This document shows positions 1 to 64,000 of a DNA stretch of 64,000 nucleotides, in pieces. Within the stretch, counting starts at the first letter, position 1, and every line of letters begins with the position of its first letter. The notes beneath the pieces were generated by a model. It worked only from the letters and a program-made list of their open reading frames with translations, was not told the origin of the DNA and did not search any database. Both the position numbers and the translations under genes were made by a program. Source of the stretch: Chryseobacterium daecheongense (GTDB lineage Bacteria; Bacteroidota; Bacteroidia; Flavobacteriales; Weeksellaceae); the NCBI GenBank assembly GCA_027920525.1, contig CP115858.1, positions 310,001-374,000 of the forward strand, written 5' to 3'.

Positions 1-1021
1 TTTTGCCGTCCGCAAGCTGCCACAGTCTAATTTTTGTACCATCATAGCCAAAGACCTCGGAGAAGAATATACATTTGATGTCACAATAGAGGTAAAACCT
101 GTACCGCAAATGTGGATGAACTATATTCTGGGCGTTTTCAGCCAGTTGCAGAAGTCAGAAAACCAGTTTTGCGGAATGGAAATTGTCTTCAGTAGTACCA
201 TTCCAATGGGATCCGGACTTTCTTCTTCGGCAGCCCTTGAATGTGGCTTTGCCTATATCCTCAATGGACTTTTTGACCTTCATCTCACCAAGAAAGAAAT
301 CGCGGTGATCGGGCAAAAATCAGAACATACTTTTGCAGGAGTTCAGTGCGGAATTATGGATCAGTTTGCCTCCGTTTTCGGAAAGGAAAATAAGGTCATT
401 ATGCTCGACTGTAATTCTTTGGAGCATCAATATTTTGATGCCGACCTTAAAGGATACAGCCTGCTGCTTTTTGACAGCTGTGTAAAGCATAGTCATCTGA
501 CATCCGGCTATAACGAAAGACGTAGAGATGTAGAACACGGGAAAAAAGTCTTATGGAAAAATTTCCCTGAGATTGAAAAATTCCGTGATTTTACATTGTC
601 TATGCTTGATCATACAAAGGAAGAAATGGGAGATATTTCATACAAAAGATGTCTCTATCTGTTGAAAGAAATCCGAAGAGTAGAAATGGCGGCCAAAGCA
701 ATTTCGGAAGGAAATATTGAATATCTGGGAACACTTCTCACGGAAACTCATACGGGGCTGTCCACTGAATTTGAGGTCAGTTGCATTGAACTTGATTTTT
801 TGGTTGAAAACACATTGCAAAAGGAAGGGGTGCTGGGAGCAAGAATCATGGGAGGCGGCTTTGGGGGCTGCAGCATCAACCTGATTCAGGAAAACAGAGC
901 TGAAGAAGTGATTAAAGCCATCAGTGAAAAATATCTTGAACATTTTAATATTCAGATGAAAGTGTATCAAGTTAAAATTTCAGACGGGATAAAAGAATAC
1001 ACCAATGAATACATCATTTGA
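1..1021 (+). CDS. galK: Galactokinase, 5'-truncated by the window edge
   Basis: The reading frame is already open at base 2, so the gene starts upstream of the window; the first in-window ATG (110) is internal. Galactokinase phosphorylates alpha-D-galactose to galactose-1-phosphate in the Leloir pathway. Visible GHMP-kinase features are the Gly/Ser loop IPMGSGLSSSAALE, the catalytic Asp in CGIMDQFASVFG, and the C-terminal GGGFGGCSINL motif. About 340 residues are present of a family length near 380-390, so only the N-terminal sugar-binding segment is missing. The stop overlaps the next gene (galT) by 17 bp, which indicates translational coupling in a gal operon. The identification is secure from the motifs and the neighbour. 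Confidence 0.95.
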   Translation, partial: FAVRKLPQSNFCTIIAKDLGEEYTFDVTIEVKPVPQMWMNYILGVFSQLQKSENQFCGMEIVFSSTIPMGSGLSSSAALECGFAYILNGLFDLHLTKKEIAVIGQKSEHTFAGVQCGIMDQFASVFGKENKVIMLDCNSLEHQYFDADLKGYSLLLFDSCVKHSHLTSGYNERRRDVEHGKKVLWKNFPEIEKFRDFTLSMLDHTKEEMGDISYKRCLYLLKEIRRVEMAAKAISEGNIEYLGTLLTETHTGLSTEFEVSCIELDFLVENTLQKEGVLGARIMGGGFGGCSINLIQENRAEEVIKAISEKYLEHFNIQMKVYQVKISDGIKEYTNEYII

Positions 1022-2054
1022 CCGTACTAAACATCCCCACAGAAGATACAATCCTCTCCTGAATGAATGGATACTGGTTTCTCCCCAACGGGCAAACCGG
1101 CCCTGGCAAGGACAGAGAGAGAAGACCGCAGCAGATAATCGTCCTGCCTATGATCCGGACTGTTATCTCTGTTCCGGAAATATTCGTGCTAACGGAGCCC
1201 GCAACCCTGACTATAAAGGGACTTACGTTTTTAATAACGATTTCGGGGCGTTGCTTAATGAAGAGGTTGATTTCTCAGAAGGACATTCAGGATTTTTTAC
1301 CCTGCTTCCGGAACGTGGAATCAACAGGGTTGTTTGCTTTTCTGAAGACCACAGCCTTACCTTACCGGAAATGTCCGTGGAACAAATAAAAAATGTGGTG
1401 GATGCATGGCAGGCGCAGTTCATTGAATTAGCAGCTTTCGACCATATTAATTATATTCAGATTTTTGAGAATAAAGGAAGCATCATGGGATGCAGCAATC
1501 CTCATCCGCACGGCCAGATATGGGCACAGTCATCAGTTCCGGCAATGGTTCAGAAAACCCAGGATCAGTTGAAATCTTATTTTGAAAAGAATAAAAGAAC
1601 ATTGCTGGAGGACTATATTGAGCAGGAAATAACGGCCGGCGAACGTATGGTCACAGAAAATGAAAATTTTGCAGCATTAGTGCCGTTTTGGGCATCATGG
1701 CCTTATGAAACAATGATTATCAGTAAACAACAAAGAGAAAATATTGCAGCATTTTCTGAGGATGAAAAAGAATCACTTGCAGCCATACTCAAGGAACTGA
1801 CTACAATTTATGACAATCTTTTTGAAACGTCATTTCCTTATTCTGCGGGAATTCATCAGTCACCTACGGACGGAAAGCAACATCCGGAATGGCATTTTCA
1901 TATGCATTTTTATCCACCGCTGCTCAGGAGTGCGGAAGTAAAGAAATTTATGGTAGGGTATGAAATGCTTGCAGAGCCTCAGCGAGACATTACCCCGGAA
2001 CAAAGCGCGGCAATATTAAGAAACCTGCCCCGGATTCATTACAAGAAAAAATAA
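1005..2054 (+). CDS. galT: UDP-glucose--hexose-1-phosphate uridylyltransferase
   Basis: The 349-residue protein transfers UMP between UDP-glucose and galactose-1-phosphate, the second Leloir step. The active-site signature is intact: GCSNPHPHGQIWA carries the nucleophilic His-Pro-His, and HFHMHFYPP is the C-terminal metal/phosphate-binding His cluster. DCYLCSGN near residue 55 supplies the Cys pair of the structural zinc site. Length matches the family. The ATG lies inside the end of galK (17-bp overlap), so the two genes are almost certainly one transcript. No hairpin is evident after the stop, but a TACCTTTG element follows at 2064, consistent with a separate promoter for the next gene. Confidence 0.96.
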   Translation: MNTSFDRTKHPHRRYNPLLNEWILVSPQRANRPWQGQREKTAADNRPAYDPDCYLCSGNIRANGARNPDYKGTYVFNNDFGALLNEEVDFSEGHSGFFTLLPERGINRVVCFSEDHSLTLPEMSVEQIKNVVDAWQAQFIELAAFDHINYIQIFENKGSIMGCSNPHPHGQIWAQSSVPAMVQKTQDQLKSYFEKNKRTLLEDYIEQEITAGERMVTENENFAALVPFWASWPYETMIISKQQRENIAAFSEDEKESLAAILKELTTIYDNLFETSFPYSAGIHQSPTDGKQHPEWHFHMHFYPPLLRSAEVKKFMVGYEMLAEPQRDITPEQSAAILRNLPRIHYKKK

Positions 2055-2063
2055 TAAAATCAA

Positions 2064-2071
2064 TACCTTTG
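2064..2071 (+). promoter_or_regulatory. Candidate Bacteroidetes -7 element (TACCTTTG)
   Basis: TACCTTTG matches the Bacteroidetes -7 consensus TAnnTTTG and lies 67 bp before the HAD phosphatase ATG at 2138. No good -33 TTG is seen at the usual distance, so this is a moderate call. Confidence 0.4.
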
Positions 2072-2137
2072 GAAAGAATATGCAGATGGTAATTCTGATA
2101 CATACAGAATATAACATCTCTTTTTCTCAATAAAATT

Positions 2138-2932
2138 ATGGAACAAATTAAATTAATTGTGACGGATATGGATGGGACGTTTCTGAATTCCAACCATGAA
2201 ATGAGCCCTGAATTTTCGGATATTTATAAAGAACTGAAAAAAAGAAATATTGTATTTGTTCCCGCGAGTGGCAGGCAGATGCCGGGAATTACCCATTATT
2301 TCGGGGATATAGAGAGTGAGATCGGCTTTATCGCTGAAAATGGAGGTTATGTGATCTATAAAGATCAGGAGCTTTTTGCTGATATATTGGAATATAAATA
2401 TATTGTTGAGATCATCAAAGCGGTTCGGGAAATACCGGGAGCGAAAGCGGTACTCTCAGCTAAAAAAATGGCATATTATGAAACCGAAGATCAGCAGTTT
2501 GTAGATTTTTTCTCAAAGTATTATACCGAAAATATGAAAAAGGATGATCTTACTGAAAGAATTGATGATACAGCCTTTAAAATAGCAGTCTATCATCCTG
2601 AAGGCTCTGAAGAATATCTGTATCCGGTTTTGAAAAGATTTGAAGAATTTGGTCTGGAAGTGGTTGTTTCGGGAGAATACTGGCTGGACATTATGAATAA
2701 GGATATCAATAAAGGAAACGCTTTGAAAATCCTTCAGAAATCTTTGGGAATCTCTCCTGAAAATACGATGGCATTCGGAGATTATATGAACGATATAGAA
2801 ATGCTGAAGAATGCCAAATATTCTTACGCGATGAAAAATGCACACCCGAACGTAAAGCAAGTGGCCAATTTTGAAGCGTGTACCAATGACAGCTTTGGAG
2901 TTTTAAAAACAATCAAGGGCTATCTGGACTGA
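2138..2932 (+). CDS. Cof-type HAD-superfamily sugar-phosphate phosphatase
   Basis: A 264-residue HAD hydrolase of the Cof/YidA type. Motif I is VTDMDGTFLN at residues 8-17, with the nucleophilic Asp and the acid/base Asp two positions on. Motif III is the C-terminal AFGDYMNDIEML with the Mg-binding Asp pair. The central part has the length expected for a C2-type cap. Such enzymes dephosphorylate small phosphorylated metabolites (sugar phosphates, nucleotides or cofactors) in the cytoplasm. The substrate cannot be read from sequence. Following galK-galT it could relieve sugar-phosphate accumulation, but a candidate promoter at 2064 suggests separate transcription. Confidence 0.9.
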   Translation: MEQIKLIVTDMDGTFLNSNHEMSPEFSDIYKELKKRNIVFVPASGRQMPGITHYFGDIESEIGFIAENGGYVIYKDQELFADILEYKYIVEIIKAVREIPGAKAVLSAKKMAYYETEDQQFVDFFSKYYTENMKKDDLTERIDDTAFKIAVYHPEGSEEYLYPVLKRFEEFGLEVVVSGEYWLDIMNKDINKGNALKILQKSLGISPENTMAFGDYMNDIEMLKNAKYSYAMKNAHPNVKQVANFEACTNDSFGVLKTIKGYLD

Positions 2933-2987
2933 TTGTAGGCATTGGTAGTAAGAAATGCAATAGAATATCGGGCTATAAAATAAACCC

Positions 2988-3722
2988 ATGGAGTATAAAA
3001 AAGCACATCCGCATAAAGCGTTAGAACCCTTCATTCATTTCTATTGGGAATTGAAAGGAAATGAACAGGAAGAGCAGTGGGAAAGAGTTTTTCCGGATGG
3101 CTGTGCCGGTATACTAATGAATGTAGGAGATCCTTGTTTGACGGATAACGGTTCGGTCGTAATGGAGTTCGGAAAAACTTATGTAGTGGGAGCGATGACT
3201 TCATTCAAAGATAGTTTTATTGATACCGATACTCATTTAATCGGTGCATGCCTGAAGCCGGCAGCTTTTGCCAATTTCTATAATTATACTTCACAGAATG
3301 AGCTGGTAGACGACACGATTGAATTTGAAAAATCAAATTCCTTTAACGTTGACAAAGCATTAGAGAATACTTTCCATTATTTTGATCAATTCTTTTCCGC
3401 TAGATTACAGAATAAGAACAACAAGTTACAACCTGTACTTAACGAGATACATTCTGCAAAAGGAAAAATCAGCATATCTGAGCTTGCAAAAAGGAATTTC
3501 ACGTCCGTAAGACAATTGGAAAGGGATTTTAAAAGACTTATCGGAATATCACCAAAAGAATATACCAATATAATCCGATTTCAGAATGCTTTGCACCTGA
3601 TCAGAAATCCGGATCAAAACAGGAGTCTCTTAGATATTGCATTTGAATGTGGATACTATGACCATTCACACCTTAGCCATGAAATCAAAAGAAATACAGG
3701 ACTTTTGCCATCGTTACTTTGA
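2988..3722 (+). CDS. AraC-family transcriptional regulator (DUF6597-type sensor)
   Basis: A 244-residue regulator. The N-terminal half (from about residue 4, with ALEPFIHFYWEL and the VFPDGCAGILMN segment) resembles the DUF6597-type ligand-sensing domain that often precedes AraC DNA-binding domains in Bacteroidetes. The C-terminal half carries two helix-turn-helix units, with SISELAKRNFTSVRQLERDF and SLLDIAFECGYYDHSHL followed by the family-typical FKRLIGISPKEY and IKRNTGLLPS segments. It sits 70 bp before the DHFR-like gene on the same strand and probably controls it. The DUF assignment is from memory of the family; the HTH assignment is secure. Confidence 0.9.
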   Translation: MEYKKAHPHKALEPFIHFYWELKGNEQEEQWERVFPDGCAGILMNVGDPCLTDNGSVVMEFGKTYVVGAMTSFKDSFIDTDTHLIGACLKPAAFANFYNYTSQNELVDDTIEFEKSNSFNVDKALENTFHYFDQFFSARLQNKNNKLQPVLNEIHSAKGKISISELAKRNFTSVRQLERDFKRLIGISPKEYTNIIRFQNALHLIRNPDQNRSLLDIAFECGYYDHSHLSHEIKRNTGLLPSLL

Positions 3723-3762
3723 TTTGTCGCATTTTTACAAAGTATACCAGGCTGGGTAAAAG

Positions 3763-3770
3763 TAAATTTG
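3763..3770 (+). promoter_or_regulatory. Candidate -7 element (TAAATTTG) before the DHFR-like gene
   Basis: TAAATTTG fits TAnnTTTG and is 23 bp before the ATG at 3793, inside the short gap after the AraC gene. It would give a very short 5' leader. No matching -33 element is placed correctly. Confidence 0.35.
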
Positions 3771-3792
3771 CAGAGACATTAAAATTCAAACA

Positions 3793-4326
3793 ATGCGAAA
3801 AATATCACTTTTTATTGCGATGAGCTTAGATGGTTATATCGCGCAACCCAATGACGATTTAAGCTTTTTAAAACTTGTAGAGAAAGAAGGCGAAGATTAT
3901 GGCTATACGGAATTTACTTCTCAAATTGATACCATAATTATTGGTAGAAGAACCTATGATTATGTAGTAAATGAAATCGGAGCATCTCATTATGATAATG
4001 GGGAACGGGATGTTTATGTAATTACCAGAACAGAAAGGCCGCAAGTAGGCAGAACGATTTTTTATACGGGTAATTTAACCGAATTGGTTGAGCGTTTAAA
4101 ATCAGAAAACGGTAAAAATATTTATTGCGACGGCGGGGCGGAAATAATTAATGAATTATTGAAGCAAGACCTGATAGACGAGTTTGTAATTTCGGTTGTC
4201 CCGGTTTTGTTAGGTGATGGGACAAGACTTTTTAATGACAGAAGACCAGAACAGGTACTTGAATTTATTACCGTAAAAACATTTGAAACCGGTTTGGTAC
4301 AACTTCACTACAAACATAAAAAGTAA
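3793..4326 (+). CDS. Dihydrofolate reductase-family protein (RibD C-terminal fold)
   Basis: A 177-residue protein of the RibD C-terminal/DHFR-like fold. The N-terminal strand ISLFIAMSLDGYIAQPNDD is the hallmark of this family, followed by TIIIGRRTYDYV and IYCDGGAEIINELL (nucleotide-binding part), then LIDEFVISVVPVLLGDGTRLF. Members are NAD(P)H-dependent reductases of the YyaP/YwjB type; most have no proven substrate and are not the housekeeping FolA. A second, divergent homologue occurs at 19587. Adjacent AraC regulator upstream and terminator downstream suggest a self-contained unit. Confidence 0.88.
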   Translation: MRKISLFIAMSLDGYIAQPNDDLSFLKLVEKEGEDYGYTEFTSQIDTIIIGRRTYDYVVNEIGASHYDNGERDVYVITRTERPQVGRTIFYTGNLTELVERLKSENGKNIYCDGGAEIINELLKQDLIDEFVISVVPVLLGDGTRLFNDRRPEQVLEFITVKTFETGLVQLHYKHKK

Positions 4327-4328
4327 TC

Positions 4329-4355
4329 AAAAAGCCGCTTAAAAGAGCGGTTTTC
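4329..4355 (+). terminator. Rho-independent terminator after the DHFR-like gene
   Basis: AAAAGCCGCT and AGCGGTTTT flank a short loop immediately after the stop at 4326, followed by a T-rich stretch. One base is unpaired in the stem. Confidence 0.75.
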
Positions 4356-4441
4356 CTGTATTTGGAATCAATAGTTTTGGAATGATAGTATTGCCTGTCT
4401 TTAAAAATCTAAAAAAATAGTAATATAGTGTATTTAAATAG

Positions 4442-4449
4442 TATATTTG
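4442..4449 (+). promoter_or_regulatory. Candidate -7 element (TATATTTG) for the serine hydrolase
   Basis: TATATTTG matches TAnnTTTG and lies about 150 bp before the ATG at 4598, implying a long, AT-rich leader. No convincing -33 TTG is seen. Confidence 0.35.
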
Positions 4450-4597
4450 ATTTTGATCGCAATTACTGAATTTTCGGTTTTCAAATATTTATATTTTTCA
4501 TAGTACATACTAATATATTTTCCCCGGATACAAAAAATGACCGGATGATTGCCAAAAACTTTGGCTTAATCGAAACAAAATTTATAATTCTACCGAC

Positions 4598-5767
4598 ATG
4601 TATATAAGCATCAAGAATGTCAAATTTTTATTTATTGTAATTATACCGTTTTTTCTTTCCTGCTCAAGCAAGTATGGTACCGGGCGGCTTAATGAAACAA
4701 CTGGAAATAATCCGGCAGACTCCCTCTACATGAAAATCCAGAAATTAGGCTTGGAGTCTATGAAAAAAAATAATGTTCCCGGAACGGCAGTGGCCGTTAT
4801 TGAAAATGGAAAAGTAAAATGGATACAATATCTTGGATTTGCTGATGTAAAAAGACAGAAACCTGTCAGCAGGGAAACCGTATTTAATATTGGTTCTGTT
4901 TCAAAAGTATTTTCTGCGTGGGGATTTATGCAACTCAGTGAAAAGAAATATCTAAAATTAGATGAACCTGTAAATCAGTATTTAACGCGATGGAAATTGC
5001 CTGAATCCCAATACAATGTTTCAAAAGTGACATTAAGGCGTATCCTTAGTCATACAGCCGGTCTTTCGGTACATGGATATGGAGGTGCGGAACAGGGAAC
5101 ACCTTTAATGAGTTTGGAAGAGTCGCTTTCAGGAAAGACAAAAAGAAATGGTGAAAGTGTCCGGTTGATAAGTGAACCCGGAACGAAATGGGAGTATTCG
5201 GGAGGAGGTTATACATTAGCACAACTGCTTCTTGAAGAAAAGACAAAAGAGAAGTTTGCATATTACATGAAGGAGAATGTTTTTAAGCCCCTTGGATTAA
5301 AAAATACAGATTATGAATGGCCGGATACATTACAAACCTCTGCCACAGCTTACGATACATCAGGAAATCCGATACATAACCGTATTTTCACAGAGCAGGC
5401 CGCTGCAGGACTGCAAACAACAATTGTTGACCTGGCCCGATTCGCCGTAATATCCCTTACAGCTAATCGAAATGATCTGAATAATGTTTTAAAACCAGAA
5501 ACGCTGGAATTAATGAAGCAACCTGTTTTACCATATTCTGACCAGGGAGAGAGTGGCCTGGGCTATCGTTTTATGAATTACGAGGGATTAAGGACTATAG
5601 GACATACCGGAGAAAATGAAGGTTGGAGCGCTGCAATGTTTTTACATGTACCAACCAAGAGTGGTATAGTGATACTCTGTAATAGTACCAACGGTGATCG
5701 GGTGTGGTATACTCTTTATCAGGAATGGGCAAAAAGAATACTTGCAGCACAGGTGAAAGTTCAATAA
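4598..5767 (+). CDS. Beta-lactamase-fold serine hydrolase lipoprotein
   Basis: A 389-residue protein with a lipoprotein signal peptide: hydrophobic FLFIVIIPFFLSC followed by SSK, the Cys being the predicted lipidation site. The mature part is a class C beta-lactamase/D-Ala-D-Ala carboxypeptidase fold. The catalytic Ser-x-x-Lys is in FNIGSVSKVF, the second element is YSGGGYTLAQL (where class C enzymes have Tyr-x-Asn), and the third box HTGENEGW replaces KTG. This fits membrane-anchored serine hydrolases and esterases more than a dedicated beta-lactamase. It stands alone on the plus strand with its own candidate promoter. A decayed fragment of a similar hydrolase C-terminus lies at 23166-23292. 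Confidence 0.9.
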   Translation: MYISIKNVKFLFIVIIPFFLSCSSKYGTGRLNETTGNNPADSLYMKIQKLGLESMKKNNVPGTAVAVIENGKVKWIQYLGFADVKRQKPVSRETVFNIGSVSKVFSAWGFMQLSEKKYLKLDEPVNQYLTRWKLPESQYNVSKVTLRRILSHTAGLSVHGYGGAEQGTPLMSLEESLSGKTKRNGESVRLISEPGTKWEYSGGGYTLAQLLLEEKTKEKFAYYMKENVFKPLGLKNTDYEWPDTLQTSATAYDTSGNPIHNRIFTEQAAAGLQTTIVDLARFAVISLTANRNDLNNVLKPETLELMKQPVLPYSDQGESGLGYRFMNYEGLRTIGHTGENEGWSAAMFLHVPTKSGIVILCNSTNGDRVWYTLYQEWAKRILAAQVKVQ

Positions 5768-5862
5768 TAACATGCAATAATGTTTCATTATTATCTATAA
5801 CAAATACTGTTATTGGAGTGTTCATCATCTTAGTTAGTCATATAATTTTGTTCATAAACAGA

Positions 5863-5895
5863 GATTCGGTTACATTTTGTATGGATTCGGTTACA
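5863..5895. repeat. Two 12-bp direct repeats, 21-bp period
   Basis: GATTCGGTTACA occurs at 5863-5874 and again at 5884-5895, identical, with starts 21 bp apart (two helical turns). They lie about 150 bp before the DJ-1-type gene. Directly repeated half-sites on one DNA face are the usual layout for AraC-type activators. This is inferred, no binding protein is known. Confidence 0.5.
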
Positions 5896-6045
5896 GTGAG
5901 CAGATTTTTTTTGTATATTTTAGTCTCTCAAACAGGATATTATATTCTGTTGGGCATTAAAAAAACACATATATATCAATAATCTGCTGAATATAAATTA
6001 TAGAGAATGGATTTGGAAGGCAGATTTAAAAGTAAAAAAATACTG

Positions 6046-6738
6046 ATGAAAAAACTCTTACTGATCGTAACAAATGTAAATCAATATGCAAGCGGATTGG
6101 CAACAGGGTTATGGCTAAGTGAACTTACTCATATTTATCACGCTGCAAAAGAAAAAGGCTGGGCCGTCACTATTGCCAGTCCTAAAGGAGGAGATGTACC
6201 TATTGATCCAGAAAGCTTAAAACCTTTGGTTTTGGATACAATCACCAGGAATTACCACGAGGATCCTTTGTTTATGAAAGAATTAAACAGCTCTAAAAGT
6301 CTTAATGAAGTAAAAAACGAAAATTTTGATTGTATTTATCTGGCGGGCGGTCATGCTACGATGTACGACTTTCCAGATGATGTAACCTTACAGGTTATCA
6401 TTAAAAACCAGTATGAAAAAAGTAAAATGGTAGCTGCTATTTGCCACGGAGTAGGAGGGCTGCTTAACGTAAAACTGTCCAATGGTGACTATCTGATCAA
6501 AGGCAAGTCAATCACTGGATTTGATTGGTTTGAAGAAACGATAGCGAGAAGAAAAAGAGAAGTTCCTTTTAATTTGGAAGCAGCGATTAAAGAACGGGGA
6601 GCTAATCTAAAAAAAGCTTTTATACCCATGACTTCTAATGTTGTCGTATATAATAATCTCGTGACCGGGCAAAATCCATTCAGCTCTAAGGAAATGGCAA
6701 AAGTTGTTGTAAAAGAGCTTGTGAAAACACAAAAATAA
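6046..6738 (+). CDS. DJ-1/PfpI-family protein (Hsp31-like glutamine-amidotransferase fold)
   Basis: The frame is open from 6007, but the second ATG at 6046 is preferred because MKKLLLIVTNVNQY is the first core beta-strand of the fold; the extra 13 residues would be an unmatched extension. The 230-residue protein has the nucleophile elbow MVAAICHGVGGLL with the conserved Cys, the GGHATMYDFPDD loop, and the GLW...ELTH segment typical of Hsp31/type-1 glutamine amidotransferase-like proteins. Members act as glyoxalase III/deglycases, holdases or uncharacterised hydrolases in the cytoplasm. It is followed after 51 bp by an esterase gene and likely co-transcribed; the direct repeats at 5863-5895 precede both. 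Confidence 0.87.
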   Translation: MKKLLLIVTNVNQYASGLATGLWLSELTHIYHAAKEKGWAVTIASPKGGDVPIDPESLKPLVLDTITRNYHEDPLFMKELNSSKSLNEVKNENFDCIYLAGGHATMYDFPDDVTLQVIIKNQYEKSKMVAAICHGVGGLLNVKLSNGDYLIKGKSITGFDWFEETIARRKREVPFNLEAAIKERGANLKKAFIPMTSNVVVYNNLVTGQNPFSSKEMAKVVVKELVKTQK

Positions 6739-6789
6739 ATACGCGGATAGGTCTTTATTATTTACATATTAATCACTAAAATTTTTATT

Positions 6790-7773
6790 ATGGCACAATT
6801 TCTTCCTGCGGAAAAAGATCCGCAAATCTTAAGAGAAATCAGAGAATTTCTAGACGCGCTTAACAATAGCGGGGGTAAACCTTTGGAAACGATGACACCT
6901 CAGGATGCGAGACAAGTTTTAATAGACGCTCAAAAATCAGTAGAGTTCGATTTTTCTGACATTGTAGAGACAGAAAGAGAAATTACACAAGATGGTATTA
7001 CAGTAAACATCCACATCGTAAGGCCTGCCAATGCCTCTTCTGATAAGCTTCCTGTATTTATGTTTACCCATGGTGGGGGCTGGGTTTTGGGTGATTATCC
7101 TACCCATAGGAGATTAGTTAGGGATTTGGTGGTCAACAGTGATGCAGCTGCTGTTTTTACAGATTATACTCCCTCTCCTGAAGCACAATATCCGGTAGCT
7201 ATAAACCAGATATATGCCGCTACAAAATGGGTGGCCGAAAATGGCGCTGAAATCGGTGTTGATGGGAAAAATTTGGCAGTTGCAGGAAACAGTGTAGGAG
7301 GAAATATGACAGCTGTACTCTGCCTGATGGCAAAAGATAAAGGAGGTCCTGAGATTAAATTCCAATTATTATTATGGCCGGTAACAGATGCTGATTTTAC
7401 GCGGGAATCATGGCAGAATTATGCGGATGGTCGTTTTTTAACTGCTTCATTAATGAAGTGGATGTGGAATAATTACCTTCCGGATCTGGAAAAAAGAAAA
7501 GAATATTATGCTTCACCATTCCAGGCATCACTGGAAAAACTGAAAGGGCTTCCGCCTGCATTGGTACAGATTTCAGAAAATGATATTCTGCATGATGAAG
7601 GTTTGGCCTATGCAAGAAAATTAGATGAGGCAGGAGTACCTGTAACTATCGAAACCTATAACGGATTTATTCATGACTACGGATTACTTAATCCTCTTGA
7701 TCACATTGAGGCGATCAGGTTCTCTTCGCAACAGGGAGCCTTAGCTCTTAAAAAGGCCTTATTTTCAAAATAA
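6790..7773 (+). CDS. HSL-family (family IV) alpha/beta-hydrolase, esterase-like
   Basis: A 327-residue cytoplasmic hydrolase with no signal peptide. The oxyanion-hole motif HGGGWVLGDYPTHR, the nucleophile elbow VAGNSVGGNM, the acid in ISENDILHDEG and the His in NGFIHDYGLL make a complete family IV (hormone-sensitive lipase type) catalytic triad. Such enzymes hydrolyse short acyl esters. An N-terminal extension of about 60 residues precedes the core, as is common in the group. It follows the DJ-1-type gene on the same strand and ends in a strong terminator, so the two probably form a small operon. Confidence 0.92.
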   Translation: MAQFLPAEKDPQILREIREFLDALNNSGGKPLETMTPQDARQVLIDAQKSVEFDFSDIVETEREITQDGITVNIHIVRPANASSDKLPVFMFTHGGGWVLGDYPTHRRLVRDLVVNSDAAAVFTDYTPSPEAQYPVAINQIYAATKWVAENGAEIGVDGKNLAVAGNSVGGNMTAVLCLMAKDKGGPEIKFQLLLWPVTDADFTRESWQNYADGRFLTASLMKWMWNNYLPDLEKRKEYYASPFQASLEKLKGLPPALVQISENDILHDEGLAYARKLDEAGVPVTIETYNGFIHDYGLLNPLDHIEAIRFSSQQGALALKKALFSK

Positions 7774-7858
7774 TTGAACCAGAGACCCATCTTTGATTAT
7801 TATTAAAAAACGGATGATGGATTGATATTCGGGAGTAAACCTTTATTCTCTAAAAACC

Positions 7859-7897
7859 AAATGGCACCATTGAAGATGAATGGTGTCATTTTTTTAT
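7859..7897 (+). terminator. Strong intrinsic terminator after the esterase gene
   Basis: AAATGGCACCATT pairs with AATGGTGTCATTT (13 bp with a single G-T pair) around a 7-nt loop and is followed by seven T residues. It closes the plus-strand unit ending at 7773. Confidence 0.85.
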
Positions 7898-7920
7898 ATC
7901 GGTTGAACGGTGTAGCTTTT

Positions 7921-8037
7921 TTATAGATTATCTTTAATCCAGCCGCATAGAGCCATTTTTATATAATTTGCATATTTACACTTATTATAACCGGACTTTT
8001 TGTTCTCTTCAATATTGTTTAGGATAGTTTTTAACAT
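7921..8037 (-). CDS. Possible small ORF, 38 residues, unknown
   Basis: An ATG at 8037 opens 38 codons on the minus strand, beginning MLKTILNNIEENKKSG and containing two Cys and two Trp/Tyr-rich stretches. It has no recognisable domain. The region between 7898 and 8170 otherwise shows nothing. It may be chance in AT-rich DNA and is listed only because the composition is not biased and no other gene explains the gap. Confidence 0.2.
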   Translation of the reverse strand: MLKTILNNIEENKKSGYNKCKYANYIKMALCGWIKDNL

Positions 8038-8170
8038 GGATGATTACAATGATCTAATTTCATTTTATAAAAAAATCAACGTTCTGTAATTAAGATAGTT
8101 GTGGTGCTTTAATATGCTCTAAATTTATAAATATAAATAGTGTATGCTATGAATATATCTAATTAAAATT

Positions 8171-8178
8171 TATGTTTG
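8171..8178 (+). promoter_or_regulatory. Candidate -7 element (TATGTTTG) for the small-peptide operon
   Basis: TATGTTTG matches TAnnTTTG and lies 68 bp before the ATG of the small peptide at 8246. A -33 TTG at canonical spacing is not seen. Confidence 0.45.
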
Positions 8179-8245
8179 CCCTGTTAAAAAAAGCGAAATC
8201 CGAAAAGCTTAATAGAGTAGGAGAAAATTAAACTGTTTATTAATT

Positions 8246-8440
8246 ATGAGTTCTGAAAGTAACAGAAAAAAGAAAGTTATTGATGATTTGTTGAAGAAGA
8301 AAATCGAAGGTCTTAAAGGAATTTATGGTGGTGTTGCATGCACGGCACCTCCTAAGCCGATTGTTATTACTCAATGCTACATCTGTACAGTAACTTCCCC
8401 GACCAATCCGAGCGGACCAGTTGTTGCAATTGCTCCTTAA
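8246..8440 (+). CDS. RiPP-precursor-like small peptide (64 residues)
   Basis: I do not recognise this peptide as a named family. Its N-terminal 27 residues are charged and Lys-rich (NRKKKVIDDLLKKKIEGLKG) and end in a Gly-Gly at residues 28-29, resembling a leader. The following 35 residues are uncharged except one Lys, and rich in Thr/Ser, Pro and Val with three Cys, e.g. TQCYICTVTSPTNPSG, resembling a core. It is the first gene of a three-gene unit, is preceded by a good -7 element, and is followed within 10 bp by a perfect 12-bp hairpin, then by an uncharacterised gene and a secreted peptidase-fold hydrolase. This layout is that of a ribosomally made peptide with processing genes; the function is inferred only. 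Confidence 0.7.
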   Translation: MSSESNRKKKVIDDLLKKKIEGLKGIYGGVACTAPPKPIVITQCYICTVTSPTNPSGPVVAIAP

Positions 8441-8450
8441 TTACTAAAAA

Positions 8451-8478
8451 AAGAAGGAATGAGCAATCATTCCTTCTT
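8451..8478 (+). terminator. Hairpin between peptide gene and downstream gene, possible attenuator
   Basis: AAGAAGGAATGA and TCATTCCTTCTT form a perfect 12-bp stem with a GCAA loop, preceded by seven A and followed by a T-rich but interrupted tail (TTATCT). It could partly terminate transcription after the peptide and limit read-through to the next two genes. The first ATG of the following frame (8459) lies within this hairpin, which argues for a later start at 8498. Confidence 0.65.
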
Positions 8479-8497
8479 ATCTAAAACTAGACTTACT

Positions 8498-8950
8498 ATG
8501 ATAAACAAAAGCTTACATGATGTGCTGGCCTACAGAAATGATGATGTTATTGATCGTTTTTTAACCATGTACAATATTGAGAAGGAAGAAGCTTTAAAGA
8601 TATTTAACGAAACATTGAAATGGCTATGGCTGGGTAACCACGTTGATGATGTTTTTATTGATGATTCTACCTTAATAATTGATGAGATGTGGCATAACTT
8701 TATTCTTTTTACTCAGGACTATGAAGCCTTTTGTTCTGCACATTTTGGACGTTTTATACATCATCAGCCTGAAAAAAGAAAACAACAGGAGTGGTATAAT
8801 GACACATTTAATGTTGAAAGCCATACAGACCGATTAAAAAGTTTATATGAAAGGGTGTATGATAATCTGGGAGAAGAGACCTTACTAACCTGGTATGAAG
8901 AATATCCTCAAAAATATTCTCCAGAGCAAATAAAAAAACTTAGAAAATGA
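8498..8950 (+). CDS. Uncharacterised protein with WHxFI...YxxFC...HHxP motif
   Basis: The frame is open from 8459, but that ATG lies inside the hairpin; the ATG at 8498 (MINKSLHDVLAYRND) is preferred, giving 150 residues. The protein is soluble and helical. The conserved-looking core is a Trp-rich LKWLWLGN, then DEMWHNFILFTQDYEAFC and FGRFIHHQP. This pattern recurs in uncharacterised bacterial proteins related to the glycine-rich-domain (GRDP-like) group as I recall it; no activity is established. The His, Cys and Asp could bind a metal (inference). Its stop overlaps the next start by 4 bp, so it is translationally coupled to the secreted hydrolase and downstream of the peptide gene. Confidence 0.75.
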   Translation: MINKSLHDVLAYRNDDVIDRFLTMYNIEKEEALKIFNETLKWLWLGNHVDDVFIDDSTLIIDEMWHNFILFTQDYEAFCSAHFGRFIHHQPEKRKQQEWYNDTFNVESHTDRLKSLYERVYDNLGEETLLTWYEEYPQKYSPEQIKKLRK

Positions 8951-9861
8951 AAAGAATTATTTATTTCTGTTTACTGATCCTGTCGAATCTGGTTTTCTCT
9001 CAAAATTTATCAAATGGTTTTGAGGAATTACAACCGGAAAAAATAGGGGGGTACACCGTAAAAAATACTGAAGGGAAAGAGGTTTATAAAACGGAATATC
9101 AACATCTTGACTCAGTAAAAATTTTCGGATATAATTATTTATCAGAAGACAATCTTAAAATAAGAGGGTTTCTTATAGAGCCTAAAATAAAAGGGAAGTA
9201 TCCCGTAATTATTTTCAACCGTGGAGGCAATGGTGAACTTGGAGCTGTAACTCTACCAGTATTAACGGATTTTCTATCAAAAATTGCGGCTAAAGGCTTT
9301 GTGGTAATAGGCTCTCAGTTACGGGGAGGAGCCCGTAGTGAAGGAAAAGATGAATTTGGGGGGAAAGATATTGGAGATGTCTTAAAATTATTTGAAATTA
9401 TTGATCATCAGGAGACTATTGATCCCAAAAAAGTTGGAATGCTGGGTGTAAGCAGAGGAGCAATGACCAACTTTTTAGTCCTAAAAGAAACAGACAGAGT
9501 AAACGTAAATATTACGGTAGGAGGCATTGCTGATTTAAATCAAAAAGACAGACCGGAAATGTTGGAGCTTTACAAAAAACTCATTCCTGATTTTGAGAAA
9601 AATTCGAAAAAAGAAATGGATAAGCGCTCTTCAGTTCTTGCTATTCCTATGATCAAAAATAAAAAAGTAAAAAATATGATTATCCATGGGGCCAATGATG
9701 AAAGGGTAAATGTTGAAAATGCAATTGTATTGTTTAAAAATTTAAAGGAAAATAATTTTTCAACAAGACTACTGATTTATGAAGATGCCAATCATGGAAT
9801 TAATAATAACACGAAAAGCCTGATAGAAAATATAACCAAATTTTTCAAAGAATATCTCTAA
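8947..9861 (+). CDS. Secreted alpha/beta-hydrolase, prolyl-oligopeptidase (S9)-like
   Basis: A 304-residue protein with a Sec signal peptide (KRIIYFCLLILSNLVFSQ, cleavage after SQ or FS). The mature part is a peptidase S9/dienelactone-hydrolase-like alpha/beta fold: SQLRGGARSEGKDEFGG is the loop typical of S9 peptidases, MLGVSRGAMTNFL carries the nucleophilic Ser, HGANDERVNVENA the Asp and DANHGINNN the His. There is no propeller domain, so it is the short form. The ATGA overlap with the preceding gene and the upstream peptide make a leader- or peptide-processing role attractive, but a general exported esterase or peptidase is equally possible. Confidence 0.85.
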   Translation: MKRIIYFCLLILSNLVFSQNLSNGFEELQPEKIGGYTVKNTEGKEVYKTEYQHLDSVKIFGYNYLSEDNLKIRGFLIEPKIKGKYPVIIFNRGGNGELGAVTLPVLTDFLSKIAAKGFVVIGSQLRGGARSEGKDEFGGKDIGDVLKLFEIIDHQETIDPKKVGMLGVSRGAMTNFLVLKETDRVNVNITVGGIADLNQKDRPEMLELYKKLIPDFEKNSKKEMDKRSSVLAIPMIKNKKVKNMIIHGANDERVNVENAIVLFKNLKENNFSTRLLIYEDANHGINNNTKSLIENITKFFKEYL

Positions 9862-9868
9862 ACCTTCT

Positions 9869-9988
9869 GATGAAGTAAATGTGGCATTAGTTCGTTTTAG
9901 AATATCATTTGAGAAACGACAAAGGTCGATTTACTCAAAGAAAATAGAAGAAGCGATTGAGAAAAAATACACTAATGACTATAAATAA
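9869..9988 (+). pseudogene. Short coding-like remnant without a start
   Basis: A 39-codon stretch reads as a plausible charged helical protein end (VRFRISFEKRQRSIY then KKIEEAIEKKY) and terminates at 9986-9988, but it has no ATG; only a GTG at 9881 could start it. It may be the tail of a lost gene between the hydrolase and the lipoprotein, or chance. Confidence 0.25.
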
Positions 9989-10021
9989 AAATAAATAAAT
10001 AACATTAAAATTTTAAACAAC

Positions 10022-10816
10022 ATGAAAAAATTCTTTAGACCATTACTTCTGATATCAATGTTTATGATTTCATTTTCCTGTAATGATGATTCACAATCTA
10101 CAGAGAACAACTCTGTATCAGCTTTACATTCCAATTTAAGTAACAAAGCCGGTGATTGTGGATTAGTAACAGAAGGAGATGATCAAAAGTGGGAGGCTAT
10201 AGATCCTGTGGAAGTGGCGATACTTCATAATAAATTTTTAGAAGTGGCTGTGAATACCGCACTTCAAAATCCTGGTAAATCTGACATAGAAATTTTGACA
10301 AGTCTGGATATTCCGAATGTAAGTAGTGACTATATGAATTGCATATCGACCAGAATATCCAATACTTCAGATGATGAGATGGATAAAGTTATCATGAGCA
10401 ATTTGAGTGATGATAGAGCCGTGGGTCTTTATAATGAAATATTAGATGATTTATCAGGGGATAATAAATCGTTTTCCACAATATCAAAAGAAATGGATGA
10501 CACTAGATTAAAAATCAATTCTCTTTCTAATCAGAAAGATAGAGACATCCTATTAACGTGTTTAGAAACAGGATTAGCTTCATCAAAATTCTGGCTTCCT
10601 ACAGAATTGGAAGGCGATGGAGTTGGCTATCATTATCTTTCCGTTGTAAACAGTACTTCAAAAGTAGGTGGTGATACACGATTCAAGAAAGATATGCGTG
10701 GTGCAGGATATGGAATGGTTGCATGGTCTTTTAGTGCTTTTTTAGGACCGGTTGGTGCTAGTGGACTTGTATACGGAGCTGTAACCGGAGCTATAGGTTC
10801 TTCATTTTTACCATAA
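10022..10816 (+). CDS. Lipoprotein with Gly-rich hydrophobic C-terminus, unknown function
   Basis: A 264-residue protein with a lipobox (LLLISMFMISFSC followed by NDD), so probably anchored in a membrane facing the periplasm or cell surface. The middle 200 residues are acidic and mostly helical without a recognised domain. The last 35 residues change character: RGAGYGMVAWSFSAFLGPVG continues into small-residue repeats of the glycine-zipper kind and ends in SSFLP. This tail resembles membrane-active class II bacteriocins or a glycine-zipper anchor. It is 160 bp downstream of the peptide operon and has its own terminator. The function is unknown; an antibacterial or self-association role is inference. 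Confidence 0.7.
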   Translation: MKKFFRPLLLISMFMISFSCNDDSQSTENNSVSALHSNLSNKAGDCGLVTEGDDQKWEAIDPVEVAILHNKFLEVAVNTALQNPGKSDIEILTSLDIPNVSSDYMNCISTRISNTSDDEMDKVIMSNLSDDRAVGLYNEILDDLSGDNKSFSTISKEMDDTRLKINSLSNQKDRDILLTCLETGLASSKFWLPTELEGDGVGYHYLSVVNSTSKVGGDTRFKKDMRGAGYGMVAWSFSAFLGPVGASGLVYGAVTGAIGSSFLP

Positions 10817-10841
10817 ATCATGTGACATATAACTCAGGAAG

Positions 10842-10874
10842 AAAGTCCTTCAAATAATTTTGAGGGGCTTTTTT
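10842..10874 (+). terminator. Intrinsic terminator after the lipoprotein gene
   Basis: AAAGTCCTTCAAA pairs with TTTGAGGGGCTTT (with G-T pairs) and is followed by a run of six T. Confidence 0.7.
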
Positions 10875-10996
10875 CAGGTTGGCTGTATACTATAATCTTT
10901 GATCATAGAATTATAATTTTTTGTTCATTACCATATACACTCCGGAAATTTGTATTTTTAATCCATCATTGGTGCAAGAAAAAGTTGTTAAAAGAA

Positions 10997-11863
10997 ATGG
11001 AACCGGTCACAAAAATTAAAACGTATCACTTTCTTCCCTACAAGTATGGTTTAGAGTTGCTTTTAGATATTGGTCGTATTGAAACATTAAATCATTTTGT
11101 ATTAGATAGCACATTGCACCAGCTTAGTTTTTACGAAATTCTTTTTATTGAAAAGGGAGCCGGTACCTTTACATTGGATGAAAGTAAGATTCCCATCACT
11201 CCTGGAACTGCTATCTTCACAAGCCCCGGACAAGTTCGGTGCTGGGAAATCAAAGAAAAGGTAGAAGGATATACTTTATTTTTTGATAAAGATTTTCTCT
11301 ATCTCTTTTTTTCAGACGAGCTGTTCCTGTATAGATTTCAATATTTTCATCAATATTCATTTCCAACCGGGATGAAGATACCGAAAGTATCATTTGAGAA
11401 ATGTATGAACCTTTTACATGAAATAGAAGGGGAGTTCGGGCAGCTCCAGAATGACAGTGGCCATCTGATCAGGTCCGTCTTATATCAGCTGCTTGTCATT
11501 CTCAATCGTTATTATGCAAGTGTTTATCATATTCAGGGGGATACCTATGTTCATCCGGATTTTTACAGGTTTCGATCTTTACTGGAAAATAATTTTATAA
11601 ATGACAGGACTGTAGAGGCTTATACCCGAATACTTAATGTCAGTCCGGGATTTCTGAACAAAATATGCAGGCAATTCAGTGGGCTATCAGCACAACAAAT
11701 GATTCACCATAAACTGATTTCAGAAATAAAGAAAGAGCTGTATCAAAACAAATCTGCAAAAGAGATTGCTTACGGGTTTGGTTTTTCTGATCCTTCTAAT
11801 TTTAACCGCTTCTTTAAAAAACTTACGGGGAGCACTCCTCAACAATACCGGAAGAGTTTGTAA
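10997..11863 (+). CDS. AraC-family transcriptional regulator with cupin sensor
   Basis: The frame can start at a TTG (10985), but the ATG at 10997 (MEPVTKIKTYHFLP) is preferred, giving 288 residues. The N-terminal half is a cupin-like sensor (EILFIEKGAGTFTLDE, ITPGTAIFTSPGQVRCW). The C-terminal half holds a double HTH with VEAYTRILNVSPGFLNKICR and AKEIAYGFGFSDPSNFNRFF, then LTGSTPQQYR. The ligand is unknown. The beta-helix protein gene follows after about 70 bp on the same strand and is the likely target. Confidence 0.9.
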   Translation: MEPVTKIKTYHFLPYKYGLELLLDIGRIETLNHFVLDSTLHQLSFYEILFIEKGAGTFTLDESKIPITPGTAIFTSPGQVRCWEIKEKVEGYTLFFDKDFLYLFFSDELFLYRFQYFHQYSFPTGMKIPKVSFEKCMNLLHEIEGEFGQLQNDSGHLIRSVLYQLLVILNRYYASVYHIQGDTYVHPDFYRFRSLLENNFINDRTVEAYTRILNVSPGFLNKICRQFSGLSAQQMIHHKLISEIKKELYQNKSAKEIAYGFGFSDPSNFNRFFKKLTGSTPQQYRKSL

Positions 11864-11935
11864 AATGACCATTTAAAAATTAAAATGACCTTTTTGCAGT
11901 ATAAGATTGTTCCTAATTTTACCCAAAAAAGGAAT

Positions 11936-12991
11936 ATGAAAAAATACATACTCAGCTTTCTGCTTTTTATAATAAGTGTAGCGATAGTACAGGCAGAACA
12001 ATTATATGTTAATCCCAGGACCGGCAACGATACCAGTTCCGGAATAAAAGAACAACCTCTGAAAACAATTGCAGAAGCAGCAAGACGCGTCAACCAAAAT
12101 AAGGAAAAGGAATCCACTACAATCATTCTTTCGGAAGGTATCCATCTGATCACCGAGACTGTTGTATTCAGTAACGATAAGTATACCCCTAAAAACCGTT
12201 TGGTTATTCGTGCGGAGATTATGCCTGATGATTTACATTGGGGGCCTCAAAAAATGCCGGTTGTCGTTACAGCAGCACCCCTTGTACCGGGTGTGGGAGG
12301 AGAAGAGGCAAGAGGCATACAACCGGAGGTTAGTCATGTGACTATTGAAGGTCTTAGATTTACGGGAAGCCCAGACTATTCTTATATAGATGGTAAAAAC
12401 TTACGCCGGTCTTATCCCATTTGGAGGGATGGCAAAAAATTAGATGATCTTCTGGTAACGCAGTGTCTTTTTACCGGAAATCCGGATGTATTGCCGTTGC
12501 ATGTAGGAGTTATAGCTAATGGATATGGTCTGGTGGTTGATCATTGTGTATTTTTCAATTGCAAAAATCCTGTTGTTTTCTGGAAAAATGAAGGACCTAA
12601 GGGAAGCAGAAGTGCCATGCGTTATTCATTGGTTTATGGAGGGTATTTCAGTGGGGTCTGGACTACAAAAGGTACTGATGGTGACTATTTTGACTTTCAT
12701 CATAATGTCATTGCAAATACGACTACGGTATGGATAAGGGAAAAAGGAAGTACACTCAGATACAAAGCCTCTGATTGCATTTTTACAGACTATAAAAATA
12801 TGGCAGGATTTGGTGACGGTGCGATAGGTGGTAATGATTTAACTTCCTCAGATTTTCTGGATATGAAAAACGTGCAGACTACAGGAACTGTACAAATTGA
12901 AAAAGATCAGAGTAAGCGTAATTATCTTCAGCTGGCGGAGGGGTCGTTGGGCTCAAACCTAAAAGCAGGACTTTTTAAAAAAAATCAATAA
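11936..12991 (+). CDS. Secreted right-handed beta-helix (DUF1565/pectate-lyase-like) protein
   Basis: The frame opens at 11885, but the ATG at 11936 begins a clean signal peptide (KKYILSFLLFIISVAIVQA), so it is preferred; 351 residues result. The mature start QLYVNPRTGNDTSSG and KEQPLKTIAEAARRV is the standard opening of DUF1565/beta-helix proteins, followed by repeated strand-turn units with Asn/Gly turns (VTIEGLRFTGSP, LVVDHCVFFNCKNP, FDFHHNVIAN). Such proteins are polysaccharide lyases or other glycan-binding parallel beta-helices. No catalytic residues can be assigned by eye, so the substrate is open. It is next to an AraC regulator gene. Confidence 0.8.
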   Translation: MKKYILSFLLFIISVAIVQAEQLYVNPRTGNDTSSGIKEQPLKTIAEAARRVNQNKEKESTTIILSEGIHLITETVVFSNDKYTPKNRLVIRAEIMPDDLHWGPQKMPVVVTAAPLVPGVGGEEARGIQPEVSHVTIEGLRFTGSPDYSYIDGKNLRRSYPIWRDGKKLDDLLVTQCLFTGNPDVLPLHVGVIANGYGLVVDHCVFFNCKNPVVFWKNEGPKGSRSAMRYSLVYGGYFSGVWTTKGTDGDYFDFHHNVIANTTTVWIREKGSTLRYKASDCIFTDYKNMAGFGDGAIGGNDLTSSDFLDMKNVQTTGTVQIEKDQSKRNYLQLAEGSLGSNLKAGLFKKNQ

Positions 12992-13009
12992 GTATATAGT
13001 TTAGATGAT

Positions 13010-13047
13010 AAAGAATCCTGTCGTTTTTAAAATTGCAGGATCTTTAT
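13010..13047 (+). terminator. Probable terminator after the beta-helix gene
   Basis: AAAGAATCCTG and CAGGATCTTT form a stem with one bulged base and a 15-nt loop, followed by ATTTT. Confidence 0.55.
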
Positions 13048-13191
13048 TTTACTGTAACCAATGAAAATTTCGCAAATATCATATATCTCAGCCAGGGCCA
13101 AAAAGTATGTGTTTTTCTTTTGATCTGTCATGTTTTTTTATAACTTTAACAGGCTTTGTATTAGCGAATTACTTAATTATTTATTCCGATT

Positions 13192-14007
13192 ATGCAGATT
13201 TTGCCATCAGCTGTTTTAGCGCCTTACGTAAAGAATTATACGGTTGTAACGATTGGTAAAGATATCACGGATGCTGTATTTTATCCCAGTGGTTATATCG
13301 ATTTGATTATTAATATCTCTGGCGGATCAGCTGCGACTATCATTAATGGCAAAAGAAAAGATACCCCGTCCGTAGAGTTACTGGGGCATATTACACTTCC
13401 AACAAGACTTACGGTCCTGAAAAATACGACGGTGCTGATCGTAAGAATTTATCCTCATGCCAGCACTTTATTTTTTGATGATCCGGTCTCTGAATTTACA
13501 AACTATGCCACTGATATGTATGATGTAACAGCAGAAAGTAAAACCTTGTATGATCGTATTATAATGGCGGGTGACTTGTCCGGCCAGATTAAAATAGTAG
13601 AAGATTTTTTGTTGCAGCAAATGAAAAAAAATGAAAACCGATTGAAAAAAGTGACGATGGTTCTGGCTCTTAGTAAGCGGATTTCCTTTGATAATCAGCC
13701 ATTAAATTTAAACCGGTTATCTGAAGGCTCCGGACTATCGGAAAGATATATTCAAAAACTTTACATGAACAATATCGGTATCAGTCCGGCAGCCTTTACT
13801 TCCGTCGTCCGATTTAACAGATCCCTGCATCTGGTGCTTAATACCCGGTCATCACTGACTTCTATCGCTTATGATTGCGGGTATTATGACCAGGCACATT
13901 TTATCCGGGAATTTAAAAGATTTACGGGTATTGTTCCCTCAGAATCCCGGAGTTTCCTAATTGAAAACGGGAAAGATTTTCAAGAGGCTGTCAATGTAGG
14001 CTTTTAG
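13192..14007 (+). CDS. AraC-family transcriptional regulator (DUF6597-type)
   Basis: A 271-residue regulator related in layout to the one at 2988. The N-terminal sensor begins LPSAVLAPYVKNYTVV, with FYPSGYIDLIINISGG and ELLGHITLP. The C-terminal double HTH includes LNLNRLSEGSGLSERYIQKL, LTSIAYDCGYYDQAHFIREF and RFTGIVPSE. About 20 residues extend beyond the usual end. Its stop is one base away from the stop of the convergent NTF2-like gene, leaving no room for a separate terminator. No same-strand target lies downstream, so its regulon is unclear. Confidence 0.88.
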   Translation: MQILPSAVLAPYVKNYTVVTIGKDITDAVFYPSGYIDLIINISGGSAATIINGKRKDTPSVELLGHITLPTRLTVLKNTTVLIVRIYPHASTLFFDDPVSEFTNYATDMYDVTAESKTLYDRIIMAGDLSGQIKIVEDFLLQQMKKNENRLKKVTMVLALSKRISFDNQPLNLNRLSEGSGLSERYIQKLYMNNIGISPAAFTSVVRFNRSLHLVLNTRSSLTSIAYDCGYYDQAHFIREFKRFTGIVPSESRSFLIENGKDFQEAVNVGF

Positions 14008-14008
14008 C

Positions 14009-14455
14009 CTATTTCGCTGGATGATTACTGCTAAACATATCGCGATGCATTTTCCATCCGTTTTTTGTATTTTTCCAGATGACCATTACTTTTCCATCGT
14101 CTATTTTCTTACCGTCAAGATCTCTCATTTCATAAAAGCTTTCTTCAGTAATGAATGTTTTATCATTCCCATATAAATGCTGAATTGTAAATGTAACATG
14201 TACCTTAGGTCCACCTTTAAAGAATGAAGCTATTTGCTCCCGTCCGCACACGGGTGAAGCGCCGGGAGGGAACAGGCATGCATCTTCAGTATATCTGGTA
14301 AGAATAGATCCATCGTCCTTATTGGCGAGATCTGCATAGATGGCATTGCTTGATTCTATGGCTTTCCTGGCACTTTTTGATACCATATCTGTATTTTGGG
14401 CTTTGCAAAAACCGGCAAACGCTATGAATACGCTTACCATAACTACTTTTTTCAT
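14009..14455 (-). CDS. Exported SnoaL/DUF4440-like (NTF2-fold) protein
   Basis: A 148-residue protein with a signal peptide (KKVVMVSVFIAFAGFCKAQ). The mature part has the NTF2-like cone fold: helices in SNAIYADLANKDDGSILTRY, then TEDACLFPPGASPVCGREQI and the closing strands DGKVMVIWKNTKNGWKMHRD. Relatives are annotated as DUF4440 or SgcJ/EcaC-type proteins, and few have a known reaction. It is transcribed alone, convergent with the AraC gene. Confidence 0.8.
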   Translation of the reverse strand: MKKVVMVSVFIAFAGFCKAQNTDMVSKSARKAIESSNAIYADLANKDDGSILTRYTEDACLFPPGASPVCGREQIASFFKGGPKVHVTFTIQHLYGNDKTFITEESFYEMRDLDGKKIDDGKVMVIWKNTKNGWKMHRDMFSSNHPAK

Positions 14456-14589
14456 TTTAATTTTTTTTACAAAGTAACCGATTGATCGAAAATGAAAATT
14501 GTATAATTGCGAACTAATATTAATTTTTTCTTTTAACCTTATGCAGATTAAAGGATGGTTTGATACAAATGAAAAATGAACAATATTAA

Positions 14590-15420
14590 TTAAGCATGAA
14601 GTACCAATATTGCTTTGACGGATTTGTTAAGAATTTCTTCTACAGTGCTGCTGCTAAATAAGCGGTAAATAATATTATGATTTCTTTTAACGAGACACAA
14701 AATGTCTGTTTCATTATTATCAATAAACTCTATAATTCCATTTGATGTTTTACCCTCCTCATCGATATAATTGAAATTAATTTCTACGGAGGGAAATTGT
14801 GCCGTGAGCTTTTTTTCACCATTCTTTATAACCTTAGGGTTGGTTTCTTTTTCAGAAATATGAAGAACCTCAAGTTTTTTAGGCTTAGAAACTTTCAGAA
14901 TCTGATTTAAAGCTTTAACATCCCTTACAGATAATTTTGTTGTTTTATAATCGGTGGCCAGCGTAATGACAGGAACTTCTGGCATTGCACTTTCAATAGG
15001 AACAATTAAAGTAGGGATCCGGATTTTAGATAGCGCCATACTGGTGTTGCTACCTACAATTCCCTTGATACCCGTAGCACCTGTAATCCCCATTACCAAA
15101 AATGAAACTTCATGGTATTCTGCATATTTGGTCACCACATTTCGAAGAAAACCCACATCACAGATTGTTTTAACCGGAATGTCTTTATATTCTTCACTCT
15201 GAATAAAACTTTCTGTCCATTCCTGAAGAGCCTTTCTTTTTCGCGCATAATAATCCTCGATAAAGACAACATTGTAAATATTATTATTGATTCCCTCTGT
15301 GGGATGTATGGCATTTAAAACTGTTATCTCCATTTTTAAAGCTTTAGCAAAGGATAATGCATAAAGCATAGCGTTCCCGGCACTGTGAGAGAAATCGGAT
15401 GCAACCAGTATTTTTTTCAT
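14590..15420 (-). CDS. Universal stress protein, two UspA domains
   Basis: A 276-residue tandem UspA protein. The first domain starts KKILVASDFSHSAGNAMLYA (the Asp of the nucleotide site) and ends with the ATP-binding-type loop GITGATGIKGIVGSNTSMAL and PTLIVP. The second domain (about residues 147-276) is degenerate, lacking the Gly-rich loop. Such proteins bind ATP/AMP and act in stress survival. It lies 51 bp downstream of the PiT transporter on the same strand and is probably co-transcribed with it. A second Usp gene (24371) and a Usp fragment (22935) occur in the window. Confidence 0.9.
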   Translation of the reverse strand: MKKILVASDFSHSAGNAMLYALSFAKALKMEITVLNAIHPTEGINNNIYNVVFIEDYYARKRKALQEWTESFIQSEEYKDIPVKTICDVGFLRNVVTKYAEYHEVSFLVMGITGATGIKGIVGSNTSMALSKIRIPTLIVPIESAMPEVPVITLATDYKTTKLSVRDVKALNQILKVSKPKKLEVLHISEKETNPKVIKNGEKKLTAQFPSVEINFNYIDEEGKTSNGIIEFIDNNETDILCLVKRNHNIIYRLFSSSTVEEILNKSVKAILVLHA

Positions 15421-15471
15421 TTTTTTGTTTTTGATGATAATTTGATTAATCTAAAAGGAGACCATGTTAAA

Positions 15472-16884
15472 TTAAATAAACAGGTGAAAGAGTGTAAACA
15501 ATAACAAAGATAATATTATTGAAACAGGTAAAGTAAGAATCCAGGCCATCCCGATATTTTTCAATGTGCCTGCATTCAGGTTATTCTTGCCTCCCGATGC
15601 TACCATAGATCCGGCAATTCCACTTGACAATACATGGGTGGTACTAACAGGTAGCCCCAAAAATGTACTGATACCGATGGTTGAGGTCGCTACAATTTCA
15701 CTTGAAGCTCCTTGCGCATAATTCAGGTGTTCATTACCAATCTTTTCACCAATGGTTACTGCAATTCTTTTCCAGCCGATCATTGTTCCCAATCCCAATG
15801 AAACTGATATGATAATAATAACCCATACCGGTGCAAACTCAGTAAGTTTATTTAACTCAGCTGCCTGATGCATAAGTTGGCTCCTATTCGTATCATCAAT
15901 GATTATTTTTTTATTATCATTGATCATTTTAATGGACTTTACGAGGGTTTCAACCTGTTTTCTGAAGGCATAGGTCCCCTTTTTATCTTTTTCACTTTTA
16001 TAAGCCAGCTGTTTTTTTACAGCTTCGATCTGTTGACTTATGGAAACCAGTTCATTTCGGTTTTCAATAGATGCATCGGCTATGCCTTGTACGAGCTTTT
16101 CTGTATGATTCAGGGTGTAGATGATCCTGTCATTGGGAATATCATGATTGATCGCAAATTTGGCAGGAAGGAATGCAATAAGGATGAGCATAAAAAGACC
16201 GACACCCTTTTGCCCGTCGTTGCTTCCATGAAAAAAACTGACCAAAGTACAGGTGGTAATTAAAATGCCCCTGATCACCAAAGGTGGTTTGTCATTTTCT
16301 CCTTCCGGGATATGAAACAATGCTTTATAGCGGAGAACATATTTAAAGAACCACATTATCAGAATAGCCAGTCCAAAACCCACAATAGGAGAAAGGATGA
16401 GTGACAGTCCTATTTCTTTTGCCTTTTCCCAGTTGACACCACCTCCATAATACCAGCTGAAACCAAGACCGGCACCAATCAGTGAACCGATGAGGGTATG
16501 TGAGCTCGAACAGGGAATACCCAGGTACCATGTTCCAAGATTCCAGATGATGGATGCAATTAGCACAGCAAGTACCAGGCTTGCCCCGACAGCTATGGGA
16601 AGTGTCATAAGCGTGTCCATGGGTACCAGTTTCAGGATTCCCATCGCTACAGCAATCCCACCCGTGAAAACACCGAGAAAATTCCAGAGACCGGACCAGG
16701 GGATGGCAATAACGGGCTTAAGGGCTTTGGTATAAATAACTGTGGCAACTGCATTGGCTGTATCATGAAAGCCATTTACAAATTCAAAGACAACTACAGC
16801 AAATAAGGATAAAGCAAAAACGATCACTAAGCCTATGGTTAATTCTGATTCTCCAGAAAAAGGCAGGGTAGTGTTTAAAAGCAT
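15472..16884 (-). CDS. Inorganic phosphate transporter, PiT family
   Basis: A 470-residue membrane protein with roughly ten hydrophobic segments. The two inverted PiT signature motifs are present: FVNGFHDTANAVATVIYT near residue 35 and FFHGSNDGQKGVG near residue 220, plus IPCSSSHTLIGSLIGAG and the matching LGLPVSTTHVLSSGIAGSM in the second half. A charged helical cytoplasmic loop of about 90 residues (near residues 255-345) separates the halves. It carries out metal-phosphate:H+ or Na+ symport across the inner membrane. The universal stress gene follows. Confidence 0.95.
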   Translation of the reverse strand: MLLNTTLPFSGESELTIGLVIVFALSLFAVVVFEFVNGFHDTANAVATVIYTKALKPVIAIPWSGLWNFLGVFTGGIAVAMGILKLVPMDTLMTLPIAVGASLVLAVLIASIIWNLGTWYLGIPCSSSHTLIGSLIGAGLGFSWYYGGGVNWEKAKEIGLSLILSPIVGFGLAILIMWFFKYVLRYKALFHIPEGENDKPPLVIRGILITTCTLVSFFHGSNDGQKGVGLFMLILIAFLPAKFAINHDIPNDRIIYTLNHTEKLVQGIADASIENRNELVSISQQIEAVKKQLAYKSEKDKKGTYAFRKQVETLVKSIKMINDNKKIIIDDTNRSQLMHQAAELNKLTEFAPVWVIIIISVSLGLGTMIGWKRIAVTIGEKIGNEHLNYAQGASSEIVATSTIGISTFLGLPVSTTHVLSSGIAGSMVASGGKNNLNAGTLKNIGMAWILTLPVSIILSLLLFTLFHLFI

Positions 16885-17218
16885 ACAATATTTTTATTTA
16901 AGTAAAAAGATATCCGTGCAGTATGCCCCAATGATTGCGTTAAGAATAAATGCCCGGTACTTTTCACTTTAACAAAGAAAAGTGATTTAATTTATCTGTA
17001 TTTAAACGGATCATTAATAATTTGTTATGCTTTACGGACCGACTGTTTTAATGTGGTCAATCGGGATCTGGATCGTAATTTATCTGGACTACTTATATAT
17101 GTATGTCTGGTACCTTAATGGGGATGTAAAGCAAAATACCTTTGCGTAGAAGATGGATCCACGAGTTGAATAAAGGATTCAATATAAAAGAAACTAATTA
17201 GCTTATTAAATTTAGATT
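16885..17218. other. Divergent intergenic region, 334 bp
   Basis: It separates the PiT transporter (minus) from the azoreductase (plus). It holds the -7 candidate TACCTTTG at 17137-17144 for the plus-strand gene. No ORF with convincing codon use, RNA gene or strong hairpin is seen. Confidence 0.5.
17137..17144 (+). promoter_or_regulatory. Candidate -7 element (TACCTTTG) for the azoreductase gene
   Basis: TACCTTTG matches TAnnTTTG, 75 bp before the ATG at 17219. No -33 TTG at the ideal spacing. Confidence 0.4.
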
Positions 17219-17854
17219 ATGAGCAATGTATTAATTATTAACGCCAGTGCAAGAAAAGAACGGTCATTAAGCCGTCATCTTTCAGAGGTATTTACTAAAG
17301 AATGGAAAGAAAGGCATCCTGAAGATCATATTGTCTATAGGAATATAGGGCAGGAAAATATTCCACACGTCACGGAAAAATGGATTGCAGCAGCTTTTAA
17401 ACCTGCCGGACTGAGAACAGATGAAGATATAGAAACATTACAAGTGAGTAATCAGCTGGTCGCAGAACTGAAAAATGCTGATGTTATCGTATTGGGAGCC
17501 CCGATGTATAATTGGTCGGTACCCAGCGTGCTAAAAGCATATATAGATCAGGTGGTAAGAGTGAACGAAACGGTTTTGGTAAATAAAAACAAACCAGAAA
17601 ATCCCTATACGGGCCTATTGATAAATAAGAAGGCTTATCTGTTGATGGTTCGCGGAAATGCAGGGTATGATCCTGGAGAATTTTATGAACATATGGATTT
17701 TCAAACTACTTATCTTAAGACTGTACTAAGCATAATGGGGATAAAAAACATCAATTGTATGACACTCAATGGAGTAGATTTTGAAGGGAGCTCATTAGAA
17801 GCCGCTAACAAAAAAATAAAAACGATGATCTTGAATGAAAATACAATAGCTTAG
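17219..17854 (+). CDS. FMN-dependent NADH-azoreductase / flavodoxin-fold quinone reductase
   Basis: A 211-residue protein of the AzoR/NAD(P)H quinone oxidoreductase family. The N-terminal phosphate-binding loop INASARKERSLSRHLSEVF and the isoalloxazine-contact motif APMYNWSVPSVLKAYIDQVV are typical. RGNAGYDPGEF supplies the third flavin loop. AzoR enzymes reduce quinones and azo compounds with NADH in the cytoplasm and are commonly part of the thiol/quinone stress response. Length fits the family. The gene has its own promoter candidate and a strong shared terminator. Confidence 0.9.
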   Translation: MSNVLIINASARKERSLSRHLSEVFTKEWKERHPEDHIVYRNIGQENIPHVTEKWIAAAFKPAGLRTDEDIETLQVSNQLVAELKNADVIVLGAPMYNWSVPSVLKAYIDQVVRVNETVLVNKNKPENPYTGLLINKKAYLLMVRGNAGYDPGEFYEHMDFQTTYLKTVLSIMGIKNINCMTLNGVDFEGSSLEAANKKIKTMILNENTIA

Positions 17855-17945
17855 CCCTGGAACTTCTTCTGTTTTTGTCAATGAATAGTCTGTGGAAACA
17901 GAAGTTATACCCTCTGAAAAAATGATTGAGTGCAGATGATTAAGC

Positions 17946-17981
17946 AAAAGCATCCTTTAGATACTTCTAAAGGATGCTTTT
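17946..17981. terminator. Bidirectional terminator
   Basis: AAAAGCATCCTTTAGA and TCTAAAGGATGCTTTT form a perfect 16-bp stem with a 4-nt loop (TACT). A-rich and T-rich flanks allow it to end both the azoreductase transcript (plus) and the small-peptide transcript (minus, ending at 18026). Confidence 0.85.
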
Positions 17982-18025
17982 TATTAAAGTTATTGAACCG
18001 TATTGATCGGATCACCTTTCAGCTT

Positions 18026-18172
18026 TTAACTTAATATTTCACACGGTGCAAAGCATACTACCGATGGACATCTTTTAATTCCCGGAGGAGGGCAGCAATC
18101 ATTCGAGCAACCTACTGCTCCGCCATTGATATTCTTCAATTGGTCTCTTGTAATTTTTGTGAAATTTTTCAT
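18026..18172 (-). CDS. Bacteriocin-like Cys-rich peptide with double-glycine leader (48 residues)
   Basis: The gene is 48 codons, read from ATG 18172 to TAA 18026. The leader MKNFTKITRDQLKNINGG has the spaced hydrophobic residues and terminal Gly-Gly of ComC/bacteriocin-type secretion signals. The 30-residue remainder starts AVGC and carries six Cys (residues 22, 26, 27, 35, 40, 44), including the cluster NDCCPPPG. Similar short peptides are common in Chryseobacterium and annotated bacteriocin-like, without proven activity. A paralogous gene lies 27 bp upstream. No C39-peptidase ABC exporter is in the window, so export would need a gene elsewhere. Disulphide or other maturation is inference. 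Confidence 0.85.
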   Translation of the reverse strand: MKNFTKITRDQLKNINGGAVGCSNDCCPPPGIKRCPSVVCFAPCEILS

Positions 18173-18199
18173 AATAATAAAATTTGGATAAAATTAAAA

Positions 18200-18343
18200 T
18201 TAAGGTTGGTTTCCTCCACCGCATCCATCGAATGGCATACATTGCCATTTTCCACCGATTAAGCAGATCTGGCCACCAGGACAGTTAATTCCTCCTTTAA
18301 TTGTTTTCAAATCCTCTCTTTTGATTTTTTGTAAATTTTTCAT
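18200..18343 (-). CDS. Bacteriocin-like Gly/Cys-rich peptide with double-glycine leader (47 residues)
   Basis: The gene is 47 codons, from ATG 18343 to TAA 18200, directly upstream of the similar 18026 gene. The leader MKNLQKIKREDLKTIKGG is aligned position by position with its neighbour's leader, ending in Gly-Gly. The predicted mature part has four Cys in INCPGGQICLIGGKWQC and MPFDGCGGG. Leader conservation with divergent mature parts is the signature of duplicated, exported small peptides. The 27-bp gap indicates one transcript that ends at the hairpin at 17946-17981. Function is unknown. Confidence 0.85.
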   Translation of the reverse strand: MKNLQKIKREDLKTIKGGINCPGGQICLIGGKWQCMPFDGCGGGNQP

Positions 18344-18657
18344 AATAAATTAAGTTTAGTTCGAGTTAAAATTAATCAAATTTCATTTACATCACTAAAA
18401 TTATCTGATAAATTTTCAGGTAAAATATGATTTGTCTATTGATTTTACATTGATTTTATAGATATGTAGTAAAAAAAATATTTAAGAAATAACAGGAATT
18501 CCCGCAAAAAACAGGATCAGCAAAGAAAACTGTTTACCCCAGTAAAATCTTGCCCTATGGCAAGCGAACTTTTCTAATGGCTTAGTAATTTTGGATAAAA
18601 GTTTTTTGATCTGTTTGAGATAAGATCAAAAAAAATAAACCAAATTAAAATATTACT
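18344..18657. other. Divergent intergenic region, 314 bp
   Basis: It lies between the peptide genes (minus) and the exported hydrolase (plus). Contents seen: an inverted repeat CTTGCC-CTAT-GGCAAG at 18549-18564 and a -7 candidate TAATTTTG at 18586-18593 for the hydrolase. No ORF of note. Confidence 0.5.
18586..18593 (+). promoter_or_regulatory. Candidate -7 element (TAATTTTG)
   Basis: TAATTTTG matches TAnnTTTG, 65 bp before the ATG at 18658. The inverted repeat CTTGCC/GGCAAG at 18549-18564 lies just upstream in the -33 region and could be an operator. Confidence 0.4.
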
Positions 18658-19533
18658 ATGAAAAATCTATTCAAATTTGATACGTTTCGTAAGCCATTGA
18701 TCATGATTGTAATTATGATGTTAACGGCTTCGCATTTGTATGCACAGAAAATCAAGCCTTCCGGAAGCGGGTATGTTCCGGTAGAAGGAACTAAGGTTTA
18801 CTATGAAGTATACGGAGAGGGCAGGCCGGTAGTTTTATTGCATGGTGCTTTTATGACCATTGATATGAATTGGGGACAACTGATCCCTGAATTATCAAAA
18901 ACCAGGAAAGTGATTGCTATAGAATTGCAGGGACATGGTCATACACCTTATTCGGACAGGAAATTGTCACATGCTACATTAGCAAAGGATGTGGAAAAAG
19001 TAATGGATTATCTTAAAGTTGAGAGTGCTGATGTAGTAGGTTATAGTTTTGGAGGTGCCATCGCCTATGAGTTTGCTATCCAGAGTCCAAAGAGATTAAA
19101 AAATCTTGTCATCATTTCTGCTACTTATAAAAGCGCGGGTTGGCTACCGGAAATTAATAATGCTTTTAAGGGAATGAAACCGGATGTTTTTAATGGTAGT
19201 CCTATGCAAACTGCTTATGATGCTGTAGCTCCTGATAAGACAAAATGGACCAAATTTCTTGAGCAAATGATGGCTTCTGCATCGGAATCTTATAATATGG
19301 GAGATGAGAATATCGCAAAAATTACAGCTCCTGTACTGATCATAGCTGGGGATAACGACGGCCTCGATAAAATTGAGCTTGTAAAAACCTATAAGTTATT
19401 AGGTGGAGGTATTGCAGGAGACTTTGGAGCCTTGCCAAAATCACAATTAGCCATTGTACCGGGTCAAAACCATGTCAGCCTTATGATGCAGACTTCGACC
19501 ATACTGAATTACCTTAATGCTTTTTTAAAGTAA
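18658..19533 (+). CDS. Exported alpha/beta-hydrolase
   Basis: A 291-residue protein with an N-terminal membrane segment/signal peptide (PLIMIVIMMLTASHLYAQ) after a short positively charged extension. The mature part is a classic alpha/beta hydrolase: the oxyanion loop VVLLHGAFM, nucleophile elbow VVGYSFGGAIAYEF, the Asp in IIAGDNDGLD, and the His in PGQNHVSLM. The GHGHTPYSD loop recalls haloperoxidase/epoxide hydrolase-type enzymes. The substrate is unknown. It is followed after 53 bp by a DHFR-like reductase gene on the same strand, likely one unit. Confidence 0.88.
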   Translation: MKNLFKFDTFRKPLIMIVIMMLTASHLYAQKIKPSGSGYVPVEGTKVYYEVYGEGRPVVLLHGAFMTIDMNWGQLIPELSKTRKVIAIELQGHGHTPYSDRKLSHATLAKDVEKVMDYLKVESADVVGYSFGGAIAYEFAIQSPKRLKNLVIISATYKSAGWLPEINNAFKGMKPDVFNGSPMQTAYDAVAPDKTKWTKFLEQMMASASESYNMGDENIAKITAPVLIIAGDNDGLDKIELVKTYKLLGGGIAGDFGALPKSQLAIVPGQNHVSLMMQTSTILNYLNAFLK

Positions 19534-19586
19534 TTTAATTAAAGGATCAGCGTAATAATTTTAATACATCATAAAAAATTAATAAA

Positions 19587-20180
19587 GTGAGAAAAATAAC
19601 CGTTTTATCCATGATAACATTGGATGGTATTATGCAGGCTCCCGGAGGACCTGAAGAGGATACCTCCGGAAACTTCAGATATGGAGGATGGACAGTGTCC
19701 TATGGAGATGAGCTTTTTGGAGAGATTATGAAAGAAGAGATGAAGCCTTCAGATTATATTTTAGGAAGGAAAACATTTGAAATTTTTGAATCCTATTGGC
19801 CTGAGCATGCAAACTTTTGGACTGCAATTAATGAAGGGACAAAATATGTCCTGTCTAAAGAGAGGGAGACATCTGATTGGAAAAATACCGTATTCTTAAA
19901 AACTTTGGAAGATATCAGAATGCTTAAAAATACAGAAGGATCGGATATTCAGGTATGGGGAAGCAGCGAGCTAATTCACCTGTTGCTTGAAAATGATCTG
20001 GTAGATGAACTAAGGCTTAAAATCTACCCGTTGATCCTTGGCAAGGGAAAAAAACTTTTTGATGAGAATGGAATTCCTTCAGCATTTAAACTAACAGAAA
20101 ATCATGTGACTTCGAAAGGGGTTATGATCGCAGCTTATCAACGTGACGGAGACATCGTAACGGGTAATGTTGAAATATAA
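19587..20180 (+). CDS. Dihydrofolate reductase-family protein (RibD C-terminal fold), GTG start
   Basis: A 197-residue protein starting with GTG; no ATG fits, because the first strand (RKITVLSMITLDGIMQAPGG) begins right at the start codon. The family body follows: SDYILGRKTFEIFESYWPE, IQVWGSSELIHLLLENDLVD and LKIYPLILGKGKKLFDE. Like the gene at 3793 it belongs to the uncharacterised NADPH-reductase group with the DHFR-like fold, but the two differ substantially. It is downstream of the exported hydrolase and convergent with the kinase-like gene at 20222. Confidence 0.88.
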   Translation: MRKITVLSMITLDGIMQAPGGPEEDTSGNFRYGGWTVSYGDELFGEIMKEEMKPSDYILGRKTFEIFESYWPEHANFWTAINEGTKYVLSKERETSDWKNTVFLKTLEDIRMLKNTEGSDIQVWGSSELIHLLLENDLVDELRLKIYPLILGKGKKLFDENGIPSAFKLTENHVTSKGVMIAAYQRDGDIVTGNVEI

Positions 20181-20221
20181 TGACCTTTTTATTGAACTAA
20201 TTTAACCTAAATATTTAAAAA

Positions 20222-21118
20222 TTATAAATTGTTTATGGCCCAGTTTTCAATTTTTTGGTAATCATCATGCTCTTTTCGTACAGTATGAATATACAGATGG
20301 AAAAGAGTATAATGGATACGGTAGCATTGTAGCCGTTCTTCTACATGCTCAAAATTGATATACCCGGGTTTCATATTCATCCAGATCGAAAGAAAATCAG
20401 GACCAGTATCCCTTATCCAGGGTTCATTCATATGCAGTAAATCATAAAGCGGGTCGCCAAGCATCATTTCGGCCCAATCCAGAACAGCGGTTACTTTTCG
20501 GTTTCCGTCCAGTAAAAGATTATCAAACCCGAAGTCTCCATGAAGGATATATTTTTCATTGGGCAGATAAGGGAAAAAGCTTTTCATTTTTTCGATAAGA
20601 TGTGTGAAAAGCTGTCTGTTAAGCCATGAGGTCTGGGCAAGATGTTGCCAGCTTGCAGTCGTTTTGCTATTATAAAATGATAAGAGAAAATGCTGCCAGC
20701 TTGGAAACATACCTTTTCCCTGGGGATCGGTAAAGCCCCAACCGCTGAGGTTCGTGGTATCGCTCAGGTGGATATTTTCCAATTGCCGGATGATTATTTT
20801 TGCAAGCTCTGTTTGCGAATAATGATCAAGATGGTCCATGATCTCATCGGAAGGATCACCATTTGCCTTTCTTGAAATACAGTAGTATACATTATCATGA
20901 TAATTTCCGTATTCCAAAACTTCAGGAATAGGAATTTTCGTATTATTCAGATGTATAAAAGCCCAATGGTCTTTCATAAAATCCTGTACATGATTGCCTG
21001 TTCTGATAATGTATTGCTGCCCTTCAGCAGTAAAACTATATGCCTTAGACCACCATCCTTCAGCAATAAATTGGAGGTTAAAGATCTTTCCAAATTTTTT
21101 GGTTAAAAAATTTTCCAT
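20222..21118 (-). CDS. Aminoglycoside phosphotransferase-family kinase
   Basis: A 298-residue APH-fold protein. N-lobe: FIAEGWWSKAYSFTAEGQQY and IIRTGNHVQDF. The catalytic loop ILHGDFGFDNLLLDG carries the Brenner motif Asp and Asn, and AVLDWAEMMLGDPLYDLLH contains the metal-binding Asp. This is a complete kinase core. Members phosphorylate aminoglycosides, hygromycin, choline or other small hydroxylated molecules; sequence by eye does not separate these, and chromosomal copies in flavobacteria are usually uncharacterised. It is transcribed alone; the hairpin at 21173-21200 separates it from the MATE gene. Confidence 0.85.
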   Translation of the reverse strand: MENFLTKKFGKIFNLQFIAEGWWSKAYSFTAEGQQYIIRTGNHVQDFMKDHWAFIHLNNTKIPIPEVLEYGNYHDNVYYCISRKANGDPSDEIMDHLDHYSQTELAKIIIRQLENIHLSDTTNLSGWGFTDPQGKGMFPSWQHFLLSFYNSKTTASWQHLAQTSWLNRQLFTHLIEKMKSFFPYLPNEKYILHGDFGFDNLLLDGNRKVTAVLDWAEMMLGDPLYDLLHMNEPWIRDTGPDFLSIWMNMKPGYINFEHVEERLQCYRIHYTLFHLYIHTVRKEHDDYQKIENWAINNL

Positions 21119-21172
21119 ACTTCAATTTTTCAAGCATTAATTTACAAATTAAAAACAGCTGGACCTAACTAA

Positions 21173-21200
21173 AAGAGGCCACTCAATAGAGTGGCCTCTT
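21173..21200 (-). terminator. Terminator downstream of the MATE gene
   Basis: AAGAGGCCACTC and GAGTGGCCTCTT form a perfect 12-bp stem with an AATA loop, 35 bp past the MATE stop (21235) in the minus direction, between two minus-strand genes. Confidence 0.8.
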
Positions 21201-21234
21201 CATTTTAGAAAATTATGGTATAATAAGTCCGGGA

Positions 21235-22659
21235 CTATACATTGACCGTTTTCCATTTACCTCTTTTGAAAAAGATAAATGTCGTAATTGCGATGGCCGT
21301 TTCCGCAACCGGTATTGCGATAAAGACACCGGTTGGTCCCATGCCTACGTGTTTGGTAAGGATATAGGCCAATGGGATCTGAAGAAACCAGAAGCCAAAG
21401 AAATTGATCCATGTCGGGGTTTTTGTGTCACCGGCTCCGTTAAGGGCATTCATCATTACCATACCAATGCCGTAAAAGACAAAAGCGGTACTCATAATCC
21501 ACATAGCCTTTTGGGCAACTTCTTTGATCTGGATATCATTGGTGAAAAATGAAACCAGCCAATCTCCAAAAAAGAGAAATAATATGGTGACAATGATCAT
21601 GAAGATGACATTGTATTTTACAGTAGCCAGGACAGAATCTTCAGCGCGTTGAAATTGTTTGGCTCCAAGGTTTTGCCCTACCAGGGTAGCGGCAGCATTA
21701 CTCATACCCCAGGCTGGCAGCATAAAGAACATCATCAATCGCAATGCGGTCTGATAACCGGCAGATCCATGATCACCACCCGTGGTTGCTACCAGCTCAG
21801 CAAGAAATATCCAGCTGCATGACCCGATAACAAACTGAAGTATACCAGGAGTTGCAATCCCAACCAATGATTTTATTACCGGCCAGTCAATACGAAAATG
21901 ATGAAGCTTGATTTTTAGCTGATGCTTTCCGTTAAACAGGCAAAATAGCTGGTAAACCACTCCCATTGACCGTCCGATAACCGTTGCCATAGCCGCTCCT
22001 GTTAGTCCGAATGCAGGGATGATACCCCAGCCGTTAATGAATATAGGACACAGGATGATATTGCAGATATTGGCAATCCATAAGCTCCGCATGGCAATAG
22101 CAGCGTTTCCTGCACCACGAAATATACCATTGATCAGGAATAATAGCATTATGACAAGGCTGCTTCCCATCATGATCCGGGTAAAGTTTACTCCAGCATC
22201 AACGGTTTCCTTGCTTGCTCCCATGATCCGTAAAATATCCCCGGCATAAATCATCCCCGCGATGCTTAAGACAAGGGTTACGGCAAAAGCTACGATAATA
22301 GCCTGCATACCGGCATGTGCTGCTGCATCAGGATCTTTTTCTCCCACCCGTCGTGAAACCACCGCTGTGGCTGCCATACTCATACCAATTGCGATAGAGT
22401 ACATTACCGTAAGTACAGATTCCGTTAAGCCCACTGTTTGTATGGCATAGCTGCTGTTTTCGAGATGCCCTACAAAATAAAGATCTACCAGTGCAAATAC
22501 CGATTCCATGATCATTTCAAGCATCATGGGAATGGCGAGTAAAATAACAGCTTTATTAATATTACCGGTCGTATAATCCATTTCGGTACCCAGTAATGAT
22601 TGTTTCAACAATGTGAAATAGCGCAAACCCTTCGATGGGGTTTTCTTATGATATGACAT
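21235..22659 (-). CDS. MATE-family multidrug efflux transporter
   Basis: A 474-residue, about 12-segment membrane protein of the NorM/DinF class. The N-terminal hydrophobic repeat (AIPMMLEMIMESVFALVDLY then FVGHLE) and the matching second-half repeat (GIATPGILQFVIGSCSWIF) show the internal duplication of MATE pumps. AAATAVVSRRVGEKDPDAA and AAATLVGQNLGAKQFQRAE are the paired VxR/GxNxGA loops. It exports cationic drugs or metabolites with Na+ or H+. About 30 residues precede the first membrane segment. No regulator is fused or directly adjacent. Confidence 0.93.
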   Translation of the reverse strand: MSYHKKTPSKGLRYFTLLKQSLLGTEMDYTTGNINKAVILLAIPMMLEMIMESVFALVDLYFVGHLENSSYAIQTVGLTESVLTVMYSIAIGMSMAATAVVSRRVGEKDPDAAAHAGMQAIIVAFAVTLVLSIAGMIYAGDILRIMGASKETVDAGVNFTRIMMGSSLVIMLLFLINGIFRGAGNAAIAMRSLWIANICNIILCPIFINGWGIIPAFGLTGAAMATVIGRSMGVVYQLFCLFNGKHQLKIKLHHFRIDWPVIKSLVGIATPGILQFVIGSCSWIFLAELVATTGGDHGSAGYQTALRLMMFFMLPAWGMSNAAATLVGQNLGAKQFQRAEDSVLATVKYNVIFMIIVTILFLFFGDWLVSFFTNDIQIKEVAQKAMWIMSTAFVFYGIGMVMMNALNGAGDTKTPTWINFFGFWFLQIPLAYILTKHVGMGPTGVFIAIPVAETAIAITTFIFFKRGKWKTVNV

Positions 22660-22934
22660 AAATGTAAAATTAAAAGTAAGTAATAGTAATATGGAACGAA
22701 GAGGCTTCGTTCTTTAAAGTGTTCTTATGTTTTAAGCCCGGTGATTAACCAATGATTACACTGGTGAGGGCTACTATCACTTTCATATGCAGTAGTAATT
22801 GAATCGCAAATATAATTATTTTTTAATTGCAAGTGACTAATAAGATGAAAAAAATCAGACAAATAATAAATCCGGACTTATATAATATGTTTATTTATAT
22901 TACTTTAGTTCTTATGACGTATAGTTTTTTGTCT
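22660..22934. other. Intergenic stretch, no gene seen
   Basis: AT-rich DNA between the MATE start and the Usp fragment. It must contain the MATE promoter, but no clear TAnnTTTG element on the minus strand is found. No repeat or ORF stands out. Confidence 0.4.
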
Positions 22935-23159
22935 GACTTATTGATATAGAAAGAGAATGTCACAAGGTATTAAAATATTTTTAATCGTGTTGTAGGTGTA
23001 TCCGTTAGCAACGATCAATGCTTTTACAGGACTGGTTCTGCCAATACTTATAATATTTTCCGATACAAAGCTTTTACTAGAAGAGGCCTGGTTGTCACTT
23101 CCTAAAATGATCAATTCCACAGAAGGCAGGTCTTTGAGAAGATCGTTGATGTTTATTGA
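22935..23159 (-). pseudogene. Fragment of a universal stress protein gene
   Basis: About 70 codons closely match the middle of the intact Usp at 24371, e.g. SVELIILGSDNQASS, SFVSENIISIGRTSPVKAL and NGYTYNTIKNILIPCD, also at nucleotide level. It corresponds to roughly residues 105-175 of that protein. There is no proper start: the matching frame runs back into a stop codon at 23166-23168. The homology ends abruptly at both sides, so this is a truncated duplicate. Confidence 0.85.
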
Positions 23160-23165
23160 TCCGTT

Positions 23166-23292
23166 TCATCCAATAGGATATCGAATATTAATATCTATAT
23201 TATCAGTGTTGCTTAATAGAACAATTCCTGATTTTATTTCAGGAACTAATGCAAGCATACTTCGATAGCCTATGTCACCACTGTCTAATTTT
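23166..23292 (-). pseudogene. Fragment of a serine hydrolase (beta-lactamase-fold) C-terminus
   Basis: Read from 23291, the frame gives DIGYRSMLALVPEIKSGIV then LLSNTDN and ends at a TGA at 23166-23168. GYRS...LVPE...GIVLLSN is the typical C-terminal strand pattern of class C beta-lactamase-like hydrolases (compare AAMFLHVPTKSGIVILCNST in the 4598 gene). Nothing upstream remains, since the MarR-GNAT gene ends at 23303. It abuts the Usp fragment, making a two-gene scar. Confidence 0.65.
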
Positions 23293-23302
23293 AATATTTA
23301 AA

Positions 23303-24232
23303 TTAGGAGATATCCTTCAACATATGAATAGTTGTTGCATAATGCCCGGAATCTCCTATGGAACTGTGTAAATGTTTGTATTCCAATTTCTCATACATTG
23401 ATATTGCTCCCTTAAAAACCTCAAAAGATTCTAAATAAAGTTGCTTATAACCTGCTTTTTTTGCTCTCCTTTCTATCATTTTTAGCAAATATTGTCCAAC
23501 ACCATTTCCTCTCAATTGATTGGAAAGATAAAATTTAACAATCTCTGCGCATGCAGAAGGCAACCCTATGGTAGGATAGAAGCCACATCCACCTAAAACT
23601 ACATCATTAGATTCTACTATCCAATATTCTGCGTTTACATCTTGAAAAAGCTGATATAATTGGTTTGTTCTGGGATCATCATATACACTTCCTTCTTGAG
23701 GAGCGTTGAACTCTTCAAAAACTGTACGAATAATATCTGCTAAGGCTTTATTGTCTTTTTCTTCAATAGGTCGGATAATAACAGGATCTATAACTGCATG
23801 ATTATCTCTGTGATGAAGTAGAGAATCAATCGTGGTCATACTCCGAATGACCGTTTTCAGATTTTGCTCGGAAAGATCTGAAAATAAATTTTCTATTTGA
23901 ATGTCTGAATCACGGTTGATCTTTTCATAAGTGCTGCGTCCTAAGTCTGTAAGACTAATCACGCTGGAACGGTTGTCTTCTCCTGATTTTTTTCTAATAG
24001 TCAGTCCTAATTTTTCAAAACGTTTAAGGATGCGGCTTAGAAAACCCTTATCCAATCCCAGAGTAGCGGCCACTTCAGTAGGTCTTACATCAGCATTGAA
24101 ATAAATCTCACGCATAACCCTGACTTCCGAAATACCCAGGTCTCCATCAAGAATACCCTTGTTGAGTAATCCCAGTACCTGTGTATAATACCTGTTGAAG
24201 GCTCTTATTTGTTCAATATAATGTTGTTTCAT
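23303..24232 (-). CDS. MarR-type regulator fused to GNAT acetyltransferase
   Basis: The longest frame begins at a TTG (24250), but the ATG at 24232 (MKQHYIEQIRAFNRYYTQVL) matches the family start and leaves the palindrome outside the gene; 310 residues. Residues 1-140 are a MarR winged helix (PTEVAATLGLDKGFLSRILK, LGLTIRKKSGEDNRSSVISL). Residues 155-310 are a GNAT domain with the acetyl-CoA loop LRGNGVGQYLLKMIERR and YEKLEYKHL. This bifunctional architecture is known, with unknown substrates. A perfect inverted repeat and a -7 element precede it, indicating autoregulation. Confidence 0.92.
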   Translation of the reverse strand: MKQHYIEQIRAFNRYYTQVLGLLNKGILDGDLGISEVRVMREIYFNADVRPTEVAATLGLDKGFLSRILKRFEKLGLTIRKKSGEDNRSSVISLTDLGRSTYEKINRDSDIQIENLFSDLSEQNLKTVIRSMTTIDSLLHHRDNHAVIDPVIIRPIEEKDNKALADIIRTVFEEFNAPQEGSVYDDPRTNQLYQLFQDVNAEYWIVESNDVVLGGCGFYPTIGLPSACAEIVKFYLSNQLRGNGVGQYLLKMIERRAKKAGYKQLYLESFEVFKGAISMYEKLEYKHLHSSIGDSGHYATTIHMLKDIS

Positions 24233-24248
24233 GATGTAAATATACATC

Positions 24249-24271
24249 AATAGTTGACTTTGTCAACTATT
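24249..24271. promoter_or_regulatory. Perfect inverted repeat, likely MarR operator
   Basis: AATAGTTGAC-TTT-GTCAACTATT: 10-bp perfect arms, 16 bp before the preferred start of the MarR-GNAT gene. It lies at the expected transcription start of the -7 candidate CAAAAATA (minus-strand TATTTTTG) at 24278-24285. Position and symmetry fit autorepression. Confidence 0.7.
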
Positions 24272-24277
24272 TTATAT

Positions 24278-24285
24278 CAAAAATA
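24278..24285 (-). promoter_or_regulatory. Candidate -7 element (TATTTTTG, minus strand)
   Basis: It matches TAnnTTTG on the minus strand, about 46 bp before the ATG at 24232, immediately next to the palindrome. Confidence 0.4.
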
Positions 24286-24370
24286 CATTACGTTATTTTA
24301 GTTTGCTTATTTTCTGTTGTTTATAATGTGATTAAGTCAGCTTTTGAAAATAAAAGATAGAAGATAGAAG

Positions 24371-25219
24371 TTATTTTAATATCAAAACAGGTTGATTTAC
24401 ATTTTGGTAAATTCCTTCAGAAATACTTCTGCTTGCCAGATAATAAAGGAAACTATGTCTTCCCGGTAGCGCAATAATCAGATCCGTTTTATTTGATGAG
24501 GCAAAAGTCAGAATTCCGTTGATAATATTTTCGTCGTAATAATAATGAATAGTACTCGGAATCTTGGTTAAATATTGGTGGATGTACTTTTCCAGGTCTC
24601 TCTTTTTATCTTCATTATCATCGATCCCTTTTCTTGTGTTGATATTGAGAAACATAAGGCGAACATCCATCTGCTCGATGATGGATTTGTGGTGAAACAG
24701 CCGGTCTAATTTTGTTATGCTGTTTATATCACAGGGTATTAAAATATTTTTAATCGTGCTGTAGGTGTAACCGTTAGGAACGATCAATGCTTTTACAGGA
24801 CTGGTTCTGGCAATACTTATAATATTTTCAGACACAAAGCTGTTACCGGAAGAAGCCTGGTCGTCACTTCCTAAAATGATCAGTTCTACAGAAGGCTGGT
24901 CTTTCAGCAGTTCATTGATGCTTCTCGTAAGTGTCCATTCGCTTACCGCTTTTAGAACAGTTACTTCAGGTGATTTTTCAGTGATAATACCTGTTAATTT
25001 GCTAAGGAGTAATTCTGTACTTTTAATGAGGCTGTTTACATTTTCTTCATTCACAAGCAGATGACCTTCGGCTATGTGGAGATAGTCAAATTCAGATTCC
25101 TGTGACGTTTTTAAAAGAATAATATGTGTGTATTGATATTGTGTGGCCCATTCTGCAGCAAGTTTTACAGCATTTTCGGTAGTTGATGTGAAGTCAACAG
25201 GTACAAGTATTGTTCTCAT
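24371..25219 (-). CDS. Universal stress protein, two UspA domains
   Basis: A 282-residue tandem UspA protein starting RTILVPVDFTSTTENAVKLA (first-domain Asp), with VELIILGSDDQASSGNSF and TSPVKALIVPNGYTY at the end of the first domain and NILIPCDINSITKLDRLFHH opening the second. The canonical GxxGSxxS loop is not intact, so ATP binding is uncertain. It lies 20 bp after the MarR gene at 25240 and is probably co-transcribed and controlled by it. A truncated near-copy of its middle is at 22935-23159. Confidence 0.88.
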   Translation of the reverse strand: MRTILVPVDFTSTTENAVKLAAEWATQYQYTHIILLKTSQESEFDYLHIAEGHLLVNEENVNSLIKSTELLLSKLTGIITEKSPEVTVLKAVSEWTLTRSINELLKDQPSVELIILGSDDQASSGNSFVSENIISIARTSPVKALIVPNGYTYSTIKNILIPCDINSITKLDRLFHHKSIIEQMDVRLMFLNINTRKGIDDNEDKKRDLEKYIHQYLTKIPSTIHYYYDENIINGILTFASSNKTDLIIALPGRHSFLYYLASRSISEGIYQNVNQPVLILK

Positions 25220-25239
25220 ATCAGTAAATTTAAACTCAG

Positions 25240-25689
25240 TTATTCAAGATTTGTTGTCATTTTTTTTACCAGGAAAAGAGCATCCTGTATTTTCTCTATA
25301 CCAAGGTTGCCGGCTGCTTTTTCATACAGTTCCAGTGCCCACGGATAAACAATTTCTACAATTTCCTTTCCCTTTGCGGTAAGGAATATCTGTTTATTCC
25401 TTCGGTCATTGCTGTATTCTATTCTTTCAACCAATTCCCGTTTTACAAGATTGTTGATCAGGTAGGTAACACTTGATTTGTCTTTGCTTATTTTATTGCT
25501 TATCTCCTGCTGATTGATCCCGTCATTCCGGGATAAAACTCCAAGGATCTCTATAAGCTCAAAAGAAAGATCCGGATCATACTCGTTGATTCTGGTCTGG
25601 ATTTTCTGTCGCAAACGGCTTTTCATTTCACTCATTGCCAAACCAAGCTCCAGGGCTAATTCTGATATGTTGTTTTGTGTGACGGGCAT
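25240..25689 (-). CDS. MarR-family transcriptional regulator
   Basis: The frame could begin at a TTG (25725), but the ATG at 25689 (MPVTQNNISELALELGLAMS) is preferred, giving 149 residues. The winged helix is clear: NDGINQQEISNKISKDKSSV, TYLINNLVKRELVERIEYSN, DRRNKQIFLTAKGKEIVE. It probably autoregulates through the palindrome at 25751-25778, next to a TATATTTG -7 element. The co-transcribed gene is a universal stress protein, so the unit likely answers to a stress signal or ligand. Confidence 0.9.
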   Translation of the reverse strand: MPVTQNNISELALELGLAMSEMKSRLRQKIQTRINEYDPDLSFELIEILGVLSRNDGINQQEISNKISKDKSSVTYLINNLVKRELVERIEYSNDRRNKQIFLTAKGKEIVEIVYPWALELYEKAAGNLGIEKIQDALFLVKKMTTNLE

Positions 25690-25739
25690 ATGATGAATAT
25701 TAACGTATAGTGGAGGTTTGATCAATCGCTGTTGTATAA

Positions 25740-25747
25740 CAAATATA
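25740..25747 (-). promoter_or_regulatory. Candidate -7 element (TATATTTG, minus strand) of the MarR-Usp unit
   Basis: It matches TAnnTTTG, about 50 bp before the MarR ATG at 25689, with the palindrome directly upstream in the spacer region. Confidence 0.5.
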
Positions 25748-25750
25748 CTT

Positions 25751-25778
25751 AAAATTAGTTTGAATTAAAACTAATTTT
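25751..25778. promoter_or_regulatory. Inverted repeat, likely operator of the MarR-Usp unit
   Basis: AAAATTAGTTT (25751-25761) and AAACTAATTTT (25768-25778) are exact inverted arms with a 6-nt spacer. They cover the spacer between the -7 and -33 regions of the minus-strand promoter. Confidence 0.6.
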
Positions 25779-25926
25779 TCAAAAAAATAAAAGATTTTTT
25801 TTCTGTTGTTTACTTATTTAAGAAGAATATTTTCTTATTATTGAATTAAATTATAAGAAAAACTTGATTTTTACACGGAATGTAAGAAATGAGTGTTCGT
25901 ATTTTTCTTATGTTAAAATCAAAATA

Positions 25927-27057
25927 ATGCAATATTTACAAAAGATATTTCTCATTTCTGTTTTGTTTTCGTCAATGCTATTTTGTCAGAATTCCAGTGT
26001 TTCAACAACGGCATTACCGGGAAAGGATTTTCCGAAGCTGGATTTTGAAAAGAAGGCTCAGTTCCGGGTGTATTTTCCGGATGCTCAATCTGTAACTTTA
26101 GAGGGGGGGGATGGTATGAAAAATATAAAATCTACCGCCTCAAAAGATAAAGACGGTTTTTGGAATATTTCAACAAGTCCTCTTGAAATTGGATTTCATT
26201 ATTACTGGCTGAACGTGGATGGAAAGCGGGTCAATGATCCGGATACTCAGCTGTACTTTGGCTACGGTCAGCCGACCAGCGGGATCGAAGTTCCATCAGG
26301 AGAAGATTTTTTCTTTGAGAAGAATGTAAAACATGGACAGATTATAGAGGATGGTTTTAATTCAAGAATAACAAAAGGTAAGCGAAATTTTAAGGTTTAT
26401 CTTCCTCCGGGATACGGATCAGAGAAACTACCGGTATTGTATCTATACCACGGAACAGGAGAAGATATAACGGGTTGGGAAAGACAGGGGCATATTGCCT
26501 GGATTCTTGATACTCTTCTGGCAGAAAGAAAAGCAGAGAAAATGATTGTCGTAATGGATTACGGAGTGGCATTAAATCCGGAAGAAGAAAAACTAGCGGA
26601 TAATTCTTCCAAAACAGTCATTTCATCCCGAAATCTGGATAAGATTTTTATCGAGGAGCTGGTTCCCTATGTAGAAAAAAAGTATAAAACCAATGGTAAA
26701 AAAGCGATTGCCGGACTTTCCCGTGGAAGCTATCAGGCGATGCTGATAGGGGTAAGTCATCCTGAAATGTTTACAGCCATCGGGTCATTCAGTCCTGTAA
26801 TTTATGGAGGAACTGAAGATGAGCCTTTTAAGGAGCTGCCGGTTGATCATCTTTTAAAGTCACGGAAAAAGCCTTATTTCTTTGTCGGGATCGGGGAAAA
26901 AGAAGAAGCACGATTCTTTGGATTCAATGAGATTCTGCATGATTTCTTTACTCAGAATAATTACCCCTATACTTCATACAGATCCGCAGGAACTTATCAC
27001 GAATGGCTTACCTGGAGAAGATGCCTTTATGAGTTTGCACAACAGATTTTCAGATAA
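25927..27057 (+). CDS. Secreted CE1-like esterase with N-terminal immunoglobulin-like domain
   Basis: The frame opens at a TTG (25864); the ATG at 25927 gives a normal signal peptide (QYLQKIFLISVLFSSMLFCQ) and is preferred, 376 residues. Residues about 40-135 form an E-set/CBM48-like domain (AQFRVYFPDAQSVTLEGG, GFHYYWLNVDGKRVNDP). The rest is an esterase D/feruloyl-esterase fold: LPVLYLYHGTGEDITGWER, the Ser in AIAGLSRGSYQAML and the His in GTYHEWLTWRR. This two-domain layout is common in Bacteroidetes xylan and glycan esterases (XynZ/Fae type). The substrate is inferred to be an acylated glycan, and no other glycan genes are adjacent. Confidence 0.87.
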   Translation: MQYLQKIFLISVLFSSMLFCQNSSVSTTALPGKDFPKLDFEKKAQFRVYFPDAQSVTLEGGDGMKNIKSTASKDKDGFWNISTSPLEIGFHYYWLNVDGKRVNDPDTQLYFGYGQPTSGIEVPSGEDFFFEKNVKHGQIIEDGFNSRITKGKRNFKVYLPPGYGSEKLPVLYLYHGTGEDITGWERQGHIAWILDTLLAERKAEKMIVVMDYGVALNPEEEKLADNSSKTVISSRNLDKIFIEELVPYVEKKYKTNGKKAIAGLSRGSYQAMLIGVSHPEMFTAIGSFSPVIYGGTEDEPFKELPVDHLLKSRKKPYFFVGIGEKEEARFFGFNEILHDFFTQNNYPYTSYRSAGTYHEWLTWRRCLYEFAQQIFR

Positions 27058-27070
27058 CTTTATATTAAAA

Positions 27071-27092
27071 ATCCCCGGCCTTGGCCGGGGAT
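27071..27092. terminator. Bidirectional terminator between convergent genes
   Basis: ATCCCCGGCC-TT-GGCCGGGGAT is a perfect 10-bp GC-rich hairpin lying between the esterase stop (27057) and the end of the NRPS-like gene (27109). Confidence 0.7.
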
Positions 27093-27108
27093 ACACCATA
27101 ACTAAAAA

Positions 27109-30100
27109 CTAAGAATGCATGCCCAGATACTTTAAATAAGCATCAAGGACAGGTTTGTTGAATACAGGTTCTTTAATGTCTGAGTCTTTGAGGAACTCCT
27201 TTACATTAGAACAGTCCCAAATGTAAGTATGCTGGTAAAGTTCCACAGTAGACAGGCCTTCATGCATATTATCTTTAAACAGGCTTGTTAATGGATACAA
27301 TCTGTTTTTGGTATCATTTTCCCAATGCTTACGCCATTCTTTATAGGGAAGGGGAGTAAGTTCATAAGGGTAATTCTTTTTGAGCAGGCCAAAGAAATCC
27401 TCCAGCGTCAGATTAGTTTCAGGGCTGGCAATCAGATTGAATTTCTTGCCGATTGCATTTTTATTTTTCGTGATATGAGCCATTGACCGGGTCATGTAGT
27501 CTACGGTGATCAGGCCTTCTCTAAGTTCTGTTAATGCAGGGTAAGATTTAAACTCTATACAGTTTTTTACCAGTCCGGACCACCACTGATAAGGTGCGCT
27601 CGCTCCGGATTTACTGTGACACATCGCATATCCCAAACGATACGTAATCAGCGGGAGACCTTCCCGGGCTGCAAGATCCGCTATAGCTTCCATTACATAT
27701 TTGCTTCGCACATAGCCAATATCTTTACTTACCGACATGATATTCTGTTCTATGTCGTCAGATTCCAGCATGATCTTTTTTCCGGTAAATAGATGTCCCC
27801 AGCTATAAACTGAAATTGTAGATAAAAGAGCCAGGCACTTTGTTCTTTCTGTTCCTGCCAGACGTATAATTTCCCTTATTCCATCTACATTGGGTGCTTT
27901 CATATAAGAATAAGGCTCAATAAAATTGACCGAACTTCCGGAATGATATATCACATCAATAACAGTGGCAAGCAGATCGAATTTTTCTTCAGATAAACCC
28001 AAAGAAGGTTTTGCCAGATCACCTAAAACCGGAATAATCCTTGATCTCTGCGAGTGATTTTGCGGGATATGAAACTGAATAAAGCACTGGTTGATTTTTT
28101 CCATGGCATGAAATTCATCCTGTGCTCTTACCAGGCAGTATATATCTGCATCCGTTGTATCTAAAAGCTCCTGAAGAAGATGGATTCCTACAAACCCTGT
28201 GGCGCCTGTGAGAAATATGGCAGATGGATTTTCCAGTTTTTCTGGATCAAAATTATCCTTGAATCGGGTGCCGGGATTCAGGTAGACGTCCTGTTGTAAT
28301 TCAACATAAGGTTCTACGTCTTCAGAAGGAATTGCTTCTCTTGCCTCGTGAGCACGTGCTATAAGCACATCGCTGAGTTTTTTCAGAACAGAGTATTGAT
28401 AAATATCGCGCAGATATACTTTTATATTTAATTTTTCCTGTAAAGCTACCGCAACAACAGCAACCAGAAGCGAATTTCCTCCGATATCAAAGAAATTATC
28501 AGTGATATTGATAACCGGAAGTTCCAGTTCCGATGACCAGATGTCAGCTATTATTTTCTCGGTTTCATTTGTTGGCGGTTCGTGTGAGATAAGTTCCTTT
28601 GCCTCTTTTTCTGCAAGGCTGCTTAAGAGGTCCGTATTGGTTTTTCCATTCGCGGTCAATGGTATTTTGTCGATACAGATGATCTGGGCGGGGATCATAT
28701 ATCCGGGTAATTCTTCTTTGAGAAAACTCCTGATTTGCTGGATATCCTTTGATGTTCCGGGTTTTAAAACAATAAAGGCGACAAGATATTTGTTATTCCC
28801 TGAAGTATTTTTTGTGATTACTACAGCTTCTTGTATTCCTGCCAGTCGATCGAATGTGCGTTCTATTTCTCCCAATTCTATTCGGAATCCTCTTATTTTT
28901 ACCTGATTATCCATTCTTCCCAGAAACTGGATTTCTCCATCGGAGGACCATCGGGCAAGGTCTCCCGTTCGGTATAGTTTTTCAGTTTCCATAAAAGGAT
29001 TAATAATGAATTTTGAAGCTGTGAGTTCCTCATTGTTTAAATATCCTTTAGCCAGTAAGGTGCCGCCTATGTATAATTCTCCGGTTGCTCCTATGGGTAA
29101 TAGTTCCATTTGATTTCCCAATATGTAAGCTTTAGCATTTGCTATAGGCCTGCCAATGGAAGAAACATATTTTCCGTGAAGATCTTTAACCTTCTTAAAA
29201 GTAGCATATACGGTACATTCTGTAGGACCATAATAATCGATAAGTTCATAGTTTAGTCCATCGGTGAGTACAGGCTTTAGTTTTTCACCTCCTGTAAAAA
29301 GATATTCCAGCTGAAGATCATTATGATTTCTGGTGTGTGCCACGACTGCCGGAACCAAAACAGTAGGGGCAAAACCGTGGGTAATTTTGTTTTTCTGATA
29401 AAAGCTGGCCAGGGCGGAAGCTTCAGTTCTCTCTTCGCTGTCCGCTATAAAAAGGGTCGCTCCGGAAGTCAATGCCGACCAGGTTTCCCATACAGATATG
29501 TCGAATGCCAAACCGGCCACCAGGCTGAGATGAGAAGTGGGGGTGACATTAAAATAAACATTATGCCAGGTTACCAGATGCTGGATACTTTCATGAGTGA
29601 TCATTACTCCTTTAGGGTTGCCTGTGGAGCCGGAGGTGTAAATGGTATAAGCAAGAGTGTTGTGATGAGTAATCACCTCCGGATGCTGAACGGAGGAATC
29701 AGTGAGGTCATCCTTACGGTCAAGATAAAATATGTGGAAGTTTGGGTCTTTAGATAAATCTTGAGAGAGGACCTGATTGGTGATTATAATTTCTGCTTTA
29801 GTATCATTCAGAATATACTCTACGCGTTTTACCGGATAGGCAGGATCTATAGGAACATAAGCAGCACCTGTTTTTAATATTCCAAGAATTGCAATGACCC
29901 ATTCCAGGGAGCGGTCCAGCCATACAGGGATGTACATTCCTTCTGTTATCCCTTTTGCAATGAGTGTATTGGCGATCTGGTTGCTTTTTTCATCCAACTC
30001 ACGGTAGGTTATATGCTGATCCTGATAAACAGCAGCCACGTTATCCGGATGTAGGGAAACTTGTTTGAGAAATAATGAAACCAATGTTTGTTCCTTTTTG

Positions 30101-30210
30101 TAGTCCCAATTTGTTTTATTGAACTCGTACAAAATTTTGTTCCTTTCTTCTGAGGACAAAGGAAGGATAGTGTTGATTCGGGTTTGTGATGTTAAGTTTG
30201 TGTTTGGCAT
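27109..30210 (-). CDS. NRPS-like enzyme: adenylation - carrier - thioester reductase
   Basis: A 1033-residue single-module protein. Adenylation domain, about residues 20-530: core motifs TIYTSGSTGNPKGVMITHES, YYGPTECTVYATFK, GELYIGGTLLAKGYL, YRTGDLARW and FLGRMDNQVKIRGFRIELGE. Carrier domain, about 555-625, with the phosphopantetheine Ser in DNFFDIGGNSLL. Thioester reductase, about 660-1033: NAD(P)-binding FLTGATGFVGIHLLQELL and the Tyr-x-x-x-Lys in GYVRSKYVMEAI. The architecture activates a carboxylate with ATP, tethers it and releases it as an aldehyde (or alcohol). The Asp of AFDISVW, which normally binds the amino group, suggests an amino-acid substrate; which one cannot be read safely. 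No condensation domain is present. It stands alone, with no phosphopantetheinyl transferase nearby. Confidence 0.92.
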   Translation of the reverse strand: MPNTNLTSQTRINTILPLSSEERNKILYEFNKTNWDYKKEQTLVSLFLKQVSLHPDNVAAVYQDQHITYRELDEKSNQIANTLIAKGITEGMYIPVWLDRSLEWVIAILGILKTGAAYVPIDPAYPVKRVEYILNDTKAEIIITNQVLSQDLSKDPNFHIFYLDRKDDLTDSSVQHPEVITHHNTLAYTIYTSGSTGNPKGVMITHESIQHLVTWHNVYFNVTPTSHLSLVAGLAFDISVWETWSALTSGATLFIADSEERTEASALASFYQKNKITHGFAPTVLVPAVVAHTRNHNDLQLEYLFTGGEKLKPVLTDGLNYELIDYYGPTECTVYATFKKVKDLHGKYVSSIGRPIANAKAYILGNQMELLPIGATGELYIGGTLLAKGYLNNEELTASKFIINPFMETEKLYRTGDLARWSSDGEIQFLGRMDNQVKIRGFRIELGEIERTFDRLAGIQEAVVITKNTSGNNKYLVAFIVLKPGTSKDIQQIRSFLKEELPGYMIPAQIICIDKIPLTANGKTNTDLLSSLAEKEAKELISHEPPTNETEKIIADIWSSELELPVINITDNFFDIGGNSLLVAVVAVALQEKLNIKVYLRDIYQYSVLKKLSDVLIARAHEAREAIPSEDVEPYVELQQDVYLNPGTRFKDNFDPEKLENPSAIFLTGATGFVGIHLLQELLDTTDADIYCLVRAQDEFHAMEKINQCFIQFHIPQNHSQRSRIIPVLGDLAKPSLGLSEEKFDLLATVIDVIYHSGSSVNFIEPYSYMKAPNVDGIREIIRLAGTERTKCLALLSTISVYSWGHLFTGKKIMLESDDIEQNIMSVSKDIGYVRSKYVMEAIADLAAREGLPLITYRLGYAMCHSKSGASAPYQWWSGLVKNCIEFKSYPALTELREGLITVDYMTRSMAHITKNKNAIGKKFNLIASPETNLTLEDFFGLLKKNYPYELTPLPYKEWRKHWENDTKNRLYPLTSLFKDNMHEGLSTVELYQHTYIWDCSNVKEFLKDSDIKEPVFNKPVLDAYLKYLGMHS

Positions 30211-30598
30211 ATTAGTTTTTTTTGATTTGGTTGTATGTTGTAATGTTTATGGCATGGTTGTTATTTTGGGTTATAAAATTTAGAATAAACTAAATGTGAA
30301 ATTTTTTTCACGGAGTCATATTTTTTTATGTTTTAGTTTTATTTGTTAAATTTCATGAAGTATCTGTTAATGTTTTATTCATAATTGATTTATTTTAAGG
30401 ATTAGTCAATAAATTTAAGATTATAAATTGAAGGTACTGCACAATAAGTGTTAAATTTTCACCATAAAGAGATTTAAATTAAACGACTGTCTACTAATGA
30501 GACAGTCGTTTTTTAATAAGAAACCTTGTAAAATGAGGGATTTCTACATGTTTAAGTTTCAGTTGTGTTATTAGAATCTATCCGCGGTTTTGTATAAA
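30211..30598. other. Intergenic region upstream of the NRPS-like gene, 388 bp
   Basis: Very AT-rich. It contains the terminator at 30481-30511 of the secreted-protein gene and presumably the promoter of the NRPS-like gene, though no TAnnTTTG element was found on the minus strand. No coding sequence seen. Confidence 0.5.
30481..30511 (-). terminator. Terminator after the 30599 gene
   Basis: AAACGACTGTCT and AGACAGTCGTTT form a perfect 12-bp stem with a 7-nt loop, in the direction of the minus-strand gene ending at 30599. Confidence 0.75.
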
Positions 30599-31525
30599 TT
30601 AATTCGCGATTTTATATCCGTAAAAGGAGCTTACGACAACCTGGTATATTGGACTGCCGGTTACTCCGGCGGCGGCTGCCATGCTTACGGTTTCATCTTT
30701 ATTAAGATACGTGATACACGATACATTTCTTCCCGTCAGTGTACCCGGAGCAGGTTGGAAAGATTGTACCAAAATATTGTCTGTGCTCACCGCATAGTTT
30801 TTCATAAGATACAATACAACCCAGTCGAAACTTGGTGTACCCGGAATATTTCCGTTATCAAATTGGGTGGAACCATAAAACATATAATATCCGTTTGAAG
30901 GTGCAGTAAACCGACCGTTACTGATATTCAGTACATTTCCCGTGTTGATTACTGTTCCCTGAGGATAATTGATTTCCCTTCTGATGTAAGGACCGGTGCT
31001 GGCGGTAAGATCCTGTCTGCTTGTGGTGCTTACTGTAGAAAACGGATAACTGGTGGTGGCTGCGGGCAAGCTGTCAGAGCTTGAAAGCAAAATAAGCTCC
31101 CATGTTGTTCCTGTCGTTGTTCCTTTACTTATAAAAAATGCATAGTAACCTGCGGGAACATTAACAGTGCCAACGCCTGCTCCTGTTTGATTGTCGATTA
31201 ATTCTGCTCCGTTGGCTGCAATAGATAATACGGCTGTCCCTGTATTTTTGAAATGATAGGTTCGTCCTGCAAAGTTACCGGAACCAATAATGGCGGCAGG
31301 TAGCGTCAAAGTTCCGTTCGTATTGCTGCTGTAGGCCAGATAGTAATCCGTAGGGGCGACATTTCCACTTGCTGTAACGGATCTGTACGTAGCGGCAAAT
31401 GAACCGTTCACAGTGAGTGTGCTCCCGGGAGTGGTAGTGTTGATACCCACATTTCCTGTTTGCGAATAGCTCAGAGTGCTACTCATGGCGGCAAGTAAAG
31501 TCAGGAAAATTGAATTTCTTTTCAT
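30599..31525 (-). CDS. Secreted protein, QTGNVGIN-type N-terminus, unknown function
   Basis: The ATG at 31525 is preferred over an upstream start because KRNSIFLTLLAAMSSTLSYS is a signal peptide at that position; 308 residues. The mature protein begins QTGNVGINTTTPGSTLTVNG, an opening shared by many flavobacterial exported proteins and resembling tail-fibre/collar-like repeats. It continues with Ser/Thr/Asn/Gly-rich beta-strand sequence and a C-terminal domain of the TNF/C1q-like jelly-roll style (GRFTAPSNGYYMFYGSTQFD, VSMAAAAGV). A paralogue is directly upstream. Surface or secreted structural role is inference. Confidence 0.75.
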   Translation of the reverse strand: MKRNSIFLTLLAAMSSTLSYSQTGNVGINTTTPGSTLTVNGSFAATYRSVTASGNVAPTDYYLAYSSNTNGTLTLPAAIIGSGNFAGRTYHFKNTGTAVLSIAANGAELIDNQTGAGVGTVNVPAGYYAFFISKGTTTGTTWELILLSSSDSLPAATTSYPFSTVSTTSRQDLTASTGPYIRREINYPQGTVINTGNVLNISNGRFTAPSNGYYMFYGSTQFDNGNIPGTPSFDWVVLYLMKNYAVSTDNILVQSFQPAPGTLTGRNVSCITYLNKDETVSMAAAAGVTGSPIYQVVVSSFYGYKIAN

Positions 31526-31593
31526 ATAAATTGTGGTTAAAATGATCAAAAAGTTAGTTGGATGATGAATGTATTTATTGATTATTTATACTG

Positions 31594-32697
31594 TTAATTC
31601 TGAAACTTTACAAAATCAAGATAAAAAGAAGGATTACCCGCATTAAAACTGGCAGGGATAATAAAATTTGTTTTACCGGCCAAAATGGTATAATTTCCTG
31701 GTGTTGCGAAGTACAAGACACGATTTTGATCCCGGGGAAACATAAAAGCTGCCGTGTTAGAGCCACAATAACTTCTCCATACGTCTCCAATACCATTGAT
31801 ATAAAAGAAATAATCATTACACTCAGAATTGATGGCCACGCCACTTCGGATAAAATACCATCCTTTTGCAGGGATAGTCAGTGATATTCCGGTAACCAGG
31901 CCGCCGCCGCCGGTAGGTGCTGTGAAAGGATTTACTAATGTTCCCGTATAAGAAGTCCAGTTATTGGCAAACGCAGTAGTAACAGTAGATGACCAGGTAG
32001 CTAATCCATTAGAGTCGCTGGTTAATACATAGCCTAATTGTTGTGTTCCATCCTTAATCTGCAGCGCTCCGTTTGTTGTGCCATTATCAATAACAATTTT
32101 CGCATCAGCCGCACCAGCCGGGATCGTATTGGATCCTAATAAAACTTTACCAGTACCGGTGATACTCAGATTATTTCCTACTGTAGTAACGATGTCTGTT
32201 GCCTGGGAAAGTGTACCTCCTAACTTAACATCATTCCCGGAAAGGTTTAGACCGTTACTGGCCGTATTTGTTACTCCACTTATGCTTTCCCATGTGGAAT
32301 TTGCTCCGATAAGTCCTGTACTGATCAACTGTGCACTTTGATTGGGAAGGACCAGAATATTTGTATTCCCATTAATTGTTTCAGGTAAAGCAGAACTTAT
32401 GGTTATCGTAAAATTACTGTTATTGGTAATCCTATACATACGTCCTTTAAAATTTCCGGTGCCATTAATTGCGGGAGGAAGGCTAAATGTCGTATTCGTA
32501 CTACCATTATATGAAACATGGAAATCAGTGGCGGTTAAACTGTAAGATGCCGTATTAACTGTCTTATAACTTGCCGCTACCGATCCGTTAATGTCTAATG
32601 TAGAGCCAGGGGTTACCGTATTAATTCCAACATTTCCCGTTTGCGCAAAGGTGATAGTTGATAAGAATAATACTAGTGGGATAAAATTTTTACTCAT
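31594..32697 (-). CDS. Secreted protein, paralogue of the 30599 product
   Basis: A 367-residue protein with a signal peptide (SKNFIPLVLFLSTITFA) followed by the same mature opening, QTGNVGINTVTPGSTLDING, and the same order of segments (GTGNFKGRMYRITNNSN, then LSGNDVKLGGTLSQATD). The C-terminal part has LTIPAKGWYFIRSGVAIN and FYLDFVKFQN, again jelly-roll-like. It is 68 bp upstream of its paralogue on the same strand. Relatives are widespread, Gly/Thr-rich and unclassified. Proximity to the two-component genes at 32944-36565 may be regulatory. Confidence 0.75.
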   Translation of the reverse strand: MSKNFIPLVLFLSTITFAQTGNVGINTVTPGSTLDINGSVAASYKTVNTASYSLTATDFHVSYNGSTNTTFSLPPAINGTGNFKGRMYRITNNSNFTITISSALPETINGNTNILVLPNQSAQLISTGLIGANSTWESISGVTNTASNGLNLSGNDVKLGGTLSQATDIVTTVGNNLSITGTGKVLLGSNTIPAGAADAKIVIDNGTTNGALQIKDGTQQLGYVLTSDSNGLATWSSTVTTAFANNWTSYTGTLVNPFTAPTGGGGLVTGISLTIPAKGWYFIRSGVAINSECNDYFFYINGIGDVWRSYCGSNTAAFMFPRDQNRVLYFATPGNYTILAGKTNFIIPASFNAGNPSFYLDFVKFQN

Positions 32698-32845
32698 TTA
32701 TTAAATGTTTATGGTTATGGTTTTGATGTGTCAATAATCCTATATCAGAACAGGAAAAGTCCGTGATATTAAAGTATCATTTACAAGGCGTAAAATTATA
32801 GGAATACTTCCACAAGAGCCTGTAATGGACTGTAGAATGAAATAA

Positions 32846-32877
32846 AGAATCGTGTAGAAAATTTTCTACACGATTCT
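32846..32877 (-). terminator. Perfect 32-bp palindrome, terminator after the response regulator
   Basis: AGAATCGTGTAGAAAA and TTTTCTACACGATTCT are exact inverse complements with no spacer. It lies 66 bp past the response-regulator stop (32944) and before the secreted-protein gene. Confidence 0.7.
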
Positions 32878-32943
32878 CAGGATCACTAACTCTTTTTTAA
32901 GCAGAACTAAAAGAATCAGTTGTCAGTGTTTGCAAATTTTACT

Positions 32944-33558
32944 TCAGGAAGTATAATTTTGATAAAGTTTAATAAGATCTGCAAGATGATTGGTCTTCAG
33001 TTTGTTATGGATCCTTTTTTTATAGGTGCTTATGGTGCTCATCTGAATGTTCATCTCATTGGAAATTTCTAAATTTCCATATCCCTTCACCATTAAAATA
33101 AAAATCTGATATTCTCTTTCCGAAAACCTCTTTATGGAATCTAGCGGAGAGTCCTGTAGTAATTGATTAACAATACCGGAAGGGTAGTAGTAGCCCTCAC
33201 GGAAAATCCTGATTACTGCTTCTGATATTTCCTCCACTTTGCTCAGTTTACTGAGGTAACCGTTGGCTCCCTCTTTTATGTATTGTACGGCAATCTCTTC
33301 TTCATAGGCCGAAAATATCAATATTTTTACATCCGGATCGATTTCTTTAATTTCAGAAATCATTTTTTTATTTTTACTTTCAGGCATGTTGATATCAAGA
33401 ATAATCAGGTCGTACTTTCGCTGGGAGATTTTTTCCAGAGTTTCCGGGTAATCTTCTGCCTGATCAACGGATATATCAGGGATTCTGGACTCCAGTATCA
33501 GGCTTGTTCCCGTAAGAACCACATCATGATCATCAGCTATAAGAATGTATTTAATCAT
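32944..33558 (-). CDS. LuxR/NarL-family response regulator
   Basis: A 204-residue regulator. The receiver domain (residues 1-120) has the acidic pair in IADDHDVVL, the phospho-acceptor Asp in LIILDINMPES, the switch Ser/Thr in LIFSAYEEE and the Lys in YLSKLSKVEEIS. The C-terminal LuxR HTH includes FSEREYQIFILMVKGYGNLE and MNIQMSTISTYKKRIHNKL. Its start overlaps the end of the sensor kinase gene by 8 bp, so the two form a cognate pair. Confidence 0.93.
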   Translation of the reverse strand: MIKYILIADDHDVVLTGTSLILESRIPDISVDQAEDYPETLEKISQRKYDLIILDINMPESKNKKMISEIKEIDPDVKILIFSAYEEEIAVQYIKEGANGYLSKLSKVEEISEAVIRIFREGYYYPSGIVNQLLQDSPLDSIKRFSEREYQIFILMVKGYGNLEISNEMNIQMSTISTYKKRIHNKLKTNHLADLIKLYQNYTS

Positions 33559-36500
33559 TTTTTTTATTTTTTAAAATCAATCGGCAGGTAGTTCCTCCTG
33601 TCTTGTTTCTGGTAAAGATTATTTTACTTTCTATCATTTGTAGTAGTTGTAGCACCAGATGGATTCCCATCCCATATTTTTGGAGTAATAATTTTTCATT
33701 TTCGATGTTGTTCTGAAGCTCTTCATAATAATCTATTTTTTGCTGATCCATTCCTGAACCGGTATCTTCTACAATTAAAATAACGCTTCTGTACTCGGTA
33801 AAAGCATCTATGGTTATGGTTCCTTCTCTTGTATATTTTACTGCGTTATCCAGAAGGTTATGGATAATGGCTGCCAGAATATTTTTACTGATCCGGGTAT
33901 GTATTTTTTGATCAGCATTGTTAATAATGGATGTATGATTGCTTTCAGCGATGGTACTGAAAAGCACTATTTTTTCTGTGATCAGATCATGCAGAGAGTA
34001 TGTTTCCGTTTTATCGGTTCTGTGGTGGCTGTAGATATCAGCATACTCTTTGAGCGTTGCCGTAAAATTATACAGCTGATCGGAGGATTTATAAATTGAA
34101 GCGAGCACTTTTTCAGTCCGTTGTTGATTGAATTCTTTATTCCCTAATATTTCCTTTGCAGTTAAAGCAATAAATTTTACAGGAGTGGTAATATCATGTG
34201 TTATGGTACCTATCAGTTTTTTTTGCTGCTCGATTTCCTTATGAAGCTGAATTTTTGTTGTTTCAAGCTTTTCGACGGTAGCGGAAAGTTTTTCGGTACG
34301 TACGGTGATAATTTTTTCCAGTTCCAGATTTTTCTTTTGCAAAAACCGGATCCTCCATTTGAGAAGGAGGTATAACACAAAGAATAGTAATAATATCATC
34401 ACTATCTTAAACCATAAGGTCTGATAAAAATAAGGTCTTACGATGAGGTTGATTTTTTTATAGATGTATTTTCCTTTATCGGAAACAAGCATTCTTGCAA
34501 TGAAAGAATAATTCCCGTACCTCAGATTCGAAATGGAAAACTTCCTGTCTTTCCCGATGGATTCCCATTTTGCGTTGGGAAGCCCCATAATTTTAGCTTC
34601 TATCACAATATTGTCGGGATTTGCATAATAAGGAACGTCTATAAAGAGGTCTAATCTGCTGGATTTCTGTTCAAGAAAAAGAGTTTTATGAAAGGACTCT
34701 TCTTTGTTATCTATCATTGCTCTTTCGATGTAGATGTTTTTAGAGTAGTAACTTTCGATTTTTAAGGGGTTAAAAAATACTAATCCATTCAGAGAAGGTA
34801 GCACAAAATCCCCATTTTTAAGTTTATTGCCACTTACATTGCTGCCACCATTGAATTCATTGGTGAAGAAACCCGAATCTTTTGAAAATCTGTAATAATT
34901 AACCTTAGAATCCGGGGCCTGAACAAATTTCAGAAGCCGGCTTTCATGAACTTTATATAAGCCATTATTGGTAGGGATCCAGAAAAAACCTTTTTGATCT
35001 TCGAGAATGGTATGAGGAGATGAAATATTACCATCAGCATCATAAGGCATCCTGATAAGCCTGTTGTTTTTTAGTAAATAAAATCCCTTTCCCAAAGTTG
35101 TGATCCACAAGTTACCGTCTTTTGACCTTATGATATTACGGATAGACAATTCCTGGTCAGCGGTTACCGGATGCATTTGGTTTGTGCTCAACCGGATATT
35201 GTATAAACCCTTTACCGTACCGACTAAAATATGATCAGGATCGACCTTTAAAAATTTGGTAGGCTCACTTTCCAATACAATTCTTCTTTCCAAAGATAGC
35301 AGGGAGTTGTCTTTGTATATCTCAAATGTTCCGCTAAATTCAGAAACACTATTCTTTTTGGGTTTTGCAACCAATGCATAAGATTTTTTTGCATCGAAAA
35401 AGAAATCTTTTAAAAAAAACTCTTTTAAAACAGTGAAGTCCCGGTACGAATTTGATTTTTTATAGATCCTTAAATCCCGGTCTTTTCGTATCATAAGGTT
35501 TTCATGCCGGTCGTATGCCATAAAAAAAGGAGCTGTATTTTTAAAATGCTTCTGACGGACCATTCCATTACGGGTGTAGATTTCACCAAAGGGATTAATG
35601 ACCGAAGCGCTGTCGTAAGGAAGGGTAGCATAAAAGACGGATTCTGCTTTCGGCGAAGATCCTTTGACGGTAGTGAAATCATGAAGATTGATAACCTGCA
35701 ATCCTTCCGTACTACTCCCGAGATAAAGTTTCTTGTACCGTTTATCATAATATACACTGATCAGGTTGTCATTTTTTATATCGCCCATTTTGACGATCTC
35801 GGATATGATAAATTGTTCCTTTTCATAGGTGCAGAGGTAAAACTTATTATGGCTTAACACGAAAAGCTGATTGTTTATTCTGCTCCAGAAAATCTTACTA
35901 TCCTTGTCAGTTAGCAAAGGGACCTGATAGGAATTTGTGATTTTTCCTTTTTCTATTTTTTCTACTTTATTTGTGGTAAAGTTGATGTAGAACAGGATTT
36001 CATTGATTGTAAAAATTCTGGGAATATTTTTGTAAATGGCTTTAATTTTTAGCGTTTCTTCAGGTTTAGAGCGAAAACTAGTGAAGGTAAGGCTGTTTTC
36101 TTTGATGTAATACCTTCCATCCTTATCGTTCATGTAAAAGTTGATGCCGGGATATCGGGTATAGCTATAATTGGAACAATACAAAAGGTAGCCGGTATTA
36201 TCTTTTGATACTACTGTAGGGAATTGTTTCAAAGAATTTGTTACCCGTGGAATTTTATTACGCAGAAGGATGGTTTTCCCGTAATCACCGGCTGTGAAAA
36301 TACTGTCTTTTTCTGGGTATCCATAGAAGTATGTAAAACGTTGACTGCTCAACGGGAAATTTTTATAGACCAGAAACTGAGCGCCATCATACCGTACAAT
36401 TCCATTTTCAGTGGTGAGCCATATAAATCCATATTTATCTTTTATAATGTCTTTTACACTGTTTTGCGGGAGTCCGTTATCGGTATTATACAACTCGATG

Positions 36501-36565
36501 TTGTATTTCTGGCTGTAGACCTTAACAAAAATAAATATGAAAATTAATAGTATATTTTTATTCAA
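33551..36565 (-). CDS. Hybrid sensor histidine kinase with periplasmic propeller and Y_Y_Y domain
   Basis: A 1004-residue kinase; the start is TTG (36565) because the signal peptide (NKNILLIFIFIFVKVYSQ) begins there and no ATG fits. Residues about 20-640: periplasmic two-component propeller repeats (KDIIKDKYGFIWLTTENGIV, RSKDGNLWITTLGKGFY, LEDQKGFFWIPTNNGLYKV). About 650-750: Y_Y_Y domain. A membrane segment follows (WFKIVMILLLFFVLYLLLKW), then a coiled coil, HisKA with the phospho-His in IGTITHDITTPVKF, and the ATPase with N-box HNLLDNAVKY, VEDTGSGMD and KYGMGIH. Such kinases sense outer-membrane or periplasmic glycans or peptides in Bacteroidetes. Confidence 0.93.
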   Translation of the reverse strand: MNKNILLIFIFIFVKVYSQKYNIELYNTDNGLPQNSVKDIIKDKYGFIWLTTENGIVRYDGAQFLVYKNFPLSSQRFTYFYGYPEKDSIFTAGDYGKTILLRNKIPRVTNSLKQFPTVVSKDNTGYLLYCSNYSYTRYPGINFYMNDKDGRYYIKENSLTFTSFRSKPEETLKIKAIYKNIPRIFTINEILFYINFTTNKVEKIEKGKITNSYQVPLLTDKDSKIFWSRINNQLFVLSHNKFYLCTYEKEQFIISEIVKMGDIKNDNLISVYYDKRYKKLYLGSSTEGLQVINLHDFTTVKGSSPKAESVFYATLPYDSASVINPFGEIYTRNGMVRQKHFKNTAPFFMAYDRHENLMIRKDRDLRIYKKSNSYRDFTVLKEFFLKDFFFDAKKSYALVAKPKKNSVSEFSGTFEIYKDNSLLSLERRIVLESEPTKFLKVDPDHILVGTVKGLYNIRLSTNQMHPVTADQELSIRNIIRSKDGNLWITTLGKGFYLLKNNRLIRMPYDADGNISSPHTILEDQKGFFWIPTNNGLYKVHESRLLKFVQAPDSKVNYYRFSKDSGFFTNEFNGGSNVSGNKLKNGDFVLPSLNGLVFFNPLKIESYYSKNIYIERAMIDNKEESFHKTLFLEQKSSRLDLFIDVPYYANPDNIVIEAKIMGLPNAKWESIGKDRKFSISNLRYGNYSFIARMLVSDKGKYIYKKINLIVRPYFYQTLWFKIVMILLLFFVLYLLLKWRIRFLQKKNLELEKIITVRTEKLSATVEKLETTKIQLHKEIEQQKKLIGTITHDITTPVKFIALTAKEILGNKEFNQQRTEKVLASIYKSSDQLYNFTATLKEYADIYSHHRTDKTETYSLHDLITEKIVLFSTIAESNHTSIINNADQKIHTRISKNILAAIIHNLLDNAVKYTREGTITIDAFTEYRSVILIVEDTGSGMDQQKIDYYEELQNNIENEKLLLQKYGMGIHLVLQLLQMIESKIIFTRNKTGGTTCRLILKNKKND

Positions 36566-36587
36566 ATCTTATTTTTTACGAATAAAA

Positions 36588-36621
36588 CAAAGATATAACG
36601 GAATAGATAATAATAAACCAA
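36588..36621 (-). promoter_or_regulatory. Bacteroidetes promoter of the two-component operon
   Basis: On the minus strand, TTG (36619-36621) and TATCTTTG (36588-36595) are separated by 23 bp, fitting the TTG-N17-23-TAnnTTTG promoter. It is 23 bp from the TTG start codon at 36565. Confidence 0.6.
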
Positions 36622-36835
36622 TAGTAGGTGAAAAAAACTTTAATTAACAATTTTGGATAAAATTTATTTAATTATTTTATTTTTACAGCTGAATTTTAGC
36701 TATTGATATAAAAAATGTTGATACTTACCTGTAAGGACAATAGAGGCGCTAAATCTGCGTTGATAAATATAATTTTAAATGTTTTTATATAATTTTCCGC
36801 TAGAATATCAATATAGAATGTAATAACAGTTCCCA

Positions 36836-37390
36836 ATGAGAAATAAAAAAATTGCACTAACCCTTATATTATTTTTGCTTTTCAGTTTAAGTAAGGCTCA
36901 GAAGATCGGTGTTATAGATACCAATGTGATATTGAGTAAGCTGCCAGATTATAAAGAGGCTGAAGCAAGGCTTAATGCACAGATAGCTACATGGAAAAGT
37001 GAGCTTCAGAGTATACAGTCGGAATATGAAAAGAAAAAATCGGCATTGGAAAACGATAGGGTATTATTGGTAGGAGAAGAATTAAAACGAAGAGAAAAAG
37101 AAGTATTCGATTTAGAGAAAAACATTAAAACGACTACCAGTTTAAGATTCGGAAGTACCGGTGAAATCAACAAGCTGAAGGCCAATATGGTTTTACCTTT
37201 TGAAGAACAGATTCACAATGCAATGGAAACCATTTCTGAGAAAGAAGCATTAGGTGCTGTGATCGATAAGAGATATAATAATGTTCTGTACCTTGAGAAA
37301 AAGTTCGACTATACTGAGAGAGTTTTAGATATCTTATTACATAGAACCCCTGTAGTGGAAGTGAAAGAAACACCTAAAAGAAAAAGATAA
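36836..37390 (+). CDS. OmpH/Skp-family periplasmic chaperone
   Basis: A 184-residue protein with a signal peptide (RNKKIALTLILFLLFSLSKAQ) followed by the OmpH opening KIGVIDTNVILSKLPDYKEA. Residues 50-100 are an amphipathic coiled coil (LQSIQSEYEKKKSALENDR), the tentacle of Skp. The C-terminus is basic (ETPKRKR). Skp homologues are periplasmic trimers that hold unfolded outer-membrane proteins. It is transcribed alone from its own promoter region and ends in a clear terminator. Confidence 0.87.
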   Translation: MRNKKIALTLILFLLFSLSKAQKIGVIDTNVILSKLPDYKEAEARLNAQIATWKSELQSIQSEYEKKKSALENDRVLLVGEELKRREKEVFDLEKNIKTTTSLRFGSTGEINKLKANMVLPFEEQIHNAMETISEKEALGAVIDKRYNNVLYLEKKFDYTERVLDILLHRTPVVEVKETPKRKR

Positions 37391-37409
37391 CTTTAGAGAT
37401 ATAAAAATT

Positions 37410-37440
37410 AAAAAGCCTGGATCAGTCACAGGCTTTTTTT
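37410..37440 (+). terminator. Terminator after the OmpH-like gene
   Basis: AAAAAGCCTG and CAGGCTTTTT form a 10-bp stem with a 9-nt loop and a further run of T. Confidence 0.8.
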
Positions 37441-37511
37441 ATAGCTATTGGTTACCATAATACAGTATGCTTTCATAGCTCATATCTTTTGGAATACTCA
37501 CATTTAAGTTA

Positions 37512-38633
37512 TCAGTTACCTGTTCCGTTTTGCGTAACCAGCTCAAAGTTGGATAACACTCCTTTATGATCCGAAGGCCAGATACCTATCGGAGGAACAA
37601 ATGAATCCTGGGTATTCTCCGGAGTACGGATATTTTTTACAATAGACTTGTTATAGCCTATAATATGGGAGCTTTTTAAAGTAAGATTGGGAGCCTGCAT
37701 AAAGAAAATATAGTCAATCCGCTCTCTTTCATCTGCGTCAGGAGCCCATGTTAACTGGTTGACGGGCTTTGCCGGATTATCGGAGGGGTAGGTGAATCCG
37801 GGATGGGTAACGGGAGAAGGATGCATCATGCGGTATGAGTCTTTAAAACCTGCATTATTCAGGAGTTTGGTGGTATCCCATTCGTAAACTACGGTATGAT
37901 GATCATATAAGTTGGCTGTACTACTTACCCAATCAAACATAGAAGGCTCATTAAAATCTCCTCCCAGAAATACTATGGAACCTTTTGTTTTTTCTGTATT
38001 TGCATCGGAGATAAACGCTGAGATAGCTTCATCTCTATAAGATGCAAGATTCATTTCCGATATTTTTGTGAGATTGGTTTCTGGACCATTGGGTAGTTTC
38101 GACCATGTCGTCCCACTGTAGCCACGAGGAAGATAACAGGCATAATGAGTATAATCCAGATGACCGGTGTAAGCAGCGATGCGCTGTCCGTTAATTTGAG
38201 TGACCAGTTTGTAAACTGAGCCGTGATCATTACTCACCGGGTAGACAGAAGCATTTTCAATAATCGGATACCTGGATAATATCCCCGAATCATCTGAACG
38301 GAAGGAATAGTAGTTATACCCTTTGGAATGAAGTGACTGAACCAGTTTATTCGTGAAGTCGACATTATTATAGTTTCTGACTTCGCTGAGAAATACAAAA
38401 TCAGCATCCGACCGGACAATTTCATTGACAATAGCATCATAGCCTCCTGTTACAGAGGTTCCTTCCTGCCATACATTGATCTGGAAAAGTTTCAGTTCTT
38501 TTACAGTAGCAGTGGACGACCATTTGTTTTCCGTCTTTTTATTTGAATTCTTTAGCAGATCTTGCCTGGATTCCTCCTGAGAGCAAGCCATCATGCTCAG
38601 TGAGCATAGCAGTAAAATTTTTATTTTTTTCAT
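37512..38633 (-). CDS. Endonuclease/exonuclease/phosphatase-family lipoprotein
   Basis: A 373-residue protein with a lipobox (KKIKILLLCSLSMMACSQ). The EEP-fold signature residues are visible: ELKLFQINVWQEG (Asn), DFVFLSEVRNY (Glu, metal ligand), GHLDYTHYACYLPRG (His), VFLGGDFNEPSMFDW (Asp and Asn), ERIDYIFFM and WPSDHKGVLSNFE (Asp-His). This makes a complete metal-dependent phosphodiesterase active site, exposed outside the cytoplasm. Relatives act on DNA, phospholipids (sphingomyelinase-like) or inositol phosphates; the sequence does not decide. It is divergent from the TetR gene across a 189-bp gap. Confidence 0.88.
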   Translation of the reverse strand: MKKIKILLLCSLSMMACSQEESRQDLLKNSNKKTENKWSSTATVKELKLFQINVWQEGTSVTGGYDAIVNEIVRSDADFVFLSEVRNYNNVDFTNKLVQSLHSKGYNYYSFRSDDSGILSRYPIIENASVYPVSNDHGSVYKLVTQINGQRIAAYTGHLDYTHYACYLPRGYSGTTWSKLPNGPETNLTKISEMNLASYRDEAISAFISDANTEKTKGSIVFLGGDFNEPSMFDWVSSTANLYDHHTVVYEWDTTKLLNNAGFKDSYRMMHPSPVTHPGFTYPSDNPAKPVNQLTWAPDADERERIDYIFFMQAPNLTLKSSHIIGYNKSIVKNIRTPENTQDSFVPPIGIWPSDHKGVLSNFELVTQNGTGN

Positions 38634-38761
38634 ATTGTATTTTCAAGTTTAGTTTTGGTGTTCTTTTTTTACTAAAATAAATATTTTTTGGTTGATAAGG
38701 ATAATTTAATCAACATAGATTTATATACAATTTGAGGTATAGGTTAACTTTTAAGGAAAAT

Positions 38762-38785
38762 AATATTTATTAATTAATAAATATT
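38762..38785. promoter_or_regulatory. 24-bp perfect palindrome, likely TetR operator
   Basis: AATATTTATTAA followed directly by TTAATAAATATT: exact symmetry. It lies 37 bp before the TetR ATG (38823), in the divergent region upstream of the lipoprotein gene. The AT-only composition raises the chance of coincidence. Confidence 0.55.
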
Positions 38786-38822
38786 CATTAATTTTATAAC
38801 CTGAAATTTTAGAACTTTACTC

Positions 38823-39416
38823 ATGCGTTTAAAAGAAGGTGATAAAAGAGAGCTCATTAAGACAGAAGCGATTAAAATGATCATCAGAAACGGACTGGAG
38901 GGATTCAGCATGAATAAACTTGCGAAGGCCTGCAAGATTTCTGTTGCTACTCCTTATCTGTATTTTAAAGACCGGGATGATTTAATTTTAACGATTGCTA
39001 AAGAAGAGGGGCAAACAATGTCTGATGCCATTCTAAAGAATTTTGATCCTGAAGCTCATTTTGAAGAAGGCTTACGGGTACAGTGGAGAAATCGGTATGG
39101 CTACATGACCACTCATCCCGACAAACATTTGTTTTTTGAGCAATTGAGGAACTCAAGCTACCAGGAAGAATTTCTTCATCATTTTTTACGGGGATTTAAG
39201 GAGACTTTAGGGAAATTCTGGGACAATGCAATAAAGAGAGGTGAACTCAGCCCAATGCCTTTTGAAGTATACTGGTCGGTTGCTTTTTCACCCATGTACT
39301 CTTTAGCAAGGTTCCATAATGAAGGAAAAAGTCTTGGCGGAAAATCCTTTAAAATGACGGACGAAATTTTATGGCAGACATTTGATCTTGTCGTAAAAGC
39401 CTTAAAAAAGAAGTGA
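38823..39416 (+). CDS. TetR/AcrR-family transcriptional regulator
   Basis: A 197-residue regulator. The N-terminal HTH is complete: IIRNGLEGFSMNKLAKACKI, SVATPYLYFKDRDDLILTIA. The C-terminal ligand domain (residues 70-197) has aromatic-rich helices without a named subfamily. It is 110 bp upstream of an MFS transporter gene on the same strand, and a perfect palindrome precedes it. This is the standard autoregulated efflux arrangement, so drug- or metabolite-responsive control of the transporter is likely. Confidence 0.92.
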   Translation: MRLKEGDKRELIKTEAIKMIIRNGLEGFSMNKLAKACKISVATPYLYFKDRDDLILTIAKEEGQTMSDAILKNFDPEAHFEEGLRVQWRNRYGYMTTHPDKHLFFEQLRNSSYQEEFLHHFLRGFKETLGKFWDNAIKRGELSPMPFEVYWSVAFSPMYSLARFHNEGKSLGGKSFKMTDEILWQTFDLVVKALKKK

Positions 39417-39526
39417 TAAAATTTCTATTACATTATTATTTACACAAAAACTAATCAAACAAGGGATGCTAGGAGCTTGGTCATAACTGACGACTCCCGG
39501 AATCTCAATTTACTTTTAAAGAAATT

Positions 39527-40792
39527 ATGGAACAACAACCTTTGCCCTTTACGGGCTATCAGAAGTTTGTCATATTTATTTTAGCAATTACCCAGTTTAC
39601 GGTAATATTGGATTTTATGGTAATGTCTCCACTGGGCGATATGCTCATGAAATCACTTAGCCTAAAACCTTCAGCTTTTGGCTTTGCCGTTTCTGCCTAC
39701 GCTTTCAGTGCGGGAGTTTCAGGATTGCTGACAGCAGGTTTTGCCGACAGATTTGACAGGAAAAAACTTTTACTATTTTTTTACATCGGATTTATTATCG
39801 GAACTATTTTTTGCGGTATGGCACAATCTTATGCGGCCCTGGTCGCCGCGAGAATTATTACAGGCCTTTTTGGAGGAGTGATAGGCTCTATTTCTATGGC
39901 TATTATAACTGATTTGTTTGTGCTGCAACAAAGAGGTAGGGTAATGGGATTTATTCAGATGGGCTTCGGAGGAAGCCAGGTTCTTGGGGTGCCTATCGGG
40001 CTTTATCTGGCTAATAAATGGGGCTGGGAAGCACCTTTCTGGATGGTAGCGGCTTTGAGTGTCGTTATTGCTGTTTTAATTTTCCTGAAATTGCAGCCTG
40101 TAAACAAACATCTTTCGGTACAACGTGATAAATCTGCTTTTCAGCATTTGTGGCATACAATTGCAAAAAGTAATTACAGGGTAGGGTTTGCCGCTACAGC
40201 CTTGCTTTCCATCGGAGGTTTTATGATGATGCCTTTCGGAAGTGCGTTTGCAGTTAATAACCTTGGGCTTACCAATGAACAGCTTCCTATGTTATTTATG
40301 GTTTCTGGGATTAGCTCATTGGTGATCATGCCTTTGATCGGAAAATTAAGTGATAAAGTAGACAAGTTTAAAATATTTGCAATAGCTTCAGTATGGATGA
40401 TGGGGATGTGCGTGCTTTATACTAACCTGTCCGTAACTCCGTTATGGCTGGTGATGATATTTAATATCCTGATGATGATTGGTATTATGAGCCGTATGAT
40501 TCCTTCTTCAGCTTTAACGAGTGCCATTCCGGATTTACAGGACCGTGGCGCTTTCATGAGCATTAACTCTTCTCTGCAGCAAATAGCAGGTGGAATAGCA
40601 GCAGCGGTTGCAGGCGTGATCGTTACCCAAGAAAGTAAAGGGGCTCCCTTAGAGCACTATAATATAGTGGGATATGTGATCGTTGCCATTTCTATATTAG
40701 GTATCTTCTTAATGTGGAGAGTGGACAACTTAGCAAAAAAGAAAACCGTTGATAAAGCTCCCATAGAAGATACTGTTCCTTTATCGGAGTAA
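39527..40792 (+). CDS. MFS transporter, DHA1-like drug or metabolite exporter
   Basis: A 421-residue protein with 12 predicted membrane segments. MFS motif A is in the 2-3 loop (TAGFADRFDRKKLLLFFYIG) and repeated at GKLSDKVDKFKIFA, and the antiporter-type motif is GFIQMGFGGSQVLGVPIGLY in segment 5. The first segment includes VILDFMVMSPLGDML, with the Asp common in DHA1 and DHA2 exporters. The C-terminus is short and charged. It follows the TetR gene and ends at a terminator, so it is presumably the regulator's target. Confidence 0.93.
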   Translation: MEQQPLPFTGYQKFVIFILAITQFTVILDFMVMSPLGDMLMKSLSLKPSAFGFAVSAYAFSAGVSGLLTAGFADRFDRKKLLLFFYIGFIIGTIFCGMAQSYAALVAARIITGLFGGVIGSISMAIITDLFVLQQRGRVMGFIQMGFGGSQVLGVPIGLYLANKWGWEAPFWMVAALSVVIAVLIFLKLQPVNKHLSVQRDKSAFQHLWHTIAKSNYRVGFAATALLSIGGFMMMPFGSAFAVNNLGLTNEQLPMLFMVSGISSLVIMPLIGKLSDKVDKFKIFAIASVWMMGMCVLYTNLSVTPLWLVMIFNILMMIGIMSRMIPSSALTSAIPDLQDRGAFMSINSSLQQIAGGIAAAVAGVIVTQESKGAPLEHYNIVGYVIVAISILGIFLMWRVDNLAKKKTVDKAPIEDTVPLSE

Positions 40793-40806
40793 ATAGAATG
40801 CAAAAT

Positions 40807-40838
40807 AAAAATGTTCGGATTTTCCGAACATTTTTTTT
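40807..40838. terminator. Terminator between convergent MFS and membrane-protein genes
   Basis: AAAAATGTTCGGA and TCCGAACATTTTT enclose a 3-nt loop, followed by more T. It lies 15 bp after the MFS stop and before the minus-strand gene end at 40855. Confidence 0.85.
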
Positions 40839-40854
40839 AAGCAAAGAATGAAAT

Positions 40855-41349
40855 TTAGAATGACACTTGTTGGTTAGCTCTTTTTTGTTTGATGTACTGG
40901 TATACCGAACCCGCGAGAAACAGAATAAAGAGCGCTCCCAACGTTTTTCCTATAATAGGGTCGCTGATATCTTTTGCCAATGGATGTCCTAATGGAACAC
41001 GGGTAAAAGTTTCATTAACCGTGGGCACGAGTGACAGAAAAAAGCTGAAAGAGAGTGAGAAATTTTCAAAATACCGTGCTCTGTTACTGTTTTGCTTTTT
41101 TGAAAAAAGAAAATATGCGGCAGACACCAAAACGATGATAAAGATGGAAAAAATATGTCCTGCATTAAAACCTCCATGCTTCGAAATTCCCAATGCTGTA
41201 AGTGAGGTGATAAGGGTTCCGTAAAAATATATTTTTCCCGGTAGTCTGCTAAGATCGATCTTGCCGTATTTAATAAATGATAGTAATGCTCCTGCAATGG
41301 CAGCAATTCCAATAATCGTATGGAATATTCCTAAACCTGATAGTCCCAT
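40855..41349 (-). CDS. Small integral membrane protein, unknown function
   Basis: A 164-residue protein with four or five hydrophobic segments (GIFHTIIGIAAIAGALLSFI, FYGTLITSLTALGI, HIFSIFIIVLVSAAYFLF, LGALFILFLAGSVYQYI). Conserved-looking features are a His-Gly-Gly in ISKHGGFNAGHIFS and the soluble stretch FTRVPLGHPLAKDIS. No domain was recognised with certainty. It has its own transcript, convergent with the MFS gene. Confidence 0.65.
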   Translation of the reverse strand: MGLSGLGIFHTIIGIAAIAGALLSFIKYGKIDLSRLPGKIYFYGTLITSLTALGISKHGGFNAGHIFSIFIIVLVSAAYFLFSKKQNSNRARYFENFSLSFSFFLSLVPTVNETFTRVPLGHPLAKDISDPIIGKTLGALFILFLAGSVYQYIKQKRANQQVSF

Positions 41350-41508
41350 TTTATGATGTTTTTAATTTATAAATCCTTTATTTGAAAAAATACAGTTCAA
41401 TTGTTTTTTTTCAATATTTTCCCAAGAGGAACATTGCAAAGTTGCGTCAGAAAAAAAGAAATAGCTTTGCGATTTCGTTCAATTGTTTGGTATTTTGGTT
41501 CATAAAAA

Positions 41509-41537
41509 AGCATCCTTAAACCGGTTTTAAGAATGCT
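41509..41537 (-). terminator. Terminator after the AraC gene at 41577
   Basis: On the minus strand AGCATTCTTAAAACC pairs imperfectly with the complementary arm, followed by a T run (TTTTTT, minus strand at 41503-41508). Confidence 0.65.
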
Positions 41538-41576
41538 ATAAGGGAGGATTTTTAACAGAAATAAGGAAGTGGAATA

Positions 41577-42440
41577 TTATATCGTGTTATCGTCTTTTAT
41601 TTTTTGACGGTAGTTCGTTGGACTCTGATGATATTTTTCACCAAAGCTTTTTGTAAAATTAGCCAGATCATTGAATCCGCATTCAAATGCAATATCAGTG
41701 ATGCGCTGATCTGAAACCGCAAGAAGTTCGGCAGCTTTTTCAAGCCTTTTGTTTCTGATATAGTTGGCAGGGGTATCATTATAGAGTTTTGAAAATTCTC
41801 TTTTAAAGGAAGACACACTCAGGTTAGCCCGTCCTGCAAGCTGTTCGATCGTTAATTGTGAAAACAGATTGGCTTCAATGATTTGCTTGAAAGTGTAAGT
41901 TGTAGGAGAAAAAAGCTGTGATAATATCACTTGTATTGCTTCCGCATTTTGGGTTTGAGCTAACAAAAGTATAATTTCCTTGAGCTTCAGGATCAGGATA
42001 TCTTCATTTACCAAAGACGGATTCTCAAAATAAAATAACAGTCCTTCAATATATTTTTGAATTAAAAATTCATTGTTGATTTTTTCATTGGATTGATTTG
42101 AAATGATGTTTCCGGGAGGATGAAGTAATAAAGGCAATTCCCGATCGTAGATTTTCTTTAGTATGTCCGGATAAAAAGTAACAATTACAACTTCACAGTT
42201 AGCCTCGGAGGCAGCATGATAGATTTGTTTACCGGAGGTGATACAATTGAGAAGTAAAGAATAATGGGTAGGTATATTAATTTCATCATTATCCTTCTTA
42301 TATTGTAGTTCCCCTTTTAAAACATATAGAAAACACGCTTGCTCGGTAACTGGAAAATCATAATTAAAAGGTGAGGTCAATGCAATTTTTTGCATTAATG
42401 TTTTACCAAACAGGTCATATTTTTTATAATCATTTACCAT
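41577..42440 (-). CDS. AraC-family transcriptional regulator
   Basis: A 287-residue regulator. The N-terminal part has an AraC-type cupin-like sensor (NYDFPVTEQACFLYVLKGEL, YKKDNDEINIPTHYSLLLN). The C-terminal double HTH is typical: FSQLTIEQLAGRANLSVSSF, KREFSKLYNDTPANYIRNKR, ITDIAFECGFNDLANFTKSF, HQSPTNYRQK. It is oriented away from the acyltransferase gene, with a 341-bp gap, and its target is not apparent. Confidence 0.9.
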   Translation of the reverse strand: MVNDYKKYDLFGKTLMQKIALTSPFNYDFPVTEQACFLYVLKGELQYKKDNDEINIPTHYSLLLNCITSGKQIYHAASEANCEVVIVTFYPDILKKIYDRELPLLLHPPGNIISNQSNEKINNEFLIQKYIEGLLFYFENPSLVNEDILILKLKEIILLLAQTQNAEAIQVILSQLFSPTTYTFKQIIEANLFSQLTIEQLAGRANLSVSSFKREFSKLYNDTPANYIRNKRLEKAAELLAVSDQRITDIAFECGFNDLANFTKSFGEKYHQSPTNYRQKIKDDNTI

Positions 42441-42781
42441 AACTTTATTTTTTATCTGGTCCCGTGATGGGTAGCACTATCATCAAGAGAATTTTTTGCA
42501 TGCCATTAAAATATCTATCAAATATAGATCAGAAAATCTGATTTTAAGTGAGAATGTAATAAAACAATTTTATCAGCTGTTTTTAAATTATCCCGACATA
42601 ATTAATCAAGACTATTGGTCAATATTGCTTTGTTGTACCGGTCAGTTTTTCAATCTGTATTTTCTTTTTAAACATAAACTTTCAATAATCAATTTACCGA
42701 ATAACAATTATGACATGAATCATCGGGCGTAGTCAATATTTTTTTGTTCTTTTGCAGTGCGTTTAATTTTTAAATAATAAT
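42441..42781. other. Divergent intergenic region, 341 bp
   Basis: It separates the AraC gene (minus) from the acyltransferase (plus). An AT-rich open frame at 42496-42732 has no gene-like features and I treat the region as non-coding. No clear -7 element was found. Confidence 0.4.
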
Positions 42782-43912
42782 ATGTCAAAATTTGATGATA
42801 TCAGGCCTTTTTATGATGATGAAGTTAATGATGCTCTGAAGAGTGTTGCAAAACATCCTATGATGAAGGCGTTGATGCGTTTTACTTTTCCTGATCAGGA
42901 CGAAGAATTTTGGCTTGGACAATTTAAAGATATTCATTCCATTAGCGATTTTCAACACCACTTTATAGCGTATACCGTTCGCCAGATCCTGAAGCAAAGC
43001 TCTGAAGGATTAAGTACTTCCGGATTCGAAGACCTGGATAAGGATACAGCCTATCTGTTTGTTTCCAGTCATCGTGATATTGTTCTGGATACCTCTCTGC
43101 TCAATTTGGTATTGCTGGATGAGGGACTTGTAATGACATCTTCGGCAATTGGGGATAATCTGGTACAGAAATCATTCCTTCATATCCTTGCAAAACTGAA
43201 TCGTAATTTTTTAGTTCAGCGTGGACTGCCGATCCGTGAACAACTAAACAGTTCAAAGATCATGTCCGAATATATTTATGAGCTGCTTACTAAAGAAAAC
43301 CGATCCGTATGGATTGCACAAAGAGAAGGCCGAACCAAAGACGGCAATGACGCTACACAACAAGGAGTTCTGAAAATGCTTGCCATGGCAGCAGGGGAGC
43401 AGTCATTAACCGACTTCTTTAAAAGTCTGAAAATAGTTCCGCTATCTATTTCATATGAATATGATCCTACAGATGTTCTGAAGATGCCGCAACTTATGGC
43501 GAAATCAAGAAATGAAGTTTATATTAAAGATAAGGATGAGGATTTTACAACAATGCTAAGCGGAGTGCTGGGCCAGAAAAAACGCATTCACCTGCATGCA
43601 GGAAAGGTACTTGGGACTGAACTTGATGAAATCGGGTCAGAATTTGATAACAAGAACAAACAGCTACAGGCCATTGCTCAGGTAATCGATGATTCTATTA
43701 TCCGGAATTATAAACTCTGGCCAACAAATTTCATTGCCTACGACCTTTTACATAAGACCAATCAATATTCCGGATGTTATACGGAAAATGAAAAGATGCT
43801 GTTCGAGAGAAGAATGGAAATGCGTATCGATATTTCCGATGCAGAGCTTAAACAAAGTTTTTTAGCAATGTATGCAAATCCGGTTATCAATAAAAATAAA
43901 TACAATAAATAG
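42782..43912 (+). CDS. 1-acyl-sn-glycerol-3-phosphate-type acyltransferase
   Basis: A 376-residue soluble-looking protein of the LPLAT/PlsC-like superfamily. The catalytic block is FVSSHRDIVLDTSLLNLVLL (His-Arg-Asp...Asp, one residue longer than the usual H-x4-D), followed by FLVQRGLPIREQLNSSKIM and WIAQREGRTKDGNDATQQGV (the glycerol-3-phosphate-binding type region), then PLSISYEYDPTDVLKMPQ. This longer Bacteroidetes subfamily is annotated as lysophosphatidic acid acyltransferase. It acts at the inner face of the membrane in phospholipid synthesis. No membrane segment is obvious. It has no operon partner. Confidence 0.82.
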   Translation: MSKFDDIRPFYDDEVNDALKSVAKHPMMKALMRFTFPDQDEEFWLGQFKDIHSISDFQHHFIAYTVRQILKQSSEGLSTSGFEDLDKDTAYLFVSSHRDIVLDTSLLNLVLLDEGLVMTSSAIGDNLVQKSFLHILAKLNRNFLVQRGLPIREQLNSSKIMSEYIYELLTKENRSVWIAQREGRTKDGNDATQQGVLKMLAMAAGEQSLTDFFKSLKIVPLSISYEYDPTDVLKMPQLMAKSRNEVYIKDKDEDFTTMLSGVLGQKKRIHLHAGKVLGTELDEIGSEFDNKNKQLQAIAQVIDDSIIRNYKLWPTNFIAYDLLHKTNQYSGCYTENEKMLFERRMEMRIDISDAELKQSFLAMYANPVINKNKYNK

Positions 43913-44032
43913 CAGGCTTTAGCATATTTGAAATCTGTAAAATAGAATTCTTTTTTAATGCGAAAAGGGAATGAGATAAACCTGTAAACTCAAACTCTTC
44001 TGAGTTTTATCATGTATGATATAACACACAGG

Positions 44033-44662
44033 TCACTTCAGTTTTCCGATCAATACCATGTCAGTAATCATCACACCATCATTATCGGAAGAATTAAAAC
44101 GTTTTACCTGCAACATATCAAAATTATTTTCCTGGAAAGCTTTTGCTAAATAATCTTCTTGATGGTAATAAAGGTAAACCTGATCTCCTAAACTGGATGT
44201 GATCAATCCTGATTTGCTATAATCATCTTCCATCGTACTCAAATAAAATACACCTCCGGGCTTTAACAATGCGGAGACATCTTTGATTAAGGTGATCGCT
44301 TCATCACGTGTTAAATAAGGAAGGCAGAAGCCACAAACAATTCCGTCAAATTTTTTTTGGAGCTTATGAATATCCCGGCAATCCATCAGTTGAAAATCTG
44401 CTGTAGGATTATTGGCTTGGGCAAGATCAAGCATTTTCGAGGATAAATCGATTCCTAATATGTTGTATTCTGGTTTTCTGTCCAATAAATATTTAGTAAT
44501 ATTTCCCGGACCACAGGCAATATCAAGAATATCGGCACGATCAGCCTCTATTTGATCGCAGAAGAAATTAAAAGTGTTCCCAAACAAGCTTACATCCATG
44601 AACTTATCCTGGTATATTTTTGCGGCTTTATCAAATGCCTCAACGGGTTTTAATATTTTCAT
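44033..44662 (-). CDS. SAM-dependent class I methyltransferase
   Basis: A 209-residue protein of the methyltransferase type 11/25 family. Motif I is ADILDIACGPGNITKYLLDR with the acidic end of strand 2 in YNILGIDLSSKMLDLAQ, motif II is ADFQLMDCRDIHKL, and motif IV is FDGIVCGFCLPYLTRDEA. SALLKPGGVFYLSTMEDDY is the post-motif III strand. The methyl acceptor is unknown. It is the last gene before the giant PKS but is oriented away from it, so association with the PKS cluster is doubtful. Confidence 0.87.
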   Translation of the reverse strand: MKILKPVEAFDKAAKIYQDKFMDVSLFGNTFNFFCDQIEADRADILDIACGPGNITKYLLDRKPEYNILGIDLSSKMLDLAQANNPTADFQLMDCRDIHKLQKKFDGIVCGFCLPYLTRDEAITLIKDVSALLKPGGVFYLSTMEDDYSKSGLITSSLGDQVYLYYHQEDYLAKAFQENNFDMLQVKRFNSSDNDGVMITDMVLIGKLK

Positions 44663-44943
44663 GATTATAGATTTTGGTATACCAATTTAAATAAATATTA
44701 TCAATCTCTAAGAAAAAGTAGGGCAGTTTTGAATATATACTTAAAATGGATTCATGATCAATTGACTAGAATAAGCAAAAGTCATGTTATTAATACTCGA
44801 TTTGTCAATTTCACCTGATAACATAAATGAGTAAAATTGAAGACTCACAAGCTTTTTGCTGGTTTTTGCTTTAAGTGCAATTGAAAGGATTCTTCATCTA
44901 AACCTTATTTTTAGTTAATTAAGAAAATGTGAACAACATAAAA

Positions 44944-45134
44944 TTATGCGATAAACGAAATTTAGGGTTGAAGGGTGAAGATTTAGGTTACTCTATTATG
45001 GGTGTTTCACCGTAAAATGAAAAAATGATATTAATAAAGCTTAAAAATAAAATGATTTATAGATTTCCATTATTAGACTTTTTAATTTGAAATTATTGAC
45101 TAGATTATATTGGACTATATTGTTATGCGATAAA
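44944..45134. repeat. Direct repeat TTATGCGATAAA x2 upstream of the PKS
   Basis: The 12-mer occurs exactly at 44944-44955 and 45123-45134 (179 bp apart); a partial copy TTATGCAGAGAATAA is near 45177. It may be a regulator site of the cluster. Confidence 0.35.
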
Positions 45135-45418
45135 GCTTTACAGTTAATAAAAAATTCACCCTGATGTGATTATTGTTATGCAGAGAATAATATTGGTCTA
45201 AAAGCTTTATAATGAATAAACTAACTGCAATATCTCAATTTGTTATATTTAATTTAATTAAACAACCTTATAATTTAATATTATTTTAATGCTGTTTGTA
45301 TTAATAAAAAACTTACATTAGCATATCACCAAAATGAGACATAAAGAATCAAAAAGTATGAAAAGCCTATGAATAAAGGCTTTATATGTTAAAACTAAAT
45401 GAACAAAATTAAATTTCT

Positions 45419-45553
45419 ATGAAAAATGTGTCAACACAAAAAAAAATTAAACACCTGTTCAGGGTCTTTGAGACTTTTAATCCTAACCTGAACAAATTTT
45501 CATCTACGGATCACATTCACTCTTCCAAAATATTGAATTTAATACGGCATTAA
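45419..45553 (+). CDS. Possible 44-residue leader peptide in the PKS 5' region
   Basis: ATG 45419 to TAA 45551-45553, encoding a basic peptide (KNVSTQKKIKHLFRVFE, ending SKILNLIRH). It overlaps the inverted repeat GTTCAGG (45457-45463)/CCTGAAC (45487-45493), within which GTCT-TTG-AGAC forms a smaller hairpin. No similarity recognised. It could be a translated leader of an attenuator or chance. Confidence 0.3.
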   Translation: MKNVSTQKKIKHLFRVFETFNPNLNKFSSTDHIHSSKILNLIRH

Positions 45554-45673
45554 TCATCTACCGCTAAATATTCTATAGAATACACTTTATGTGAGGCTAT
45601 TTTAGAACAACCCAATGATTATAAGATCAGGTGGGTGGGATAGCTTGTTTCTATTTTAAAAAAACATATCAAC

Positions 45674-48600
45674 ATGGAAGATACTTCAAAAAATAATCTT
45701 CAGCTGGATAACCAGTTGAACAGGACAGATATTGCCGTTATTGGAATGTCATGCAGGTTTCCCGGAGCGGATAATTATCATGATTTTTGGAATAACCTTA
45801 TCAATGGAACCTTCAGTGTAACGGAGATTCCGGAATCGCGTTGGGATTGGCGGGAATACTATGGTGATCCCGCGTCGGACATACCAAAAACTAATAGCAA
45901 ATGGGGAGGATTTATCAATGATATGGATAAATTTGATCCTTTATTCTTTAATATATCCCCTAAAGAAGCTAAATATATTGACCCCCAGCACAGAGTCTTT
46001 TTAGAGGCAGCGTGGCATGCAGTGGAAGATGCAGGATACAGCACGGAGAGCCTGTCTGGCAAAAAAGTAGGAGTGTATGTTGGGGTTTCCAAAAATGATT
46101 ACGCAGAAATGCTGCAATCTACTCATCAGGAGATTAGCTCGTTCGTTTCTACTGGTACGGTACATTCTATTTTGGCTAACAGGGTTTCTTTTTTCCTTGA
46201 TATCAGAGGGAAAAGTGAAGTGGTAGATACCGCTTGTTCCAGTTCTTTGGTGGCATTGCATAATGCTATCAGGGATATTCGTTCAGGAAATTGCGAATCT
46301 GCTCTGGTAGGTGGTGTGAATGCATTGATTACACCAACCATGTATTTGTCTCACGGGAAATCAGGGATGCTCTCCTCAGAAGGTAAATGCAAAACCTTTG
46401 ATGAAAGTTCTGACGGATACGTACGTGGAGAAGGAGTAGGATGTATTTTCATAAAACCATTGTCTGCGGCAATAGCAGATAACGATCGTATTATCGGTGT
46501 GATTAAAGGAACAGCAGTGAATCATAATGGCCGTTCCAATTCATTGACTTCCCCAAGCGTACGTGCACAGGCTGAAGTAGTAAATGCTGCTTTGGAAGAT
46601 GCTGCTTTGGAAGCAGGAAATGTAAGCTATATTGAAGCACACGGTACGGCAACGCCATTGGGTGATCCTATTGAGATCAGTGCTTTGAAAAAAGTCTACA
46701 GTCAGTATGGAGCGGATGAAAATATCAATTGCACTTTAGGGGCACTAAAAACCAATATTGGTCACCTGGAAAGTGCTGCGGGTATAGCTGGGCTTATCAA
46801 AGTTTTGCTATGTATGCAGAATGGAAAAATTCCGGGGATATTGCATCATAAAAAGCTGAATCCATATATCGATTTAAAAGGAAGTCCTTTTGTTATTTCT
46901 ACTGAAAATACAGAATGGAAGCCTTCTGAAAGCGGAATTCAAAGTGGAGCATTGACAGCCGGGGTAAGTTCTTTTGGAATGGGGGGAGTAAATGCACATG
47001 TTATTTTACAGGCGTATGATGGAGAACAAATCAGAAATACGGAGGAAAACGTAAAGAGTTATACCATCCCATTATCTGCAAGAACAGAAAAACAGTTAAA
47101 AGCATATGCTGAAAGAATTACAGATTTTATAAGAAAAAATAGGACAGAATTACGCATACAAGATATTGCCTTTACCCTTCAAAACGGAAGAGATACGATG
47201 GCTGCTAAAGCTGTTTTCGTAGTTTCTGACGTAGAAGATCTTATTAAGCAGTTAGAAGAATATATTTCCACAGGAAAAATTAACAAAACCGAGAAGGATG
47301 CTGAAAATCAACTGGCTGATGGTGTAAGAATTTCTTTACCGGGATATCCTTTTGAAAGAAGAAGATGCTGGATGGATGGAGCTTCTGTTTCAGTGGCCAC
47401 TTCAAATTCAGCAATTGTTCGGGAAGTGGGATCACCATTGATGCAGTTTTTAAACAAAGATCAGCAACAATGGGAATATGAAGCTCTTTTACAATCAACA
47501 AATTATTTTATTCGTGATCATGTAGTGCAAGGCGAATGTATGATGCCGGGAGTTGTTTATCTGGAAATTGCAAGATCGGTAGCAGAACAGGCTTGTGGAC
47601 GTCCGGTTAATGAATTGAATGATGTATGCTGGATGCATTCGGTAAAAGTATATGAAGAGAATGTTCCTTTACAGATCAAACTTACACCAATAAATACAGG
47701 ATTTTCATTTGAAATCACAACTACTGACGGGGTTCACTCCAATGGAAATGTCTCACTGAAAAGCAATACAACTTCCGCAGGATCTATTGACTTGCAAAAA
47801 ATAAAACAACGTTGCTCCACTGTAAAAATAGCAGAAGAAATCTATCAGGAATTTGCAAAAGAAGGTTTGGCTTACAAGGAAACTTTTCAAACCATAACAG
47901 AAGGCTTTTTTGCCTCTGATGAAGCAATATGCCTATTAAAACCTACTAAAAAAGAAAATCCGGTTTCCTCAAAAGTCTGGGAACCGTCTCTATTAGATGG
48001 GGTTTTTCAAACCGTAGTTGGATTATGTATCTGGGGTAATGTAGAAGCCCAACATCAGTTATTACCATTTTATTTAAAAGCGATCCGTTGTTATGGTAAT
48101 CTGGCAGATGCTCATTATGCTTATGTCAAAAAATCAGATACATACCAGAATGGAAAAAGGTTTTCATTTGATCTGTTTTTGTGTGATGAACATGGAAATG
48201 TGATCCTTGAATTTAATGAATTTGTGAAAAGAGCTTATAAATCAGGACCTGTGACCATTGAGGAAACGGCTGTACCTGTTATTGAGAGCTTACATTATAC
48301 GACCGATTGGCTAGAAAGACCATTAGGAATCCACGCAGAAAGACCTGCTTCTGTTATTATTTTTGATACGGACGCTTTATTATACGAAAAGATAAAGGCA
48401 GAATTGGGTTATACAAAACCAGTTTTGGTATTACCGGGGGATTCTTATGAGAAAAAAGATCAATACACCTATCAGTTTGATGTTGCAGATACGGCATCTT
48501 TTAAAAATCTGCTTAAAGATCTTGAAGAAGACGGAATGGTAACGGATAACTGGATCTACAGATGGGGAATGAGCCGTGGTGAACAGGTCGCCGAGAATAT

Positions 48601-51600
48601 GCAGGATATTTATGCATTGTTGTATCTGTCGCAAGCTTTAATTACTGCTGAATATTCTGGACGTATTAAGTTGCTGTTTGCCTACAATTATAATGATACA
48701 AAATCTGCTGCTATACAGCAAATGGCAGGTGGGTTTGCCAGAACCTTGGCTTATGAGAACCCAAGGATTTCAATTCTAACATTAGGCATCAGTGAGGCAG
48801 ATATATCTTCTTATCAGGATATCATTGTGCAGGAAATGACGCATTATGTGATGGCTCCTCTCCTGGAAGTAATTTACCGTAACAGACTAAGACAGGAAAG
48901 AACCGTTGTTCCGGTAAAACAACTGGACAATGCATCATCAGAACTGTTGTTAAAAGAAAACGGATGTTATATCATTACTGGTGGCACCGGTGGTTTAGGA
49001 ATGGTATTCGCGGCTTATTTGGCGGAACACTATAAGGCCAATATTATATTAATAGGCCGAAGCTTAAAGAATGAAGCCATTGAAGAAAAGCTTCAGCAAT
49101 TAAAACAACTTGGAGGAAATGCAGCATACTACAGAGCTAATGTGGCTGATAAAAGAGCACTTTCTGTGGCTATTTCCAAAATCAAAAAGAAATGTAAAAC
49201 CATTAATGGAGTCATTCATGCAGCTGGTCTGATTGAAGACTCTTTTATCATCAATAAAAAAGCGGATTCATTTGAGAGGGTGATCACTCCAAAAGTATAT
49301 GGAACGATCAATCTGGATGAATGCCTTCAGAATGAAACGCTTGATTTCTTTATCGTATTTTCTTCAATAGCTTCATTGATGCCTAATCAGGGACAATGCG
49401 ACTATGCTTCTGCCAATAATTTCCTTGATCATATGATGGAAATCAGAAACAGAAGAGAAATAGAAAAAGGAAATCATGGAATCAGTCTGGCTATTAACTG
49501 GCCTTTGTGGGAAAGTGGAGGAATTACGGTCTCCGATGAAGAACGAGAACATTTATGGCAGGTATTCGGAATGAAACCGATGCTTAATGAAGATGCCTTA
49601 AAAGGTTTTGTAAAATTATTAAGCATAAACAATACCTCAATATCTGGTCAGGCGGTATTGATTGAAGGAATTGCAGCTAAAATAGAATCTCACCTAAGTG
49701 TTGAGCATGTATTTGATCAAGCCCATAGTGAAAAAAGAGACTCTGAAAAAGGAGATTTCTCTTCGTTACTTAGAAATATGATTGCTGATATTTTACCTAA
49801 AACTTCAGTCATAACAGATACAGACAGCTTCAATAAATTAGGTCTTGATTCTTCAGGATTGGTAAAGCTTTCTGCAAAATTGACAGAATTAGTGGGAGCA
49901 ACAATCAATCCGGTTTTATTGATTGAATACAATACCATCAAAAATCTTGCTGCTAATATTGCCAACGAGGTTCCATCTTTTGATCCTGAAAAGATCAGAG
50001 AATCTCTGCCAAACGACACTACAAAGAGCTATATAGCAACTACTTCATTGGTAGATGCTGAACGATCAGACGTAAAGAACTTACTGTTTAGAAAACGATA
50101 TAGCAATGAAGAATTCTTTATGCAGGATCATGTGGTGGATGGAAAATACAATGTTCCGGGAGCCTGCTACATTGAAATGGGCAGACAGGCTGCCACATTG
50201 CTTGGAAAAAGGATCTGCAGTTTATCCAATAATTACTGGCCGGAAGTATTATCATCAGCAGGGCCTGCAATCAATGCTTTTATTCAGATGGTACCAAAGG
50301 GTTCATTGTATGCTTACGAAATATTTAGTGAAGATACCAATGGTCGAAAAACAGTACATGCAATGGGTGATGTCAACATGGAAACATCCATTGAACCGGG
50401 CGAACTGGGAACTTTTGATATTCAGGCAGCTCAAGAAAAATTAAATATAAGTATAAGCAGGGAAACGGTTTATGAACAAATCATCGCTGAAGGATTACAC
50501 GTAGGACCTTCTTTTATGCCGATGAAGGAACTGTGGACCAACAAAGAAGAAGCTCTAGGACACCTAATCTTGCCTTTACACGTGGCAGAAACATTGTCAG
50601 ATTATATTTTACATCCGAGTATGCTTACAGGAGTATTCCAGACCGCTATTATTAATAATAAGCCTAATGGTTTGGAAAACTCCAAATACATTCCGGTGGC
50701 CATAGATGAGATTGTATTTACAGGTCAGATTCCTGCGGAGTGTTACGTACATACCATAGCTCACGAAGCTAACAAAACCAGAAGCGGCATCAGAAAATTT
50801 GATGCTCAGGTGATGGATATTGAAGGAAATATTATTGCCAAACTTAATGGGTTTTCAATCAAAGAAACAACCAATGCATCCATTACTGTAACTTCAACTC
50901 AATCAGTAGCCCCAAGAGTGAAAGCTGTTGAGAGTGGTGAACTTGCGATAGAACGTATTGAAAGTCTTTTGAAAACATTGTTACACGAAGGAGTTGGTCT
51001 GGAAGAAGAGGAAATGGATGCTGAAACATCTTTTGAAGAACTGGGAATTAACTCCAGAATGATCATCGATCTGAATAGATTGTTAGCAAAAACCTTCGGA
51101 AACTTATCCAAAACCCTATTTTTTGAATACCGCAATATCAATGAGCTGGCAGGGTATTTTCAGAAAAAACATGCGGGTGTATTAAAAGATCTATTAGGTG
51201 AACCGGAAGAAATTGATTCAACACCGGAAAGGGTAGAAGAGATTGCTTCTGTTGAGCATTCAACAGAAAAAAGCACAAACAAAGACATTGCTATTGTTGG
51301 AGTGAGTGGAAAATATCCAAAATCGAATACGCTTTCTGATTTCTGGGATTTGATGAAAAAAGGAGACGACTGCATTGAAGAGATTCCGCAGGATCGTTTT
51401 GATTATAAGGGACATTTTGATGAAGATAGAGAAAATGGATTGTTATATGCCCGTTGGGGTGGTTTTATCAATGATGTTGATCAATTTGATCCATTATTTT
51501 TTAATATCTCACCAAGAGAAGCAGAGAAAATCGATCCTCAGGAAAGGTTATTTTTAGAGGTAGTCTGGTCTACGTTGGAAGATGCCGGAATTACCCGTGA

Positions 51601-54600
51601 GAAACTCACAGAACAATCTAAGAAAGTAGGTGTTTTCGTAGGTGCATTATGGCAGCCATACGTTAACCTTGGAATAGAAGAAACAGCCAAAGGAAATCCT
51701 GTCGCTCCAAGTGGCCTTTTATACAGTATTCCTAACAGAGTTTCTTACTTCTTTAACTGGACAGGGCCAAGTATGGCCATAGACACTGCTTGTTCTGCAT
51801 CATTAACGGCTTTACATTATGCCTGTGAAAGCATCAGAAGCGGAGAATCGGAAAGCTGTATTGCCGGAGGTGTGAACTTATCATTGTCATTGAGCAAATA
51901 TTTATTCCTGAGTCAGAATAATTTCTTAGCCAGTGACGGACGTTGCAGAAGCTTTGGTATTGGAGATGGTTATGTACCAGGTGAAGGGATCGGTGCAGTT
52001 TTGCTTAAACCTCTGGAAAAAGCAATTGCGGATGGTGACCAGATTTATGGGGTGATCAAAGGAACTACCGTTAATCATAATGGAAGAACCAATGGATATA
52101 CCGTACCAAGTCCTAATTTACAAGGGGAATTGATTCAGTCTGCTTTGCAAAAGACAGGAATTGATCCACGCACCATATCGTATGTAGAAGCTCATGGAAC
52201 AGGAACATCTTTAGGAGATCCTATTGAAATGACGGGACTTTGTAAAGCTTTTGATGAATATACAGATGATAAACAATTTTGTGCCATCGGTTCTGTAAAA
52301 TCAAACATCGGGCATCTGGAAGCCGCAGCGGGTATTGCAGGACTGACAAAAATTCTGTTACAGTTTAAACACCAGCATTTAGTACCATCTATTCATTCTG
52401 CAACACTGAATCCGAATATCAGTTTTGAAGATACACCCTTCTATGTTCCTCAAAATTTAGCGCTATGGAAAAGACCGGTGATCATTAATCAGAACGGACA
52501 ATCAGAAGAATTGCCATTAAGAGCGATGTTAAGTTCTTTTGGTGCGGGTGGAAGTAATGCTCATCTTATTATCGAAGAATTCAGAGCACCAGAGCAGACT
52601 TCTAAAAATGAATTAGAACAGGATCCTGCGATCATTGTCTTATCAGCTAAAAATGAAGAACGTCTACAGGAACAGGTATTTAACTTAAAGTATACTTTAG
52701 AAAAAGATAACACCTTATCATTGGCGGATATCGCTTATACTTTACAAACAGGAAGAGAAGCCATGGAAAACCGGGTAGCTTTTGTTGTGAAGGATATTCC
52801 ATCATTAATAGGTTTACTGGATGACTTTTTAAAAGATACAGATTCTCAAAAAACATATACAACAGGAACCTGTAAAATAGGAAAAGGTGAAGAAAAATCT
52901 ACCGAAGTTCAGAATAGGATCAATGCCGGAGATTGGGCTGGAATTGCTGATCTATGGATACAGGGATCTGTATTCGACTGGAATTTGCTTTACGCTGAAA
53001 AACAACCTCGTAAGATCAGCCTGCCTACCTATCCTTTTGCAAGGGAACGCTACTGGCTTCCTACTGCTGAAGGAAAATTGAATCCAACAGGAAAAATTGT
53101 TGATAGAACACTACATCCATTGGTACACCAGAATACATCTGACCTGGATCAACAACAGTTCAGCAGCACTTTTAGTGGTGAAGAATCATTCTTAGCGGAT
53201 CATCAGGTACACCATAATAAAATCTTACCAGGAGTTGCTTATCTGGAGCTGGCAAGGGCTGCGGGTAAATTCAGTACCCATAAGCAAGTTACCCAACTTA
53301 AAGAAGTAAGCTGGATCAATCCTTTCTGGGTTCATCAATCAGAAACACTTCACATAGGATTACACCGCGATCAGGAAGATGTGGTTTATGAAATATACAG
53401 TGGCCATGAAGACACCCTGATTACTCATAATAGTGGAAGACTTTCCAATGTTTTAACGGCAGCTCCTGCAAAAATGAATATTCAGAAGCTTAAAAAAGAC
53501 TGTGTCAATGAAATCACAGGATCAGAATTGTATAACGCCTTTGATTTAGAAGGATTAAACCTAAAGAGTAGTTTTCAGCAGGTAGAGACCTTATATGTGG
53601 CAGAAGAATATGCTTTGTCAAAAATAAAATTGGTGAATAACGAAGGTTGCGTATATCCGCCTTGTATTATGGATAGCCTTCTTCATGCCATTTATGGTTT
53701 AATGGATTCTTATTCATTGATATTGCCTTTTTATGCCGGAGAAATTAATTTCTATAAAGGACTTGAAGAAGCCCTGGAGCTTTGGGGTTATGCGGTGAGA
53801 AAAAAAGAAGGAGATAACGACAAGGTTGTAACTGCCGATTTTTATTTATTAAATGAAAACGGAGAAGCATTATTATCCTTTAAAGACTTTATCTTCCTGC
53901 CTTTGGGAAGCAAGGATTCCGATCATTCAGGAATAAAGACTTCTTCGAATGAAAAAGGAAAAGTAGTGTATTATCAACAGGAATGGAAAGAAGAAGCCTT
54001 AAGCTCAGAACAACTTGAAACCACCAATCAGATAATTCTTATTGCTGGTGGTGCCATAGATTTGTGCGATAAGCTTCAGGAAGAACTGGGACTGGAAGTT
54101 ATATCCATCAACCAGGAAAAGCCACTGGCTTTCTTCAATTCCGTATTATCTAAAATAAAAGAAAAAATAAAGGAGAAAGGGCGTACTCAAATTACGATCG
54201 TTTGTCAGAACAGTGATTACCCTGAGTATGGTTTTGTATCCGGATTGCTTAAAACAGCACATCTTGAGTATCCTGGAATTACAGGTAAAGTACTTGCCGT
54301 GGACCATTTATCCGTTAAGAATTTGGGAGAACTTACTTCAATGATTGAAGCGGAGCAGCATAATAAAGATGTTGAAGTAGCCTATACTAATGGTGTAAGA
54401 ACCGTGAAAAGATCAGTGTCTGTAACTTTTGACTCCCAAAATACAGAAGGCATAACCTTTAAAAAAGGAGGAGTTTACCTTTTAACGGGTGGTGCAGGAG
54501 GCTTAGGTTTGAAGATCGCAGAGCATATTTGCAGTAAAAATAATATTACACTGGTACTAACAGGCAGAAGTGTATGGTCTGAAACCATTAAGACTTTATT

Positions 54601-57600
54601 GTCTAAAATACCTGGAGCTGTTTATCATCATTGTGATCTGAGCAACTTTGAAGAAACCCAGAAACTGGTACATCTTATTAATCAGGAATATGGTCCTTTA
54701 AATGGCGTGATTCACAGTGCAGGTGTCCTTAGGGATAGTTATATCATCAATAAAACATCTTTACAGGTGGATGATGTTTTTGCAGCTAAAGTAGAGGGGA
54801 CAAAAAACATTGATGAAGCGACCAAAGATCAGCCATTAGATTTTATGGTATTCTTCTCTTCCATAACAAGCATTAAAGGAAATGCCGGACAGGCGGATTA
54901 TGCTGCTGCTAATGCTTATTTGAATACGTATGCGACTTACCGAAATACAGAAAGGAATAGTAAAAAAGCAAACGGTAAAACTTTAAGCATCTGCTGGACT
55001 TTATGGAAAGATGGCGGAATGCAGGTGAATGAAGAAGACATAAAGCATTTGGAAACACACCTGGGATCACTTTCACTTCCATCCGCAGATGGTATAAAGG
55101 CTTTTGATACTTTACTAAAAAATGGGAAAGGAGAAATTCTGGTTACCTATGAAAACATTCATGAAGATGTACAGGTTTCTAAAATTAAGGTAGAAGATGC
55201 TCCAATAGCCCAAGTAGCTATTGGTCAATCTGAAATTTCAGAAAAAGTTTCAGGTAAAATTATCGAAACAGTAGCAGCGTTGTTAAAATTAAACCCTGCG
55301 GCTATTAAAAGAGACAAAGCATTTGGTGATTACGGTTTTGAGTCCGTTTCACTAACCAGATTTGCCCGCCAGTTAAATGCATTTTATGAGCTTAAATTAT
55401 TACCCACTGTTTTTTATAATTATCCGACGATCAATGATCTGAAAGATTTTTTAATGGAAGAACATTATGTGTCAGTAGCTCAAAAACACAGCTCATCTGT
55501 AGTTGTAAAATCAGAAGAAGTTCAACCTACTATGATCACACACAAACGAGTTGCTTTCAATAATGAGGGGCGTACCGCATTACCAAAAACAGCTGTGAAT
55601 GTCATCAGTAACAATACTGATACAACACAAAAAGCAGTTGCTATTATTGGGATCAGTGGACGTTTCCCTGGGGCAGATGATTTAGAGGCTTTCTGGAAAA
55701 ATATCAGTCAGAATAAAGATCTGATCACTGAAATTACCCCAGACCGATGGGATTGGAAAGCGTATTACGGAGATCCGTTAAAAGAAAAAAATAAGACCAA
55801 AGCTAAATGGGGCGGACTGATCTCCGACATTGATAAATTTGATCCTTTATTCTTTAACATCTCTCCCCGTGAAGCAGAACTGATGGATCCACAACAAAGA
55901 ATCACTCTGGAGGCCGTATATCATGCTCTTGAAGATGCAGCAATTGCACCGGATAAGATCAAAGGAAGCGACACCAGTATTTTTATTGGAGTTTCCACAT
56001 CCGACTATTCTATGTTAGTGAATAATCAGTCTGATTTAACCGGACAAGGACATTATGCAACCGGATCAGTACATTCTATCCTGGTCAACAGAATATCTTA
56101 TTTATTAGATATTCGTGGGGCAAGCGAGCCTGTGGATACCGCTTGTTCTAGTTCACTGATTGCCATTCACCGTGCCGTAGCACACATCAGAAACGGAGAT
56201 AGCAAAATGGCAATTGCCGGAGGGGTAAATGCACTTCTTTCTCCGGAATTAACTCTTTCATTCAGTGAATCTGGAATGCTAAGCGTAGATGGACGTTGTA
56301 AAACATTTGACGAAAGTGCTAATGGTTATGTACGTGGTGAAGGAGTAGGAGTGGTGATCTTAAAATCATTGGAACAGGCAGAAGCAGACGGAGATCATAT
56401 TTACGGAATTATCCGTGGAAGCGCGGAAAACCATGGTGGAAAAGCCAATACACTAACTTCTCCAAACCCGAATGCTCAAAAAGAACTTTTGGTTAAAGCG
56501 TATAGCAGAGCAGGAGTTCATCCGGCAGATGTAAGCTATATAGAGGCTCATGGAACAGGAACTTCTCTGGGAGATCCCATTGAAATAGAAGGATTGAAAT
56601 TGGCTTTTAATACTTTATATAAACAGAGAAATCAAACTCCGGCAGAAGCTGCCTATTGCAGTATTGGAAGTGTCAAAACAAATATTGGCCACCTGGAAGC
56701 TGCTGCAGGAATTGCAGGGGTAATGAAGGTCATCCTGGCGATGAAACATAAAACACTGCCTGGAAATCCTCATTTGATTCAGACCAACCCATATTTAAAT
56801 CTGGATGGAAGTCCGTTCAGGTTGCAGCAAAATACAACCGACTGGAATGTTGCTGACAACAAACCAAGAATTGCGGGAATCAGCAGTTTTGGTTTTGGAG
56901 GAGCCAACGCTCATTTAATTATAGAAGAATATATTCCTACCAGAAAAGGAATTGTGGAAGGACAGCCTGCTGTTATTTTATTATCTGCAAAAAATGCAGA
57001 CCGGTTAAAAGCTAAAGCATTGCAGTTGAAAACATTCTTGCAAGCTCATCCGGATACTGATTTACACGAACTGGCTTACACGTTGCAATCAGGGCGTGAA
57101 GCGATGGAAGAGCGTCTTGCATGGATTGCAGAAAGCCAGGAAGATCTATTGACTCAGTTGGAGAACTACACCAATGGCAATAGCTTTGGATTCTATCAAG
57201 GAAATACCAATCAGGAGCAAATCGGCTTCCTTCTCGAGGGAACTGCAGGAAAAGCCTATGTGGAAACAGCTTTTAAAAATAATGAGATCAAAAGCCTTGC
57301 TCAGCTGTGGGTAAAAGGAATTGATGTTGATTGGAAACTATTGTACACAGATATGTTACCAAAACGCATAAGTCTCCCTGTTTATCCATTTGCAAGACAA
57401 CGGTACTGGATCCCTGATTCTCCTAAAAGAATAGTGCATGCACCAATCACAGAAAATCATCTGCATCCTTTGTTACATACCGATGAATCTAATGGTAAGC
57501 AAAAACAATACGCGGCAGTATATGATGGAACTGAATCTTTCCTTTATGATCACATCGTAAATGATGAGAAAATACTTCCGGGAGTAGCCTATCTGGAAAT

Positions 57601-60600
57601 AGCGAGAGCAGCAGGGGCTTTGAGCTCCCAAAAGCAAGTGGTAAAATTAAAAAATGTGAGTTGGCTGAACCCGCTAAAACTTGAAAATGGAATGGTCTCT
57701 ATTGCCGTTACATTGGATCCAGAACCAACAGGTCTTAATTACAAAATTTATAATCAGAAAAATAGCCAGCTTCTTTATGGAAACGGTTTGATCATTACCG
57801 GTGAGGGAGAACCTCTCGGAAGATATGATCTGGAAATGATGAAAACGGCCTGCTCAAATGTTATTCCTGGAGCAGAAGTTTATCACAATTTCAAAGAAAA
57901 CGGATTGAACCTTGGAAAGAGCTTCAGAGGAGTTGCCCAAATTAACGTAGGGGAGAATATCGCTTTATCAGAGATCCGTCTTGAAGAACTGGAAGGTTGC
58001 ATGTATACACCGGGTATTATGGACAGTCTCTTGCATACTATTTACGGATTGGTTATTTCCGCAGGAGAAGCCTATTCATTGGAGTTACCCTATTTTGTAA
58101 AAGAAGTATATTTTTATGAGCCTATAACAGATGCTTCAGTATTGTGGGGCTATGCCAGAAAAAGTGAAAATTACAAAGACGGCGATCAGGTCGTTGCATA
58201 CGATCTGGATCTCCTGAATAATGAAGGAGATGTATTGTTAAGCTTCAAAGATTTTGTGGCACTTCCCTTGGATGGTCTTGAAACTAAGGTACAGGAAGAT
58301 ACTCCTGACGAAACTGTTGAAAAATCGGTTGACGAACAAATAACAGCACCAGTTGAAGCAAGTTTGCTAAAGAAAAAAGCAACCGATAAGATCATCAGTA
58401 TTGTTGCTGAATTAGTAAGAATGGTGCCTGCCGAAATTGAAAATGATAAAAAATTCGGAGATTATGGGTTTGATTCCATTTTATTAACCCGTTTCAACAA
58501 TGAGCTCAACGGTTATTATGATCTGGATCTGATGCCAACGGTCTTTTATAATTATGCAACCATTAATAAGCTGGCGGCATTTATGACAGAAGAATATACG
58601 GAGGCGCTCACTGCATTACACGGGGAAGCTCCTGCTGCTCCAATAGTTAAACCGGTTGAAAAGCTCACGATAAAAAAGACCGCTTTTTCAACAACGGTGG
58701 CAACGCCTGTAAAGCAACCAGTAAAACAGTTCACTCCTTACAAACCAAAGCCACAATCCGTCAATGAACCTATTGCTATTATTGGGATGAGTGGACGCTT
58801 TCCGGGATCACCGGATCTGGATACTTTCTGGAAAAATATCAGCGAAAATAAAGACCTGATCACAGAAGTTCCCGCAGACCGATGGGATTGGAAAAAATAT
58901 GACGGAGATCCTTTAACGGAAAAGAATAAAACCCGATCCAAGTGGGGAGGTTTCCTTACCGATATCGATAAGTTTGATCCTGCATTTTTCAGTATTTCTC
59001 CCATGGAGGCTGAGCTAATGGATCCTCAACAACGTATTCTCATGGAGTCCGTATACCAGGCGCTGGAAGACGGTGGAATTGCAACAGAAAGCATTAAGGG
59101 GACCAATACCGGAATATTTATAGGAGTTTCTGCCTCTGACTATTTGATACGCCTTCGCCATGAAACCGATTTAGCGGGACAAATGCATACCACTACAGGC
59201 TCCGTACATTCCATGATGGTGAACAGGATTTCCTATTTACTGGATATCAATGGACCAAGTGAACCGGTAGATACGGCCTGTTCAAGTTCATTAATTGCCA
59301 TCCACAGGGCGGTTGAAAATATCAGAAACGGTATGTGTAATATGGCCATTGCAGGAGGAGTGAATGCACTACTTTCTCCAGAGTTGACCCTTTCTTTCAG
59401 CCAATCAGGAATGTTGAGCAAAGACGGAAGATGTAAAACGTTTGACCAGAGTGCCAATGGATACGTAAGAGGAGAAGGAGTAGGAATTATTGTCCTTAAA
59501 TCATTGAAACAGGCCATTGCAGATGGTGATCCTATTCATGCGGTGATCAGAAGTACCGCAGAAAACCATGGGGGAAGAGCGAACACCTTAACTTCACCTA
59601 ATCCGATTGCACAAAGAGATCTTTTGCTTCATGCCTATCGCAGTGCCGGAATCGATCCGCGTGATGTGAGTTATATTGAAGCTCACGGAACCGGAACACC
59701 TCTTGGAGATCCGATAGAAGCAGAAGGACTGAAGCTTGCATTTAAAGATTTATATAAAGATAAAGGACTTCAACAGCCTGCAGAACCGCATTGCAGTATC
59801 GGAAGTGTAAAAACCAATATCGGACACCTGGAATCTGCAGCAGGTATTGCAAGTACTATTAAAGTACTACTGTGTATGAAACACAATACATTGCCAGGAA
59901 ATCCACACTTAAAAAATCCTAATGAATACCTGAAATTAAACGGAAGTATCTTCCAGTTGCGAACAGAGACAGGTCCCTGGATCACATCCGATAACCGTCC
60001 TAAAATTGCGGGAATCAGCAGTTTCGGATTCGGAGGCGCCAATTCACATATTATCATTGAAGAATACCGACCTGATCAGACAACTCCTTATCAGGAAGAC
60101 GGCCAGTCCATTATTATACTTTCTGCAAAAACTAAAGACAATCTGAAACAGCAGGTGAGTAACCTTTTAGATTTTGTTCAAAAAAATCCTGAAGCGAATC
60201 TTTCTGATATTGCCTATACCCTGCAAAAGGGCAGGGATGAGATGGAAGAAAGACTGGCCTTGGTCGTAACCAATAAAATCGAATTGATGAGCAGACTGAC
60301 AGATTATCTTTCAGGAAATTCAGAACATGGATTTACAGGAAATATAAAACAGGATAAAACGGGTTCCGGAAATGCCTATATCAGTATTGCCATTGACAAT
60401 AAAGACCTCAATTCATTGGCAGGCTTATGGGTTAAAGGAGCATCTGTAGATTGGAACCTGCTATATATCAACGGACGTCCTTCGAAAATCAATTTACCGG
60501 TTTATCCGTTTACCAAAAACAGATACTGGATCCCTGTCAGTTCATTCCTGCTAAAAACAATGGCAAATACCAGAATTCATCCATTACTGCATATGAATGA

Positions 60601-63600
60601 ATCGGATTTAAATGAACAAAAGTATACCAGTATTTTTACAGGTGAGGAAGTTTTCCTGAGCGATCATAAAGTAAGAAACGAAAAGATATTGCCGGGAGTT
60701 GCTTATCTCGAACTGGCAAGAATTGCCGGAACATTGAGTACAGGCCAAAAGGTAACACAACTTAGAAATATCAGTTGGGTCAATCCGATTTCCATCGTGG
60801 ATGACTATGCAAAGATTTCAACCGCGATTTATAGGGATGGTGATCAGCTTTGCTATGAGGTTTATAACGATGAAGAAGTGGTACATGGTAATGGTCAGAT
60901 ATCGACCGATAAGCTTATCCAGCCGGAAAATATGGACATCAATACTTTGAAGGCTAAAGCCAATAAGGTATTGGATGGGAAAGGAATGTACAATGAATTT
61001 TTGGCCGCTGGACTTGATCTCGGTACTGCCTACCAGGGAGTTCAAAAGATGTATGCAGATGACCATGGTTGTTTAGCTAAAATTAATCTGACCAACCTAG
61101 AAGGCTTTATGTACACTCCTGGAATCCTTGACAGTATGCTCCATACCATTTATGGTTTCCAGCAACTAGCTGACGAAACGTATTCATTGGCACTTCCTTA
61201 TTTTATGGGAGAGATGAGCTGCTACCAGACATTAGAAGGACAATCATTGTGGGCATATGCACGAAAAAATGAGCAAACTAAATCAGAAGATAAGCTGGCA
61301 GCATACGATATTGATCTGATTAATGATCATGGTGTCGTTCTAGTAAGTTTCAGAAACTTCGTGGCCCTTCCGTTAGATGGTTTTAAACCCACAAAGTTAG
61401 TTAAAAAAGATACTGATACATTTATCTATCAGCCGGTTTGGGAAGAAATGGTTGCAAAAGACTCCTCCAAAGTACTTGAAACTGAGAAACAGTTCATTTG
61501 GCTTGCAGAAGGTAAAGATTCATTGGCAGAAACATTAAAAGAAAGATTGGGAATTCCGGTACAGACCATTGCAATCGATCAGCCAATCGAATATTTTACT
61601 ACAATACTTGAACAGCTTAAAAGCTACTTGACGAAAAATGCTTCAATGCATATCACAGTGGTTTACCCAAATCATCAGTATCCACAGGCAGGATTTATTA
61701 CCGGGTTGTTAAAAACGGCAGTTCAGGAAAATCCTGGAGTTACCGGACAGACCATCGGTGTAGACAGCTTCGATCCTGATTTTCTGGCAGAATTACTGAA
61801 AAATGAAGTAAGTAAAAATGCTGAAATCCGTTATGATCAGGGTATTTTCAAAACAAAACAGTTCAGACCGGTAGTAAAAGATATTCTAGCGGTAGATCAA
61901 ATGGCGATCCGTGAAAATGGAGTATACCTCATTACAGGTGGTGCCGGTGGTCTCGGACAGATTTTCGCGAAGCATATAAGCAAAACTAAAAATGTGAAAA
62001 TTATCCTGACAGGCAGAAGAACTGCAGATCAGGAAATAGAAAAACTACTGTCTGAAATTCCGGGAACAGTATATTATTCATGTGATATTACAGATTATCA
62101 GGACACAGAGCGATTGCTTACAACCATCAAACAAACCTATCAGGGATTGAATGGAATTATCCATAGTGCCGGAACGTTGAAAGATAGTTTTATTCTGAAT
62201 AAAACCCAGGAACACTTGCAACAGGTGCTTCATCCTAAAATTACAGGAGCGAGGGTATTAGATGAAGTAACAAAAGATGAACCTCTTGATTTTATGATGT
62301 TCTTTTCATCCGTTGCAGCAGTAACGGGCAATGCAGGACAATCAGATTATGCGTCGGCCAACACCTATCTGGATCATTATGTGGAATACCGAAATGAAGC
62401 CGCTGCCAAAGGACAGAGATCAGGAAAAACAATCAGTCTGAACTGGCCATTATGGAAATCCGGTGGAATGCAGGTAAGTGCAGCAGGAGAAAAATACCTT
62501 GAAAGTCAGTTTGGTATGATTCCAATGGCAACAGAAACTGGTCTTGAGATGTTCGATCTTATTCTGAAAGCCCAGTCAGGACAATATGCGGTGTATTTCG
62601 GTAAAGAAGAAGGAATTTCCAGAACGACAGGTAATGCAATTGCAGGGACCACTCAAAAAAATGTTTCAGTACCTAAAAGTACAAATGAAAATGTAGGTGG
62701 TTCAAAAACGGCGAAAGATAAGATCGTTAGAGAAGTGAGTGAAATTGTAGCAAAACTGCTTAAAATGGAGGTTTCTACCGTTGACCAGGAAACAGAATTT
62801 GGTGAATATGGTTTTGATTCCCTTTTAATGACCCAGTTTACCAGTGCATTGAATAATTTCTATGATCTTAAATTAATGCCTACGGTATTTTATAACTATC
62901 CGGCTATTGGAGTATTTTCAGAATTCCTGATCAAAGAATATCCAAACCTTGCAATAGAAAGTGAAAATGATTCAAGGGCTGTAACTCCAGCTCAGGATTC
63001 AACTCGATTTGATCAATTTTCCGGGCGTAAAAACAGAAAACATTCTTCACAATACAACAGCTCACCGGTAAAGGCAGCTCAAAAGCCAGCTGAAGAGGGA
63101 ATTGCTATTATAGGGATCAGCGGACGTTTTCCGGGATCACCTGACATCAATACTTTCTGGGAGAGAATTAAAAATAATGAAGACCTGATCACAGAAATCC
63201 CTGAAGACCGATGGAGCTGGCAGGAATATTACGGAGATCCTCAAAAAGAAAGCCGCAAAACCAAAGCAAAATGGGGTGGATTTATCAGCGATATCGACAA
63301 ATTTGATCCTTTATTTTTCAATATTTCGCCTAAAGAAGCTGCTTTAATGGATCCTCAGCAAAGAATTACCCTTGAAGCTGTATACCACGCTTTGGAAGAT
63401 GCAGGAATAGCCACTTCCGCATTAAGAGGAACCAATACCGGAACCTTTATCGGAGTATCTGCGGTAGATTATTCCATGTTATTGAATAACGGAACCGATC
63501 TTACAAGTCTGGCACAGTTTTCCACAGGTGCCGCTCATTCGATATTGGTGAACAGAATTTCTTATCTATTGGATATTCATGGACCAAGTGAGCCGGTGGA

Positions 63601-64000
63601 TACTGCGTGTTCAAGTGCATTAATTGCCATTCATCGAGGCGTAGAACACATCAGAAACGGACATTGCGATATGGCCATTGCAGGTGGAGTCAACGCCATA
63701 CTGTCTCCGGAACTGACGCTTTCCTTCAGCAGTGCAGGGATGTTGAGCGAAGATGGAAGATGTAAAACTTTTGATCAGCGTGCCAATGGTTATGTCCGTG
63801 GAGAAGGAGTGGGAATTGTGATCCTCAAGTCTTTAAGCAAGGCTGTAGCTGATGGTGATCATATCTACGGAGTGATCCGTGGAACGGCTGAAAACCATGG
63901 TGGAAGAGCTAATACGTTAACCTCTCCGAATCCCAATGCACAAAGAGATCTATTGGTAAAAGCATACCGAAATTCAGATATAGATCCACGTGATATCAGC
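45674..64000 (+). CDS. Giant trans-acyltransferase modular polyketide synthase, 3'-truncated by the window
   Basis: One uninterrupted frame from ATG 45674 runs to the window edge (6109 codons, no stop). The frame was confirmed at each KS start (51281, 55634, 58766, 63092). Order: KS1-DH1-KR1-ACP1-DH2-ACP2-KS2-DH3-KR2-ACP3-KS3-DH4-ACP4-KS4-DH5-KR3-ACP5-KS5(partial). All KS domains have the Cys (residues 188, 2040, 3491, 4536, 5979), and the four complete ones also have both catalytic His. No AT, ER, methyltransferase or thioesterase domain occurs; each KS is followed by a flanking linker ending in a motif like LPTYPFARERYW, as in trans-AT enzymes, so malonyl units must come from a separate AT. 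It condenses and processes an acyl chain on carrier domains in the cytoplasm. The product is unknown. Confidence 0.95.
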   Translation, partial: MEDTSKNNLQLDNQLNRTDIAVIGMSCRFPGADNYHDFWNNLINGTFSVTEIPESRWDWREYYGDPASDIPKTNSKWGGFINDMDKFDPLFFNISPKEAKYIDPQHRVFLEAAWHAVEDAGYSTESLSGKKVGVYVGVSKNDYAEMLQSTHQEISSFVSTGTVHSILANRVSFFLDIRGKSEVVDTACSSSLVALHNAIRDIRSGNCESALVGGVNALITPTMYLSHGKSGMLSSEGKCKTFDESSDGYVRGEGVGCIFIKPLSAAIADNDRIIGVIKGTAVNHNGRSNSLTSPSVRAQAEVVNAALEDAALEAGNVSYIEAHGTATPLGDPIEISALKKVYSQYGADENINCTLGALKTNIGHLESAAGIAGLIKVLLCMQNGKIPGILHHKKLNPYIDLKGSPFVISTENTEWKPSESGIQSGALTAGVSSFGMGGVNAHVILQAYDGEQIRNTEENVKSYTIPLSARTEKQLKAYAERITDFIRKNRTELRIQDIAFTLQNGRDTMAAKAVFVVSDVEDLIKQLEEYISTGKINKTEKDAENQLADGVRISLPGYPFERRRCWMDGASVSVATSNSAIVREVGSPLMQFLNKDQQQWEYEALLQSTNYFIRDHVVQGECMMPGVVYLEIARSVAEQACGRPVNELNDVCWMHSVKVYEENVPLQIKLTPINTGFSFEITTTDGVHSNGNVSLKSNTTSAGSIDLQKIKQRCSTVKIAEEIYQEFAKEGLAYKETFQTITEGFFASDEAICLLKPTKKENPVSSKVWEPSLLDGVFQTVVGLCIWGNVEAQHQLLPFYLKAIRCYGNLADAHYAYVKKSDTYQNGKRFSFDLFLCDEHGNVILEFNEFVKRAYKSGPVTIEETAVPVIESLHYTTDWLERPLGIHAERPASVIIFDTDALLYEKIKAELGYTKPVLVLPGDSYEKKDQYTYQFDVADTASFKNLLKDLEEDGMVTDNWIYRWGMSRGEQVAENMQDIYALLYLSQALITAEYSGRIKLLFAYNYNDTKSAAIQQMAGGFARTLAYENPRISILTLGISEADISSYQDIIVQEMTHYVMAPLLEVIYRNRLRQERTVVPVKQLDNASSELLLKENGCYIITGGTGGLGMVFAAYLAEHYKANIILIGRSLKNEAIEEKLQQLKQLGGNAAYYRANVADKRALSVAISKIKKKCKTINGVIHAAGLIEDSFIINKKADSFERVITPKVYGTINLDECLQNETLDFFIVFSSIASLMPNQGQCDYASANNFLDHMMEIRNRREIEKGNHGISLAINWPLWESGGITVSDEEREHLWQVFGMKPMLNEDALKGFVKLLSINNTSISGQAVLIEGIAAKIESHLSVEHVFDQAHSEKRDSEKGDFSSLLRNMIADILPKTSVITDTDSFNKLGLDSSGLVKLSAKLTELVGATINPVLLIEYNTIKNLAANIANEVPSFDPEKIRESLPNDTTKSYIATTSLVDAERSDVKNLLFRKRYSNEEFFMQDHVVDGKYNVPGACYIEMGRQAATLLGKRICSLSNNYWPEVLSSAGPAINAFIQMVPKGSLYAYEIFSEDTNGRKTVHAMGDVNMETSIEPGELGTFDIQAAQEKLNISISRETVYEQIIAEGLHVGPSFMPMKELWTNKEEALGHLILPLHVAETLSDYILHPSMLTGVFQTAIINNKPNGLENSKYIPVAIDEIVFTGQIPAECYVHTIAHEANKTRSGIRKFDAQVMDIEGNIIAKLNGFSIKETTNASITVTSTQSVAPRVKAVESGELAIERIESLLKTLLHEGVGLEEEEMDAETSFEELGINSRMIIDLNRLLAKTFGNLSKTLFFEYRNINELAGYFQKKHAGVLKDLLGEPEEIDSTPERVEEIASVEHSTEKSTNKDIAIVGVSGKYPKSNTLSDFWDLMKKGDDCIEEIPQDRFDYKGHFDEDRENGLLYARWGGFINDVDQFDPLFFNISPREAEKIDPQERLFLEVVWSTLEDAGITREKLTEQSKKVGVFVGALWQPYVNLGIEETAKGNPVAPSGLLYSIPNRVSYFFNWTGPSMAIDTACSASLTALHYACESIRSGESESCIAGGVNLSLSLSKYLFLSQNNFLASDGRCRSFGIGDGYVPGEGIGAVLLKPLEKAIADGDQIYGVIKGTTVNHNGRTNGYTVPSPNLQGELIQSALQKTGIDPRTISYVEAHGTGTSLGDPIEMTGLCKAFDEYTDDKQFCAIGSVKSNIGHLEAAAGIAGLTKILLQFKHQHLVPSIHSATLNPNISFEDTPFYVPQNLALWKRPVIINQNGQSEELPLRAMLSSFGAGGSNAHLIIEEFRAPEQTSKNELEQDPAIIVLSAKNEERLQEQVFNLKYTLEKDNTLSLADIAYTLQTGREAMENRVAFVVKDIPSLIGLLDDFLKDTDSQKTYTTGTCKIGKGEEKSTEVQNRINAGDWAGIADLWIQGSVFDWNLLYAEKQPRKISLPTYPFARERYWLPTAEGKLNPTGKIVDRTLHPLVHQNTSDLDQQQFSSTFSGEESFLADHQVHHNKILPGVAYLELARAAGKFSTHKQVTQLKEVSWINPFWVHQSETLHIGLHRDQEDVVYEIYSGHEDTLITHNSGRLSNVLTAAPAKMNIQKLKKDCVNEITGSELYNAFDLEGLNLKSSFQQVETLYVAEEYALSKIKLVNNEGCVYPPCIMDSLLHAIYGLMDSYSLILPFYAGEINFYKGLEEALELWGYAVRKKEGDNDKVVTADFYLLNENGEALLSFKDFIFLPLGSKDSDHSGIKTSSNEKGKVVYYQQEWKEEALSSEQLETTNQIILIAGGAIDLCDKLQEELGLEVISINQEKPLAFFNSVLSKIKEKIKEKGRTQITIVCQNSDYPEYGFVSGLLKTAHLEYPGITGKVLAVDHLSVKNLGELTSMIEAEQHNKDVEVAYTNGVRTVKRSVSVTFDSQNTEGITFKKGGVYLLTGGAGGLGLKIAEHICSKNNITLVLTGRSVWSETIKTLLSKIPGAVYHHCDLSNFEETQKLVHLINQEYGPLNGVIHSAGVLRDSYIINKTSLQVDDVFAAKVEGTKNIDEATKDQPLDFMVFFSSITSIKGNAGQADYAAANAYLNTYATYRNTERNSKKANGKTLSICWTLWKDGGMQVNEEDIKHLETHLGSLSLPSADGIKAFDTLLKNGKGEILVTYENIHEDVQVSKIKVEDAPIAQVAIGQSEISEKVSGKIIETVAALLKLNPAAIKRDKAFGDYGFESVSLTRFARQLNAFYELKLLPTVFYNYPTINDLKDFLMEEHYVSVAQKHSSSVVVKSEEVQPTMITHKRVAFNNEGRTALPKTAVNVISNNTDTTQKAVAIIGISGRFPGADDLEAFWKNISQNKDLITEITPDRWDWKAYYGDPLKEKNKTKAKWGGLISDIDKFDPLFFNISPREAELMDPQQRITLEAVYHALEDAAIAPDKIKGSDTSIFIGVSTSDYSMLVNNQSDLTGQGHYATGSVHSILVNRISYLLDIRGASEPVDTACSSSLIAIHRAVAHIRNGDSKMAIAGGVNALLSPELTLSFSESGMLSVDGRCKTFDESANGYVRGEGVGVVILKSLEQAEADGDHIYGIIRGSAENHGGKANTLTSPNPNAQKELLVKAYSRAGVHPADVSYIEAHGTGTSLGDPIEIEGLKLAFNTLYKQRNQTPAEAAYCSIGSVKTNIGHLEAAAGIAGVMKVILAMKHKTLPGNPHLIQTNPYLNLDGSPFRLQQNTTDWNVADNKPRIAGISSFGFGGANAHLIIEEYIPTRKGIVEGQPAVILLSAKNADRLKAKALQLKTFLQAHPDTDLHELAYTLQSGREAMEERLAWIAESQEDLLTQLENYTNGNSFGFYQGNTNQEQIGFLLEGTAGKAYVETAFKNNEIKSLAQLWVKGIDVDWKLLYTDMLPKRISLPVYPFARQRYWIPDSPKRIVHAPITENHLHPLLHTDESNGKQKQYAAVYDGTESFLYDHIVNDEKILPGVAYLEIARAAGALSSQKQVVKLKNVSWLNPLKLENGMVSIAVTLDPEPTGLNYKIYNQKNSQLLYGNGLIITGEGEPLGRYDLEMMKTACSNVIPGAEVYHNFKENGLNLGKSFRGVAQINVGENIALSEIRLEELEGCMYTPGIMDSLLHTIYGLVISAGEAYSLELPYFVKEVYFYEPITDASVLWGYARKSENYKDGDQVVAYDLDLLNNEGDVLLSFKDFVALPLDGLETKVQEDTPDETVEKSVDEQITAPVEASLLKKKATDKIISIVAELVRMVPAEIENDKKFGDYGFDSILLTRFNNELNGYYDLDLMPTVFYNYATINKLAAFMTEEYTEALTALHGEAPAAPIVKPVEKLTIKKTAFSTTVATPVKQPVKQFTPYKPKPQSVNEPIAIIGMSGRFPGSPDLDTFWKNISENKDLITEVPADRWDWKKYDGDPLTEKNKTRSKWGGFLTDIDKFDPAFFSISPMEAELMDPQQRILMESVYQALEDGGIATESIKGTNTGIFIGVSASDYLIRLRHETDLAGQMHTTTGSVHSMMVNRISYLLDINGPSEPVDTACSSSLIAIHRAVENIRNGMCNMAIAGGVNALLSPELTLSFSQSGMLSKDGRCKTFDQSANGYVRGEGVGIIVLKSLKQAIADGDPIHAVIRSTAENHGGRANTLTSPNPIAQRDLLLHAYRSAGIDPRDVSYIEAHGTGTPLGDPIEAEGLKLAFKDLYKDKGLQQPAEPHCSIGSVKTNIGHLESAAGIASTIKVLLCMKHNTLPGNPHLKNPNEYLKLNGSIFQLRTETGPWITSDNRPKIAGISSFGFGGANSHIIIEEYRPDQTTPYQEDGQSIIILSAKTKDNLKQQVSNLLDFVQKNPEANLSDIAYTLQKGRDEMEERLALVVTNKIELMSRLTDYLSGNSEHGFTGNIKQDKTGSGNAYISIAIDNKDLNSLAGLWVKGASVDWNLLYINGRPSKINLPVYPFTKNRYWIPVSSFLLKTMANTRIHPLLHMNESDLNEQKYTSIFTGEEVFLSDHKVRNEKILPGVAYLELARIAGTLSTGQKVTQLRNISWVNPISIVDDYAKISTAIYRDGDQLCYEVYNDEEVVHGNGQISTDKLIQPENMDINTLKAKANKVLDGKGMYNEFLAAGLDLGTAYQGVQKMYADDHGCLAKINLTNLEGFMYTPGILDSMLHTIYGFQQLADETYSLALPYFMGEMSCYQTLEGQSLWAYARKNEQTKSEDKLAAYDIDLINDHGVVLVSFRNFVALPLDGFKPTKLVKKDTDTFIYQPVWEEMVAKDSSKVLETEKQFIWLAEGKDSLAETLKERLGIPVQTIAIDQPIEYFTTILEQLKSYLTKNASMHITVVYPNHQYPQAGFITGLLKTAVQENPGVTGQTIGVDSFDPDFLAELLKNEVSKNAEIRYDQGIFKTKQFRPVVKDILAVDQMAIRENGVYLITGGAGGLGQIFAKHISKTKNVKIILTGRRTADQEIEKLLSEIPGTVYYSCDITDYQDTERLLTTIKQTYQGLNGIIHSAGTLKDSFILNKTQEHLQQVLHPKITGARVLDEVTKDEPLDFMMFFSSVAAVTGNAGQSDYASANTYLDHYVEYRNEAAAKGQRSGKTISLNWPLWKSGGMQVSAAGEKYLESQFGMIPMATETGLEMFDLILKAQSGQYAVYFGKEEGISRTTGNAIAGTTQKNVSVPKSTNENVGGSKTAKDKIVREVSEIVAKLLKMEVSTVDQETEFGEYGFDSLLMTQFTSALNNFYDLKLMPTVFYNYPAIGVFSEFLIKEYPNLAIESENDSRAVTPAQDSTRFDQFSGRKNRKHSSQYNSSPVKAAQKPAEEGIAIIGISGRFPGSPDINTFWERIKNNEDLITEIPEDRWSWQEYYGDPQKESRKTKAKWGGFISDIDKFDPLFFNISPKEAALMDPQQRITLEAVYHALEDAGIATSALRGTNTGTFIGVSAVDYSMLLNNGTDLTSLAQFSTGAAHSILVNRISYLLDIHGPSEPVDTACSSALIAIHRGVEHIRNGHCDMAIAGGVNAILSPELTLSFSSAGMLSEDGRCKTFDQRANGYVRGEGVGIVILKSLSKAVADGDHIYGVIRGTAENHGGRANTLTSPNPNAQRDLLVKAYRNSDIDPRDIS
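45725..49975 (+). other. PKS module 1: KS1-DH1-KR1-ACP1
   Basis: KS1 (residues about 18-450) starts 17 residues from the N-terminus, so there is no loading domain; active site VDTACSSSLVALH, then EAHGTATPLGDP and KTNIGHLESAAG. DH1 (about 593-850): HVVQGECMMP has the full HxxxGxxxxP, and SLLDGVFQT supplies Asp and Gln, so it is predicted active. KR1 (about 889-1340): TGGTGGLGMVFAAYL, Ser in FSSIASLMPN and Tyr in CDYASANN, predicted active. ACP1: GLDSSGL, phosphopantetheine Ser 1393. Confidence 0.9.
50100..51150 (+). other. PKS insert: DH-like domain (Asp lost) followed by ACP2
   Basis: Directly after ACP1 comes a second DH-fold domain (residues about 1476-1735) with intact HVVDGKYNVP (His 1486), but the second motif reads HPSMLTGVFQT, with Thr 1652 where DHs have Asp. 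ACP2 follows (LGINSRM, Ser 1794). A KS-less DH-ACP pair behind a complete module could be an enoyl isomerase, a cyclising (pyran-synthase-like) domain or an inactive relic. Confidence 0.75.
51281..55465 (+). other. PKS module 2: KS2-DH3-KR2-ACP3
   Basis: KS2 (residues about 1870-2305): IDTACSASLTALH, EAHGTGTSLGDP, KSNIGHLEAAAG. It is the most divergent KS, with GKYPKSNTLSDFWD at its start. DH3 (about 2473-2746): HQVHHNKILP (His instead of Gly in the motif) and IMDSLLHAIYG. KR2 (about 2761-3156): TGGAGGLGLKIAEHI, FSSITSIKGNAGQADYAAAN, predicted active. ACP3: GFESVSL, Ser 3224. Confidence 0.88.
55634..58610 (+). other. PKS module 3: KS3-DH4-ACP4, without a ketoreductase
   Basis: KS3 (residues about 3321-3752): VDTACSSSLIAIH, EAHGTGTSLGDP, KTNIGHLEAAAG. 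DH4 (about 3930-4200): HIVNDEKILP (Asp instead of Gly) and IMDSLLHTIYG. Then directly ACP4: GFDSILL, Ser 4268. There is no room for a KR between DH4 and ACP4 (about 35 residues). Confidence 0.88.
58766..62950 (+). other. PKS module 4: KS4-DH5-KR3-ACP5
   Basis: KS4 (residues about 4365-4797): VDTACSSSLIAIH, EAHGTGTPLGDP, KTNIGHLESAAG. DH5 (about 4965-5240): HKVRNEKILP (Asn instead of Gly) and ILDSMLHTIYG. KR3 (about 5251-5640): TGGAGGLGQIFAKHI, FSSVAAVTGNAGQSDYASAN, predicted active. ACP5: GFDSLLM, Ser 5716, followed by a Ser/Gln-rich linker to KS5. Confidence 0.9.
63101..64000 (+). other. PKS module 5: KS5, truncated by the window
   Basis: About 300 residues of a fifth KS (IAIIGISGRFPGSPDINTFW, Cys 5979 in VDTACSSALIAIH). 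The sequence ends before the HGTGT and NIGH motifs. The gene continues beyond the window, so the rest of module 5 and any release domain are outside. Confidence 0.9.

Follow-up and report, generated by a model that had tools for sequence, protein, structure and literature searches.

What does an open reading frame of more than 18 kb encode when it runs off the right edge of the stretch analysed, and does it belong to a complete pathway? The window is a stretch of 64,000 nucleotides, taken from bases 310001-374000 of a genome that forms one contig of 4,858,345 bases. A sequence-only reading had counted 6109 codons without a stop and proposed a trans-AT polyketide synthase (PKS), the first gene of a cluster continuing to the right. 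ORF analysis gave the same frame, with an ATG at 45674 on the plus strand and 6,109 codons without a stop to the window's end. In the complete genome the frame stops at genome position 381482 (window-equivalent 71482), giving a protein, PKS1, of 8,602 aa. Its start codon and N-terminus are kept in two other Chryseobacterium genomes. A chance origin of the frame is excluded because of its length, its Pfam scores (KS E-values down to 4.9e-93) and its low dN/dS. We read the whole locus as a complete six-gene trans-AT PKS-NRPS cluster, with PKS1 as the first gene, that would make a polyene-type chain ending in cysteine. From its sequence we give this reading a probability of roughly 0.8.

The proposed continuation to the right was borne out. 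PKS1 is followed on the same strand by PKS2 (window-equivalent 71493-92027, 6,844 aa), which begins after a gap of 10 bases, and by four smaller genes. These were identified by Pfam as a fused AT-ER (92145-94433, 762 aa), a PksD-like acyl hydrolase (94434-95405, 323 aa), an MBL-fold hydrolase (95488-96141) and a PPTase (96184-96927), all given in window-equivalent positions. The six genes span about 51 kb (genome 355674-406927), and a polyphosphate kinase gene (ppk) follows on the opposite strand. Two similar intergenic elements lie within the cluster, one before AT-ER (window-equivalent 92028-92144; genome 402028-402144) and one before the MBL gene (window-equivalent 95406-95487; genome 405406-405487). 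Their 18-base core, searched through the whole genome with up to 2 mismatches, occurs at these two places only, and similar copies stand at the same places in C. paridis G211 and in a third Chryseobacterium genome, G268. The element before AT-ER folds into a strong hairpin (z -4.5) and the one before the MBL gene folds weakly (z -1.65).

The left border also agrees with the sequence-only reading. Upstream, a gene that Pfam identifies as a methyltransferase (44033-44662, minus strand) faces away from PKS1. Between them, at 44663..45673 on the PKS1 strand, no start-to-stop ORF of at least 100 aa was found. By BLASTN and MAFFT, the upstream DNA aligns to G211 from about 44913 and to G268 from about 44979. 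This conserved part, about 0.7 kb of non-coding DNA (44913-45673), is 88% and 78% conserved in the two other species and includes a nearly invariant stretch of about 100 bases. The aligned region probably holds the promoter and 5' leader. A scan for sigma-70-type promoters upstream of PKS1 was uninformative (14 sites versus a mean of 11.4 in shuffled sequences). A Bacteroidota -33/-7 pair was not found on the plus strand upstream of PKS1, and one -7-like site lies inside the methyltransferase gene. Folding of a 391-nt stretch across the PKS1 start was not significant (z -0.96). A tRNA scan of the window found none, and the sole Rfam match in the window, DUF805b RNA (RF02914) at 8190-8223 with 46.1 bits, is far from the PKS genes.

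Pfam and domain HMMs gave the order KS-DH-KR-ACP-DH-ACP / KS-DH-KR-ACP / KS-DH-ACP / KS-DH-KR-ACP / KS-ACP / KS-DH-KR-ACP / KS for PKS1 and DH-KR-ACP / KS-DH-KR-ACP / KS-DH-KR-MT-ACP / KS-DH-KR-ACP / C-A-PCP-TE for PKS2. Together the two synthases hold ten KS modules and one NRPS module, and no loading module was found in the assembly line. Within the window, the earlier counts of five KS, five DH-like, three KR and five carrier domains proved exact, and all of these lie on the plus strand. Module 1 consists of KS1 (45728..46849; motifs DTACSSS and EAHGTAT), DH1 (47435..48235; both motifs present, HVVQGECMMP and LLDGVFQ), KR1 (48962..49513), ACP1a (49769..49954), a second DH-like domain, DH1b (50048..50866), and ACP1b (50969..51157). 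Module 2 follows with KS2 (51281..52396), DH2 (53114..53902), KR2 (54470..55012) and ACP2 (55256..55450; carrier serine in GFES). Module 3, which has no KR, comprises KS3 (55634..56773), DH3 (57464..58267) and ACP3 (58388..58582), and module 4 comprises KS4 (58766..59908), DH4 (60578..61372), KR4 (61919..62458) and ACP4 (62735..62926). KS5 starts at 63098, is cut by the window's end at 64000 and continues to window-equivalent 64237.

The class assignment depends on where the acyltransferases are. In agreement with the earlier statement that the synthase has none, Pfam Acyl_transf_1 matched two separate downstream proteins only; a search over both full synthases, which would also have found AT domains integrated further along, reported none. 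With the only matches lying outside the synthases, we consider an ordinary cis-AT modular PKS whose ATs had been missed extremely improbable. The trans-AT assignment thus stands, with AT-less synthases and a bifunctional AT-ER and a PksD-like hydrolase downstream. The AT of the 762-aa AT-ER has the motifs GHSLGE and KRGALM. The 323-aa protein scores 190.8 bits against PksD and 70.2 bits against PksC; it has the nucleophile motif GNSLGE and lacks the KRGALM stretch of the AT-ER, with its arginine associated with AT function. It looks like a PksD-type acyl hydrolase and not a second malonyl-AT. Of the functions that the sequence-only reading had suggested looking for to the right, AT and ER were found as the fused AT-ER and the TE was found integrated after the NRPS module. 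The HMGS cassette was absent, with no HMGS, decarboxylating KS or ECH for beta-branching among the six genes (355674-406927). A genome-wide search with PF08540 found one HMG-CoA-synthase-family frame, at 1804772, far from the cluster. It is perhaps the mevalonate enzyme, and a branch could still be supplied through it from outside the cluster.

The catalytic motifs of the KS, most DH and most KR domains are present (those of KS1 and KR1 were completed by eye). All eight KR carry the Asp that we take as the mark of D-hydroxyl-forming KR domains. DH9 has Cys in place of His, and KR9 has Cys at the position of the Asn seen in the other KRs; the output of module 9 is therefore uncertain. DH1b keeps its His, and the Asp of its second motif is changed to Thr (MLTGVFQ). 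These motifs fit an enoyl-isomerase domain, presumably a DH fold with His but no Asp. Among 25 PDB matches of DH1b, no recognisable enoyl-isomerase structure was seen.

On this architecture, the AT of AT-ER would load malonyl on the ACPs in trans and the PksD-like enzyme would clear stalled acyl chains. The chain would pass from PKS1 to PKS2 at the split between KS7 and the remainder of module 7. Modules 1-4 and 6-8 would mainly leave double bonds, for which module 3, with DH and no KR, would need a KR from elsewhere. Module 5 would leave a keto group, module 9 would add a C-methyl, and the last module would add an amino acid, most likely cysteine, before the TE releases the product. In the predicted backbone, the module-5 unit parts two polyene stretches, module 9 contributes a C-methyl, and an amino acid stands at the end.

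We compared the ten KS with 50 reference KS in a tree. The references came from four clusters in two genomes, which by organism and gene sizes we take to be those of bacillaene, macrolactin, difficidin and batumin, and their modules were scored without ERs. The ten KS are spread among the references in several clades, but some of the joins have weak support and the clades separate the types imperfectly. KS3, KS4 and KS5 adjoin eight reference KS, seven of which follow DH-KR modules. KS7-KS9 adjoin two, both after DH-KR modules, and their join with bae1_KS5 is weak (0.41). KS2 adjoins mln_KS4, which follows a DH|KR module. Since KS3-KS5 form one clade (1.0) and KS7-KS9 another (0.99), each trio counts by descent as one observation, not three; further reference KS that follow DH-KR modules sit elsewhere in the tree. 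Because of this common descent, the position of KS4 is weak evidence that module 3 still yields a double bond despite having no KR. KS6 pairs with KS10 (0.98) inside a wider and mixed clade of seven reference KS, where the join of the pair with the batumin KS is weak (0.31). Four of these seven follow unreduced modules, two of the four being at zero branch length from each other; among the others, dif_KS14 follows DH-KR-MT, and bat_KS3 and dif_KS8 follow reducing modules. In the batumin-type cluster of Pseudomonas batumici (G689:C48), KS5 and KS11 are at zero branch length from each other, which might reflect gene conversion or a fault of assembly.

The identity of the last residue was approached through the A domain. 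Its specificity residues, read by eye from anchor motifs, are D-L-Y-N-W-S-L-I, and the pattern D-L-Y-N-[WF]-S-L-I is found in all nine sequences compared, from Chryseobacterium to Chitinophaga. They agree with the cysteine code DLYNLSLI at seven of eight positions, the exception being W or F where the code has L. Among PDB entries, the highest-scoring single stretch belongs to BmdB of the bacillamide NRPS (433 bits), an enzyme linked to cysteine. The residues point to cysteine. The class could be right and the end group different, with serine, threonine, glycine or another residue added last: the code was read by eye, one position departs from the cysteine code, and the high-scoring PDB relatives include 6lta, a serine-type enzyme. 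Against the seven matching positions and their conservation in nine of nine sequences, we regard another residue as unlikely. The C domain has the motif HHIIFDG, that of an ordinary condensation domain, and is therefore not expected to close a thiazoline ring.

The nearest named proteins place the host in Chryseobacterium. Its cluster is not unique, as relatives with an identical or closely similar architecture occur elsewhere in the Bacteroidota. Among 173 Chryseobacterium genomes, seven have a trans-AT-type ER at E <= 1e-80. Three of them, our own, G211 (C. paridis) and G268, carry this cluster, with ERs 97-100% identical; the ERs of the remaining four (G191:C34, G700:C14, G221:C56 and G245:C1) are 45-59% identical. 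Several large synthase-sized frames surround the AT-ER in G191. The AT-ER is 94% identical in Chryseobacterium sp. Mn2064, PKS2 is 98.3% identical in Chryseobacterium sp. B21-037, and C. proteolyticum has a shorter PKS1 of 5,667 aa that is 98.1% identical. A class-wide sample of 395 yielded close relatives at E <= 1e-180 in one genome only, our own. PKS2 is matched near end-to-end in Pedobacter cryoconitis (72%), Mucilaginibacter sp. HC2 (61%), Chitinophaga sp. MD30 (56%) and another protein (57%). Seven PKS2-like proteins had their domains listed: four have the same order, including those of P. cryoconitis and Mucilaginibacter sp. HC2, two have one extra DH call and P0209 differs. P0121 and P0122 were compared by identity only. 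A PKS2 of 84% identity (P0123) is filed under Sinomicrobium sp. M5D2P17, by name another genus, which might reflect a wrong label or gene transfer.

The PKS1 relatives differ from ours at module 5. We compared six, of which one from Chryseobacterium (P0241) stops before ACP4. The five untruncated ones (Pedobacter sp. UYP1, C. pendula and three others) all match our domain order as far as KS5 and close with a terminal KR that is absent here, whereas our PKS1 has KS5-ACP and continues via module 6 to KS7. In all five this is a KR9-type domain, sharing 57-62% identity with KR9 and 26-32% with the next four KRs listed. ACP5 and ACP9 are each other's closest match (85.5 bits versus 61.6 and 57.8 for the next ones), and ACP9, of the same type, follows KR-MT in module 9. 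The KS5-linker region remains homologous to that of the relatives up to about residue 6380 (for Chitinophaga) or 6429 (for Pedobacter), immediately ahead of ACP5. Over 54 kb, the other two Chryseobacterium clusters can be aligned with ours without a gap of KR size, so they also lack the module-5 KR. Most simply, module 5 would once have been a KS-KR-MT-ACP module divided between two genes, and in Chryseobacterium its KR and MT would have been lost and the two genes joined; the ancestral MT is itself inferred. To judge from these comparisons, this is an exceptionally clear example of module remodelling in nature. A fuller proposal, that Chryseobacterium evolved a new compound by excising the module-5 KR (with the presumed MT) and fusing the two synthase genes, so that what had been an alpha-methyl-beta-hydroxy or keto unit is now a plain beta-keto unit midway along the polyene-cysteine product, at a site where clusters are exchanged, seems to us an even bet.

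The cluster is under purifying selection, and its substitution rates suggest that it is maintained. Five PKS pieces compared with G211 gave dS of 0.20-0.44 and dN/dS of 0.06-0.12, as against dS of 0.92 for the neighbouring ppk, the sole core yardstick for G211. In comparison with G268, dS was 0.53-0.83 for the PKS pieces, 1.96 for ppk and 2.31 for a Na/H exchanger gene. The dN/dS run left aside three left-flank genes; two right-flank genes had no G211 counterpart and one was saturated versus G268. Because the cluster is more alike between species than are its neighbour genes, exchange between species is suggested, although the MBL gene, with dS of 0.94 versus G211, behaves like ppk.

The site also appears to be occupied by different clusters from strain to strain. 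A genome of the same species, G222, has no AT-ER and has other genes at the site. On the left, its sequence matches ours at 98.1% identity as far as the methyltransferase gene extends (44662) and then turns to other sequence with a NusG-family gene up to the contig end. On the right, a match of 98.9% identity reaches back into the MBL gene, of which the last 80 bases are left (from window-equivalent 96062); past this remnant come genes whose products have DUF6734, LanC-like, alpha/beta-hydrolase and NRPS condensation domains. The two flanks (L143 and L144) are on different contigs, and the gap between them is not covered. The MBL remnant suggests that the cluster was replaced there. In G268, a single-contig genome, the PKS2 counterpart is split in three frames (G268:C1:394760-415280), through either sequencing error or decay. 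Both genomes would suit an assembly line that is silent or decaying in the strain, a relic and not a working pathway. We think this improbable, since the two synthases run through 46 kb without interruption both here and in C. paridis, and since dN/dS is 0.06-0.12.

The maintained cluster that we favour resembles the bacillaene cluster (pks/bae) of Bacillus in having an AT-ER, a PksD-type acyl hydrolase, giant AT-less synthases and modules split between KS and DH, and presumably also in its MBL-fold enzyme. It differs in module order, and it has a single terminal NRPS module with a TE where bacillaene has internal NRPS modules. An HMGS cassette, which is part of the bacillaene cluster, is not found within the cluster here. 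In the same phylum, the elansolid PKS of Chitinophaga is of the trans-AT kind, to go by the title of a cited paper (Teta 2010); its cluster is almost 80 kb and forms a macrolide (PMC9248904, seen in part).

The product could already be known, with its gene cluster unrecognised. We hold this to be rather unlikely: among the titles and abstract openings listed on trans-AT, polyketide or polyene compounds of Chryseobacterium, Pedobacter and Chitinophaga there was no match, in a literature to which subscription journals mostly did not belong, and those scanned tied no product to the Bacteroidota relatives. In the parts available to us, a survey counting 294 Chryseobacterium genomes named no trans-AT cluster in the genus (PMC10734526). 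The enzyme class is well known and ordinary in kind; the cluster family appears to be new and its product apparently unreported. This is an assembly line that is complete and conserved, apparently works, and had no product that we could find. If the proposed history of module 5 is true, the locus would be a natural domain-excision experiment with lines of the parent type surviving in Pedobacter and Chitinophaga. Set beside the lines of these genera, it would show a synthase before and after domain excision, a pair that polyketide synthase engineers could use directly.
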